Both the position numbers and the translations under genes were made by a program. A stretch of 64,000 bases of DNA, from NCBI GenBank assembly GCA_964030785.1, contig OZ034966.1:4914152-4978151 (forward strand). The letters run 5' to 3'. This DNA is from Siderastrea siderea (Eukaryota; Cnidaria; Anthozoa; Scleractinia; Rhizangiidae). The notes below the pieces were generated by a model. The model did not search any database. It had not been told where the DNA came from and worked only from the letters and a program-made list of their open reading frames with translations. Below, one piece after another: positions 1 through 64,000 of the stretch (the stretch's first letter is position 1; every line of letters starts with the position of its first letter).

Positions 1-110
1 ACAAAGAAATAAGCTTTACATATTCTTTTCTCTCGGTTGATAACATATACAGGATAACACCATTTAAATGGGCAAGTCCATGCACGCAGGCGAAGACAAA
101 ATCATGGCAA

Positions 111-805
111 TTAGGGACCGTTCATTTTTTATGAGGTACGGGGGGTTGGTGGGATTTGATGGGTAGTACCTGTAGAATATAATGACCCCCCCCTCTACGT
201 TAGAAATTTTTTACCTGGCCCCCCTTGTAGTCCTAAATATTTGAGATGACGCCCCCCCCAAAAAAAAGTGAAAACAAGAAAAAGTGATAAAGTAAATCTA
301 AAACTTATGAAGCTTAAATTAAACAGTCAATCAGTTAACACTCAAGTCCTGCAGAAGTAAATGCTTATTCTGAAGTACATAAACAGACAATTCATGCCGG
401 TTGAAAGCATTATTTTGGACACTGTTATTAGCTGTTTAAGAATCAGATCAGCAGAGGCCAAAAAAGAGTTGACATTCCCTTGGCTGTATTTTGTAATGAA
501 ACAGTTGGTGGAGTAGAGTTGCCGTTGGGTGTATAATAAAGTAGGTGGGTCCGGGGGCATTCTCCCCCGGGAAAATTTGAATTTTCAGAACCTTAGAAAC
601 GCTATTTTTGGCCTTCTGGCACTGATGTTTGCATTATTAGAGATGCTGTCACTAATAAACTTAAAGGCATTTTTTTTTGGTGACCCCCCCTTTACACACG
701 AAATTTTTTCGGCTGGCCCCCCCTTTGAAGCCAAATTTTTTCACATGGCCCCCCCCTCAAATCCCACCAGCCCCCCCTACCTCATAAAAAATGAACGGTC
801 CCTTA
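111..805. mobile_element. Non-autonomous TIR element, PIF/Harbinger-like MITE
   Basis: The ends are long imperfect inverted repeats beginning GGGACCGTTCATTTTTTATG on the left; the reverse complement ends at 802. Each end is flanked by TTA (111-113 and 803-805), the 3-bp TWA target duplication typical of PIF/Harbinger elements. Both subterminal regions carry runs of C spaced by short AT stretches. No transposase frame is visible inside. It lies in the intron just downstream of the exon that ends at 840. Confidence 0.75.
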
Positions 806-839
806 GTCATAGTCGTAACCTTCAATATTTCTTATTTAC

Positions 840-1608
840 CTGAACGTAAATTATTCAACTTTGTCTTTGTCAACCAGAGTGGCCGTGCTTGAAAGGCCGC
901 AGAGGAACTCGAGCTAAGCACTCCTACAAAACTCCAGTTGTTGTCAGCCCTCTGCAGGATAGCAGCACCAAGTTTAAAGCGACGATACGGTGGAAAATCA
1001 GACTCACTTAAATAATAGTGGCTATAATTTCGTGAATCTCGCGTAAGTTCATGATGTGTCACGCTGAATGACTGGCCGTCACCGCTCGGATCTGTTTCAT
1101 CTGCAGCCACCATATAACAATCTAACCCACTTATGTATCCATATGAGAACTCAGCCTTCAAAAAGCTGCGCTTAAATACGCTACATCTCTTTTTGATCGG
1201 TCCATGTAGGTGGTGAAACACGGAAGAATGTTGATCGAGCGGAATCACAGTCAGCCCGAAATGCGGTTCTTTGAGGATCTTGCCACGGAAAGCAAGCTCG
1301 CGTAGTTCAAACGTTTTAGGCTCGGAATTTGATTTTTTTAAATCAACGCGGTAATTTTGGATATCAAAATCCCCTTGGAAGACTTTGTCAGCTGTTATAA
1401 TCGCGTACGCCTGTTTTGGGATCTCCAGCTTGACCAAACATCCGCAACCCACTGTTTTAAAACATTCATTTCCACTTCGTCTTCCACCGGGATTTTCAGC
1501 CGGACATCGTTTCTGAATACGGCAGACTCCCCTTTGAGCTCTTTTCCTCATTTCTGCTGTCCTCATTTCTTGTTCTTCTTCTTGGTTTCCCTTGAATAAA
1601 ATCTTCAC
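840..1608 (-). CDS. Degenerate trypsin-like domain exon, first part of a gene running off the left edge
   Basis: The open frame reads from about 1608 down to a splice donor after 840 (TCAG then GTAAAT, phase 1). Its product aligns along its whole length with the exon ending at 20991: both share the segments GVCRIQKRCPA, YAIIT..KVFQ.DF, HELTRDS, LGAAIL.RA and LRSG. The order of hydrophobic blocks resembles a PA-clan (trypsin-like) fold, but the expected His after the AIIT block is Lys, and no G-S-G-G precedes LGAAIL, so it is probably an inactive protease-like domain. Family assignment is tentative. The frame opens at a GTG and an in-frame TGA lies just upstream, so the true 5' end is either an internal ATG (about 1566) or an acceptor such as TTTATTCAAG. 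The rest of the gene lies left of this window. Confidence 0.6.
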
Positions 1609-3917
1609 CCTTCACTCCGTATTCTGAATTCTGTGGTGTTGCTAGCAGTCTGTAGAAGTCAAAGGCGGAAGTACCAGACTGTAGTTCCCAGGACCTTTCA
1701 ACGCAGCCATCCTTAGAATGTCACGCTCCTTCGATCCGCCTTTCCGACTACTGATCTTGGACCATCTTGGAGCCTAGAAAAGGCTAGTATTTGAATGACT
1801 CATGGTCATTGTGGCGTTTGTTCGCTATTTTCATTAACGGCAAACAACTAATCGGCAGTGTATATTTTTCCCAAAATCTACGTTAATCAAACTTTCCAAC
1901 AATGTATAGTCCTTCAAAATGGCGCGCGTACAATTTTTCCCGGATATAAACACCCGCCAAGGTCGGATAAGTATGTCACGTTCAAGGAAGTGCAGAAAAC
2001 AGAACTGAAGTAGAGGGATATCGGGGAAAGGCGTTTTCGTTTGTGTTTAAAAAAAAGCTATTAAAACGGCTTTTGATGGTCCTTGAGTTTCGGCTGCGTG
2101 ACAAGGCAAATTTAATTTTTATTCAGACTCACAGACTGATCCTGCCGCGTACAGTCTGTTTGGATAATTCTTGCATTTTTTTCAATGTTCCACCAATATA
2201 AAAATTGAATTTATCAATCTCTGATTTAATACAGGCTTAGCAAATAACTTCATTCACGCATTGCGTTCCTAGTAAAAAAATTAAATCCAATCTCTGATGA
2301 GTTCCGTAACATTAGTCTTCAATTGTGAAAATAAGTATCAGTGGACAATACCATGGCCAGGCGGGTAAGACTACGATTGGACAGTTGCTCGAGCGAGAAC
2401 ACGAGTGCGAGCTCGAAGAAAAAAGAAAAAAAAAAAAAGAAAAGAAAAGCGACGCACCTGTTTGTCCCGATTATAACGACCACGCTCCTAATCGAGACAA
2501 CCTTTAACGAGCGTTTATAGGAAAAAAAATTGCTGGATAGGAGCGTGAGGACAGCTTTGAAAGAAGGTCTATATAACTGCAAATTAACAACACTCAATCA
2601 TTTTAGTGTTCTATGAACAGATTATGTTTATTACTAAAAATTAAAACTTAACGCACCTAATGATGAACAGCTTTCATTTATCTAATGATTATTTACATGT
2701 GCAAATAATTAGTTAAAAATATACAGTGCTTTGCACTATGACTATAACTGCTATAACTGCTATAACTGCTAAGTTCGCTAGGCTTCTTGTCAGTATAAAT
2801 AGTAACCATAAGGTGGTAATATTTGGTCTGACACTCACTCTGTGTTGACATCTTCGTAACACCATGACCAAAATGTAAGAGAAGGCAGTGAATATGTAAC
2901 AGGAGCTATAAATAGCAAACATTTCCCGATGTACATAAAATGCCTTTTCTGACATCCACCGGTGTATTTGCTGTTTGCTGGGTCACTGATTTAGAGAAGG
3001 AGTAAAGAGTCAATATTTAAATCCCTCTGAATCAGGACAACGAACGCACAAGCAGTAATAAAACGTGAGGGCATGGTTGAAGAGATTCTTATCAAACAAA
3101 CAACAAACTAATCCAGTTTTCACTGACCATAACTGTGACTAATTCATTTCAAAACTAACCACACATAGCCTGTTGCACAATGAATGCCAGAAAAGCCAAC
3201 CGGCCAATTTGAAAACAACACTGCCTCAAGTTTTTGGTGGCCTCAGTAGAAATTTATAATTCACTGTGACTCAGGTGAGTGATGCAGTTCTGAAAATTAG
3301 TTCGTGTATTTGGCCGCCACCTTAGATTTCCAAAACGTATGGTACGCGCTTTTTGGCGTGCAAGTGCTGTTTATTATCCAAGACGGCGGCTACACATTTC
3401 GCGCAGAAAATACTTAGCTCTCGCTCGCCCGAAAATGTGCCTGAACTGCAGGCTCACCGTGAATTGATTTCACCTCTAAAATGACTCACTCGTTTGCTAT
3501 CACACCAAATAATTTATCTACCACGTACTACTTAAAATTGTAAAATGCCAACAATTGCTGCTAAAAACGTGAAAAATAAGACAAAAATAAAGTTTTGATC
3601 ACGTTATAACAAAACGACGACAATCATGCTTCTCTTTTGTCTCAAACAAAATGCACGCCGTAAAACTACCACAATATATGACAAGAAATTTTCACATCAA
3701 ATGTTCGCGTTGTCGTGATTTTTTTTTTCAATCAAGAAAAGCTGGTGTGGTAAAAAAAAAGTCCCTTATTTATTTTAATTGTTTATGGAACAAAGTTTCG
3801 ACAAATTCTGCTGATTCATAAACATTTAGTGCCGCGAAACGTCGCTCCTCCATGCATGATGGCGATACTAAGATTTCCTGTAACAATTTACAATTCCGGG
3901 CATCTATAAGCCTTACT
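1609..3917. other. Intergenic region with transposon relics
   Basis: No convincing gene is seen between the start of the left partial gene and the end of gene B. About 1790-1960 is a diverged relic of the TTAA element at 8943-9658 (shared stretch around TTCAAAATGGCGCGC). Around 2420-2450 is a purine-rich poly-A run, and 2742-2770 holds three short repeats of CTATAACTGCT. Short open frames here lack start, splice or codon support. Confidence 0.5.
1790..1965. mobile_element. Diverged fragment of the TTAA inverted-repeat element
   Basis: The block from TCATGGTCATTGTGGCG to the segment after GGCGCGCGTAC follows the right half of the element at 8943-9658 in the same order (catggtcatt, tttttcccaaaatctac, aaatggcgcgc, tttttcccgga), with many substitutions. 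The left half and clear ends are absent. Confidence 0.55.
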
Positions 3918-4393
3918 TCAGGCTTTTTCATTTACCCAGTCTTTAAGAACTGTTATTACATCATTTCTTTCGAAGCCCTCCTCACCAAGGGCATCTATAA
4001 GCCTTTGAACGGTAGCTTTACCAGTCGCAGACCACCGTCTAAAGATCTGATCCGTCGGATTTTCCTGCTGCCCTAGATATTCTACCTCATCTCTTGTAAG
4101 TCCAACTTTTTCTCCGAGCATTCTGAAGTCATCAAAGAGTAATCTACGTATATTCAACTTAATACAAATTTTAGAGTAGATTTTTAGAGGAATTTCTGTA
4201 ATGCCCATGGAGAGTCGAGATCCTGTCCGGCTCTTATTGGGCGAAATCTCCTGGACTTGGTGATTGTGCAAAACTCCGTCAACGTTATCACTTCCATTCT
4301 GGCAACTTTGCTCTTTGATGTTCTGCCTTTCCTCACGGTATACTCCCTCAAATGAAACAAACTGTTCACCAACGGAAGCCTCCTTTTTGGTAC
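3918..4393 (-). CDS. Gene B terminal exon: C-terminal Death domain
   Basis: The exon opens after an acceptor (TTTATTAATAAG) in phase 1 and ends with a stop at 3918-3920, about 157 codons. The first 65 residues are a polar linker. The rest is a Death domain: IPLKIYSKICIKLNI, then DDFRMLGEKVGLTRDEVEYL (helices 2-3 with the usual LxxxxGL), an IFRRWS helix, GKATVQRLIDAL and ERNDVITVLKDW. It is clearly paralogous to the terminal exon of gene C (24597-25069): both share KSR..(T)RLS, the DDFRML.EKVGL block and a closing W. Death domains form oligomeric signalling complexes in the cytoplasm; the partner here is unknown. The acceptor ends AAG rather than the more usual CAG or TAG, so the exact exon start is slightly uncertain, but the open reading frame is clear. 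Confidence 0.85.
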
Positions 4394-7300
4394 CTTATTA
4401 ATAAAGGAATTCACATTTCAATTTTATCACATCAGGAGCTGAACAATATGTAAAATATTAGGGTCAGTAAGGTATCCATTTCAATTCGAAGTATCACCTT
4501 TGATTTATTGGTAGTGCTCTCTCTGAGACCTTTTTTTAACGAAATTGCTTTTTAGCCTGAAAACATATTTAGTTTTCAAGGCTGTAACGGGGTTGAAACC
4601 CCCTGACCTCTACGATCCTGGTGCCTTGCTCTACCAACTGAGCTATGAGACCTTCAGATGTTTCACTACGTCATCCATTCCACATGAGGGATATTAGAAG
4701 CCATAACTGACAAATGACATGCTCCCAACATCTCACGACTTCATAGCTCATTTGGTAGAGCAACGCACGGTGACGCCGAGTTCATGGGTTGGGATCCCAT
4801 TTTAGCTTTTTTCAGGCTAGAAAAACAATTGCTAAAATTGCTACAGACTGCGAAGATCTCTCCAATTCATTTCATGTTGATACCGCAGTTCATATGTACG
4901 TGCGTCACCTATTTCACAGGTGGGATATGAGAACCCACAATTAACCTGCTCCCATCCCCTCAAGACTGATAGAAAACCACCTTCTACGGTTTCGAGGTCT
5001 CGCACGTGATTGGTCAAAATAAAATGAGCGTTCCAGAAATATTTCCACCAGTCACGATTTTTACAGTTTGACAGTAAGATGGAGGTAAATTACTTTAGTT
5101 CGTTTTGTCGAGTAGTTCTATATCTTCAGTACAAGATTTTCTACACAGTTACGACAAAGAGTCGTGTGGAAACAGATACATTTTCGGCCAACATGTTACT
5201 GATTACGGTACCAACCAACACATGTACAGCTGCAAAATTGAAAACACGTAACACGTGTAAGCCAAGCCATTTCCAAAATACACTGTTTCTTTTTCAAAAA
5301 GAACGCCAAGCACAGTCTTCAACATGAATACTTCACTCATACAATTTTCTTGTTTAACGGTTGTGTATAAGGCCGCTATTTGAAGAAGAGACCTAAGGCA
5401 GGTGCTAAACACAATCGCCCATAGTCGTCAGGGCTGGCCGTTTACCCTATCATCAATTCTCACTTTAGGGGGTGTTAACCCACAATTTACAACTAACGTA
5501 TATCAAAAGACAAGATTCATACCTGATGGAAGTCGTTTATCTGACGGAGTCTGTTTCAGTAAGGGGAAGTTTTCGCAATGCAGTATTTCTGGATGTTCTT
5601 CTTTCCTTGTAAGAACAGACGAGGAAAGACCGTTGCTTCTTCTAACGCCCTCTTTCGTCTGGGAAAATAAATCCTTTGGGTTAGATGGAGAGTTCTCACC
5701 TTCCGGAGCTTTTGCTTGTACTAAAGAACTGTAAGAGGTCTCAGTTGGAGAGGCACCTCCGTTTCTAGGCTCTGAAAAAAACACATAAAACATCACAAAC
5801 AATTCTGATTTGAGTCATGAAGGCTTAACCATGAAATGAAACAGATAAAGAGTTCCTCACGGTCACCAGTAAAGGGAAAAGTGTGAATATATTGTTATTA
5901 CTAAACATAAAAGGGAGTGGCTGTATGCTTTAGTATCTCAAGTAGATATAGTAGGGTTACTTGCAAAATATTGTTTTTTGTGGACTTTGAACTCTCTTCT
6001 TATCTGATAACTATCTTTAAGTTGATTTAAATTTTTAAACAACTACAAAGATGGCAGAAAGTCCGTACCCATTCTTAAACAAGATGAGATGTTTGTTGTG
6101 AAAAAAAGACATGCAAGTTATGTTTTTCACCCTTTAAAACAGGTAGGTTGCCATTTGTCTCGAATATTTTGCCGTTATTGCTTTTAAGGGCTGTTTGTAC
6201 AAGCTTGTTTATCTGGGAAGCCCTCTGTGCTGACAACACGCAAAACAGTTAACAAGTGAGCACAATGTAAACTGACATAGTTGTCTTACCGTCATTTACG
6301 AAAGGCACCATCTTGTTAACAGAAACCAACGGAACAAAATGGTTTGGCCTAAATTGTGTACCATCACCTCCACTGGCTCGAGTACGTGTCCACATGATTG
6401 TAACAGTTTCCTTCTCTGGATCAAAGCGTCGAGGACAGATAGGAGCATTAAAATACTTTCTTATTTCACTTCCACCACGTTCTGGATAAACACTTTGTAC
6501 CCGACGATTAAGAACGGCTCCGAGTGCCTGAAGATGCCAGTAAGATGCCCAAGACAAAGTACGAGCACTCTCTAGGACCTCATCTTCAAATACTTCCCTG
6601 ATAACATCAGGATTCATTTCGGAGGTTATATTTTTACTTCTTGGGTGAATTTCCTGTTCTTGGGCTTTGATCCTTCCCGGAATGTCTTCGTCTTCCAGAT
6701 AAAACTCGTCGTTAGCAGCAAGTTCAACGACTATTCTAACACGCATTTCTTCATGTTTGTTTTCGTGTCCGAAGGCTAATATTGATGCTGCCCGGAAAAA
6801 ACAATTCCCATCACCGGTGGTTTTAAGAGCACGATAGACAGTGGATTTGCTTGTTGGTATTAGCTCCTGAGATTCCCAGTCTGCTTCATTCCAGTAAAAA
6901 TCTTCAGCAAGTTCAAGCGAGGGAAGATTGTTTTCAATCAAATTAGTGGACACAACTTGTAGGTTTTTAAAACCTTTTTCTGCTGCTTGCTGGAGATGTT
7001 CCAATATGGCCCTAAAGTCTGCTGAGGGAAAGTAAAGTTTGTGTCTTGAGTACACGAAGCAAGACTCAGAAGCTTCGTTGAGTGCAAGTAAATTAGTTCG
7101 ATATTAAAAGAGGGCAATTGAAATGGACTGTGAGTAGTCTCTAATTTTAGCGATTCCGGCGAAATACATGCGCGCGCGAAAATCGAACTTTGATCGTTAT
7201 TCATATGATCCCCCTCTCAAGTGTGTTCGCTGTGAATTAATTTGAAAATAAGTACGGCCATGCAACTGAAAGTCGCAGGTTTTTGGTGAATTATTTAATG

Positions 7301-10300
7301 CATAGCGAAACAGCTGTTTGATCTTTGAGCCTTCCGTAGCCTCCTGAGCTGACGGTCCTTGGACCCATCACAATCAGGGTTGTCATGTTCACTTCAGAAT
7401 AAAACAAATACCCTGAATTTGTTTTATTCAGGGAATTGGGGGTGAGGCATCGCCATAAAATTGTACCCTTCTGTGTTTTTTGAGGAGCCCTGAAGGCTCT
7501 TGAAAAACACAAACACTTAGTTTAAATATTATACCTGCGCCTGGGTGTGCTTCTGCGGATGCTCCAGCCGTTTGAGGTTCTACGCCAGCTCTGCCCAAGC
7601 CAGGCGGCTGTGTTGTGGATGATGTGGCACTTCGAGGTCCTCCACCAGCTGTGGCCACGCCAGGCTGCTGTGTTGTGAATTGTGCAGCTCTTTGAGGTTT
7701 TCCAGCAGCTCTGTCCACGCCAGGCGGCTGTGTTGAGGGTGGTGCTCCGCTTCGAGGTCCTCCACCAGCCGTGGCCACGCCAGGCGGCTGTGTTGTAGGT
7801 GGAGCTGAAATTCGAGGTCACGATTTTCCAGTAAATAATCTGCAACTAACTGGCTGTTATGTCTACTGTCCAAATTTATTACATTCGTTTCTGTGTGTAT
7901 ATCATAATACTCTTTCTTAACAGTTACAAAACTGTAGGGTTATTTTTATAGCTACACTTTCCTTAAATTTGAGTTTAATGTTTTTTGGTGCAACTGGCTT
8001 GTCTTCACCTAAAAAGAGAGTTGCGGTTTTAGAGAGCCATCTGAGAAAACTTTGTCTAAATTCTCCACTGAATTCAAAAGCCTTGTACACACCAAATAAA
8101 ATGTATACCTGATGCAAGAGAGTTACCCAGTTACAGTGGAAGCCTCGTATCAAAGGCGAACCGCTAATATGGCCACCTCAAAGACCACTTTATTTTGGTT
8201 TTCATGTAAGACCTTTAATCTGGCCAATCCCGTACATACTGTACGTCCAACGGCCATGTCAGTCCAAGGCACGGTAACCATTTTCATTGTAAATAGCCCA
8301 GTTTCGAGTTAACCAAGACCGCTGAATAAAACTGTATTACTGAAGACCAGGCCCCAGTTGTTCAAAAGGTGGATAGTGCTATCCACCGGATAAATCCCTA
8401 TGCAGTGGATAACCCAATTGGTGTCCCTAATACGTATCCACTGGATAGCGATTTATCCAGTGGATAGTGCTATTCACCTTTTAACAACTGGGGCCAGACT
8501 TTTACAGGGTTAGTCTCAATCTTAAGCAAAAGATGTGAAAATACTAGCAAGAAAGTACTGTACTCTGAAATAAAACAGTGCACAAAGTGTGAATAGTTCA
8601 TCATCTCATTGGTATTTGTGCATATTTTACTTCAGATTGGGACTATAAACCCGGTACACACGCATCTTTTTCTTGCTGAACTCGAAACTGGACCATTACC
8701 CTGAAATGAAAACAAGAAAGAAACACAATCTTAAATCCTCCTACTTCACGTACACTACAGTACACATGAAGCAACTTTTTGGTTTGCTTTTTCATACTCC
8801 TGAGGGGCACACACTTCCGCACCTTTCGTTTTCAGCCACTACTCATTCTATTGTTTTCCGTCAGACAAGTTAGATCAACCTCATTACAGCCAGATTCTTG
8901 AAGCCTTTTGGTAGCGGAATCAACAGAGTTCCACTCTATCACTTAAGGTTACTCCGGACCTTCGCGGGTGTCCTCGGGGAAAAAATTCGTATGCGCGCCG
9001 TTTTAAAGGAAAACACGGCATATCGTTGGAAAGCTTAAGAAATGTAGATTTCGAAAAAAAATTATAAATTGCCGGTTTCCTCAATTCCGCAAAAGAAAAT
9101 CGCAAACAACCATGAAACTGACCATGGGTCATTCAACTGAATTAATAGGGTATCAAATTCAAGCGCACTGGCAAAATAACTGCAAAGTGTTAATCACAAA
9201 GGATTAGTCATCAAAAGTGTGTCAGCATTTTTCGATATTCTGACTAGTTATTCTTTTAATTAATTTGTCAAGTTCGAGCAGCAAAGAAAGCGCGATGGGC
9301 ATTGCATTGAAGATCGCCACGGGTGAAATATTATAAATTTCAAAAATCCCCGAAACGCTTTTGTTTTACAACATCTAAGGAATGTTCAGGCCAAATTTCA
9401 CAGAAATCTGCCGAATTTTGGTACCCTATTAATTCATTTTTTTAATTGAATGACGCATGGTCATTTTGGCGGTCATTTTTGCAATTTTCTTTTGTGGAAT
9501 TAAAAAAACTGGCAATTCATATTTTTTTCCCGAAATCTACATTTATTAAGCTTACCAACGATATATAGTTTGCCGTGCTTTCCTTCAAAATGGCGCGCAT
9601 ATGAATTTTTTCCCGAAGGACACGGGAGGACACTCGCGAAGGTCCGGAGTAACCTTAACTGTGGTCGATTGGAGTGTTTTAAATACAGTGTCATACCTTT
9701 TGCACTAAGGTATCCGTCAAGAATCAGCAAGGCGTCTGCACGCTTAATTTTCTCTATCTCTGTGTTTAACTGATCAACTGTCATCCTAGGACGTTTTAAT
9801 TTCAGCCACTCAAGCATCATTTTGGTTGGGCGTTTCCTTGGCAAGCTTCCCTCGAATTCATCATACACTTTGTTTGACACACCAAGTTTGAATGCAAGAT
9901 TCCGCCAATCTTTAACTCCCGGAGACTTTTTGTTAAGAAGAGTGCTGATGTTGTTTAGAAGATCAGAGTCTGGCCGGAAGACATCAGTGAGGAGGGAGTC
10001 ATCTGTAAGTTACAAAAAGTAACACTTGAAGTCGTACATTAACCTGAAACATTTCTCAAAACTCATATACTGTATGCTACACAATATTGACTGACTATGG
10101 CAGTGACATGACAAGTTTTTTTGCGTGCACATTTCGCATACACGAAGCAATTATTGCAATGGAAAGAGATTATATGACCACCTGTGGGCCTGTTATGCTG
10201 TACAAGGTGGTTGTAACCACCAGCTTGCCTGAACGAACTCCTAAAGTGTGATCAGATCAATTGAAAGCTACTGAGCAGTACGTTTCTGTGGTGCAGTGTC

Positions 10301-13300
10301 TACGAGGTGGTGGCGGAGGAGTAACTGTGGTGCTGTTTATTCTGTTGTACAAGGAGGTTCTAACTTTTGAGTCGTGGATGAAATCCTAAAGTGTGACCAT
10401 TCAAATGAAAGCTACTGAGCAGTACTTTCCTGTGGTGCTGTTTATTATGTTGTACAAGGTGGTTCTAACTTTTGAGTCTGTGGATGAAATCCTTATGTGT
10501 GACCATTCAAATGAAAGCTACTAAGTGGTACTTTCCTGTGCTGCTGTTTATTACGCTGTACAAGGTGGTTCTAACTTTAAGGTCTGTGGATGAAATCCTA
10601 AAGTGTGACCATTCAAATAAAAGCTACTGAGTGGTACTTTCGTGTGGTGCTGTTTATTGTCCTGTACAAGATGGTTCTAACTTTTGAGTCCGTGGATAAA
10701 ATCCTAAAGTGTCACCATTCAAATGAAAGCTACTGTGCAGTATTTTCCTGTGGTGCTGTTTATTATGTTGTACAAGGTGGTTCTAACTTTTGAGTCGGCT
10801 TATGAAATCCTAAAGTGTGACCATTCAAATGAAAGCTACTGAACAGTAACTTTCCTGTGGTGCTGTTTATTATGCTGTACAAGCTAAGTGGTTCTAACTT
10901 TTGAGTCTGCATATGAAATCCTAAAGTGTGACCATTCAAATAAAAGCTACTGAGCAGTATTTTTGTCTGGTGCTGTTTATTATGCTGTACAAGGAAGTTC
11001 TAACTTTTGAGTCTTTGTATGAAATCTTAAAGTGTGACCATTCAAATGAAAGCTACTGAGCTGTACTTTCCTGTGGTCCTGTCTATTGTACAAGGTGGTT
11101 CTAAATCTTGAGTCTGTGGATGAAATCCTAAAGTGTGACCATTCAAATGAAAGCTAGCAACCAGTACTTCCTTGTGGTACTCCTAGGTTTTGAATCTTTG
11201 GATTTAAAAACTTACTGAGTAAAGTATTGTAACGAGTGCTGTGTCAGACGACCACAACAACCAAAATCCAGTTCTCAAATGTCTTTTAATTGCTACACAC
11301 TGCAAGTTGCTCTACAGTGTGAAATCAACACACAAAACCGGCCCGCTGTTACAATGCATAAGACCCTTCTATATCTAGTATTGCATGTACTATTTCATTA
11401 ACTATTTGTGATAACAGCTGTCTGCATAACTTAAACGTACTTTACAGCTTGTGCACAACTGTTCTAAAATACCTGTTCTGTTACAGTACTTTCATCAGAT
11501 CTAAAGTTTACCAATGTTACCTGGGCACTGTCACATTTCAATCAAACAAACATATTACAGCGATTACTGCAGTACAAGACTGAGGTATGTTAAATAAATT
11601 ATAATTTTAGAAATAAGTGATTAGCTTAAGATACAGCACAAAACTTTTAAATTTGAAAGAAAACATGTTTCGGCATCCCTGATGCCATCCTCAGTTGAAT
11701 GAAAAAGCTACAACAAACCTATAATTATATATGTAACAGTAATTAGAAATTGATAATGAAAATACAAGCAAGAATAACAACAACGAAAAAAGCGTGATTA
11801 TGTGAAAACTGAACATACAGTTTATAAATTATTGTGTTTGACCTGTTGATTTAACATAGGCTTTTTCCAGGTCAAACAGGTCAACAGGTCAAACACATTA
11901 GTTTAAAACTTAGTATATTTAGTTTTCACATAATTACACTTTTTTCGTTGTTGTTATTCTTGCTTATATTTTCATCAAGAATTCTAATTGTAACTATTAC
12001 ATCTATATAGCTTTGTTGTAGCATTTGCATTCAACTGAGGATGGCATCAGGGATGCCGAAACATGTTTTCTTTCAAATTTAAAAGTGTTGTGCTGTATCT
12101 TAAACTAATCACTTGTGAAATATACATTGTACCAGTATACATTTGACCTCAATGGTAAGAGCAGAAAAATGTACCATTCTTACTCCTACCTTGCACCTCT
12201 GCATGGGTCAACAGATTTAGAACATCTTTCCTTGGCATTTCACTCAATTTTTGTTTGAGACTCCTGACAGTCAGGTGACTGAACCCTTCTGTTTTACTTA
12301 AATACCGAAACAGGAGGGCAGTTGGGTTTTCAGATGGGTAATGCAACTGAGCTTCAAATTCCTTAAATCGCTGACCGTTCGAAATCAGTTTTTTTGCAAG
12401 ACTTCTCCAATTCCACATCTGACTTTTAGCTGAGTCCAGCTCTACTGCAAGTCTGTCAAGTAAGGATGGATCACTGTCAAACACCTCATCAACCAAAGCC
12501 ATCTCACTGAGACCTACAAAAGCAATCATTGTAGCTTCTGAGCAAACAGAAATAGCAATAATTTGTTACTAACAGTGGAGTTACATAATTTGACCAGGGG
12601 TACATGGATTTTAAAGTGACACAATTATATGAAATGGCTGCCAATGGCCAGAGTATACTGCTGGCACTCAATGGTCCCTGGATGGGATGCTACAGTCACA
12701 GGGTTAACTGCACCAGGTTGTCACTGGTACCCATTTGTGTACCCGGGTGGAGAGAGACAATATGAAGTAAAGTTTCTTGTCTTTTCTTACCAGTAAAAAC
12801 AAAAACAACACAAAGCAGAAACCAGGCTTAAACCACCGATCCTCTGACTTTCCAACTGAAAGTTCAACACTACACCGATCGAGGCACCACCCAGTTGCGA
12901 ATAAAGCCATAGTTTAATACCCCTAAATACCCAGAGGCAAAGAAACTAACCACCCTACCCCCCACATCCATAACATGCCCTTTTTCAGTGCTGAAAAAAG
13001 GAAAATAAATTGTAAATATATTTATTGAATGTCTAATAAGAAGAAATACTGAGATAACCTTTAAGGGTGTAATGGGCATTTGAACATTTTCATAGAAAAT
13101 GTGCACTAGAATTAGATTAATTAATAATAATTATTATTACTATTATCATTTATTAATTAACTATTATTAAGCTGGAAGACAAAAGCTCTTGCATTATATA
13201 TGTTGTCATCAGGGTTTGTACAAGATTTTGGATACAAAATTCAATGCTCTTTACATTTTTCCAAGCCATTTTAAATTTTTTTCAGATTCAAACTGCCAAG

Positions 13301-16300
13301 AAAGAGACAAGAAATGAACTGTGATCTGCACCTGAAAAGACTGAATGATTTGATTGAATATGATTTGAAATAAACTGAGGAGGATACAAAAATCAAAACG
13401 TTCGTAAAATAAAGTGTTCTTACTTTTATTGATCTATTGTCTATTGGCGTGCCCTTGTTGGCTTAAATTAAGCAGTTTTGTTGCTTTAAAATTTTGTCAC
13501 TTGAGGTCCTAATCCATTACTGTTTGATGGACAGAACCTGCTGTGGGATCAATGGCAAACAAAGACAAACATGACTTACTTCGAAAATTTTCTATCAAAT
13601 CATTCCTGTGGATGTCCTTCAAAGCTGCTTTCAGTTTTCCAACAGTAAGAGGTTCTCTGCCTGGTTCATTTAGTGTGGACAAAAATGGGAAAAGATGCAC
13701 TGTCGGACTCAATTCAAAATAAATTTCAAATCCTTTTTGAATTTCAAGTGGTATTTTCAGATTACAAGCCATGTGTTTCCAGTTATTCAACACTCTGTAC
13801 TCCTTGTCCAGACACCGTGCCAGGTCATCCATCAGGGCTGCATTAGCAACAACATCACCAATATAGAGAACTATACAAGGGAATAGTATGGTATATACAT
13901 GTAAGAAGTCAAACTTGCCACATATTCTATAACATAGGGATAAGTCCTGTTGACTCCAAACATTCACAATACTTGTTTGTACTTTTGCTATTCAGTCCCT
14001 CAGTTGGCAGCACTGGAATATTGACAAATGTGCATTTCCAGAAAATATCGATACCCTCCCCATGGACGGTCAATGGAAGTTACAAGGAGGTGATGAGGGA
14101 GAGGTCTAAAAAAATCAACATGAAGCTATCCAGTCTTGAATTTCCAGTGAAGTGAGGGAAGGGGGGGGGGGTAGGGGGGGTCAAATGAAAATACATTGAC
14201 GGTGCAGGGTGGGGGTATGGATATTTTCTGGAATCACAGATTTAAACAAAAAAAATAATATGCACATGTACAATAATGTTTTAAATGCAAATACTACAAT
14301 TGGAAATTGCTGTAACTGAGGTTTCTCATTACATGCTATCACTGTACCCTGCTAAAATATTTTGACAAGATCTGGCTGTAAATTTAAATACTTTCATCTT
14401 TACCTTCACTGTCATCATCGTTGATGTTCTTGTTACCATTGTTGTCACCATCAGTGTCATTACCATTTGTGCCGTCAATATCACCACTAATGTTGCCGCC
14501 ACCATTTGTGCCATCACCACTACTGCCACCACCATCGCCTCCACCATTTGTGCCATCAGCACCACCATCCCCACCACCATTTGTGCCATCGGCACCACCA
14601 TCCCCACCACCATTTGTGCCATCAGCACCACCATCCCCACCACCATTTGTGCCATCAGCACCACCATCCCCACCACCATTTGTGCCATCAGCACCACCAT
14701 CCCCACCACCATTTGTGCCATCAGCACCACCATCCCCACCACCATTTGTGCCATCGGCACCACCATCCCCACCACCATTTGTGCCATCGGCACCACCATC
14801 CCCACCACCATTTGTGCCATCGGCACCACCATCCCCACCACCATTTGTGCCATCGGCACTGCCTTCCCCACCACCATTTGTGCCATCGGCACCACCATCC
14901 TCACCACCATTTGTGACATTAGCACTCCCACCACCACTTTGAGCACTACTACCCATACCACCATCACTGTGATTGGTGATGGCGGTAGTGGTGACAGTAA
15001 TAGTACCTCCATCAGCTTGAATGCTTTCCACTGATGAAAAAATAATAATCATAATTAAATTAAATTATCATTACACCAAATCTATATAACTACTAAACTT
15101 TACAAATTGGCAGTGCAACAACAACTTTATTAGGTATTTTCATATTACATGGCATTGCCAATTAAAGGATTAAGTTCTAACGAAACAAAAGCAAAGAAAA
15201 AATTACTGTACAAGAATCACATATCTTGACTTTTCATTACAGAAAGATATTTTAAAAATGATCGATTTAAGATGTTCCTGGATTCAATGCGTGCAGATTC
15301 AATCCCAACTGTATTTGCAGGCTTGCAAAATAATCGCAAGGTTTGTGTTACTAGTAAACAGAAGGTTTACATGTTGAACCATCAGTCATATTTCGGATGT
15401 CAATATTGGACTGAAGCAGGTCAATAATATAACTATATTTGCTGTTTGTTTTGGTATAAGGGGCACAAGAATATAACATGGTATCCATCTTCTACAAGAT
15501 GTAGGGTATGCACGGGACTAAGACAATCCTCTTTTGGGATTAACAGGTTCTCATAATGACCAGTCGAATTAGCAGCCTAGGTATGATTTCTTATTTGAAA
15601 TTTAGAAAGGGTTATTTCTCTGAGCAGGATTCTTTAGAATTACTTCCAAATACTTTCCTAAAGAATTATTCAATTATTGTTTTATAAAATGCAATCAATT
15701 TTTGTGAGTTCTTTAAGTTTCTTTTCCAAAAGTCTAAATAGTGATCTGTCATTGCCTTTGAGAAGGTACTGAGGTTTTTTGGTTGAGTTAATTTCTCTAT
15801 ATTCGTGTGCAAGAGTTTGTGATGCTACAATAAATAGAATTAATTGTAATGAGGAATTTGATCATGAAAGGCACAGGCCGTTTCTTTCAACCTTAAGTTC
15901 CTAATACAGGAGGAAAGATTGTTTCTCAATGGACTCTTCGTTCTTTAATTAATGAGAGATACTGAAGGTACTGGAGAACTCTTTTGCGTATTTGAAGGAT
16001 AAGTGGAAATCTTTCCATCTCTGCTCTAGCTCTACAAGCAATTTCCAGGTAGATGCTTTTGTGTTTACTCCCAGGAAGGTATAGGGTTTTGCAATGAGAA
16101 TTCTAGAATTCTCATGTGTTGATGGGCTCAGGGCTATGTTCAGTGAATGAGTATGTTGTGGTTCATTTTAATCCTCGGTTCAATTTTTATTTTCCTTTGT
16201 TTTTGTGTATAATATGGCAATGTCCGACAATGAGTTAAAAACAAAGGAAAATAAAAATGAGGCCTTCCAAGGGGTAAAAGCGACAAGTGACACGGACCTG

Positions 16301-19300
16301 AAAACTGGCGACATGGGACTTTCTAAACACCGACCAGCGACTCAACTGAACCAGCAAAATACGACAGTGACACAGTAAGCACTATAGATAAACGGCGACG
16401 TCACGAAATTGTGTATTTTACCACTAAAAGATAATCAGAGTCTATTGATTGGTACTTTAGTGCAGCCAGTCAAAATTAGGATTGGTAACCACCTTTACTG
16501 CTTGCATGACTTTGCTTCGAGGGTTCCGTAAATCGAGACTGAGAGCAGACAATCAGATTTTTTTCCTATTTATTTAATTTTACGGTCTATATATTACGTA
16601 AGTCGCTCAAGGCAACAAACTGACCAATTTTCAGGATCTCTGCCAGTATCTACGTTATCAGTATAGTTGTTCTTTTTTATGCAAAAAATTGACTTGATTT
16701 ACTGAATGAGAATCAAAATGCTGAAAATCGCATTCCTGAAGTACAAAATTTCAAAATCTCCAGGGGGAGCATGCTCCCGGATTCCCCTTGATGCTCCCGC
16801 CTCCTGCAGGTGTCTATTTCTTGGTAAACTCTTCCTTTCAAACTCACTGTCTCTACACTCTACAGTGTCTCGTGTTTTAGAGTTTCTAAGTGTTAGAAGA
16901 ATTAATTCGTCGTCCCAAAATAACGGATTTGTAAATTAATTTTCTTTTGAGAGTAATAAAAGACAAAGAACTTGAGTGTTTCTTACTCCAAAGGGTTAAG
17001 ATATGGGGGCGTGTTCGTTTTTGTTAAAAAATAATAATAAAGAATGATTTACATAATGACTTCTCTTCAAGTTCAAGTTTTTTTCTCGCCAAGCAGTCTT
17101 CCATATCACGTCGCCTGTTGAAGGAGAAATTTAGGAATACAGCTGTGTTTGCGATCTTCATGTTAAGAGACAGGGGCATCCAACGAGAAATTTTAGCCAA
17201 ATACTTGAAATATCATTTTCAGCTCTCTTAGACTGTTTCAGAGCTTTTTAAAGGTATATTTGTGTAAACTGATACGGATTGATCTGTTCAACGTTTTTAG
17301 CTGAAAATTTAGGCCGCAGAAAATTTTAGGAAACTGAATCCAATTCGCCAAATTTCTGAGCTCCTGACTGCTCTCCGAAGATGCAAGTTGACCTTATTTT
17401 GCACTCTAAACGACATATTTGTCCCTCCGAAAACAATAGGAACTAATACGTCCTCTTGTTGCAAAAGTCTGACATGACGTTTTGCCAAAGAAATCTCTAG
17501 CATTCACTGTAATTAAATCCGAAAATATCAGGCGATTTTAGGCCTTCTGAACAGATATTTGCCAAAATGAACCGCCCCTGAAGAGACTTCAGGCCTCACG
17601 GCGAGGCAAACTCTTTACTGACCATCTAGTACCTATAATCTTGATTTGCGTCATTTGGGGGGTAAACAGAAGGAACTGGTTGCCAATAATTTAAAAGTTC
17701 CTCTTCATGATCACGTGATATTGAAGACACTAAATGTATGTTTCAATGCTCTTCTTGACCATCTGCCGAGATGTGCCAAAAACTCCAAAACAAAACTCAT
17801 TTAAATGGCAAAGGAGGGCAGTGACTATGACATAACCAGCAATTCCATTATTTTAGAGAATTTATAAAGCGACAGCAACATTTACATGTGCTACGAAAAC
17901 GACAGCGACATTTACACCGTTAGTTCAGCAACACCATTCCTGAGAAAGACGCAACAAAGCGACAAGGCTACCCCCCCCCCCCCCCCCATGGAAGGCCTCA
18001 AAATTGAACCAAGGGCCGGATAAAACTGAACCACAACATACTCAAGAAAGTGACCTGAGTATCTGATTTTCCCTAACGCATTTTCACCAGAAACCCATGA
18101 TAGTTCATCATCAAACTAATGTCTTGACGTTTAAACAAATTCTCCTGAATTGAACCATAAGAAATATGAGGGTCCACAATAGGATTGGTGGGATACGGGA
18201 TTTGGCTAATTTTTGTGGCGATATTCAGGATGGGAGCTGAAAACGGGAGTGGGAAGCGGGAATTTCAATTGAGACCGGGAGCGGAATTTTTTGTTATTAA
18301 GGGGTCAGGATGCGAGAATCTCAAGGGGAGAGTAGCGGGATACGGTATTACAATTTTTGTGAGACTGCATGATTTGACCAGCTCAAGCTGATAGAAATGG
18401 ATCGTTTGTGAATGAAGTGTGTCGGCTTTCAAGTAATGAATTGATCATGGAAGAGTAGGCTGCACCTCAAGCTATTATGAATCCTTTTGTGATGTTTTGT
18501 GTTGATTTCGGAAAGGGGTATCAAGTCACATGCCGTGTTGCATTTCTTGGCCTCGTCTGCCTTCTTAACTTTTCCGACCCTTTCCGATTGAAGGTTTGTT
18601 GGAGCATCTATGATCAGCTATGGTTAGTCTAGCCAGGCAACAGTTTTTGGCGGTCGCCAAATACAAGGAACTCAGCATCATAAATTTTGTTGCTAAATAT
18701 TATGAAAAGAGTGCGAGCAGGAATGCCTCTCTTTGAAAAAAAAAAAACATTCCTGAGAAGAAATGTACTGAAAGCGAGTAATATAAAGACACTGAAAGCT
18801 TCAAAATAAACTGTGAGTTAGGTGAGTCCACTTTTATAAATCTTTTGTTACATTTCATTTTTGCGTACCTCATAACTGGACCGATCTTGCGTGACCTTTG
18901 TGCCCCTAGCCTTGTCTAAGGACACAACCCATTTATATACAGCTGGATTTACATAGAGAAACATTGTGGAAAAAAGGTTTGTCTCTAATGAAACGCCGAC
19001 CTTCAGATCAAACCCAAGGCGCGCTTACCACCCCACAACTTGAACAACCACCATTTCACTTACATACTCAGTAGGTTGTCTTCCAAAAAAGGAAGGACCG
19101 AGAATAGGCAGAATATCGTAGCAAACAATCTTTGTCAATTTTACCTTTCACTCATACCTGGACAAGAAAATGGTAAAACAGGTCTAGAATAGAAGAACAC
19201 AAACGAAAAACTTTTTACCTTCATTTATAGTGGCGATATTTAATTTTACATCGACCATAAAAACGTGTTTACTTGTCGTCTAGCCATTGAATAAAGGTAT

Positions 19301-21753
19301 GTGAGGTTTTCATCGTGAAAGTAGAAAACTATTTAAAAATTTCGGCGAGATCGAGATTTCGACGTAAAGCAGGGCGTAACATGTCGATAATTTCGATAGT
19401 CGATAAAAGTCGATCGTTGTCGATCGTTGTCGATAGTAATCAATCGACAAATATCGGAAGTCGATAAAAATCGATCACCCGATTTCTTGTGATTATCGAT
19501 TTTGATCGATTTTCAATGTTACAGTTCGATTTTGATCGATTTCAATCGACAAGTATCGAAAACAAAACGATGTATGGTGGGAGACAAGACTACAGTTGTT
19601 GAACGCGGAAAATTTATAACGAAGCAGGATTGACTGTGCCAAGACTTAATTTTACCGATTTTACACTGTAAATTTTGAAAACTAAAATAAACATGAGGTG
19701 AAAGCAGCAACTACAGCAAAAGTAAATCATTTTCAGATCGAATCTCACAATACTCTCCGACTGTTATGAGTGAATGAAATGTCAAGAAGACCATCGCAGT
19801 TATAGACGCATCAGTGATTGCATTCGACGTCAGGTGAACGCAACCTAAACTTGACGCGGGAGTAGCAAAGAAGCATGGTCATGAACATTTTGCGAAAAGA
19901 AACTCGATTTGTGGGTTAGGTACCGGATACAGAAATACGTCATAGACCTTGGACGGACAGCAAATGACCTCGCTTTCACGTCCGAAGGCGCCTGTGCTGT
20001 GAAGAAGCTTGTTTCGAAAGAGAGAGGTTCCACGCTTGAAATAGCAACCTTTCGACCAAAAAGTTATTGCAAATCCTTGGTCGAAATCTTACAAACGTAT
20101 GTACGAATCCTTGGTGCATATATCAACCTGCAGTTAGCCGTTTAGTTGGCAAACCTAATCTCGACGACTTCCATGAGGAACCACTCGGCATACAACATTG
20201 AAATTATGCCCGTGAGAGTAACACGCTATTTTGATACGTCGTATCGCATTTAAATCATTTCTTTTTCGAATAATTGCCTTGGCGAGTCACTTTCAAAGTT
20301 TTGTCTATATGTCACGTGGGATTTTTAAATTTAGAAGTCGCTTTGCCTGCTTACCTCGAAATCCATTCGGAAATCGACGACCAAAAGACTTTATCGAGGA
20401 AGCCACGAACTGAAAGAGGTTGAGAGGACGATTGCACGAATGTTTTTTTCCAGTTTATCAAAGCAGGCTTAGTTGTAACTTTTCAGGTTATTGCTCAGTT
20501 TTTTTGTTTAACTTTATTGTCATACAGATTTACTTAAGAACTGTTTACACTTCTATGAAAAGTCGTTGAAGCTGTTATTGTTTTGGTTAATTTCGTAGCC
20601 GATCGAGAGAAAATTGGTCTACATATTTGTCGATAAAAGTCGATAATCAGTTGAAAATCTTGTGATTATCGACTTTTATCGACAAATTAAACTTGTCGAT
20701 TGACAATTATCGACAAATATCGAGTACTTTCGACTTATCGACTACGTTTTCGATGATCGATTTTGATCGACATGTTACGCCCTGCGTAAAGAAGGACGGG
20801 CTGGCGGGATTAACAGGAAAAAATAGGCGGGATGGCGGGATCTGAGAACCCTCTAATTGTGAACCCTCAAATATGAGTTGACTGGTCAGTGAGAAGAATG
20901 GGCAGGTTGAAATTGATTCAAGATTGAAAGAAAGAGGTTTCAGTTCACAATAAGCTTAAGCTTAAGTTTAAGCTTAATTTATAAGCTTACCTGAACGCAA
21001 ATTTTTAAACTCTTTACTTGACAGCAAAACAGGTTGAAAGCGTTCTGGATTGCCAGAGTCCGAGTTTAGCACTCCAACCAAACTCCATTCTTCGTTAGCC
21101 CTTCGTAGAATAGCAGCGCCAAGAGGAAAACGAGGCCAGGATACGTTGCTAAGATAATACTGGCCGGAAGAATCCCGCGTAAGTTCGTGAGGTTTCACAC
21201 CGAATGATCCAGATCGGTTGCTTGTATCATCCGCCACCATATGACAACATACTCCATTTGAGAATCCATTTAAGAGCTCCACTTTAAAATGGCTGTGTTT
21301 CAAAACGTTGCATTTTTTCTTAAAGAAACCATGGCGGAATATGGAGGAATGGGAATTTAGCGGAATTACTGTCAGTCCGGAAGCCAAGTCTTGTAATATC
21401 GGGCCACTGAAGGCAAGATTCATTTCAAATGTTTTCACCTTTGAATCCGATTTTTTAAATTCCACGCGGTATTTCTGAGCATTAAAATCCTCTTGGAAGA
21501 CTTTGTTACTTGTTATGATCGCATATTTAGTCTGCGACCATTCTGGAACATGTTTGACCAAACTTCCACAACCAACAGTTTCATAAACTTGTTGTCCTCC
21601 TGATCTTCCGCTGAGATTTCCAGCTGGGCAACGTTTCTGAATCCGACAGACTCCTCTTTCATTTTTCTTTTCATTTCGTCTGACTTGTGCTCTTGTTGGT
21701 TCTCCCCGTGCTGCTTTCTTTATAAGGCTCATTTCCAACCAACTTCCTGTCAA
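3918..21753 (-). CDS. Gene B: predicted multi-domain protein (trypsin-like / Death x3 / OTU / Death), whole span
   Basis: Predicted spliced gene on the minus strand with exons 21753(or internal)-20991, 15030-14404, 13870-13580, 12513-12190, 10002-9697, 7804-7535, 7021-6290, 5771-5523 and 4393-3918. All acceptor and donor junctions read as AG/GT and all are phase 1, so the exons join in frame in this order; the product would be roughly 1,300 residues. Domain order is degenerate trypsin-like, Gly/Asp repeat linker, Death, Death, Death, Pro/Gly repeat linker, OTU protease, Ser-rich linker, Death. A combined role in death-fold signalling with ubiquitin editing is inference from the domains. The weakest link is whether the 5' trypsin-like exon truly splices to the linker exon 6 kb away across nested transposons; it could be a separate gene. 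An extra upstream exon is possible. Confidence 0.6.
4556..4652 (-). mobile_element. tRNA-derived SINE head
   Basis: On the minus strand the sequence carries an A box (TAGCTCAGTTGGTAGAGC) and a degenerate B box (GGGGTTTCAACCC), followed by a tail with TTTTCAGGCTAAAAAG. The B box is decayed and no CCA-ready acceptor stem closes, so it is read as a SINE relic rather than a tRNA gene. Confidence 0.5.
4734..4820 (+). mobile_element. tRNA-derived SINE head, opposite orientation
   Basis: TCATAGCTCATTTGGTAGAG is an A-box-like start, followed by GGGTTGGGATCCC in the B-box position and the same TTTTTTCAGGCTAG tail seen in the minus-strand copy just to the left. The two copies face away from each other in the last intron of gene B. 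Confidence 0.45.
4821..5522. other. Gene B intron, nothing further recognised
   Basis: Intron between the Ser-rich linker exon and the terminal Death-domain exon. Open frames here have no splice or codon support. The first 100 bases may be SINE body. Confidence 0.4.
5523..5771 (-). CDS. Gene B exon: Ser/Pro-rich linker between OTU and last Death domain
   Basis: A strong acceptor (TTTTTTTCAG) opens the exon and TCAG then GTATGA closes it, both phase 1, giving 83 codons. The product is polar and Ser/Pro/Lys-rich (for example TETSYSSLVQAKAPEG and SNGLSSSVLTRKEEH), with no recognisable fold, so it is probably a flexible tether between the OTU domain and the C-terminal Death domain. Matching phase with both neighbours is the main evidence that it belongs here. 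Confidence 0.7.
5772..6289. other. Gene B intron
   Basis: About 520 bases between the OTU exon and the Ser-rich linker exon. No feature beyond AT-rich sequence is seen. Confidence 0.4.
6290..7021 (-). CDS. Gene B exon: OTU-family cysteine protease domain (vertnin-like)
   Basis: A clear acceptor (CTTTCCCTCAG) and donor (GACG then GTAAGA), both phase 1, bound a 244-codon exon. The catalytic block TTGDGNCFFRAAS places the Asp at exon residue 71 and the nucleophilic Cys at 74; RPNHFVPLV near the end supplies the His at 228. The stretch NKHEEMRVRIVVELA matches the conserved helix after the nucleophile in OTU proteins, and the long N-terminal part resembles the vertnin-like OTU subgroup. With all three positions present it is predicted to be an active deubiquitinase-type protease, cutting ubiquitin or a similar modifier; the substrate is unknown. 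It sits between Pro/Gly and Ser linkers, which would let it act on complexes held by the Death domains. The whole domain is one symmetric exon. Confidence 0.85.
7022..7534. other. Gene B intron
   Basis: Intron between the Pro/Gly linker exon and the OTU exon. A short palindrome near 7392-7432 (CTGAATTTGTTTTATTCAG) and another around 7485-7505 are the only structure noticed. Confidence 0.35.
7535..7804 (-). CDS. Gene B exon: Pro/Gly-rich linker of four 20-residue repeats
   Basis: The acceptor (CGAATTTCAG) and donor (GCAG then GTATAA) are both phase 1; the exon is 90 codons. The DNA is four tandem 60-bp units, and the protein repeats the pattern TQ(P/Q)PG(V/L) followed by a small-residue stretch (for example TQPPGVATAGGGPRS). 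All three minus-strand frames are partly open because the unit is 60 bp, but only this frame joins the flanking exons in phase. It is likely a flexible spacer between the third Death domain and the OTU domain. Copy number may vary between alleles. Confidence 0.7.
7561..7804 (-). repeat. 60-bp coding minisatellite, four copies
   Basis: Four consecutive 60-bp units are visible, each containing GCCACGCCAGGCGGCTGTGT or a close variant on the plus strand. They lie entirely within the Pro/Gly linker exon. Confidence 0.85.
7805..8349. other. Gene B intron
   Basis: AT-rich intron sequence upstream of the linker exon. No gene or repeat is identified. Confidence 0.35.
8350..8494. mobile_element. Short palindromic MITE
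   Basis: About 145 bp with inverted ends: GGCCCCAGTTGTTCAAAAGG on the left, and the matching complement (CCTTTTAACAACTGGGGCC) on the right. Inside are repeated GGATAGTGCTATCCAC and ATCCACTGGATA motifs, so the whole unit folds on itself. It lies in a gene B intron. Confidence 0.8.
8943..9658. mobile_element. TTAA-flanked inverted-repeat element (piggyBac-type target site)
   Basis: Both ends are flanked by TTAA (8943-8946 and 9655-9658). The terminal repeats start GGTTACTCCGGACCTTCGCG and continue inward through a segment containing GGCGCGC and TTTCGGAAAAAAAT-like blocks for over 150 bp. The centre is AT-rich with no transposase frame. Short open frames in either arm are artefacts of the element. 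Its right edge lies only 38 bp from the Death-domain exon at 9697-10002. Confidence 0.8.
9697..10002 (-). CDS. Gene B exon: third Death domain
   Basis: The acceptor (TTGTAACTTACAG) and donor (AAAG then GTATGA) are both phase 1; 102 codons. The product is a complete Death-domain-like bundle: DSDLLNNISTLLNK (helix 1), VKDWRNLAFKLGVSNKVYDEF (helices 2-3 with the conserved W and LA..LG), TKMMLEWLK (helix 4), MTVDQLNTEIEKI (helix 5) and RADALLILDGYL (helix 6). It is one of three consecutive single-exon Death domains, each diverged from the others, so the triplication is old. Death-domain assignment rests on motif order, not on a search. Confidence 0.8.
10237..11205. repeat. Intronic tandem satellite, about 106-bp unit, about nine copies
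   Basis: The marker GTGTGACCATTCAAATGAAA recurs at about 10391, 10497, 10603, 10709, 10815, 10926, 11032 and 11133, with a diverged copy near 10240. Five intervals are exactly 106 bp; others are 111, 106 and 101. Each unit also holds GTGGTGCTGTTTATTATG and TTCTAACTTTTGAGTC. The array sits in the intron between the second and third Death-domain exons. Confidence 0.9.
11614..12114. mobile_element. Foldback element of about 500 bp
   Basis: Long inverted arms: AAGTGATTAG..TTAAGATACAGCAC on the left and its complement ending at 12114. The arms continue through ACATGTTTCGGCATCCCTGA and GCCATCCTCAGTTGAATG. The centre contains several copies of AGGTCAAACAGGTC. No coding frame is seen. Confidence 0.8.
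12190..12513 (-). CDS. Gene B exon: second Death domain
   Basis: The acceptor (TTGCTTTTGTAG) and donor (CAAG then GTAGGA) are both phase 1; 108 codons. The product shows the Death-domain pattern: SLLDRLAVELD (helix 1), NWRSLAKKLISNGQRFKEFEAQL (helices 2-3 with conserved W and LA..L), PTALLFRYLSK (helix 4), LTVRSLKQKLSEM (helix 5) and RKDVLNLLTHAEV (helix 6). The GTAGGA donor is slightly unusual at position +4. Orientation, phase and fold match the neighbours on both sides. Confidence 0.8.
12514..13579. other. Gene B intron with AT-rich simple repeat
   Basis: About 1.07 kb between the first and second Death-domain exons. Positions 13110-13165 are a TAATTAATAATAATTATT-type simple repeat. No exon-like frame with splice sites is seen. 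Confidence 0.45.
13580..13870 (-). CDS. Gene B exon: first Death domain
   Basis: The acceptor is read at CCTTGTATAG and the donor at CGAA then GTAAGT, both phase 1; 97 codons. Motifs in order: ALMDDLARCLDK, LNNWKHMACNLKIPLEI (conserved W, then LA..L-like spacing), PFLSTLN, LTVGKLKAALKDI and RNDLIENF. An internal alternative acceptor (GCTAATGCAG) would shorten the exon by 44 bases but break the phase-1 rule, so the longer form is preferred. It is the N-most of the three clustered Death domains and follows the Gly/Asp linker. Confidence 0.75.
14034..14234. mobile_element. Palindromic MITE with G-rich core
   Basis: The left end ATTTCCAGAAAATATCGATA and the right end (complement ATTCCAGAAAATATCCATAC) pair for about 40 bp including GACGGTCAATG. 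The centre holds runs of G (14161-14186). It lies in the intron between the Gly/Asp linker and the first Death domain. Confidence 0.75.
14404..15030 (-). CDS. Gene B exon: Gly/Asp-rich linker with 11-residue repeats
   Basis: The acceptor (TTTTTTCATCAG) and donor (GAAG then GTAAAG) are both phase 1; the exon is 209 codons. It begins with a Thr/Gly-rich segment (ESIQADGGTITVTTT), then about eleven near-identical 11-residue repeats of the form GGGDGGADGTN, and ends with an acidic Asn/Asp stretch (NDTDGDNNGNKNINDDDSEG). It is low-complexity and acidic, so probably an extended, disordered spacer, possibly ion-binding (inference). All frames on both strands are open through the repeats because the unit is 33 bp and lacks stops; the minus-strand GGADGTN frame is chosen because it alone joins proper splice sites in phase. 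Confidence 0.7.
14540..14912 (-). repeat. 33-bp coding minisatellite, about eleven copies
   Basis: On the plus strand ACCATTTGTGCCATC recurs every 33 bp from about 14546 to 14875, with edge copies diverging at each side. The copies differ mainly at a single A/G (atcAgc versus atcGgc), in two blocks, suggesting recent block expansion. Confidence 0.9.
15031..16148. other. Gene B intron, no recognised feature
   Basis: AT-rich sequence with a few moderate pyrimidine tracts. No exon-like frame bounded by splice sites is visible on the minus strand, and no transposon ends were found. Confidence 0.4.
16149..18043. mobile_element. 1.9-kb inverted-repeat transposon remnant
   Basis: The left end GAGTATGTTGTGGTTCA and right end TGAACCACAACATACTC are exact complements, continuing imperfectly inward through GGTTCAATTTT and GAGGCCTTCCA blocks. 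A poly-C run lies at about 17971-17987. No intact transposase frame is present. Confidence 0.65.
18168..20867. mobile_element. Inverted-repeat element with CGGGA-rich subterminal repeats (host of a nested element)
   Basis: The left end GAGGGTCCACAATAGG matches the complement of the right end near 20850-20867 (GAGGGTTCACAATTAGAGGG). Both subterminal regions carry many copies of GGGA or GCGGGA (18195-18350 and 20800-20850). The interior is interrupted by the element at 19370-20784. Confidence 0.6.
19370..20784. mobile_element. hAT-like non-autonomous element rich in CGATAA motifs
   Basis: The ends are CAGGGCGTAACATGTCGAT and its complement. They are flanked by the direct repeat CGTAAAG (19363-19369 and 20785-20791). 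CAGGG termini suggest hAT, although that group usually makes 8-bp duplications. Both subterminal 150-200 bp are dense in tcgataa, tcgatt and cgacaa words in both orientations. The middle (19560-20590) has no transposase frame. Confidence 0.75.
20991..21753 (-). CDS. Gene B 5' exon: degenerate trypsin-like domain
   Basis: The open frame is closed by a donor at 20991 (TCAG then GTAAGC, phase 1). The product aligns along its length with the exon at 840-1608. Trypsin-like layout: a VGCGSLVK strand, then YAIITSNKVF where the catalytic His would sit (Lys instead), GLTVIPLNSH in the Asp region, and RFPLGAAILRRANEEWSLVGVL where a G-S-G-G-P-I serine loop would be (no Ser). It is therefore predicted to be inactive, perhaps a binding module. 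The frame's first ATG is near 21731; the upstream limit could instead be an acceptor at AAAGCAG (about 21714), which is also phase 1. Family assignment is by pattern only. Confidence 0.6.
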
Positions 21754-21958
21754 TGTGTGAGTCTGGGCTATGAGTCTGCAGATATGGCTTGTCCCCTGTC
21801 CCCAGGGTCCCCTCTAAGTTCTTCTCAGTGTGTGGAAAATCAGGAATATAGGAGCCGGAATAGGAAACCCAGAGAAGGAAACAGACCAAAAACAATTTTA
21901 TTCTGGATTGAAAAATGTTGGTTTCGCTTTTTTTTTTACTGGTTGAAAGATAAGACAT
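21671..21958 (-). CDS. Possible 5' exon with hydrophobic signal/anchor segment
   Basis: An ATG at 21956-21958 opens a frame with a basic start, a hydrophobic stretch (IKLFLVCFLLWVSYSG) and a polar tail containing HSPDSHIDRKLVGNE. It overlaps the front of the trypsin-like exon in a different frame, so use of both would need an intron or a frameshift between them. If real, it would make gene B's product secreted or membrane-anchored, which is hard to square with cytoplasmic Death domains. Chance openness is equally possible. Confidence 0.25.
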   Translation of the reverse strand: MSYLSTSKKKSETNIFQSRIKLFLVCFLLWVSYSGSYIPDFPHTEKNLEGTLGTGDKPYLQTHSPDSHIDRKLVGNEPYKESSTGRTNKSTSQTK

Positions 21959-21959
21959 G

Positions 21960-22956
21960 TCAAGACAGAATATGACGCCAAAACTGTTGAAAAAACAGGA
22001 CTGTCGCCTTTTTATGCACGTTCTGAATTTGCCTTGCTGGAGAAACACAAAATTCTGATTGATCCGTTAGTGACGTAAATGGACGACATTTTCGACTAAG
22101 GGACATGCGCTGTGGCACCTAGAATACAATCTGGTTCCCAGAGTCCGCGTTACCCTCACCCTAGACTAGAATAGGGAAGATGGAGTCCGATTTCGACAAG
22201 TTAGATGCAGTTGCAAGAGAAGAGCAATGTAAGGGGAGGTGAGGTGGGATGGAACATTTTGATTGATTGGAACATTTTGATGGGAGCATTTTGACTGGCC
22301 CTTCAGGGCAAATAAAGTTTCTTATTATTTATTTATTTAGGTCGTTGGAAAAAAGTGTTGCGTTTGTGAAGGGTTATCCTATGGGAGCCGTTTCTCCTTC
22401 TCCCGCCAAAGTATTGGCAAAAGCCATCCTATTGGAGCTTTGGTGAACGGTTTTGGGCTGTATTTTTGGCTCCAGTGCAATTCTCCGAACACTTCAACCA
22501 CCCGGCCATTCCGATCAGGGAGTTTAACAAGGTCATGAAAGGGAACTAGTTTTATACCTGTGCTCTACAGTACAAATCACGTCCCAGCAAGGGTGTGAAC
22601 AGCAAAAACACCCACAGAAACTTACAGGACATCACAAAAATCCTAATCCTGTGTTACAAAATGTGCAATGTTTAATTTTAGGGCTCACGGACTTAACCAA
22701 AGTGACTGCAATTAAAGGATGTTTTGAGCCCCACTCATCTTTGCACAGATACACTAAATAAGATCATTTCTCCTGAACCTATAAAGAACAACAGAGACGT
22801 ACCGTCAGAAAAGCACACGAAGCTCTTCTTATCGGTAAAGCCTCTCATTATTAGAGCCTTCCGGCATAAATACAAACTTTTAACTCACTTTTTTTTTTGT
22901 TTTAACCTCTGAAAAATATCAGGCACTCTGTTGCCGACTCACTACAGGCGAAAACT
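21960..22956. other. Region upstream of gene B; LINE-like 3' end
   Basis: Probable promoter side of gene B, but no clear TATA or CCAAT arrangement is identified. About 22230-22345 ends with GGCAAATAAAGTTTC and a TTATT repeat, as at the 3' ends of non-LTR elements. Nothing else is recognised. Confidence 0.35.
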
Positions 22957-23152
22957 ATATATTGCCAGTGGTGAGCACCCAACATTGTTTAGTTTTGTGA
23001 TTTTTTTTGGTTTTTAATATACCATGCTTTATTCCCTTGATATTTCCCATCTAATACACTGATATATAGTCATTTCATTCTTGTCAACCGTGGATTTTTA
23101 TTAAAACAAAAATAAAAAAAACTAAATGTTGGGCACCACTGGCAATATATAG
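22957..23152. mobile_element. Short TIR MITE
   Basis: The left end CTATATATTGCCAGTGGTG and right end CACCACTGGCAATATATAG are near-perfect complements; the match extends inward through GGGCACCCAACAT-like sequence. About 195 bp with an AT-rich core. Confidence 0.85.
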
Positions 23153-23210
23153 TCAGTCAGTCAGTCAGGCAGGCAGGAAGTTAGTCAGGTCATGCAGGCA
23201 GTCAGTTTTT
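23153..23210. repeat. TCAG/GCAG simple repeat
   Basis: A run of TCAGTCAGTCAGTCAG followed by CAGG variants directly abuts the right end of the MITE. Confidence 0.8.
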
Positions 23211-24596
23211 TAGTAATTTATTTAACCCCACTCAAGAGAAAATAATCTCTCGTAGGATAAAAATAGACAGATACATTTATTAAAATCAGCCTAGGAGTTC
23301 GAGGACCGAATTACGCTAATATTTACAATAAAGACTACAAATGTCCTTGTTGAAATATAATCTACTGTTATTGGAAAATCTCCTTATGTTTAAACGAACC
23401 GCATTAAACTGCGTATCTTCATACCAAACGTATTGTAGACCTATTGGAATATAAAATTGATGTATATACATTTAACGTGCTGTTCAAGCACGATCCTTTT
23501 TCTGATTTACTCAAGTGTGTTCGATAAAAAAAGTAAAATTAGACTCATATCTCTCAAAAACTCTACGACCGCACAATGTAAGGTTAAATAATGTACTACG
23601 AGAAAGGAGAAAAGTTCTTGTCACATCTAGCCATGCAACACGAGTTCTACCTCAAGTTTATAACGGTACGAAAATAATTTCTTTTCGAGCGAAACTAAAA
23701 AAAGAACAAAAAAGCGACCTAAGTTAGTAATTAGAGCAATTTTACCCACCAGCGAAATAGATACTTAACTATTACACACTAATTGCATTGTTTTCTTTTG
23801 TTCAACTTTGACTATTAGACACTAATTGTTAGACATCTTGTTGCCGATTAAAAAAACTGAACTACTCTAAAAGATGGTTTCCATAAAATACGTTGTTTCA
23901 ATGTTCCTATAATTGTAAATATACAGTTTACAATTTTTAGTTGCTACCAGTTTTACAACAACAAAATTTCATGGCAACCTGCTCAGATCAGTGAGGCACT
24001 GATTGTCACTTTCACTATAAAATATTCCCGCGATTTTTTTCCACGCTATCATCATTTGAATCTTTCGGGATTACCTGCACACGCACCATACAACCCAGAA
24101 CAGCCATTTTGTGAAAAGCAGCTATGTGCACAATAGCCTGTTGCTACCAATTACTAAGTTTAGTAATAACTTACAATCATGTTATGGAGTGCTTTTCCAA
24201 GACGGGATATGCTGACCATACAGTGTATATCTGCATTTCAGCTTAATTTTGCAGTCACAATGAAAAGTCGTACACTGCAAGAGCACTTTTCCAACATTTT
24301 ATAATTTACATAATTGATACTAAAATTTGTGATTTTTCATCAAATTGCTTAATTCATTCATCAAATTGTTCTTAAAAATACATATGGCAAGTTTAAGGTC
24401 TCTTAGACCCTTTTAGTACTACAAGTATTTAGTATAAAAAAGAACTTGTTTTCCTTGAATTCAGTCTGCTGTTTAGTAATTTACTCAATATTAGTTACAC
24501 GTATTTCAAACTCCTGATTTCTTGGAAAAATTTTTTGCTTCCTTTGAGTGTTTGCAATAGTGCAAATCCACAGTAGTTCTACTCAGTTCACTCTGA
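23211..24596. other. Intergenic region between gene C and gene B
   Basis: Downstream of the gene C stop codon. AT-rich, with possible LINE-derived sequence near 23215-23730 but no intact reverse transcriptase. No RNA gene is seen. Confidence 0.4.
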
Positions 24597-25069
24597 TTAA
24601 CTTTCTAACACCCAGTTCTCAAGTATCTCAGCTACATCTATTCTCTCAAAATCATCTGCCTTCAGCAACTCAATCAAATTTCCAACTGTCGCTTCACTTT
24701 TTTTTGACCACGTCTTCAAAATTTCATCTGTGTGGTTTGGAAATTTCTGCTCTATGAAGTCTGTCTCATCCCTGTTTAGCCCAACTTTCTCTGCAAGCAT
24801 TCTGAAGTCATCAAATCGCAGAATTCGCTTGACATTCAACTTCAAACAGACTTCAGAGTACACTTGCAGAGGAATACTTGTGACTTTAGTTGAAAGCCGA
24901 GTATTAACTCGACTCTTAACTGGACTCCCCCCCGCATCCACCACATCACGGCTTGACTTATGTCTTTTCTCACTTGAAGAATCCTTGTCTGCTAAACTTG
25001 CTCTTTCAACTTGCCTTTTGATGTGGTCTACTTCACGGTCCAGGCTTTGGTCATTGTTCTCTGTGCCAT
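24597..25069 (-). CDS. Gene C terminal exon: C-terminal Death domain
   Basis: The exon starts after TTCTCTTTTAG in phase 1 (the G from the previous exon plus AT makes Asp) and ends with a stop at 24597-24599, about 157 codons. Residues 1-60 are a charged linker (DGTENNDQSLD, KRQVERASLADKDSSSEK). The remainder is a Death domain: IPLQVYSEVCLKLNVKRIL, FDDFRMLAEKVGLNRDETDFI, ILKTWSKKSEATVGNLIELL and ERIDVAEILENW. It is about the same length as, and strongly similar to, gene B's last exon, including the linker-to-domain junction (KSR..TRLS), so the two genes share a C-terminal cassette. Confidence 0.9.
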
Positions 25070-27575
25070 CTAAAAGAGAAATAAAAACATTGAAAATAAC
25101 CCCTGTCAACCCTCATTCCTGCTTAATGTGGGTGCAAATAACAGAGGAGTACATATTAAACACAAGTAAAAATGCAGCGGTTATAAGTGCTTTGGTCTTT
25201 CTGGGATTGAGTGAACTGTCAATAATAGGGATGCGCCCAAAAGAATAATTTCAACTGTAAAAGTTTGGTTTCACTCCAAGTGGGGGGGGGGGGGGGGAGG
25301 CATATACCGGTATACAGATTATTGTGGGTGGGGGAGGGGGAGGGGAGCACCCAGTAAAATCATTCAATCATGCCATTCTTTACAAAACTGTATATCTTGA
25401 AAGTTAAAATTCACCTGATGCACTAATGGACATAATAACTATCGAAAGCACATAAAATTTAGTTACTGTAATGCAAAGATCAGCCTACAGGATCCATAAG
25501 ATCTTTGTGGCTCTAAATACTGTAAGCACTGGTCAGTCTTCTGAATCAGATATCATGTAATAACAACGTTAATTAACTGAGTGGGAATGAAGGACAGGAA
25601 AAAGTTTGGCTTGATGTCATTGCCTAAGGACCGAGAGGAGCGAGGTCCATGAGCCATGACCGAGCGTTGTATAAATGTATTTTGCCATACCAGCATTTTT
25701 ATGCTTGATACATATGTATTATAGGAAAATGACAAAAAGATACTTGTAAATGCTAAACGTCAAAGTTCCTGCACCAAATCAACAGATGACATGTGTAGGG
25801 CTGGAGGCCTTTTTCTCGCATCAACCTGTAGTACACACACATCAGCTCACCATTGTGTTTCGTATAATACTAATTTGCTTATATTTATTCATGTATGAAA
25901 ATCAAGAAAAATAAATACAGTTGAACCTCCACTTGCAGGAACCTTGCATAGGCGCACACCTCTCCTAAGCAGACACCAAACTGCAGTGCCCGTGATTCCT
26001 CCAGTAAAACTGTACATTTATAAACTTCTGTAAGCAGACAGGTCTCCTGAAACTCGAGCTCATAGACTTTGATAATAACTTACAATAGTTACTAACATTT
26101 CTGTGCACTAACTTGAACACCAATTTAAGCCCCATTGTTAGTGTAAATGTTTGAGTTTTAAGCCCAAAATACATGTAGTGAAAAGCATCGTATTTCTCCA
26201 AACATACAGGTCATGAGAAAAAAAAAAGGAAATGGTCACCAAACAGGCAATGTCTTGATGTTTGTGCAAATTCTGTTAACTATTACCATAAGAAACATAT
26301 GGAGAACACTAAGGAGAATATGCATATTAATATTTTTAAAGGGTTAATTACCTGTCACCTCCCCTTACTGGCAACTGTTATCTGATAGTAAAACCTTACC
26401 CTCATTATGTTGGACCATCTTGAAAAAGGTCTCCACCAGTTGATCACACTGTTCCTTCCAACTGAATTGCTTCATGTATTCATTTCTCAGTTCCTCAGCT
26501 TGCAAGCGGCGGATATGCAAGCCCTTTTCCCTGACCTCCTTTATCTTGTCAGCCCAAATCTGTGGATCATCAGATTCCACAACATGGCTTGCTCCACTGG
26601 GAAGCTTTTCCAAAACTTTGCCAAGGCCCGTATATGAACTGACAAGAACAGGAACGTCTGCAGAAATGGCAAGGAGACCACTCATTCCAAAACCTTCGGT
26701 TCTTGATGGTTTAATGACTAGATCCACGGCACACAACCATCTGCGCCAGTCTGCGTGGTTTTCGGAAACCCTGCCTACAGTAAGTTGACGAGAATCAATG
26801 CCCTCTCTGAGTAAGGCTTGTTTTATCTCTGAAACATTCTGTTCTGTCTCACAGGGCCTCAAAACAACTCGCAAGTGATAAGATGGTTTGTTAAGTAGCT
26901 TGATTGCTTTAGCAGCAATGTCACATCCCTTCACTTCAAAGAAATATGAAGATCCACTTATCAACACATCAAATTTGTCAACGTTGTTATCTTCACATAC
27001 TTGACGGATACCGATCAATTCTTCAAAAACTCCTGGAGTAAGTTCAAAGACTAGTTCATTTTTTCCAGAGTACCGTAGGGCCCGATTGTAAGCATCTGCT
27101 ACCATTGGACCAATTGCAACGATAATATCAGCCTTTTCACACAATGTTATTTGAAGTTTATGCTCATCATCATACGCATTTGGATTTTTTAAAAATTTAT
27201 TAACTTCTTCACTGATCATGTGCACAACCTGAGCCCACTTGCATTTCTTGTGTTTCTTTATTGCTTGTGCTTGTCGCCCCAGGCCAGGACCATAGGAATG
27301 TATCAACAAAATATCAATGTCAAGACTGTCTGGTGGATGGGACAAGAGTTCAATTGCTGGGAAACCACAAAAATCTTCTGCGTCAACAAGTTCAATATTT
27401 AAAGTACTTGCATGCCTTCTCTGTTTTACAGTGTGTTGGGGCACAAATCCACTCACTTTCAGTCTGTGGTTCTTGGCCAGTTCAATTACCAACTGTTCAT
27501 TAACAGTGTCGTTCCAGTTCTGAACATCTGACGCTAACGTAACATTCAATTTTGCTTTATTTGGTGACCTTGAAC
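24597..27575 (-). CDS. Gene C: GT4-type glycosyltransferase / Death-domain protein, whole span (5' incomplete)
   Basis: Two exons join in frame: 27575-26400 (glycosyltransferase) and 25069-24597 (Death domain with stop). The intron between them has a good donor (GAGG then GTAAGG) and acceptor (TTCTCTTTTAG). The first exon begins at an acceptor, also phase 1, so at least one 5' exon is missing; none was found up to 38 kb. Cnidarian proteins joining a glycosyltransferase group-1 domain to NLR or death-fold modules have been reported from coral genomes, and this fits that class. A cytoplasmic sensor or effector role is inference. Confidence 0.75.
25070..26399. other. Gene C intron
   Basis: 1.33 kb. 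It contains a G-rich run (about 25281-25297 and 25324-25348) and a dispersed-repeat-like segment near 25620-25690 (CCGAGAGGAGCGAGGTCCAT). No further exon is seen. Confidence 0.5.
26400..27575 (-). CDS. Gene C exon: GT4-type glycosyltransferase domain
   Basis: The acceptor (ATGAATGTTGTAG) and donor are phase 1; 392 codons encode an almost complete two-lobed GT-B domain. Seen in order: LNVTLASDVQNW (first strand), VNEQLVIELAKNHRLKVSGFVP, LLIHSYGPGLGRQAQAIKK (near residue 91-108), KWAQVVHM, CEKADIIVAIGP, FDVLISG, and the donor-site region VDLVIKPSRTEGFGMSGLL (285-302) with VPVLVSSYTG after it. The usual E-x7-E motif keeps its first Glu (294), but the second position is Leu (302), which suggests changed or lost catalysis. 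A hydrophobic stretch that can be translated just before the acceptor is most likely intron, not a signal peptide. Substrate unknown. Confidence 0.85.
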
Positions 27576-28140
27576 CTACAACATTCATAGAACAATAAAT
27601 TAATAGAGCTTGAAATAAAAATATTAAAATACACGTCATTGACGGCTTGTAGGTCAAAGTTTTGGTTGCTTTTCGCTTGTGCTGAGATATGGTTTTTAAT
27701 AGTCTCTTGCAGAACAAAATCAATTTATTTTTTCAAGAAACAACGTCATGGTGTCTTTTTTGTTTCTTGCAGTTTGGCTACCAGTTTCGAGAAAAAACCT
27801 ACATTACAGGCAGGATTCCTAGCCACGTGGTCACGTCTTTGGCAAGACTCCAGGTCTTGTTAATAAAAATAAAGCCAAATTTAAAGCCTTTGTGGATAAG
27901 AACAAAGAAGAGCACCAGAACAGTACAAGGCACAAGGAAAACTCCCCTTATTAAAAAATTAATGGCTGGACTCAGAAATAATATGGTTCAGTTACAGTGT
28001 ATGTGCCATTAACAAATTGTAACCTACATACAAATCATTCATAGAAGGGTAAGAGGGAGGGGGAAGGGAAGGTTGATGAAACCTATGCAGTTGTGGTATG
28101 TCAATGCAGCTATGAAAAGGTTTTACAAAAAGTATGTACA
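27576..28140. other. Upstream of the gene C glycosyltransferase exon
   Basis: Intron or 5' flank. Short open frames on both strands have no splice support. Nothing else is recognised. Confidence 0.35.
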
Positions 28141-28970
28141 GTGTTGCACTAAATTTTTGTGGGAATTTAATTTTGCAAACAGGCGATTTGTTGTGTTTTG
28201 CGGGAACTAATTTTTGCGATTGGGAGAAACTGGTTTTTCTTACTGGGAATTAATTTTTGAGATTTTCAGGAAGTCGCCTTTTATTTGGAATTACAACATT
28301 CTCGATTTTTGGGTCAAACAATCGCATACACAGGGCTGCAAATAATTTTTTTTATTGAAAGGACATACGTCCGACCAAGTCTCCATTATGGCCGGACAAA
28401 TAGAAATGTGGTCGGACATTCCTTTTTTAATTATTATTTTTAAGGAGAAGTCTTTTTGAAATATTTATTTCTTATCATTATCTACTTATCATTTGGTTCA
28501 AAAATTTGTCCGGACATGATGTCCGACCAAAGCTAAGATTTTGTCGGAAATTGTCCGATGACCAACAGTTATTTGCAGCTCTGCATACAGATAAACAACA
28601 TGCAGATGTATAAAATGTTAATCAGTTAATCAATGGAGTTTGGTCAGTAGATCATTTTCTTTACAGCTTTTAACAGTTAAATAATTGTGGTGTACCAACT
28701 GCAATTTCATCGTTCTATTTCTGAATGTTTCTTTCCTAATTTTGTTTTGTTCCTGAACGAAAGAGACGGTTTACACATGTAAGTGAATGGGCACCAGCAT
28801 GATTCTCTATTACAACTAAAAGGCAATGTTTGTATATAACTTTGACAGTGGAGTAAATTTTTGCGGAGAAAATTTATGCGGGAAATTTTTTGCTGGAACT
28901 TTTTTTTGCGGATCATGAAAAAACCCACAAAAATCGAAAAATTAGAACCCGCAAAAATTTAGTGCCACAC
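28141..28970. mobile_element. TIR element rich in TTTTTGCGG motifs (carries a nested MITE)
   Basis: The left end GTGTTGCACTAAATTTTTG and the right end (complement GTGTGGCACTAAATTTTTG) match. Both sides contain repeats of tttttgcgg or tttgcgggaa. Subtracting the nested element leaves about 570 bp with no coding frame. Confidence 0.75.
28331..28583. mobile_element. Nested hAT-like MITE
   Basis: The ends CAGGGCTGCAAATAA and TTATTTGCAGCTCTG are complements. Flanks GCATACAc and GCATACAg form a 7-of-8 target duplication if the outer C/G pair is excluded. Internally GTCCGACCAA and GTCCGGACA words recur in both orientations. Confidence 0.75.
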
Positions 28971-29589
28971 GCTATGTGATGACCTCAAAAAAATATTAAT
29001 ATTTAACAAATAACGAAGGCAAGACCAAAACCATTTCTCAAGACTAGTGTTCTAAATTTGTCAGAAGTGTTTTATAATGGTCACCATAAAGAGCAGTTCC
29101 ACAAAAAAATCCATACCCATCCCATGGAAGGTCATCAAGAATTCCTAGGGGGAGGGGGCTGTAAAAGCCCAACTTTGGAAGCAAAGTACATGTATGTAGC
29201 TAAACTGGAATTTCTTGGGGAGATGTGGGGGGGGGGGGGGGTGTGGGGGTGCAAAACAAGCCATAATAGTTTAATGCAGAGAATTTAAGTCACAAATACG
29301 ACTCACTTTTAATTTACTATTAAAGGTTTTTTCTTCTGTAAAGTACCTCACAAACAATAAAACATGCTTTTTGTGCTTTATGTCAAAAACAAAGCATAAT
29401 TTTTTGGGCAATCAGTAGCTACCAGTCTGTATCATAGATAGAGGATATTACATGGCGGTATGAAGATTTTGAGTGGTAAAGACAATATTTTACAGATGAG
29501 CACTGCAAGTACACTACAATACAATAAACTTTATTAAGTCTCCCAAAAGGGATCTTGCGACCTAATTTACAAATGTGACAGCCAACAAC
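28971..29589. other. Repeat-rich spacer with G-run and LINE-like tail
   Basis: 29098-29150 resembles part of the MITE at 14034 (CCATACCCATCCCATGGA). A run of G lies at about 29225-29240. Positions 29515-29580 (complement AGATCCCTTTTGGGAG followed by an AATAAAG-like tail) look like a non-LTR 3' end. Confidence 0.4.
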
Positions 29590-31035
29590 TATTCTAGACT
29601 AGAAATAGTTGTCACTACAGCTGTCCCTGCTTTTCTATAATTTTATTAATAATGGCAAGGTAAAATAAGCACAAACAAATTATAACATATATTGCTGTCA
29701 CGCCTTGCACAACTGAAACGGTTTTTAAATGTTTATAAAAACGCAACAAGGCAACAATTAAAGTTTGTTGAAGGAGTTTGCCCAGAGAATGTCAACTACA
29801 CTGGGCTTGACTATTTGTGTTTCACGCTTTGTATTTAGTGTATCCATTGCTCGTTCACTTCCCTTCAGTTTCAGAAATACAAAGACAAATAATATCATAA
29901 AGGACATGCACAGCTAGCTGAAAATGTATTTTTAAAACGTACAGAAACGCAACAATTACTTAACCCATTGACTCGCGAGTTTCCCATAAAATAAATTTTG
30001 TCTGCTCAATTGAATTTAAAATATCCTGAGATAGAAAACTATGGTTACGTATCAAGTATTAGGCAGAAAACAGCCATGAAAATGAGAATTGCTGAAATTT
30101 CCCATTCCCACAGGTTATTGTCTATCAAATTTCAACTTGTTTATGCAAATTAGACCATGTTTACAAAATGTTACGTTGCTTGTTAAGAGCGCTTGTCTGT
30201 AAAAATCAGACATAACGCGGCAAGGGTGGAAAATTCGATTTCTTTCATATTTTAATGTTAGATAGGTTAGGGTATAACTAAAATCACTGGATACTTTTTT
30301 TTGCAAAATATCCTTTTATTTCAAAGAAAAATGCAAATAACGAACTTCCGTTAAAATCGCCATTTGAAGCAGTAAATTATGACATCAACTTGAGGCATTC
30401 GCGTGCAAAAACAAATCCCTCTGTCGTCTTTTAAACACTCAATTTTACTTTTGCAACCTCTCAAGAGCTTCAAAACTGATTTTGGTAGAAACTGCGTTGT
30501 TCTTTGTGTTTGAAATAATTTAATTTTGAAAGTATACATTTCTCATCAGGTAAAGTACTTTGTGATTTAAATTATTTTTCACCATGTGCTAAACCTTCAA
30601 ATCGATTCAGCTTCTGGCTGTTGAATTAAGAAAAGATGTTCTCAGGATTGCGGCAAGAATTTCATTGGGAAAATGACTGAGAGCGACGCGAGAGCTTTCC
30701 AAAGTTTGTTAAAATGCAGGTTGTTTGACCCTTCTTGGCTACATTCCATTCACGAGTCACGCACATATTTTAATGTGTTTCGACCCATATGAGATCGAAA
30801 ACGTCAAACAGAAAAACAGTTCGAAAAGCTCTTACCTCATTTGCCGTAGAGGACAGGTCCAGAGGCCATTTCCGAGTGATTCTCTTGCCGTTCGACGTAT
30901 TTTGGTCCTGTTGATGCCATCCAATGAACACCGCCAACTGGGTCAGTGTATTGTAAACGGTCGAACAGCTTAACAACAACCTTTCTTCCAAAACGTTCGA
31001 CATCTTTCTACACTGTGACATCTTACTCAACAGTT
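29590..31035. repeat. Left arm of a large inverted duplication
   Basis: This 1.45-kb block reappears in reverse complement at 33790-36550, with high identity by eye across non-coding as well as coding-like parts. Anchors: TGCTTTTCTATAATTTTATT near the outer end, CACATATTTTAATGTGTTTC near 30765, and the ATG-containing segment at the inner end (31020). Confidence 0.85.
30840..31020 (-). CDS. Possible short first exon of an unrecognised gene (left copy)
   Basis: ATG at about 31020 opens a frame of about 60 residues (MSQCRKMSNVLEERLL, then STVYNTLTQLAVFIGWHQQ, WPLDLSSTANE) that reaches a good donor GAG then GTAAGAG, phase 0. The sequence reads like real protein, but no continuation exon is identified and no family is recognised. 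The mirrored copy on the plus strand carries an in-frame stop. The phase does not fit gene C's first known exon (phase 1). Confidence 0.35.
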
Positions 31036-33789
31036 CAGAAGCTGGTCAGTGTTGCTTAGTTGGCAATACACAAAAAGGTTTTTATCACCACATGTCACCG
31101 CTAACGTGGCCAGAGTTCTATCTAGAGCCGCGTCACGCAATGCAAATCATCAGAATGGACATTTTAATAGAGGGTAGGGGAAGGGCAAAATCTGCTCTGA
31201 TTCTTTTTAAACGGCTCAGGGTTCCAGAAATGGGAGGAACTAGTAATGGACCAAAAATACGAAACAAAATTAGCGCTACATTTGGGCACCTCAACCTCCC
31301 ATGCCAGAATGCAGAAAAAGTAGTCACCCCTCGGCGTGAGTTGTAGGCATGCAAATAACAATGTTCGAACACGAAAATTAGCTAAAAAGGGTACATGTAC
31401 TAGCTTAAGTTAAAAACCTCTTCAAAACGTCGAGTCCAGAACATTAAAATCATTTTTATCAGGGAAATTGCGATGTGACTAACTAGTTTGTGCTTATTGT
31501 TTTGGCTTAGAGGGGGGACCTCTGACTTTTTTTTTTTCACAAATCATACATATTTACATACATGAATTGTTTCGTTACACAGAAGACGGTTGTTGTTGGT
31601 TCCATTTTCTTGTTGTCGGAGTTTGTGGTTACAACACGAGACGAATCAAAAGCTTGGGAACAATTGTTTCCTTACTTTCATGCACCAAGAATACCCAGGC
31701 CCCTTAGAAGGGGGGGGGGGGGGGGGGGGGCTCGAGTACCCAGAAGTTTTGGAAGTTGAAAAAACATTACAATGAGCCAAAAAAATATAATGAGCCAATT
31801 ACAATGAGCCAAAAAATATATAATTAAAAACGAATTAATGTGCAACGAATAGTCTTAAATGCTGATGCTAAAAGTTCCTTTTATTATTTTACAACCTTTA
31901 ACAGGGTTTGACATCTGTTGAGTCACTAGCCACCGGGCAAGTGGGCTTCAAAAATCTACTAGCCCACCGCACATTTCAGTCGCCCAGGTTCCTTACCAAT
32001 GTCTTTCTTCACCCATATCACCTTGACCCTGGCAGTATAGCTTTACTGTGAAGGACCTTAATGCCTTTAATAGCTAAGCGACTGCTGTGTATTTGCTGCA
32101 AGCTTTAAGCTCATCATGATTGTTGTTTTAAAACAAGTCTAAGGAGCAAATCTATTTTTATCTCACCAATCGAGTGATAAAAGTTACGTAAATGTTTACG
32201 AGAGTTAGGTAAAACAGGTCCGAAATTCGTAGCTTGGCTGTCGAAATGTTTCAATCTTAACAAACCTTGTAACTTTAAGGGTACTTTTTTAAAACTGATG
32301 CTATAAATCTGGTGGATGTTGCCAACAACTTTGTCGGCGAAAAAGCAAACAGGAAGCAGCTTTTTGGCAAATTGTCAACGAAGGATGTCCCCAAAAAGGT
32401 GTCGTGTTTGACGAAATCGACACAAACTGTGGCATTGTGAACAGAGTTAGTATCTATGTGCATGAGTGTGTATTTTGAAGGGGGGGGGGGAGGCTTTGAC
32501 TAGGGCAATTTGCTCGCAGCATTTATTTCAGCCTTGGTGCGGGCCTAATACCACAAGTTACAAGTCAGTTTTTACAACGAACGCTTGAATACAATGACGA
32601 TATGTCCCAGCCATCGTGCAAAACTTGGACTAGTGTCGAGCAGAAGCTGCAGCACAAGGGGCCGGGTCCCGGGTCACGGTAAGGAAAAGGGGAGTGGCCA
32701 AAAAGTGAAAGAGGACTGGGAAAAAATGGATCTGAAATTATCTTACGCGGGACTGGTTCGCTTGTAAAAGTTGGATCAGGTGAGTTTTATATTCGCTTGT
32801 GGTCTATCCGAATATTAGCCAGGTTATCGATGGAAGCCTCACTCTTCTCTTCGTCCTCATTAAGGTGTATGTAGAACGTGAAAGAGGTAACAGACGTTTA
32901 AGGGCAAGATGCTTCACGTATTTCTGCTATGATATCATCATTTCCATTATGATAAGTATGCTGGCTGCTGTGAGAGATCTCGCTCACTGGGAACCTGTCT
33001 CAGTAAGATTTGTAAACAGAAATTCAGGAACAGAACCTCATTTTTTGTTACCATGGTTACGTGCCATATTTCACAGTCTTTAAACAGCACTGGCGTGCTG
33101 TTAGAAGCCCCACTCATTAGTCAGGACACACTAATGTAGGCTAAGTCAAACAGCTGACAAGAGAGCACAGTTAAAAACTTCGATTGCACCAATTTGTTAT
33201 GAAGAGAGAGCCCTTCCTGTCCAAACCTCCATCCAACCCTTTAACAGCGAGCTGACTTTCACTCCTGATATAACTGTGCCTTGTACCGGTCCTGTGCCAG
33301 CTGAGAACCAGCAGACTGACACCAATGATAGGTAGAATACCCGCTCGTCAATTAACAAAAGGGAGCCCCTTGTAGTTATAGGTTTTCCCGTATTAAAGTT
33401 GGGTCTAGTTAATAATAGCGCCACTTCTGTTGCACCACTCACCTGTAACCATGTCTGTAAGCTTGTACAACGGTTGGAATTGCGTTTCAGACTACTAGGC
33501 TAGGGTAGCAAATACAATTTTTAATGGCTGTAACAACACTGGTAATAAGTAAGAAAGACACACAACGCCGTTAAAACCAGGAATAATCCCTGCAATTAAC
33601 ACTGTATGTTATTTTACTTCACCTCAAAGGTTTTGCCCTTCCAATACCTGCTAAAATATACGCATTGCGTGACAAGCCAAATACGCACGTGGCGCCAGCC
33701 ACATTTGGTCCCAATTTAGCTGTCAAATCTGATAATTCTTTTGTGCACTGAAAACTGAGCAACACTCATATTAATTCAACTGAACCGTT
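31036..33789. other. Spacer between the inverted arms
   Basis: 2.75 kb with no convincing gene. It contains a run of G at about 31710-31730, another at 32482-32491, and scattered open frames under 100 codons without supporting features. Confidence 0.4.
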
Positions 33790-33797
33790 GAGTAAGA

Positions 33798-33981
33798 TGT
33801 CACATTGTAGAAAGATGTCGAACATTTTGGAAGAAAGGTTGTTGTTGAGCTGTTCGACCGTTTACAATACACTGACCCAGTTGGCGGTGTTCATTGGATG
33901 GCATCAACAGGACCAAAATACGTCGAACGGCAAGTGAATCACTCGGAAATGGCCTCTGGACCTGTCCTCTACGGCAAATGA
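33798..33981 (+). pseudogene. Mirrored copy of the short exon, broken by a stop codon
   Basis: Plus-strand counterpart of 30840-31020, starting ATGTCACATTGTAGAAAG and keeping the donor-like GAG then GTGAGAG. Where the left copy has AACGGCAAGAGAATC, this copy has AACGGCAAGTGAATC, a TGA stop in frame. Confidence 0.4.
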
Positions 33982-34642
33982 GGTGAGAGCATTTCAAACT
34001 GTTTTTCTGTTTGACGTTTTCGATCTCATATGCGTCGAAACACATTAAAATATGTGCGTGACTCGCGAATGGAATGTAGCCAAGAAGGGTCAAACAACCT
34101 GCATTTTAACGAACTTTGAAAAGCTCTCTCGTCGCTCTCAATCATTTGCCCAAAGAAATTTTTGCAGCAATCCTGAGAACATCTTTTCTTAATTCAACAG
34201 CCAGAAGCTGAATCGATTTGAAGGTTTAGCACATGGTGAAAAATAATTTAATTCACGAAGTACTTTTCCTGATGAGAAATGTATACTTTCAAAATTAAAT
34301 TATTTCAAACACAAAGAACAACGCAGTTTATACCAAAATCAGTTTTGAAGCTCTTGAGAGGTTGCAAAAGTAAAATTGAGTGTTTAAAAGACGACAGAGG
34401 GATTTGTTTTTGCACGCGAACGCCTCAAATTGATGTCATAGTTTACTGCTTCAAATGGTGATTTTAACGGAAGTTCGTTATTTGCATTTTTCTTTGAAAT
34501 AAAAGGATATTTTGCCAAAAAAAGTATCCAGTGATTTTAGTTATACCCTAACCTATCTAACATTAAAATATAAAAGAAATCGAATTTTCCACCCTTGCCG
34601 CGGAATTTTGATTTTGTCGGATTTTTACAGACAGGCGCTCTT

Positions 34643-35808
34643 AAATCCCACCATCACTTATGTAAAATGGACAGAATAATCGACAAAAAAGGTTTTCCAG
34701 CCAAGAATTTTATTCAAATAAGCAATGCATTTGCTTTTAGTAGCGAAAAACTCTAGATTTTCTTGTGTGCATGGACACACGCATGTAACTCTTGCAGACA
34801 TGACTTTAAAATAGTGCAGTTAGTGGCGACCGGTTGATCAAAATTGGAGCTGTTTTGCGAACAGAATTGCAAAAATCATAGAAATCTGGACCAAACGATC
34901 AGTTAAACAATTTTTGAAAGGCAAATCAGCGTTTAAAACAACGTTTACCGTACTGTAGCGTTTACCCAAGTCTTGTAAAATCTATTTGACGTCCGCAGTT
35001 AGCTTCGTTTAGCTTGTGTAAATATTGCGGTTTCCCAACAGTACCTTGCGCGCTTCGCCTTTGTTCAAGTCGAGATTTCATCTGGTATACAACAATTTCC
35101 CATGATTACGTATACGCGGAGAGTTCAATTTTGCCTCCTCGGGTTTTCGCCTCTGGGCCAAAACCCTGTGGGGGCAAAAATTACAAAAAATTAAAGAATT
35201 ATATAATGTCACAGAAAAAGGTAAAAAAGTGAGTAAAATATTGTTTTTACCATGAGAAAATTATAACATCCATATCTTCAAGTTACCGTGTAATTTTCTT
35301 TTTATTATTGCCCCCACAGGGCAATAATAAACCCGAGGAGGCACAACTGAAGTCCCCGTGCAATCATGGGAAATTTGGTATACCAGATAAAATCTCGACT
35401 TGAACAAAGCGAGGGGCCCAGGTGGTCTTGGGAAGCTGTGATATTTACATATTAAGCTAAAGTTAGCTGCAAAAATAAAGCAAACTGCAGGCATCAAAGA
35501 GATTTTACAAGGCCTGGGTAAATGCTACAGTACGGTAAATGTTCTTTTCAAGTGTTGATTTGCCTTTCAAAAATTATAATTATATTAATTGATCGTTAGA
35601 TCCAGATTTGTATGATTTTTGCAATTTAAGTCATGTGAAGTGTCTGCAAAAGTAACATGCGTGTGTCCAGACACACAAGAAAATTTAAAGTTTTTCGCTA
35701 CTAAAAGCAAATGTGTTGTTTAAATTTGAATAAAATATTTGGATGGAAAACCTTTTCATCGATTATTCTGTCTATTTCTCATAAGTGATGGTGGGGTTTA
35801 AGAAGAAA
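34643..35808. mobile_element. TTAA-flanked foldback element of about 1.16 kb
   Basis: The ends are A(T/C)CCCACCATCACTTATG and its complement, each bordered by TTAA in an interval that is continuous in the left duplication arm. The two halves pair for several hundred bases (TAGCGAAAAACT, TGTGTGCATGGACACACGCATG-like, CGAGATTTCATCTGGTATAC). No transposase frame is present, so it was presumably mobilised in trans. Confidence 0.8.
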
Positions 35809-35958
35809 TGCAATGTTTTGTAAACACAGACTAATTGCATAAGCGAGTTGAAATTTGATATACCAGTGGCTGTCATCAACATATGGGAAATTTCAGCAAT
35901 TTTCATTTTCATGGTTGTTTTCTGCCTTATACTTGATACGTAACCATAGTTTTCTTTA

Positions 35959-36117
35959 TCAGAATATTTTATGAGAAAGATGTTTTAATCAGTTAATGAC
36001 ACAGGTGGCTCAGAAAAAAATCCGAGTTCTCCCAACAGGAGTCGAACCTATGACCTTCTGGTTACTAGTCCAGATGCTCTACCACTGAGCTACAGGAGAC
36101 TTACTCAGAATATTTTA
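35959..36117 (-). mobile_element. tRNA-derived SINE with 13-bp target site duplication
   Basis: TCAGAATATTTTA occurs at both borders (35959-35971 and 36105-36117). Between them, on the minus strand, is a tRNA-like head with an A box (TAGCTCAGTGGTAGAGC), a B box (GGTTCGACTCC), an AGT anticodon as in threonine tRNA, and a closed acceptor stem. A short body follows (CTCGGATTTTTTTCTGAGCC). The left duplication arm lacks the insertion. Confidence 0.85.
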
Positions 36118-36698
36118 CTTTAACTTGAGTAGACAATATTTATTTAATGCGAAACATGCAAAAACATGCGAGTCAATGGGTTAAGTAATTGTTGCAATTA
36201 AAATACAGTTTCAGCTAGCTGTGCATGTTCTTGACTACATTGTGTTTTCTTCAACTGAAGGAAAGTGAACGAACAATTGAAAACGAACAACAAACAATGG
36301 ATACACTAAATACAAAGCCTGAAACACCAATAATCAAGTCTAGTGTAGTTGACATTCAATGGGCAAACTCCTTTCAACAAACTTTAAATGTTGCCTAGTT
36401 GCATCTTTATAAACATTTGAAAAATACTGTTTCAGTTGTACAAGTCTTAACAGCAATATATTTTGTTATTGTTTTGTGCTCATTTTACCTTGCCATTATC
36501 AATACTATTACAGAAAAGCAGGGGCAGCTCTACTACAGACAAGAGTAGTTTTGCACGAACAACAGTCTGAAAGCGGGAAATGACGTCATCGATATCCTCA
36601 CTAGTGAAGATATGGAAAATATGCTACTCGAGTCCCAGATGTAGTTTCGTATGAACTTTACGAGTGGTCTATTTTCCACTAAAACGCTCTTGTCTATT

Positions 36699-36889
36699 TA
36701 ACAAATAAAAAGGCCAAAACCGTGCTTTGTTCTGTGATAAAGTACGCAAGGAAGTGACGAGAGCACGAAAGAAGTGTAGGGTGAACACGAGCCGCAGGTG
36801 AGTGCTTCTCCCCACTTCTTGAGTGCTCTTGTCACTTCCTTGAGTGCTTTATCACAGAACAAAGCACAGTTTGGCTTTTTTATTTGTTC
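36699..36889. mobile_element. Palindromic MITE
   Basis: The left arm AACAAATAAAAAGGCCAAA, GTGCTTTGTTCTGTGATAAAG and AAGGAAGTGACGAGAGCAC all return in complement on the right, separated by a loop of about 45 bp. Confidence 0.85.
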
Positions 36890-38075
36890 TATAATATAGC
36901 TTTGCTCACATTTGCAAAGAAACTGGCTTTTAATTGCAAGAAATCAAGTTTTTTTCATAACTTGCAAGCACGCGCAAGAAAGGATTTCAGCTTGCCAGCG
37001 CGCGCAGAATGGCTTCATGGGCTACTCTGTGCATCTGTACTCTGATAAAGCACGCTGTTTCAACCAATCAGAGCACGCGTTACATCGCAACTTTATTATA
37101 GATATTAATATGGGTTATTGTGGTGATACTGGGGGCCTGTGACTTCACCCAAATTTTTACTCAAAATTCGAAAGAAACGGTAGAAATTTCCATTTTCATG
37201 CTAGAAATGTGTAACATGACAGAATTAAACAATTGGCTGCTTTTTGTTGGCATTTGACACCTCTTCAGCGGAAAAATAAGGATTTTTGTTTGAAACCGGC
37301 TTGACCTCAGTTATATTATGGCACTTAGGGGTTATCCTGAGAGTTAAAATCGATCTCGGGACAACTCAGTGAACTTCCTTAAAATTGGACTTGACCGACC
37401 CGCATTTCATAAACACTTAATACGTGCTGGTAGCTACTAACTACAGGAAATTGTCTCAAAGTGTATATTTTACCGAATCGAATTCCGGATTCTGCGTTCT
37501 TCAAAGTCTAGCAAGCATCGATAGCAAACGTTAGTAGTGCTGCAAAAATTATGTCGAAAGATATGACTATTACTTTCGCGCTTTTCTGTGCTTCGCAGGA
37601 GTAACAACATAGGTTTCCTATTTTTCAGAATATGTTTCAAGATACGCGTCCTTTACAGCGTTTGAGTTGTTAAGTTTACAATATGAGCTTGGTGACATAA
37701 ACAACTGATAAAGCTTGTATTGGACCTGCGTGAATAAGAGACTAAACACACACAGTCTCACCTCGAGTTTTCTCCATGCCAGTTAACCTCAGTTGACCAA
37801 ACGAAGCATTTATCAGCCATTCACTTCACCAAAGGTACTCTTAAAAAAACTGGAACCAGTGACTTTGGCTTCGCCAGAAATACCTAATATTCAGCCGTCG
37901 GAAATTTTGCTTTTTTTCTCTTTGAGCTTCAGTCATCTTGAGTGAGCTGGGAACGAGTGCACAGCGCCCGGAGGTATAATAGCGTTCAAAAAGGGGGTGG
38001 TTTACCATGGTAAAAAGTGTAATAGAGGGCGATAGAGGGCTCAAAAGTGCCTTGTTCGTACCACGAGCCCGCGTT
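36890..38075. other. No gene recognised
   Basis: AT-rich, non-coding in appearance. Positions 38006-38033 hold a motif also found inverted at 54239-54266 (TACCATGGTAAAAAGTGTAA and further bases), probably part of a dispersed repeat. Confidence 0.4.
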
Positions 38076-38112
38076 CGTATTGGTCAACTAGTGACTCTTA
38101 CATGACGTAGTT
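38076..38112 (+). promoter_or_regulatory. Promoter-like CCAAT/CRE-like stretch
   Basis: ATTGG (an inverted CCAAT box) is followed about 25 bp later by ATGACGTAG (CRE-like), roughly 70 bp upstream of the ATG at 38181. No TATA box is obvious. The assignment is by motif and position only. Confidence 0.35.
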
Positions 38113-38180
38113 TGTCCCTTAACGACCTCTTGACACAGAAGTAGACAGTTGAAGAGTAAGCGTTAATTTGGGTAAGCAAG

Positions 38181-38277
38181 ATGCCAAAACGTTCGCCTGC
38201 AAAGATAGACTATAGAGACTGTGAGAAGAGAGGAAGAAGGTGCTTGCTCATCAGCCAGCAATGTAGATGAAGATTTG
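38181..38277 (+). CDS. Orphan gene, doubtful first exon
   Basis: An ATG at 38181 opens MPKRSPAKIDYRDCEKR, and the region ends in a donor at 38277 (GATTTG then GTAAGA). The frame that reaches the donor in phase 0 (EEEGACSSASNVDEDL) is offset by one base from the ATG frame; the switch falls in the purine-rich GAGAAGAGAGGAAGAAGG. Either the window has an indel, the gene is broken, or the real start lies elsewhere. Spliced to the next exon it would give NVDEDL-VSGVLSGDDA, which reads naturally. Confidence 0.4.
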
Positions 38278-41200
38278 GTAAGATTTGCCTTTCTGTATTC
38301 CGCTATGATACTAGTTCAGACTCAGCCATTGGCAAACAGCTAAAGCTTCCCGTACGCAGTATTCTAAACCAGTCTCAACTAAACCATGTTTGAGATCAAT
38401 ACGGAAGATGTCTTTATGCATGCAGGATCGACGACAAGCTTGTAGTGAAGCGTCGTTTTTGTAGAAGTGCGTTCGCGCTATACCTTCACAACATCGTGAT
38501 TCTCAGCAGTTAAGTCTCTTGCGTACGAGAACACAACTTTGGTGAGAAGTTTTGAGTTTGGTCGAAAACTGACGGCAGAAGCATATTTCAAAATTGCCCA
38601 CTGTTCGCTTTGATCAGCTTTGATACGTACAGGCTGCGCACTGACTACAATGCATGGTGGTATTTTATCGTGCTACTCTGATTTTCTTTTATCTTCATTG
38701 AACTTGCCGTGTCATTCACCTAATAACCGTATGACAATGGCAACTTGTTATACTGTCATTGGAGAGTTGATAACTGGAAGTGGTAACGGAAACTGGCCAA
38801 CCTTTAACTTTAGCCCGTTGCATTTTCAAAATGACAAATCAAAAATTACTTCTACCCTTTTTACTTTCATTTTCAGTGTTTTATTACTCACATGATCAAT
38901 GTTGACCTGTTTTAATATGAAACTATGTCTGTATCTGCTATTAATTTGGTGTTCAAGATACCTTAACTTTTACTTTTAGGAAATGAGGTATCTTCGATCC
39001 TAAGCCTTTTTGTCCCTGCCAGTTTGGCAGTACCTCCAACACTAGTTAAAACATTATTTTTACAATTTTCATTCTATTACAAGGTCTTTCTCTTTTATAA
39101 AGATATTGCACGTTTTGTGTCAAAGCATGATTAAAAATTCCTTAGTCAAGTAAATAAAAATTGACCGGTAATAATTATTTAGAATACCGTGAACAAATAC
39201 TTATACTGAATATGTCAAATGTCCAAACAAATTACAATGTGAATTACAAAGAATAAAAGAAAGCAATGTTGATTACAAGTTGCTGAAAAATGTCATCATA
39301 ATGGTGAGAACAATACATTACTTCACTCATATTTTCCCATGAATACCATGGTGAAAAATGGTTGTTGGGTGTCAAAAATGCCTTTGTTTCCACCATGAAC
39401 TGCAGTTTCATCAGTCAGCAGTTGGTTATAATGTATCGTATATGAAGTTCCTCCCGGGGGTTTAGTTGGCGTTGGTTGGTTGGTATTAGTTTGGCATCGG
39501 TTGGAGTCAGTTGTTTTAATGTGTGTTTTCTCACTATGCCGAAATGACCAGCAAAAGAGAGAGGACATTTTAGGCAGTGTGGTGTGGCCACTTTACTATA
39601 CAAACATACAGTTAGGAAATGTCACATTGAAGAAGAAGGTCCATTAAATGCAAGTAATGTTGGTGAGAGTTTTGCCGCAATGCATAGTGCATACCGTTTG
39701 TGACTAACTGCCAGGGTGGGAAGATCCATCTGCCGGTGTTCATTTTTGTGTGTTCTTTTTTATGTTGTTTTTCAAATCCAAAACATACATGTATATCAGT
39801 CTAGTAATCCATCTATATTCTTATCTTGTATAAATTGTCAAATTTATTGTGGCAAACAATCACTTGGCAAATCAGTGGCATCCCTGACACTTAACAAAAG
39901 TTTTGAATTTGAAATGTGCACTGATCGATGCTAAATCTCTCACAAAGCGACTTTCAAGTGACACTTCAACACAGATCAATGCAAGTTGTCTTACTAAAAT
40001 AATAAAAGAGTCATTAGCCACATAGCATAAGGGATATTGTTCTTTTTGCTGGAAAACAGATTTTTAGTGAAAGTCTGCCTGCGGAGGTGTGGACCTTCAC
40101 CTTAAGATCACCCCTTTACACCTCTGACGTGTTTTTCTTTTTATTTAGAAGTGGTAACATGGGCAAAGTTGACTAAAATACATACTGAATGTGACAATTT
40201 CTTTATTATTTTCAAAATAAAGAGTTTCGTCTCATTGAAAATCTCAAGCAAAGTTTTGTTGACAAATAGTGACAACAGGTCTGAAGTTTCAGTTTCTTAA
40301 CTCTTAGAGCTTTTTTAGTAAACTTTCAGGAAGTTCAGTAATGCTTCAAACTTTAGATGGTGCAAATTACAACCTTCATTTTGAAGTATTTTGGTTAGCT
40401 TGTGGAAATTCCCCTAGTTTGACCTTGGTCAACCCTTTGCTAGGTAGGGAGGCATTCCTGTAATGAAACATGGTTATCTGTATATCTGACTTCACAGCTG
40501 CATAATGAGAAATCAATATCTTATACATGTACACCAACAACCTGTTGCCGGTTGTTGTTATTGTTTGTTGTTTTAGGTATCCGGTGTCCTTAGTGGAGAT
40601 GATGCCTCATTGTTCCTGTTGGAACTCCAGTTGTCACAAAATGGCATAATTGCCCTTAATAAGGCAGGAGCAGAGTTCTTTTTGAGGGATTTCAATTTGA
40701 AAAAAAAGACACTTTGGGTATGTTTACCACACTTACAGTGTTAAATTTTAAAATGTTGTTGTGAAAGACCCTATTTGAAGGAGGCACTTGATTTCAAACA
40801 TTTATTGTAAAATGTTTGTAGTTTTCAGTCTCCAAATGTACAGTATTTTGTGTGTACACAGTGTTGTTTTGTAGTACCCCATGATCTCATCATCAACCAT
40901 TATGACATAAACAATTCTTGGAATTCAGAATGGGATGCATTCAGTATGAGGTCTAATAAGATTTTGACAATGTTCTGTGAAATGATATTCAGCTCAGCAA
41001 AGACATAGAGACTCAGTAAAGTTGCCATTTGGTGGACGTCGTGTTTTACGGTTTGTCTGTGACAAGTGCTATAACAGCAAGATGCAGTCGGCTGTGAAGG
41101 GTCCAATGCTTGGGCTAAGTGTTTAGTCTCTCATCTTCTCTCTTCCATCCACGTGTCACCTTCTTCGCGGGTACTACTATCCCTGAGGAAAATGAGGGAC

Positions 41201-42699
41201 TGCTCATAGTCTAGTCTTAATTAAAATTAATTGTTTTTGTTTTGATATTATGATGAACATGGTCGGTGGTGTTCCTCAGACCAACAAGCCTGACAAATAA
41301 TAATTATGTGTATAAGTAGATTTTTGAAGCTGGACTATTTCAGCTCCAAAAATCTACTTATACAGCTCTAGTTCAACTATTGAGCACTCTTATAGTCGAT
41401 GAGGACTTCATTTTGTGACCTTGTTAAATTATGTATATGTATATTTTATATATTTATAACTGCAGACAGTACTGTTTCGGCCTTCTGGGCCTCATCAGTG
41501 CAGTGATGATGCTTATATATATTTATAGACTTTTTTGTTTATATATTTTCATTTTATTTGTTGTCAATTATTTGTATTTATATTTTTCTTCAGGATAAAC
41601 AATATGTTTATTTGGGAAGGAAGAGCTGTTGTTTTTCTTCTGGACAGTGTTCCTGGGTGTATTATTGTGAATGTAGTGAGGGACAAAGCAATCTTGTATT
41701 GGCGACAAGACCAGTCATTAATATGACACTTAACGGTAATTACCATTTAAATTACGCATATTAGAACACATTCCTGATGTGTTCCTGATGTGTCTTTGCT
41801 TTACTTTTAAAAAAATATCAATGTCTGTTACAGATTATTGTTTCTTTATTTTGTCACAGAATGGGCACATTTGAATCCTGGTTGTCTTCGTACCAAGGTG
41901 CTAAGCACTAAAGCATGACCATGCAAACCTTTGACGGCATGTTTTCACTAAGCCCTTCAGTTAATCAAGATTCAGATGATGAAGGTGTGCATTTATCCCA
42001 TTTTGGTGTGGTTTGAAGTTTTTTTTTTTTTTTTGCTGCAAATGTAGCAAGAGAGCATGATTTATTGAGCACAAGGGTTGCAGTCCAAGAAGAAAAACAA
42101 GGACTCTAATGCTTGTATTCTTCTTTACTGGTGGTGTTAATTCCATCTGCATTGCAACAGTGTAACTGTATGTTATCAGCAACAAGCCCCCAAAAAAGTT
42201 AATCCCTTTCAGTCTAAAGATCCTGTCAGCATTTCTACAACCCCGGTCACATTGTGTTGGAACACTTCTCTCAGTGTCACAATTCACCTGTTTGAGCCTG
42301 CAGCTCTCCCTCCCCTCAATGTTGAGTGAACCAATTTTGGTCATGTAGCAAGTCATTGTCATCAACATTGGGTAGCGAAGAAGGCGGCGTTCCAACAGAT
42401 GTGTCCAAAGTTGTAGCTCTCTTTATAAATTATAAGAGCTTGTGACAGGGAGGAAAGCTATGACATTCATAGTTTCCTTTTGTTATACTTTAGGTTGTTC
42501 TCTTGGGTACAAAATGGCATTATACCCGCAGTTTAAGGGGATCAACGGTCAAGTAGCAGAACAGAAAAACAGCAGACTTTCCCATGTCAAGCCACAACCC
42601 TCGTATATGAACACAAAGAATTTTTTACAGCATGCTCAGTTGTTCCTTTCACATCACAACAAAAGCCGAAGAGCGTCATTGACAGCTACTAATAATTAG
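38181..42699 (+). CDS. Orphan four-exon gene, whole span
   Basis: Exons 38181-38277 (uncertain), 40577-40717, 41594-41735 and 42494-42699 (stop TAG). Junction phases are 0, 0 and 1 and match at each join. The product downstream of exon 1 is about 162 residues: a short hydrophobic and acidic first part, a Cys-rich middle and a basic polar tail. I do not recognise the family. It could be a lineage-specific gene or derive from a transposon-encoded protein. Confidence 0.5.
38278..40576. other. Intron 1 of the orphan gene
   Basis: 2.3 kb. An acceptor-like TTTTACTTTTAG at 38976 precedes a frame open to about 39180 (NEVSSILSLFVPASLAV), but no donor closes it in a phase fitting its neighbours, so it is not called as an exon. 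Nothing else is recognised. Confidence 0.35.
40577..40717 (+). CDS. Orphan gene exon 2
   Basis: The acceptor is TTGTTTGTTGTTTTAG, the donor TTTGG then GTATGT, and the exon is 47 codons, phase 0 at both ends. The product begins VSGVLSGDDASLFLLELQ and ends with a basic stretch (DFNLKKKTLW). The strong polypyrimidine tract and fully open frame support a real exon. No known motif is seen. Confidence 0.6.
41594..41735 (+). CDS. Orphan gene exon 3, Cys-rich
   Basis: The acceptor is TTTATATTTTTCTTCAG and the donor AACG then GTAATT; 47 codons plus one base (phase 1 out). The product has five Cys in about 20 residues (KSCCFSSGQCSWVYYCEC), followed by SEGQSNLVLATRPVIN. The spacing could suggest a small metal-binding or disulfide fold, but no family is recognised. 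Confidence 0.6.
42494..42699 (+). CDS. Orphan gene exon 4 with stop codon
   Basis: The acceptor TTTTGTTATACTTTAG joins exon 3 in phase 1, restoring GGT (Gly). The frame then reads CSLGYKMALYPQFKGINGQ to TATNN and a TAG at 42697-42699. The tail is basic and polar (FLQHAQLFLSHHNKSRRAS). AT-rich sequence follows the stop, but no clear AATAAA is close. Confidence 0.6.
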
Positions 42700-42884
42700 T
42701 GGACTTTTAAATTATTTTTGTATTTAGACTTTATTGTTGTACTGTCAGTTTTGCATCTATTTCACAAAGATTAGGTACAGAGTACTTGGAATTCTCAGGA
42801 AGAATTTGCAAACCTTCTAAGTCAAAGTTCCTAACTTTTTGGTTCTAAACCCCAAAAGCATGATAATCGTGAGTCAAAGGCCCA

Positions 42885-43125
42885 GGGGCCCGTTTCTTGA
42901 AACTCCCGACAACTTTCCGGGCCCGAAAACTATTTTAGGTGCACAATATTCTCCAATACTTATACAATTTTTATTGATTTTGAAAGCTAAATTTTAATCT
43001 TTATAATTTCGTGAAGCATATCGCTAAGTTTGCGCCAATAATTACCATTAGCTGATAAATAAATGAGCTTGAAAAAATACTTACCGGGCCCGGAAAGTTA
43101 TCGGGAGTTTCGAGAAACGGGCCCC
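42885..43125. mobile_element. GGGGCCCG-type MITE
   Basis: The left end GGGGCCCGTTTCTTGAAAC and the right end (complement GGGGCCCGTTTCTCGAAAC) pair, continuing through CTCCCGA.AACTTTCCGGGCCC. About 240 bp, with an AT-rich core. Confidence 0.85.
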
Positions 43126-43904
43126 AGGTTAGGCGGTGACCGTTCCTGCAATTTACTTGTGTGTGTTCATTAAAAAAATAAGCTCTTGCACTCAATAGTA
43201 TTATTAAAATAATATTGTCATGAACTTGTATAATAGTTATTGTATTAAATGTATTATGGAGTTCCAAATTAAAGTAGTGAGGGTTAATAGTTTTGTGATT
43301 GGCATACCTCGTTTTTTTATAACACCATTCCACATGAACTGACAGATTTAACTGTCCTTGATACAACTCTACTTCATAGAAGGGGCGACAATACTTTTGG
43401 AACTGTTCTAATGTTTTGGTATTGTTTTTTTGATACGCTAATTGCGACTTCTCTTACACGTGTGTATTCCAGAGTACAAAATGCAATTGTGCAGCTTAGT
43501 TTGTCCTGTAGGTTCTTCGGCTTGTCCCCCTCGCCAAGCGCCCAACTCGCTTTATATCATAAAAACTGTTATGTATGAAAGATTCGCATCTCTGCTAAAG
43601 ATGTACTTTGCTCTATTGCTAAATACAGGAAATTACTTAGTACTTTTGCTAACTGACTCAAAACAATTACTTGGTTTTCGTTTGGGGCATATCCTCTCTC
43701 ACTGAAAATTAGGAGCGCACAAGGGAAAAAAACGCCGGTTGGGTGCTCGGACTTGCAAAACTGTTTCAAGGTTTTAGACCAAAGCCTTTTTCTTTGTTTG
43801 GAGCACAATCTATTAGTACTTATGACACATATTGTTTTGAAAGTCATGGCTTGTTATGTTTTTAAGGTGAGGATTAACTGTAGAATAGTAGCAACGAAAG
43901 CAGT
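43126..43904. other. No gene recognised
   Basis: AT-rich spacer between the MITE and the simple repeat. No splice-supported frames. Confidence 0.35.
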
Positions 43905-43910
43905 AGAAGA

Positions 43911-43951
<41 letters not shown>
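43905..43951. repeat. (AAT)n microsatellite
   Basis: About fifteen uninterrupted AAT/ATA triplets. Confidence 0.95.
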
Positions 43952-43953
<2 letters not shown>

Positions 43954-44040
43954 GCCTTTTGGCTGCTGAGAAAACTCACAGAAATTCCTGTTAGCCCTGG
44001 CTTAATGGCTTAAAGGCTAGCTACGCCCCTGTGTACTATC

Positions 44041-46395
44041 GAAGCCGAACAGTTATTTTGGTTCAAGTTGTATTTCGCCCAATTAAAAAAGAGATGTACA
44101 TATGCTTGAAATCTTGTTAGTCAATTTTTGAGAGTAGTCAAACTTAGATCTGGTGTTTCTATCATATCCCCAAGCTATGGCAATCTATTAAATAAACGTT
44201 AAAGGTTCTTTTGTTTAGGTTGTGGTTAATTCATAGCAGTTTTGTATCTCATTTCACCACCACCACTTAACTCATCATAAATGACAAAGCCGGGAACTTT
44301 AAGCATAATAAGCCAAAACAACTGCAAGAAATCGATCCTACTAACCCCTCTGAAATTGAATTGTAAGCTTAGGTTTCACGGTTTAGAGAATTCTATGGCC
44401 ATTTGTTTAATAGGCATCGTCAAGGGCAACTATCACGGCTGCTAGGCAGTTTGCGGTAGCTATGAGGGTTTTTTCCGCGAGCAAGCCTTTATAGAATTTC
44501 TAAGCACGTTTTAGTTAACCTGAGGTAATCTCACAATTTTTGATGAGAAACCGAATTCTTGGATAAAGGCGAAATTTGCAAAAGCAATGGTGTAAATGAA
44601 ACGTTTGTGATCAGTGTACCATCCTAGCCGAACAGTTGTTTTGTTTCATGTTGTATTCCGCCCAATTATAAAAAGAGAGGTATATATGCTTGAAATCTAT
44701 GTTGTTTAATTTTTGAGAGCATTCGAACTTAGATCTGGTGTTTTAATCCTTTCCCCAAGCTGTTGCAATCTGTCGATTAAAGATTTCTCCGTTTTTATTT
44801 TTTTATAGTTTTTTTTTAGTCGGTGGTTAATTCATAACAGTCTTTTATCTTATTTCACCACCTCAACTTAACTCATCATAAATGCGAAAGCAGGGATCTT
44901 AACTTTACTAGCCATAACAACTGCAAGCAATCGACCCTACAAACCCCTCTGAAATGGAATTGTAAGCTTAGGTTTAACAGTTTAGGGAATTCTATGGCCT
45001 TTTGTTTAATAGGTATCATCAAGGGCAACTATTACGGCTGCTAAGCAAATTGCAGCAGCTAAACGGTTTTATTTTAGGGGGGGGGGGGGGGCAGCAAGCC
45101 TTTTGTCGAATTTCTAAACATGTCTTTATTTGACCAACGGAGATAATTTCACAATTTTTGTTTAGATTCCGCATTCTAGGGTAAAGGTGAAATTTGCAAA
45201 AGCAATCATGGTATCATGAAACGTTTGTGATCAGTGAACCGTCCAAGCTAAACGGATATTTTGTTCCATGTTGTATTACGCCCAATTATAAAAGAAGAGG
45301 AATTTGCTTGAAATCTATGTCAGTCGATTTTTGAGAGCGATGCCATCAAACTTAGATATGGTGTTTCTATCATTTCCCCAAGCTATGGCGATCTATTGAA
45401 TAAAATATTTGTCCATTTCAGTAAAGTCTCTTTTTTTTTAGGCCGTGGTTAATTCATAACAATTTTGTATCTCATTTCACCACCGCAATTGAACTCATAA
45501 TAAATGGGAAAGCAGGGATCTTAACTTTAATAGCCACAACGATTGCGAGCAATCGATCCTACAAACCCTTCTGAAATTGAATGGTAAGCTTAGGTTTCAC
45601 AGTTTAGAGAATTCTATGGCCGTTTGTTGAATAGGCATCGTCAAGAGCAACTACAAAGGCTCATAAGCAAACTGTGGTAGGCATACCGTCTCTTTTTTTT
45701 CCGCGAGCAATCCTCTATAGAATTTCTAAACATCCTTTTATTTGACCAACGGAGATAATTTCACAATTTTTGTTTAGATTCCGAATTCTAGGGTAAAGGT
45801 GAAATTTGCAAAAGCAATGCTATAATAAAACGTTTGGGATCAGTGTACCATCCAAGCTAAACGGATATTTTGTTCCGTGTTGTATTACGCCCAATTATAA
45901 AAAAGAGGAATTTGCTTGAAATCTATGTCAGTTGATTTTTGAGAGCGATACCGTCAAACTTAGATATGGTGTTTCTATCATTTCCCCAAGCTATGGCAAT
46001 CTATTGAATAAAATATTTGTCCATTTCAGTAAAGTCTCTTTTTTTATAGGCCGTGGTTAATTCATAACAATTTTGTATCTCATTTCACCACCGCAATTGA
46101 ACTTATAATAAATGGGAAAGCAGGGATCTTAACTTTAATAGGCACAACAATTGCAAGCAATCGATCCTACAAACCCCTCTGAAATTGAATGGTAAGCTTA
46201 GGTTTCACAGTTTAGAGAATTCTATGGCCGTTTGTTGAATAGGCATCGTCAAGAGCAACTACAAAGGTTCATAAGCAAATTGTGGTAGGTATACCGCTTC
46301 TTTTTTTCCGCGACCAAACCTTTATAGAATTTCTAAGGGTGTTTTATTTAATCCGCTAAGGTAATTTCACAATTTTTGATGGGAAACCCAATTCT
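44041..46395. repeat. Tandem array 1, about 600-bp units, four copies
   Basis: A marker block (CGCCCAATTA followed by TGCTTGAAATC) recurs at about 44080, 44665, 45285 and 45890, giving spacings near 585, 620 and 605 bp. Each unit also carries CCCCAAGCTATGGCAATCTA, TGGTTAATTCATA, GGTTTCACAGTTTAGAGAAT and ACAATTTTTG. The last two units are the most alike. No coding frame is shared between units. Confidence 0.85.
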
Positions 46396-47356
46396 ACAAG
46401 GCCCGAATACGTTAATTCATAGTAAAACGCAGCATCTGTTAAAAGTTGTTTTCCCGTAGACATCATCTAGTCACACGTGCAGTACCTTGTAAAAACAGCT
46501 TTTGTGATTTCCCAGCGGCCATGTCGCGACTGCTTCTTAGTTCAATTTTATATGGAATATTTACCTGACCCCTTGAAAATCTCTACAAACTCTTTCCGTT
46601 TCACGTGGAAGGCTTTCATGCGCCAGAGCTAGTAGAATATCCTTTTCAACCTTCCACCTTCCCTTACTACAATCTTTGAACATGTCCGGCTTAAAAAATT
46701 TATAAATCTTACGTATTTGTTGTTATAAGCCAGAGATCATCTAGTAGTTATATTGGAGCGTCTCCTTAGGTTTTATCCACACTAAAAGGTCAGGGAGTAC
46801 GTCGTTTCAAGCTTTAGAACCCATCGTAAATGAAAACGTGTTTCTGTACAACATGGACGGCCGCAAGCTATTCTGTGTCGCAGCTGCTGAGCACTCAATA
46901 TAGATTGTAGTATCGAAGCATTGGAACACGTTGTGGATCTATCAAATTTTCCTGTAAAAAAAACTTTCCTTTTCAAGGAAATTTTGTTTCTATGACATCT
47001 ACCAGGGCAGTTAAGGCCATGGTGAATAAGGTTTAGTTTTTGACACCCCTCCACCACCGGAGTTTTTAGCTTTCGATAAGCTTTAACGGGACGACTTAAC
47101 ATGGGCAGAGTCAATACGCTTTTAATTGAAAAACAATATATTAATTATAAAAAAACCCTTCATATACCAAGAACAATGTTTTCCGAGAGAAATAAGGCCC
47201 GAATACTTTAATTGGTAGTAAAACGCAGCATCTGTTAAAAGTTGATTTCCCGTAGAAAACATCTAGTCACACGTGCAGTACCTTGCAAAGATAACTTTTG
47301 TGATTTACTAACAGCCATGTTGCGACTGCATTTTAGTTCAATTTCATATGGAATAC

Positions 47357-47557
47357 TTACCTGACGCTTTGAAAATCTCCATCAACTCTTCCGCAAGCTA
47401 TTTTGTGTCGAAGCAGCTGCAACACCCAATGTAGATCGTAGCATCTAAGCATTGCATCACGTTGTGGATGCGTAACTACCGAGGTTTCCCGATACAAAAC
47501 TTTACTTTTGAAGGAAAAAAGTCTTTCTATGACCTCTACAAGGTATTTTAAGGCCAT
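47357..47557 (-). CDS. Repeat-encoded 66-residue open frame, copy 1
   Basis: ATG-initiated minus-strand frame beginning MALKYLVEVIERLFSF and running through VVTHPQRDAML to a stop. The same frame is present in all three short units of the array and is disrupted in the long units. A GTAAGT donor sits at its end (AGCGTCAG then GTAAGT), so it may be an exon rather than a complete gene. No domain recognised; expression is unknown. Confidence 0.3.
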   Translation of the reverse strand: MALKYLVEVIERLFSFKSKVLYRETSVVTHPQRDAMLRCYDLHWVLQLLRHKIACGRVDGDFQSVR

Positions 47558-47898
47558 GGTGAATTAGGTTACGTTTTTGACACCCCTCCACCACCGGAGC
47601 TTTTAGCTTTCGGTAAGCTTTAACAGGACGACTTTATATGGGCAGAGTCAATACGCTTTTTATGTTGGTATAGAAAAATAATTATAAAAAAAATGTTCAT
47701 ATACCACGAACAATGTTTTCCCAGAGAAATAAGGCTCGAATGTGTTAATTTTATTGGTAGTAAAACGCAGCATCTGTTAAAAGTTGATTTCCCGTAGAAA
47801 ACATCTAGTCACACGTGCAGTACCTTGCAAAGATAGCTTTTGTGATTTACTAACAGCCATGTTGCGACTGCATTTTAGTTCAATTTCATATGGAATAT

Positions 47899-48099
47899 TT
47901 ACCTGACGCTTTGAAAATCTCCATCAACTCTTCCGCAAGCTATTTTGTGTCGAAACAGCTGCAACACCCAATGTAGATCGTAGTATCTAAGCATTGCATC
48001 ACGTTGTGGATGCGTAACTACCGAGGTTTCCCGATACAAAACATTACTTTTGAAGGAAAAAAGTCTTTCTATGACATCTACAAGGTATTTTAAGGCCAT
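47899..48099 (-). CDS. Repeat-encoded 66-residue open frame, copy 2
   Basis: Same frame as at 47357-47557, with four residue changes (E8D in VEVIE, K19N, C39Y and L49F by position in the frame) and no stop gained. The end donor reads GTAAAT instead of GTAAGT. Confidence 0.3.
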   Translation of the reverse strand: MALKYLVDVIERLFSFKSNVLYRETSVVTHPQRDAMLRYYDLHWVLQLFRHKIACGRVDGDFQSVR

Positions 48100-48440
48100 G
48101 GTGAATTAGGTTACGTTTTTGACACCCCTCCACCACCGGAGCTTTTAACTTTCGGTAAGCTTTAACGGGACGACTTTATATGGGCAGAGTCAATACGCTT
48201 TTTATGTTGGTATAGAAAAGTAATTATAAAAAAAATGTTCATATACCACGAACAATGTTTTCCCAGAGAAATAAGGCTCGAATGTGTTAATTTTATTGGT
48301 AGTAAAACGCAGCATCTGTTAAAAGTTGATTTCCCGTAGAAAACATCTAGTCACACGTGCAGTACCTTGCAAAGATAGCTTTTGTGATTTACTAACAGCC
48401 ATGTTGCGACTGCATTTTAGTTCAATTTCATATGGAATAC

Positions 48441-48641
48441 TTACCTGACGCTTTGAAAATCTCCATCAACTCTTCCGCAAGCTATTTTGTGTCGAAGCAG
48501 CTGCAACACCCAATGTAGATCGTAGCATCTAAGCATTGCATCACGTTGTGGATGCGTAACTACCGAGGTTTCCCGATACAAAACTTTACTTTTGAAGGAA
48601 AAAAGTCTTTCTATGACCTCTACAAGGTATTTTAAGGCCAT
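48441..48641 (-). CDS. Repeat-encoded 66-residue open frame, copy 3
   Basis: Predicted protein identical to that of the copy at 47357-47557, although the copy between them differs at four residues. This indicates duplication of a two-unit block of about 1,084 bp, or a collapse or expansion in the assembly. Confidence 0.3.
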   Translation of the reverse strand: MALKYLVEVIERLFSFKSKVLYRETSVVTHPQRDAMLRCYDLHWVLQLLRHKIACGRVDGDFQSVR

Positions 48642-49933
48642 GGTGAATTAGGTTACGTTTTTGACACCCCTCCACCACCGGAGCTTTTAGCTTTCGGTAA
48701 GCTTTAACAGGACGACTTTATATGGGCAGAGTCAATACGCTTTTTATGTTGGTATAGAAAAATAATTATAAAAAAAATGTTCATATACCACGAACAATGT
48801 TTTCCCAGAGAAATAAGGCTCGAATGCGTTAATTTTATTGGTAGTAAAACGCAGCATCTGTCAAAAGTTTTTTCCTGTAGACATCATCTAGTCACACGTG
48901 CAGTACCTTGCAAAGACAGCTTTTACGATTTACTAGCGGCCATGTCGCGACTGCATTTTAGTTCAATTTCATATGGAATATTTACCTGACCCCTTGAAAA
49001 TCTCCATGAACTCTTTCCTGTTCACGTGGAAGAGTTTCATGCGCTAGAGCTAGTAGAATATCCTTTTCAACCTTCTACCTTTCCTTACTACCATTCTTTA
49101 AAATGTCCGGCTTAAAAAAATTATAAATCCAACGTATTTGTTGTTATAAGCCAGAGATCATCTCCTAGATATCTTGGAGTGTGTCCTTAGGTTTTATCCT
49201 CACTAAAAGGTCAGGTAAGACATCGTTTCAAGCCTTAGAAGCCATCGTAAAAGAAAATGTGTTTGTGTACAACATGGATGGCCGCAAGCTATTCTGTGTC
49301 GAAGCAGCTGCGACACCCAATATGATCGTAGTATCTGAGCATTGGATGACGTTGTAGATGCGTAACTATCCAAGTTTCCTGTATACAAAACTTTCCTTTT
49401 GAAGGAAAAAGTTTTTCTATGAAGGCCATGGTGAAATAGGTTACATTTTTGACACCCCTCCACCACCGGAGCTTTTAGCTTTCGGTAAGCTTTCACGGGA
49501 CGACTTTATATGGGCAGAGTCAATACGCTTTTTATGTTGGTATAGCCGGGGAAAAATAATTATAAAAAAAAACGTTCATATACCACGAACAATGTTTTCC
49601 GAGAGAAATAAAACTCGAATAGGTTAATTGGTAGTAGAACGCAGCATCTATTAAAAGTTGTTTTCCCGGAGACGTCATCTAGTCACACGTGCAGTACCTT
49701 GCACAGACAGCTTTTGTGAGTTTACTAGCGGCCATGTCGCGACTGCATTTTGGTGCAATTTCATCGAATATTTACCCGACCCTTTGAAAATCTCCACAAA
49801 CTCTTTCCTGTTCACGTGGAAGGCTTTCATGTACCAGAGCTAGTAGAATATCCTTTTCAACCTTCTACCTTCCCTTACTACAATTCTTTGAAATGTGCGG
49901 CTTAAAAAAAATATAAATCCAGCGTATTTGTTG

Positions 49934-50140
49934 TTATAAGCCAGAGATCATCTCGTAGATATATTGGAGCGTCTCCTTAGGTTTTATCCGCACTAAAAAG
50001 TCAGGGAGTACGTCTTTCCAAGCTTTAGAAGCCATCGTAAATGAAAACGTGTTTCTGTACAACATGGATGGCCGCAAGCTATTCTGTGTCGAAGCAGCTG
50101 AGCACTCAATATAGATTGTAGTGTCGAAGCATTGCAACAC
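49934..50140 (-). CDS. Open frame in a long array unit (MASKAW-type)
   Basis: The long-unit segment encodes a minus-strand frame containing MASKAWKDVLPDFLVRIKP and YIYEMISGL before a stop. The region after its internal ATG looks helical and protein-like, and neighbouring long units carry diverged versions, several with frame breaks. It may be a decayed exon of a formerly coding repeat. No family is recognised. Confidence 0.25.
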   Translation of the reverse strand: MLQCFDTTIYIECSAASTQNSLRPSMLYRNTFSFTMASKAWKDVLPDFLVRIKPKETLQYIYEMISGL

Positions 50141-52987
50141 GTTGTGGATCTAACGAAGTTTCCTGTATAAAAAACTTTTGTTTTCAAAGAAATATTCTTT
50201 CTATGACATGACGCCATCTTGACACCCCTCCACGACCGGAGGTTTTAGCTTTCCGCAGGCTTTAACGGGAGGACTTTATATACAGAGTCAATACGCTTTT
50301 AATGTTGGTATTGAGAAACAATAAATATAAAAAAAAAAGTTCGTATACCACGAACAATGTTTTCCCATAGAAATAAGGTCCGAATACGTCAATTGGTAGT
50401 AAAACGCAGCATCTGTTAAAAGTTGAGTTCCCGTAGACTTCATCTAGTCACAAGTGCAGTACCTTGCAAAGACAGCTTTTGTGATTTACTAGCAGCCATG
50501 TCGCGACTGCATTTTAGTTCAATTTCATATGGAATATTTACCTGACCCTTTGAAAATCTCCACAAGTTACTCTTTCCTGTTCACGTGGAAGGCTTTCATG
50601 TGCCGGAGCTAGTAGAATATCCTTTTCAACCTTCGATCTTCCCCTACTACCATTCTTTAAAATGTCCAGCTTAAAAAATTTATAAATCCAACGTATTTGT
50701 TGTTATAAGCCAGAGATCATCTCGTAGATATATTGGAGCGTGTCCTTAGGTTTTATCCGCACTAAAAGGTCAGGTAGAACATCGTTTCAAGCTTTAGAGC
50801 CATCGTAAAAGAAAACGTGTTTCTGTACGACACGGATGGCCGCAAGCTACCGTATTCTGTGTCGAAGCAGCTGCGACACCCAATATAGATCGTAGTATCT
50901 AAGCATTGCATCACGTTGTGGATGCGTAACTATCGAAGTTTCCTGCATACAAAACTTTCCTTTTCAAGGAAATATTCTCTCTATGACATCTACCAAGGAT
51001 TTTAGGGCCATGGTGAGTTAGGTTACCTTTTTGACACCCCTCCACCACCGGAGTTCTTAGCTTTCGGTAAACTTTACTGGGTCTACCTTATTGGCAGGGT
51101 CATGCAATACGCTTTCACAATTGGTGGTGAAGAAAAATAGTTATCAAAAAAAAATTCATATACCACGAGCAATGTTATCCGAGAGAAACAAGGCCCGAAT
51201 ACGTTAATTGGTAGTAAAACGCAGCATCTGTCAAAAGTTGTTTTCCTGTAGACGTCATCTAGTGACACGTTTAGTACCTTGCAAAGACAGCTTTTACGAT
51301 TTACTAGCGGCCATGTCGCGACCGCATTTTAGTTCAATGTTATGTGGAATATTTACCTGACCCCTTGAAAATCTCCACGAACTCTTTCCTGTTCACGTGG
51401 AAGAGTTTCATGCGCTAGAGCTAGTAGAATATCCTTTTCAACCTTCTACCTTTCCTTACTACCATTCTTTAAAATGTCCGGCTTAAAAAAATTTATGAAT
51501 CCAACGTGTTTGTTGTTTTAAGCCAGAGATCATCTCCTAGATATCTTGGAGCGTGTCCTTAAGTTTTATCCACACTAAAAGGTCAGGCAAGACGTCATTT
51601 CAAGCTTTAGAAGCCATCGTAAAAGAAAAGTTAACGTGTTTGTGTACAACATGGATGGCCGCAAGCTATCCTGTGTCGAAGCAGCTGCAACACCCAATAT
51701 AGATCGTAGTATCTGAGCATTGGATCACGTTGTAGATGCGTAACTATCGAAGTTTCCTGTATACAAAACTTTCCTTTTGAAGGAAAAAATTTTTCTATGA
51801 AGGCCATGGTGAAATAGGTTACATTTTTGACATCCCTCCACCACCGGAGTTTTTAGCTTTCGGTAAGCTTTAACGTGACGACTTTATATGGGCAGAGTCA
51901 ATACGCTTGTTATGTTGGTATAGCTGGGGGAAAATAATTATAAAAAAAAACGTTCATATACCCCGAACAATGTTTTCCGAGAGAAATAAAACTCGAATAG
52001 GTTAATTGGTAGTAAAACGCAGCATCTATTAAAAGTTGTTTTCGCGGAGACGTCATCTAGTCACACGTGCAGTACCTTGCAAAGACAGCTTTTTTGATTT
52101 ACTAGCGGCCATGTCGCGACTGCATTTTGGTGCAATTTCATCGAATATTTACTCGACCCTTTGAAAATCTCCACAAACTCTTTCCTGTTCACGTGGAAGG
52201 CTTTCATGTACCAGAGCTAGTAGAATATCCTTTTCAACCTTCTACCTTCCTTTACTGCAATTCTTTAAAATGTCCGGCGTGAAAAATTTATAAATCCAAC
52301 GTATTTGTTTTTACAAGCCAGAGATCATCTCGTAGTTATATTGGAGCGCGTCCTTAGGTTTTATCCGCACTAAAAAGTCAGGGAGTACGTCTTTTCAAGC
52401 TTTAGAACCCATCGTAAATGAAAGCGTGTTTCTGTACAACATGGATGGCCGCAAGCTATTCTGTGTCGAAACAGCTGAGCACCCAGTGTAGATTGTAGTG
52501 TCGAAGCATTGCAACACGTTGTGGATCTAACGAAGTTTCCTGTATAAAAAACTTTCGTTTTCAAGGAAATATTCTTTTTGTGACATCTACCAGGGCAGTT
52601 AAGGCCATGGTGAATAAGGTTTAGTTTTTGACACCCCTCCACCACCGGAGTTTTTAGTTTTCAGTAAGCTTTAAGAGTCAATACGCTTTTACGATTGGTA
52701 TTGATAAACAACAATAATAAAAATAGAACTCCATATACCACGAACAATGTTTTCCAGAGAAACAAGGCCCGATTGCAGGGTTAGTAGAATATCTTTGTTA
52801 ACCTACGGCAAGAAATTTCCGCGTCGAATGAACTTAGCGCCCAAGCATTGTAGAATGTTATGAATTCGTTACTAACGGAGGTTCGTCAATAAAACAAGTG
52901 TCCTTTTGAAAGAAAAACTTTTTCTTTAACATCAGTTGTTAACACCCATTTACCACCGGTAAGTTAGTGGGCTTTTTGTACGCTCTA

Positions 52988-53176
52988 AAGCGGCCTTCAC
53001 ACTTCAAACTAATGTTGGCCAACTCGTGTTGGGAAAAAGTTGGTGAGAATAGAGACAAGTTCTATTTATCGCCAGCAGTTTGCCAACATGTTGCTGTGTC
53101 GTTCACACACATCAATTTGAGTTTGCCATGCGTCAATAGTTGGCCAACATTCAGGTTTCAAGTGTGAAGGGCCCTT
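52988..53176. mobile_element. Palindromic MITE
   Basis: The left end AAGCGGCCTTCACACTTCA and right end (complement AAGGGCCCTTCACACTTGA) pair. AATGTTGGCCAACT also occurs near both ends in opposite orientation. It interrupts the degenerate end of tandem array 2. Confidence 0.8.
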
Positions 53177-54416
53177 AACGGGGAGGGCTTAACATTCAGA
53201 CCCAATACGCTTGAACAATGGCTATTGAAAAATTTAAAAAAAAAACTTTTACATACCAGCAAAAAAAATGGTTTCCGAGAGGAACAAGCTAAGGGGCGAA
53301 TATGTTAACTCGTGGTAAAACGCAGCATCTCTTGAACCTTGCTCTAACAGGAGAACGGCCCGGCGATTTCTACGCGCCTTTAAATTTTTTGTTGACGGAA
53401 CCTTCACATATTGGCATCGCTAATGTTTCCAAAAAGAAGAAGGACCTTAATACTTTAATTAGTGGTAAAAGACAAGACTTAATTTATTTAGCTTGAGTGG
53501 AAGTCTTAATTTATTTAGCTTGCCTTAATAAGAGGACCTTGTCGTTAACCCTTTACTATTTTAATTTATATCATATCTAATAATATCATCATCAACAGTA
53601 TTTAGTCAGTAATATCAATTTGATATTTTAATTTATTTTGATCTTAATTTTTAACTTAACATTAGTCGTGGAATATCTGTCAACTAGCCGTATGGCTAAA
53701 TATATTACCACGTTAAATAAAGTGTCCTAGGTCCTATGTCCTATTGATACTGAGGAATTCCGTGGTAAACACTGCCTTTTTTGAATTGGTACCAGAGTGA
53801 CTAACAAAAGCGTATAAACGCTTTAGTTTAAAGTGAAACTTATTGTGTGTCTGATGAAACCATACTGAGATGGCTAAGACGGGTACACATTTCCGTAATT
53901 TTGTTTGTAATTAAATATGACCTCGGCCAAGTATCAGTTACCAGTCTCAAAATCATTTTTCGATAAAAATATTGCGGCTAATAGGCAATTTTCAAACGAT
54001 ATATTCAGGATGGTAACGCGAGATTTATTTTAGTCTTTCAGGCACCATGGTGGTGCGGTGACACTTTGACGCGTTAACTTTACCACGGCTACGAAATACT
54101 GCAAGGTCGCCTCTTAAAACCTAAATAAACAGATCAAAACATAAAAAACCTTATATCTTTTCTTAAAATGAATGATAGAATAGTTCGGGAATCTCAGAGA
54201 GTCGTTTATAGTTGATATTATGACGTGGTACAAACAGCCATATTTATGGCCCTCTATTACACTTTTTACCATGGTATTGTACCCTATTTTTGTCCTGTTT
54301 CTTAAGTGGCGCCCGAAGGCTGATGGTTGTTGTGCGAGCCACAGGCAACCCAAGCTTACGTCCCTAGAAAGCGCTAAATTGTAAGACATTCTACGGTATA
54401 CGTAATTAGGGGATGC
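53177..54416. other. Relic of array 2 and AT-rich spacer
   Basis: 53280-53340 retains a decayed array-2 marker (GGTAAAACGCAGCATCT). Two copies of GACTTAATTTATTTAGCTTG-like sequence lie at 53475-53525. No gene is seen. Confidence 0.4.
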
Positions 54417-54483
54417 CAACCTCGTTCCCAGGGTCCTCTCTCTTCTCGAGGGAGGAAGAGAGAGGACCCTGGGAACGAGGTTG
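54417..54483. repeat. Near-perfect hairpin palindrome
   Basis: CCTCGTTCCCAGGGTCCTCT and the following TCTCTTC return as exact complement after a loop of a few bases centred on CTCGAGGGAGG. Arms are about 29-30 bp without mismatch. Confidence 0.9.
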
Positions 54484-55719
54484 AGGGGATGCTCGTTGTC
54501 GCGGCTTGCGTTGCTCAGGGCGGCTGCGTCACCAAAACTTTACCTTGGCGCGCTTCGGCGCGCGATGAAAGCAGAACGACAAATGACCAAATTTTACGTA
54601 AGATTTCAACGGATTAAGATTTTACACCGAAAGTTCAAAATTTAGTATTGACCATCCAAATTATTCTTCGACCCGAAGGATTTGTTCTGGACAAACGCAC
54701 GAGTTATCTACTCACTTACCGGTATGACTACTTTTGCATATGCGCCGAACCACGCTGCGGTAGGCAGAGAAGCTGCCACGGAACAGCTGCGGTATTTGCC
54801 GAACAGCGGATGACCTTCTTTACAACCTCAAGGTAAGAAATGTGTAATCACTGGGGGGGGGGGGGGGGGGGAGGGGGGAGGGGGTATCAGGATCGGAGGT
54901 ATTGATTTACCAGATAATTCCTCATTAAAACATGACCAATTCCTGACTAACGCCAACTGGTTTTGAATAAACAGGTCATCAGTGAGAATTCGAAATGAAC
55001 GACAACTGTTTTTTTTTTTTAACTATAGTGAGCACCAGAGGACAGTGAACGTTATTTGAATTCCGTCATGCGACGATCAATTACAATACAATATACACCA
55101 TTTATTGTACTTAACCAACATCCTGCAATAAACACCTATATTTTATTTAGAAATCCTAAATGACTGTTCGTAACTGACGCTCATAACAATATGATAATAT
55201 GATAATATCTTTTTGTAAAATTAAAAAAAAAACTAGAGAGTTGTTAATAAGAAACAAAAAGCAAACCGCGGTGATAAACATAAGGAAATATAAACGCAAT
55301 TCTGGAAAGAAAAAAGGCTTTATCTTGACGTTTCGTATGTTCCAACATACATAAATCCCTAATCAACAAAGTCTCCTTTATCTTGCAATGGGTGTCCGAA
55401 AAGCATGCAAACTAAAAAAGGTAAAGTTTTTCACTGCTGACATTTTTATTTAGGGAAGGATGTAAATCCCTAATCAACAGATGTTTTGCTTTTTGTTTCT
55501 TCTTAAGCTAAGATGGGCAAAAAACAAGAGTTGTTAATAATTCGGAATTCCTATTTTGAAACTTTTCCCCGTTTTGTATCAATTTATTTTGGAGAAATTA
55601 AATGAGAGTCAAGTTCATTTCAAATAAAAAACTGAAGCAAAATAACGCTCCAAAATGTAGTACTCGAAAAAGCGACTGAAACTTTGGTTATCGAATCAAT
55701 GGAAGTTTTAGGAAGTACT
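54484..55719. other. Spacer before the receptor array
   Basis: Contains a poly-G run (about 54853-54872) and a frame at 54648-54836 ending near a donor-like GTAAGAAATG, without further support. No gene is called. Confidence 0.35.
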
Positions 55720-56530
55720 GATTCAGTAGACTTCTGTTTTCTTGTTTCTGGTTTTTCTAAATTTAGCTTGGGGCAATGAATAAAACATTAGTTTGAAAAC
55801 AACGGTAAAAGGGTAATTCATTTCGAAAGTTATGAGCAGTCAGTAGCTGTCAGTTTTTTCTCATAACTGATTTGCCTTGTTTGAACTGACTAGTTTAATG
55901 AGTATCTCATTGTTGAGTTTTCACGGTTTACATCAAGCTACAATCAGTTTTATGCTGTATAAAATATGTTTGAAAATAAGTTTTATTTGCAAATGAATGA
56001 ATAACTGCTATTCAATTATGAAAAGCCGTGCACCTGCAGCTGTTATTATTATAAAGTTGTTTCTTTTAGTCATTTGTTTTTATTTATTTTGTTTCAAGTG
56101 AATTCTTCACAGATGAATTGATTTCATCGATTATGATAAGCACTTGTTCGTTCACCTTGACTTCATGTCAGAAAGCAATCTGTTCATCCCCTTTCGATCC
56201 ACAATCCCCCCCTACAATTCAAGGCCGCGCGCGCCTTCTAACACTTTATAATCTCTCTTTAAATTAGTAGTGGAGTTATTGAGCTGTAGTGGAATCAGCT
56301 GTCGAGTTCTCACCAATCAACTCAGGTAAAATAACATGAGTTGGAAGACTGCTAAACACTGATTACTGGAGCTTGGAATAGACAGATCTTCTTCAGCCTT
56401 AAGAGTAAACATATCCTTCCAAAATTTCTAAGCAAGCTACCGACCTAGTCATCAGTCAGTGCATCGCTAGTACATTTCAGCGGCGTCCAAACAAGTTACC
56501 TCCAGGGTTTGTTAAGAAGACGGCCTTGAC
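55720..56530 (+). repeat. 5' flank of GPCR unit 1 (duplicated in every unit)
   Basis: Sequence from GATTCAGTAGACTTCTG to the receptor start is repeated upstream of each receptor copy, at about 57569, 59304 and 61170. It includes GGCAATGAATAAAACATTA, TCGAGTTCTCACCAATCAAC and a conserved acceptor-like TACATTTCAG about 50 bp before the ATG, suggesting a spliced 5' leader. Confidence 0.7.
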
Positions 56531-57475
56531 ATGAATTCCCCGACTAACCTTTCTTCGAAATCCACACAAGAACCTTGTTTATTTTCACTTTGGATCACTG
56601 ATGACAATTACGCGATTGCAGACTACTTCTTCAGCGTGTTGGCCGTCATCGTTAACATGTTAGCTTGTCCATTTGTTGTCGTCCTGAACGTTGTCGTTAT
56701 ACAAGTTGTCAGGACTAAACCAAGGCTTCAAAACATGCATAACATTCTGCTGGCCTGTTTATCAGGAACAGACCTACTAATGGGGCTAGTTTGCCAGCCG
56801 GCATTCATCGCTCAACCGTTTTTTCGCATTTGGCGAGGCGAATCGCTGCCCCTACTTTGTTTGTTCACTAACATAACAAACACTGTAACCGCCGGCCTTT
56901 TCATTGCATCTCTATCTCACTTGATGCTTATTAGCTTTGAACGCTTTGTGGCAATGAAATATGGCTTGCGATATAGCACTATCGTAACCACTTTCCGCAT
57001 AGGTGTAGCAATTGCTTGTTGCTGGCTTCTTGTAGTGGCTTATGTTGTCTCTATTTTTGTTACTGCTCCAAGATTAATTCCTTGGCCTTTGATATATGTA
57101 ATTGTAAGTTTGCTTGTGATAATTTTCTGTCACATTTCGGTTTATTTAGTTTCCCGTCGTCACCTGATTCAAATCATATCTCAGCAAGTTTTGCCAGAGG
57201 CCAAAGCAAAGTTTCTGGCAGAAAACAAAGCTTGGAAGACAACCAGTATAATTATTGGTGGTCTTTTTATGTCTTATATGTCTGGATTACTGCTAGCACT
57301 AACGTTTGTACTCAGTTCCTCAGGATCGCTGACGCAAAGACTGTCGCTAAGTGCACGCCCCTTAGCATTTTCCTTTCACATTTTAAACTCATTACTTAAT
57401 CCTATCATTTACTGCGTGCGAAGCACGGAGATTCGTGAAGCAATGTTGCAGCTACTTAAAAAGCACAATAACTGA
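56531..57475 (+). CDS. Class A (rhodopsin-like) G-protein-coupled receptor, intact copy
   Basis: Single-exon coding region of 314 residues starting at ATG 56531. Seven hydrophobic segments lie at about 33-60, 71-95, 113-140, 155-178, 184-207, 237-262 and 278-298. Family marks: Asn53 in TM1, LLACLSGTDLL with Asp81 in TM2, Cys110 before TM3, S-F-E-R-F at 135-139 in place of E/D-R-Y, and NPIIY at 290-294. There are N-glycosylation sequons near the N terminus (Asn6) and at Asn114. TM6 lacks the usual CWxP: it reads FMSYMSG, with Ser at the Pro position. Intracellular loop 3 is short. The family looks like the expanded cnidarian orphan receptors often annotated as adenosine- or amine-like; the ligand cannot be told from sequence. 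Confidence 0.92.
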   Translation: MNSPTNLSSKSTQEPCLFSLWITDDNYAIADYFFSVLAVIVNMLACPFVVVLNVVVIQVVRTKPRLQNMHNILLACLSGTDLLMGLVCQPAFIAQPFFRIWRGESLPLLCLFTNITNTVTAGLFIASLSHLMLISFERFVAMKYGLRYSTIVTTFRIGVAIACCWLLVVAYVVSIFVTAPRLIPWPLIYVIVSLLVIIFCHISVYLVSRRHLIQIISQQVLPEAKAKFLAENKAWKTTSIIIGGLFMSYMSGLLLALTFVLSSSGSLTQRLSLSARPLAFSFHILNSLLNPIIYCVRSTEIREAMLQLLKKHNN

Positions 57476-57568
57476 TGTACCAATTAAAAAGAACTTTGAA
57501 TTTTGTAATTTTTAGTCATAGGACATCCAGGAGAAAAGTAAGACTAACGATTCTTAATAACAAGAGAT

Positions 57569-59303
57569 TGATTCAGTAGATTTCTGTTTCTTAATTCTTT
57601 CTGATTTTTCTAAATTTAGTTAATTAAGCCATTAATTTGGGGTAATGCGTAATAAAATTACTTTGAAAACAACTATAAAAGGGTAATTTATTTCAAAAGT
57701 TATGTTCAGTCAGTAGCTGTCAGTTTTTCTCATAACTGATTTGCCTTCTTTAAACTAATGAGTATCTCATTGTTGAGTTTTCATGGTTTACATTAAGCTA
57801 CAATCAGTTTTATGCTATGTAACTAAGACCATTTCCTTCTTGAAAAATAGGTTTTATTTGCAAATGAATGAAAACTGCTATGAAAAGCCGTGCACTTGAT
57901 CCCACTTCCAACTTACTCGGAAATCGCCTATAGTTATTATTATGAAGTTGATTCTTTTTATCATTTGTTTTTATCTATTTCGTTCAAGTGAATTCTTCAC
58001 AGATCAATTGATTTCATCGGTTATAATAGGCGTTAGTTCATTTTCCTTGGCTTTGTGTCAGCAAACAATCTGTTCATCCTCTTTAATCCCAACAATTCAA
58101 GCCCGCGCCTTGTAACACTTCACAATCTCTTCAAACCGCGTCAAGTTACCAGTGGAGTTATTGAGTTCTAGTGAAATCAGGTGTCGAGTTCTCACCAATC
58201 AACTCAGGCAAAATAAAATGAATTGGAGGGCTGCTAAACACTGATTACTGGAGGGCTGCTAAGGGAAGGAACGTTTTTTCTTGGGGGGGAGGGCTGGGGA
58301 ATTTTGAGATTTTTTTTTCCCAAAAAAGTGTTGGCCTTCCCTTGCGTTTTAATGAAAACACCCCTGTCCCCCCACCTTTAGGTGACTGACAAAAGTGCGA
58401 CCCTCCCATCACTACTGCATGGTATGTTCCATGCTGTAGAAACCTCAGAACGTTTCGCTTGTGAACGCAAAGTGTTTGAATATGAATATATCTCGATATT
58501 GTATGTGTGCACGCTGAAACAAAGAAAATGCGAACAATCAGTCTGGGATATTTACGTTTTATAGCTGAAGTTTAAATATGGAAGTATTTGAGTATTATAA
58601 AAGTTTTGAACATAAAATATCTAAGGGAAAATACACGCGCTTCTTTCTCCGACTAGCCGGCATTGCTGTTGGTTATTTTAACAGAAAGGTTTATTTGTTT
58701 AGCATGCGAAATCTGCCTCTCAAAAACAAATATTTCCTACACTTCCGACAGGGTAGAGCTCATTGTTTGATCAACTAGTAACTCTTCAGAACTAAACGAC
58801 TCAGGAGATCAGGCAGCGGATAGCCAACAGCAAGAAGCTGAAGAAACGATACCTGAGTCAAGTACTTACCGATACGGACGCAAATGGACACGAGTCCTCC
58901 GAGAAAAACTATGTGCCATGGCATAATATACATGTACAAATGCAACCTAGTACCTATAATAAAACACCAAATTAAATCAAAGTAGGTGAAAAGAAAAACT
59001 TAATCTGTAAGAAAAATGGAAAGCAACATCACAAAAATTCTCATTAAAAAATTCCGGAAAAGATGTGTGACCCTCCCTTGAATAGCTCACATGAGGTATG
59101 GCCCTCCCCTTTTGGTGCTCACTTTCACTGATGACCCTCCCCTCTGAGGCCCCAGCCCTCCCCCCCAAAGAAAAAACGTACCTTCCCTAAACACTGATTA
59201 CTGGAGCTTGGAACAGACAGATCTTCTGAGTTCAGCCTTGGGAGTAAACATACCTCTGAAAATCCAGGAGTGAAGTAAGACTAGCGATTCTTAATAAGAA
59301 GAG
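57569..59303 (+). repeat. GPCR unit 2: flanks kept, receptor exon missing
   Basis: The upstream flank of the receptor unit runs from 57569 to about 59255, interrupted by the element at 58263-59187. At TACCTCTGAAAATCCAGGAG (59251-59270) the sequence jumps straight to the block that follows the receptor stop in other units (CCAGGAGTGAAGTAAGACTA). About 1.1 kb including the entire receptor exon is absent. The junction falls on TCCAG, present in both parents. Confidence 0.7.
58263..59187. mobile_element. TIR element, PIF/Harbinger-like, inserted in the empty GPCR unit
   Basis: The left end GGGAAGGAACGTTTTTTCTT and right end (complement GGGAAGGTACGTTTTTTCTT) pair and continue through GGGGGGAGGGCTGGGG. 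TAA flanks both ends (58260-58262 and 59188-59190). Next to the left border the host sequence GGAGGGCTGCTAA is itself duplicated, about 25 bp apart. Interior frames are short; no transposase is visible. Confidence 0.75.
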
Positions 59304-60130
59304 ATTGATTCAGTAGACTTCTGTTTTTTCTTTATGATTTTTCTAAATGTAGTTAATTAAGACATTAATTTTGGGCAATGAATAAAACACAACTATAAAA
59401 GGGGATTTATTTCAAAAGTTATGATCAGCCAGTAACCGCCTTGTTTGAACTTACTAGTTTAATGACAATCTCATGTGTTGAGTTTTCACGGTTTGCATCA
59501 AGCTACAATCACTTTTATGCTGTATAAAATAAGTTTGAAAATAAGCTTTATTTGCAAATGAATGAAAACTGCTATTCATATGAAAAGCCGTGCACCTGAT
59601 CCCATTTCAAACTTAAGAATCAGGCATTTCGGAAATCGTTTATTGTTATTATCATGAATTTCTTTCTTTTAGTCATCTGTTTTATTTATTTTGGTTCAAG
59701 TGAATTCCTCACAGATTAATTGATTTCATCGGTTATCAGCCTTGACTTTGTGTCAGCAAACAATCTGTTCATCCCCCCTTTCGATCCACAATCGCTAAAA
59801 TTCAAGGCCGTGCGCGCCTTCTAACACTTTATAATCTCTTTAATTACTAGTCGAGTTATTGAGCTCTAGTGGAATCAGGTGTCGAGTTCTCACCATTCAA
59901 CTCAGGCAAAATAACATGAGTTGAAAGACTGCTAAAAACTGCCGGGGATTACTGGAGCTTGGAACAGACAAATCTTCAGTTCAGCCTTGAGAGCAAACAT
60001 ACCCCTGCAAAATTTCCAGACAAGCTACTGACCTAGTCATCAGTCAGTGCATCGCTCTTATAAAATTACATTTCAGTGGCGTTCAAACAAGTTACCTCCT
60101 CGGCGGGTTCGCTTAGAAGAAGGCCTTGAC

Positions 60131-61079
60131 ATGGATTTCTCGATCAACCTTTCTTCGAAATCCACACCAGAACCTTGTTTATTTTCACTTTGGATCACTG
60201 TTGACAGTTACGTGATTGCAGACTACTTCTTCAGCGTGTTGACCATCATCGTTAACTTGTTAGCATGTCCATTTGTTGTCGTTCTGAACGCTGTCGTTAT
60301 ACAAGTTGTCAGGACTAAACCAAGGCTTCAAACCATGCATAACATTCTGCTGGCCTGTTTATCAGGAACAGATCTACTGATAGGAGTAACTTGCCAGCCG
60401 GCTTCATCGCTCAACAGTTTTTAGCATTTTGCGGGGCTTATCGTTTCCCCTGTTTTGCTTGTTCTCTTACATAACAGTGACTAAAACAGTAAGCCTTTTC
60501 ATTGCATCTCTATTTCACTTGATGATTATTAGCTTTGAACGCTTTGCGGCAATGAAATATGGCTTGCAATATAGCACTAGCGTAACTGCTTTCTGTATAG
60601 CTGTAGCAGTTGCTTGTTGCTGGCTTATTGTAGTGGCTTTTGTTGTACATGTCTCTAATTTTGTTCCTGCTTTAACATTAATCCCTTGGCCTTTGCTATA
60701 TATAATTTTAAGTTTGCTTGTGATAATTTTCTGTCACATCTCAGTATACTTAGTTTCCCGTCGTCACATGATTCAAATCATATCTCAGCACGTTTTGTCA
60801 GAGGCCAAAGCAAAGTTTCTGGCAGAAAACAAAGCTTGGAAGACAACCAGTATAATTGTTGGTGGTCTTTTTATGTCTTATATACCTGGATTGCTGGCAG
60901 CACTAAAGTTTGTACTCAGTTCCTCAGGATCGCTGACGCAAAGACTGTCGCTAAGTGTACGCCCCTTAGCATTTTCCTTTTACATTTTAAACTTATTACT
61001 TTTTCCCATCATTTACTGCGTGCAAGGCACGGAGATTCGTAAAGCAGTGTTGCAGCTACTTACAAAGCAAAATAACTAA
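60131..61079 (+). pseudogene. GPCR unit 3: frameshifted receptor copy
   Basis: It starts at ATG 60131 like the intact copy and matches it closely. Relative to the other copies, one base is missing in CCGGCTTCATC (about 60402) and one in the following T-run (about 60420); the first loss leads to a TAG stop near 60424. The downstream frame, from about 60429 to the stop at 61077-61079, keeps TM3 to TM7, but NPIIY has become FPIIY. TM6 still reads SYIPG with the Pro. Probably a recent pseudogene. Confidence 0.85.
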
Positions 61080-61806
61080 TGTTCTAATTAAAAAGAACTT
61101 TGAATTTTGTAATTTTTAGTCATAAAACACCCAGGAGTGCAGTAAGACCTGCGATTCTTGATAACACGAGATTGATTCAGTAAACTTCTGTTTTTGTCTT
61201 TCTGATTTTTCTAAATTTAGTTAATTAAAACATTAATTTGGGGCAATGAATAAAACATTACTTTGAAAACAACTATGGAAGGGTAATTTATTTTAAACGT
61301 TTCTCTCTATTGTTATATTGTGAATTTGTTTCCTTTAGTCATTTGTTTTTATTTATTTTGTTTCAAGTGAATTCTTCACAGATCAATTGATTTCATCGGT
61401 TATGATAAGCATTAGTTCACTCACCTTGACTTTGTGTCAGCAGACAATCTGTTCATCCTCTTTCGACCCACAATCCCTACAATTCAAGGCCACACTTTCC
61501 AACACTTCACAATCTCTTTAAACCGCGTCAAGTTACTAGTGCCGTGATTGCGCTCTAGTGGAATCAGGTGTCGAGTTCTCACCAATCAACTCAGGCAAAA
61601 TAACATGAGTTGGAGGACTGCTTAACACTGATTACTGGAGCTTGGAACAGACAAATCTTCAGTTCAGCCTTGAAAGTAAGCATACCCCCGCAAAATTTCC
61701 AAGCAAGCTACCGACCTAATCATCAGTGAGTGCATCGCTCTTAAATTACATTTCAGAGGCGTTCAAACAAGTTACCTCCTGGGTTCGTTTAGAGGAAGGC
61801 CTTGAC

Positions 61807-62749
61807 ATGAATTCGTCGACCAACCTTTCTTCGAAATCCACACCAGAACCTTGTTTATTTTCACTTTGGACCACTGATGACAATTACGTGATTACAGACT
61901 ACTTCTTCAGTGTGTTGGCCATCATAGTTAACACGTTAGCATGTCCATTTGTTGTCATTCTGAACGCTGTCGTTATACAAGTTGTCAGGACTAAACCAAG
62001 GCTTCAAACCATGCATAACATTCTGCTGGCCTGTTTATCAGGAACAGACCTGCTGATGGGACTAATTTGCCAGCCGGCGTTCATCGCTCAACAGTTTTTT
62101 CGCATTTGGCGAGGCGAATCGTTTTCCCTGCTTTGCTTGTTCTCTTACATAACAGTGACTGTAACAGTCGGCCTTTTCGTTGCATCTCTATTTCACTTGA
62201 TGCTTATTAGCTTTGAACGCTTTGTGGCGATGAAATACGGCTTGCGATATAGCACTATCGTAACCACTTTCCGTATAGCTGTAGCAGTTGCTTGTTGCTG
62301 GCTTATTGTAATGGCTTATGTGTTCTCTATTTTTGTTCCTGCTCTAAGATTAATTCCTTGGCCTTTGATATGTATAGTTGTAAGTTTGGTTGTGATAATT
62401 TTGTCACATTTCGGTTTATTTAGTTTCCCGTCGTCACATGATTCAAATCATATCTCAGCAAGTTTCGCCAGAGGCAAAAGCAAAGTTTCTGGCAGAAAAC
62501 AAAGCTTGGAAGACAACCAGTATTATTATTGGTGGTCTTTTTATGTCTTACTTTCCTGGATTGCTGCTAGCACTAACGTTTGTACTCAGTTCATCGGGAT
62601 CGCTGACGCAAAGATTGTCGCTAAGTTTCCCCCCCGTAACATTTTCCTTTTACATTTTAAACTCTTTACTTAATCCTATCATTTACCGCATGCGAAGCAC
62701 GGAGATTCGTGAAGCAATGTTGCGGCTAGTTAAAAAGCAAAATAACTGA
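61807..62749 (+). pseudogene. GPCR unit 4: receptor copy with a 2-bp deletion in TM5
   Basis: The frame is open from ATG 61807 through TM5, including SGTDLLMGL and SFERFVAMKY. At about 62400 the intact copy has ATTTTCTGTCACATT while this copy has ATTTTGTCACATT, a 2-bp loss. The frame then runs into unrelated sequence and stops at 62673. The lost frame continues at 62438-62749 with TM6 (SYFPG) and NPIIY. A truncated five-helix product could be made, but loss of function is likely. Confidence 0.85.
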
Positions 62750-64000
62750 TGTACTAATTAAAAAGAACTTTGAACTTTGTAATTTTTAGTCCTAAGACAT
62801 CCAAGAGTGAAGTACAACTAGCGATTCTTAATTCTAATTATTGTTAGGCAACATAAGAGAGACGTCTCGCTGAGAAGCAGGTAAAATACGTCAAGAAAAC
62901 AGCATTTAACTAGAGTTCTCCCATATTTTGCTAGGTCGGGAGCTATAAGGTTCCGTTGGATTACCGAAAGAACCTTTGAATTTCAGTCCCTCTGTGCGAT
63001 GAGAAAATACGGATCTCTCTGAAAATAATTCAAGCTTTTTCGAAAGTTGGGTAGGGTAGTAGAAAAGTTGCAATAAGATTTACTGCTCCTTGCGAGGAAA
63101 TATCGTGGAGGAAAAAAAGAACCGAATTTCATCGTTTCCATCAAAAACAGTGCGCGAAAATAAAACGCATTACAAAAATCATATCTTTACACACAGTTTC
63201 TTCTGATACAAGTTTTCTTTGAGAGAACTTTCCAATTTATGGTATTTACAATAAAAGAAGTGGCCAGAATACTACATATAAAAATTTTCTACACTACTGA
63301 AATTACTTCTTTGCAAATAGCTCCTCTAAAATGATACGAGCATAATTCTACTTCTGAGAAAAAGGCCACAGCTTCGTACTAAACGAAGCACTAACTTTGG
63401 TTTTTCAAATATTAAATACTTGACTCTGTAGATAGAGTGTGACCATTCAAAGGAATACCAGTCTGATTGAGCAGTACTGTCATCACTATCTTTCTAGGAT
63501 CTCTACCGTTCTTGAGCCACGGAAGGGAGCTGGAGGTTTAACGTTTCCCTTTTGACCCATTCAGTTTTCTGATGCCAACAAGTCCATGATGGCAAAACCA
63601 CTAGATATCAAAACGAGAGTTTTCCAGCCTTTGGTGAAGGGCAGAAACAATCCCACAAAGAAAAAATTTATCTTCCGTACGTCCGTGGCTCAAAAACGTC
63701 TGTCCTTAAGTTCCCTTTTTAAAAAGCCCTACAGTCTCTCACGGCGACCAACCGCTGACCAACAAGCCTGAGGACCCTATGTATAAGATTGGTTCTCTGA
63801 TGGCTTATGATTGTAATCACGTGGAGTCGATTAAAGATGAAATAAAAATTGCTCTAAATTAAACGTTTTAAGAATGAAAAAGTAATAATAATAATAAAAA
63901 TAGAAATGTAAGTGCGAAATGCATTATTAGGTTTTAGTTTCACCTTAAAATATTTTAATTTAATTTAAAAATTGACATAAAGAGGGAGGCAGTCTTTGAG
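62750..64000. other. Right flank; no firm gene
   Basis: 63436-63480 (GTGTGACCATTCAAAGGAA, then TTGAGCAGTACT) resembles part of the 106-bp satellite unit at 10.2-11.2 kb. A basic 61-residue open frame lies at 63586-63771 (from ATGATGGCAAAACCA to TGA); it is too short and featureless to call. An AATAAT-type repeat lies near 63882-63900. Confidence 0.4.

Follow-up and report, generated by a model that had tools for sequence, protein, structure and literature searches.

A coral Death-domain gene with a trypsin-fold-like head and a candidate OTU protease cassette between its last two Death exons

The window analysed here is a 64,000-nucleotide stretch of Siderastrea siderea contig OZ034966.1, on the minus strand of which nine exons are readable between 21.7 and 3.9 kb. 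Exon 1 (T, 20991..21732) opens with an ATG at 21732, encodes a trypsin-fold-like domain and ends in a phase-1 donor. It is followed by a Gly/Asp/Asn repeat linker built of 11-residue units (exon 2, GD, 14404..15030), a Death-like domain resembling bDLD3 (exon 3, D1, 13580..13870) and two Death domains (exon 4, D2, 12190..12513, with an alternative acceptor at 12537; exon 5, D3, 9697..10002). Downstream of these lie a Pro/Gly repeat linker that is the least certain of the exons (exon 6, PG, 7535..7804), an OTU cysteine protease domain that is complete, has N-terminal helices and retains the motifs DGNC and NHF (exon 7, OTU, 6290..7021), a Ser-rich linker (exon 8, S, 5523..5771) and a terminal Death domain with the stop codon (exon 9, D4, 3918..4393).

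Intron phase is 1 at all eight introns between these exons, and the length of each of the seven internal exons is a multiple of three. With generic splice matrices, the top-scoring open-frame site within 45 nt of an edge is in phase 1 at 15 of 16 edges, the Pro/Gly acceptor being the sole edge where the best nearby site has another phase (phase 0), and the predicted site itself ranks top at 12 of the 16. The T donor (CAG/gtaagc) scores at percentile 100 (rounded), while by score the D4 acceptor is weakest (percentile 79), followed by edges of D1, GD and PG (85–90). An earlier reading of the sequence alone had described nine minus-strand exons carrying one module each as symmetric phase-1 units, and this layout is borne out. 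A codon-usage model was built from nine domain exons in the window, leaving out whichever exon was being scored and using none of the linkers. Under this model all nine exons of the gene score higher in the predicted frame than in either other frame and exceed the 95% point of the intron windows (−0.040), and this holds for the linkers too (GD 0.378, PG 0.266, S 0.137; the OTU exon scores 0.212); this control is lenient, because the intron background windows come from the same intron stretches as the reference.

The core of this gene has an annotated counterpart in Oculina patagonica, the 821-aa uncharacterized protein LOC144634499 isoform X2 (P0001), which aligns by tblastn to T, D1, D2, D3 and D4 in the same order and on the same strand at 51–69% identity (T 51%, D1 69%, D2 61%, D3 69%, D4 58%). 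The Death segments of P0001 span residues 362–454, 456–559, 558–660 and 665–821 for D1 to D4, respectively, and as in the window gene a linker separates them from T. The alignment to T (21714-20866) overshoots the donor by 125 nt, and in an exon-level alignment T is 60% identical to its Oculina counterpart. The alignment to D4 spans 4394-3927, so that homology starts where the exon starts, and the D4 acceptor, weak by score, is thereby supported. The start of D2 is probably 12513 and not 12537, because Oculina homology begins at 12511. An alternative D1 acceptor at 13837 (score 5.0 versus 4.7) was ruled out, as Oculina homology extends to 13871. P0001 is the only full-length relative among the matches listed and, in two of the protein database searches, the only named Oculina entry among the matches listed, many of which are nameless; the best named protein matches of the window, again among those listed, are from stony corals (Oculina, Acropora, Montipora). 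Since P0001 provides independent collinear evidence, T to D4 constitute one gene, as had been proposed for the T and Death exons, and by this sequence comparison the core gene of T, linker, D1, D2, D3 and D4 is real. P0001 differs from the window gene model in passing directly from D3 to D4, without a Pro/Gly or Ser-rich part, and phmmer finds no OTU domain in it.

The sequence-only reading counted four Death domains, and three of these exceed the Pfam Death (PF00531) cut-off of 22.6 bits: D2 (23.7 bits; E 5.4e-5 for the longer form from 12537), D3 (26.3 bits, E 8.2e-6) and D4 (38.6 bits, E 1.2e-9). D1 falls below it (12.8 bits, E 0.13) and is closer to bDLD3 (23.9 bits, E 4.2e-5), itself below the cut-off of 27.1 for that family; P0001 scores above that cut-off, with 51.0 bits to bDLD3, and its best stretch is the D1 counterpart. 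The Death domains of the window and of Oculina pair one to one. In the Death tree the pairs are starred for D1 (99/100), D3 (96/95) and D4 (99/99), while the tree fork is unstarred for D2, which pairs with Oculina D2 through its identity and path length.

The head of the gene had been described as a trypsin-like pseudo-protease. All fold matches to T, among those listed, are trypsin or HtrA, obtained with a poor structural model, and family searches in Pfam, PADLOC, NCBIfam and PDB sequences gave nothing useful. Compared by eye with trypsin motifs, the positions of the catalytic triad seem to carry Lys for His (TSNKVF), Gly for Asp (GLTVI) and Leu for Ser (LGAA), and in the alignment Lys, Gly and Leu at these positions are common to T, its Oculina counterpart and a second T exon in the window (T2, 840..1566, minus strand). 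T2 is 54–55% identical to T and 41% identical to Oculina T, has a phase-1 donor, and begins another gene whose remaining exons fall beyond the window start. T is apparently trypsin-fold-like with its catalytic triad replaced, as suggested by the motif reading and weak fold evidence; Pfam lends the description no support.

The GD exon is a 33-bp tandem repeat of 12.1 copies whose codon differences are mostly synonymous (77 synonymous and 40 nonsynonymous, or 77 of 117 single-difference codon comparisons); no significant match was found between the GD linker or the T-D1 interval and the T-D1 linker of Oculina. The PG exon, a 60-bp repeat of 4.1 copies with a donor at percentile 88, shows no synonymous bias (9 synonymous and 38 nonsynonymous; 9 of 47), and given its splice sites and the absence of this bias it is the weakest of the nine and its status as a real exon is doubtful. 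Its similarity to the TQPGG linker of acroporid proteins is non-significant. The S exon is bounded by splice sites scoring at percentiles 91 and 99, and its Ser-rich linker has a match in none of the 24 fetched proteins. A further candidate exon at 8008-7958 (acceptor percentile 97, but a poor donor at 65) lies in an interval where acroporid N-termini gave no significant match, and is not claimed. Repeats also occupy the introns, with a fold-back element of inverted arms at 8940..9661 in the D3-OTU intron, a second fold-back element at 11615-12114, such that the two flank D3 with one in each intron, and a 106-bp minisatellite of about 8 copies at 10325-11178 in the D2-D3 intron. Elsewhere in the window, tandem class A GPCR genes (7tm_1) lie on the plus strand at 56516-62749, comprising a full-length open frame (56516-57475) and neighbours (60032-61079 and 61720-62749) that are split between frames, as in a decaying array, and three similar short ORFs (PVVEGCQK...) occur on the minus strand at 46782-47144, 49203-49505 and 52370-52660 as a repeated unit with a spacing of 2.4–3.2 kb.

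The OTU exon sits in the D3-D4 intron of the core gene, on the same strand and in symmetric phase 1, with splice sites at percentiles 100 and 99 and 243 open codons. It scores 27.5 bits against Pfam OTU (PF02338; cut-off 23.3, E 4.9e-6). The Asp of the DGNC motif, a Cys and a His are the catalytic residues of OTU proteases, and the corresponding D70, C73 and H227 are unchanged in all 15 aligned OTU sequences. The AF2 model is confident over its full length (pLDDT 86.8), and all 50 fold matches listed for it are OTU folds. By tblastn the exon is 52–55% identical to four acroporid proteins across 7019-6285, edge to edge within 5 nt. The exon is thus, by sequence and model, a real and complete OTU domain with predicted deubiquitinase activity, which upholds the protease module of the earlier reading. 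The HMM searches which that reading had proposed for each exon recognise OTU and the Death domains D2 to D4, and T has no Pfam counterpart. Identity of the window OTU to those of A20/TNFAIP3, VCPIP1, TRABID and OTUD3 is 14–19%, and these human proteins are not known to carry Death domains. In the OTU tree the window domain clusters with acroporid proteins and P0016 (98/97), apart from family members found in transposon-like proteins (P0002, P0006-P0010 and P0018), of which P0006 and P0010 were so classed by precomputed Pfam domains, presumably of Helitron and hAT type, and P0002, P0007-P0009 and P0018 by eye. The presence of one family in both settings hints, at the sequence level, that mobile elements may have traded this domain with coral Death genes.

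The acroporid members of this clade are OTU-Death proteins from Acropora muricata (P0003, P0005 and P0014), A. millepora (LOC122948815, P0004) and Montipora foliosa (P0015), with Pfam OTU just below its cut-off in P0003 and P0015. In all five the OTU domain precedes Death domains that match D4, and those of P0003 and P0015 fall in the D4 clade. Unlike the window gene model, these proteins lack T, D1 and D2 in phmmer comparisons, carry 2–4 tandem Death domains and have a different linker before OTU; weak Death-to-Death matches to D3 occur in two of the five. Both halves of the window arrangement, T-Death and OTU-Death, therefore already exist as annotated, uncharacterized proteins. None of the titles listed in the literature search concerns an OTU-Death or T-Death protein of corals, the locus names LOC144634499 and LOC122948815 returned no papers, and the amphioxus domain-shuffling paper PMC2575513 contains no occurrence of OTU.

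Directly upstream of the T-Death gene, on the same strand, is probably a GT4-Death gene (24597-27639, minus), as read from the sequence. One exon (26400..27639) encodes a GT4-conflict glycosyltransferase (PF20706; 183 bits versus a cut-off of 26, E 1.1e-53) and has a phase-1 donor (AGG/gtaagg) at percentile 100 (rounded); the terminal exon (24597..25069, minus), entered through a phase-1 acceptor, encodes a Death domain (E 3.9e-10) and is paralogous to D4. This Death exon, 20.7 kb from D4, groups with D4 and Oculina D4 (98/98), and six acroporid Death domains from P0003 and P0015 share the D4 side of the deepest split, opposite D1-D3, at 100/100 with a tool warning that long branches meet there. 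In the window the D4 clade is therefore joined to GT4 and to the T core, and in acroporids to OTU; the joins read as phase 1 at both window loci, and the acroporid OTU-Death join was read at the protein level. Three kinds of partner for a single Death clade, together with phase-1 joins, give good support to the shuffling of a Death cassette, and so to the exon shuffling proposed from symmetric phase-1 cassettes as far as the terminal Death clade is concerned. The cluster contains parts of three same-strand genes of similar style (T2, T-Death and GT4-Death).

Related arrangements are described in PMC8195603, where TRADD-N is named as a partner of the GT4-conflict glycosyltransferases of marine animals; the window neighbour joins GT4-conflict to a D4 relative in phase 1, and the common theme is adaptor domains joined to varied effectors. 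Adaptors like Death domains are described in that text as bridging effectors and regulators in bacteria and animals alike (PMC8195603). The window fits the effector-associated-domain principle of that work, with related adaptor copies (D4 and its relative) joined to different partners at one locus. The bacterial bDLD3-trypsin proteins treated in the same text (PMC8195603) pair a trypsin-like domain with a bDLD3-like one, an architecture that the window gene may share. Their trypsin is a predicted peptidase effector, whereas the triad of T looks lost. The term 'OTU' has no occurrence in the main text of PMC8195603.

The sequence-only reading placed every module in one protein. The joining of T to D4 stands through P0001, whereas T and OTU occur together in none of the 24 fetched proteins, T being found by phmmer in one and OTU in the other 23 among the matches listed. 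D4 is the only Death exon downstream of OTU in the window (tblastn, E < 0.5) and pairs with the last exon of the core gene, so OTU, if spliced onward, would share at least D4 with that gene. D3, OTU, S and D4 are mutually phase-compatible, and because all exons in the D3-D4 intron begin and end in phase 1, skipping or including the cassette would leave the frame unchanged. The locus is best explained as a Death-domain gene with the core T-linker-D1-D2-D3-D4 and a spliceable OTU cassette in its D3-D4 intron, the chance that a transcript carries both T and OTU being about even. The cassette would comprise OTU with one or two linkers. Homotypic contacts drive the assembly of Death domains. The apparently dead trypsin fold would serve as a binding or sensing head that binds a partner, and D1-D4, as homotypic assembly modules, would draw this partner into a Death assembly. 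The skipped form, corresponding to Oculina isoform X2, would be a pure adaptor; in the included form the OTU deubiquitinase would join the assembly and edit or trim ubiquitin there, much as A20 does at mammalian Death-receptor complexes. That the trypsin-fold head, as a dead enzyme, and the four Death-fold domains share a single protein with an active, A20-like OTU, encoded by an optional phase-1 cassette, is put at slightly short of an even chance. We infer the inclusion of OTU in T transcripts, the activity of OTU and an immune role, which would be in coral innate immunity.

A possible, less probable account is that of a nested gene or alternative promoter, in which an acroporid-type OTU-Death gene begins inside the D3-D4 intron and has its last exon, D4, in common with the T-Death gene, the products being T-D1-D2-D3-D4 and (linker)-OTU-S-D4 with T never joined to OTU. 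The acroporid OTU-Death proteins stand alone with separate N-termini, so OTU may own a promoter, and the Oculina T-Death protein without OTU is consistent with this account. However, when the N-terminal parts preceding OTU in three of the five acroporid proteins were compared with the stretch from D3 to OTU, no match reached significance (best 32–40 versus shuffled 95% points of 45–47), and no first exon was identified. It is improbable that the OTU block is instead an insertion that is unused or decaying, derived for instance from transposon-borne OTU DNA, and that T-D1-D2-D3-D4 is the only functional gene. OTU relatives in transposon-like proteins (P0006 and P0010), the fold-back element in the same intron (8940-9661) and the absence of the OTU block from P0001 would agree with such an insertion, but the long open frame with its similarity to OTUs of other corals, the retained catalytic residues, the strong splice sites, the coding score, the confident full-length fold and the clustering with acroporid proteins and P0016 rather than with family members from transposon-like proteins argue against it. 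Unrelated adjacent genes or an assembly join with coincidental phases are very unlikely, as P0001 spans T to D4 in order and the phases agree at all eight introns, even with three linker exons that have no significant match among the sequences compared.

Marine invertebrates recombine Death-like adaptors with many effectors by a mechanism that is seldom visible. Here one clade of Death exons is found with three partners: a 27-kb cluster places a conflict glycosyltransferase next to a trypsin-fold/Death core, and the third partner, OTU, occurs in other corals. In this genome the union of the T/Death core with OTU would be either half or fully fused. A deubiquitinase family found in transposon-like proteins is thereby linked to host Death-domain genes. 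Whether coral Death complexes have a built-in deubiquitinase, and whether its inclusion is set by splicing, can now be tested. If the optional-cassette reading is true, alternative splicing would determine which Death assemblies come with a built-in means of erasing ubiquitin.
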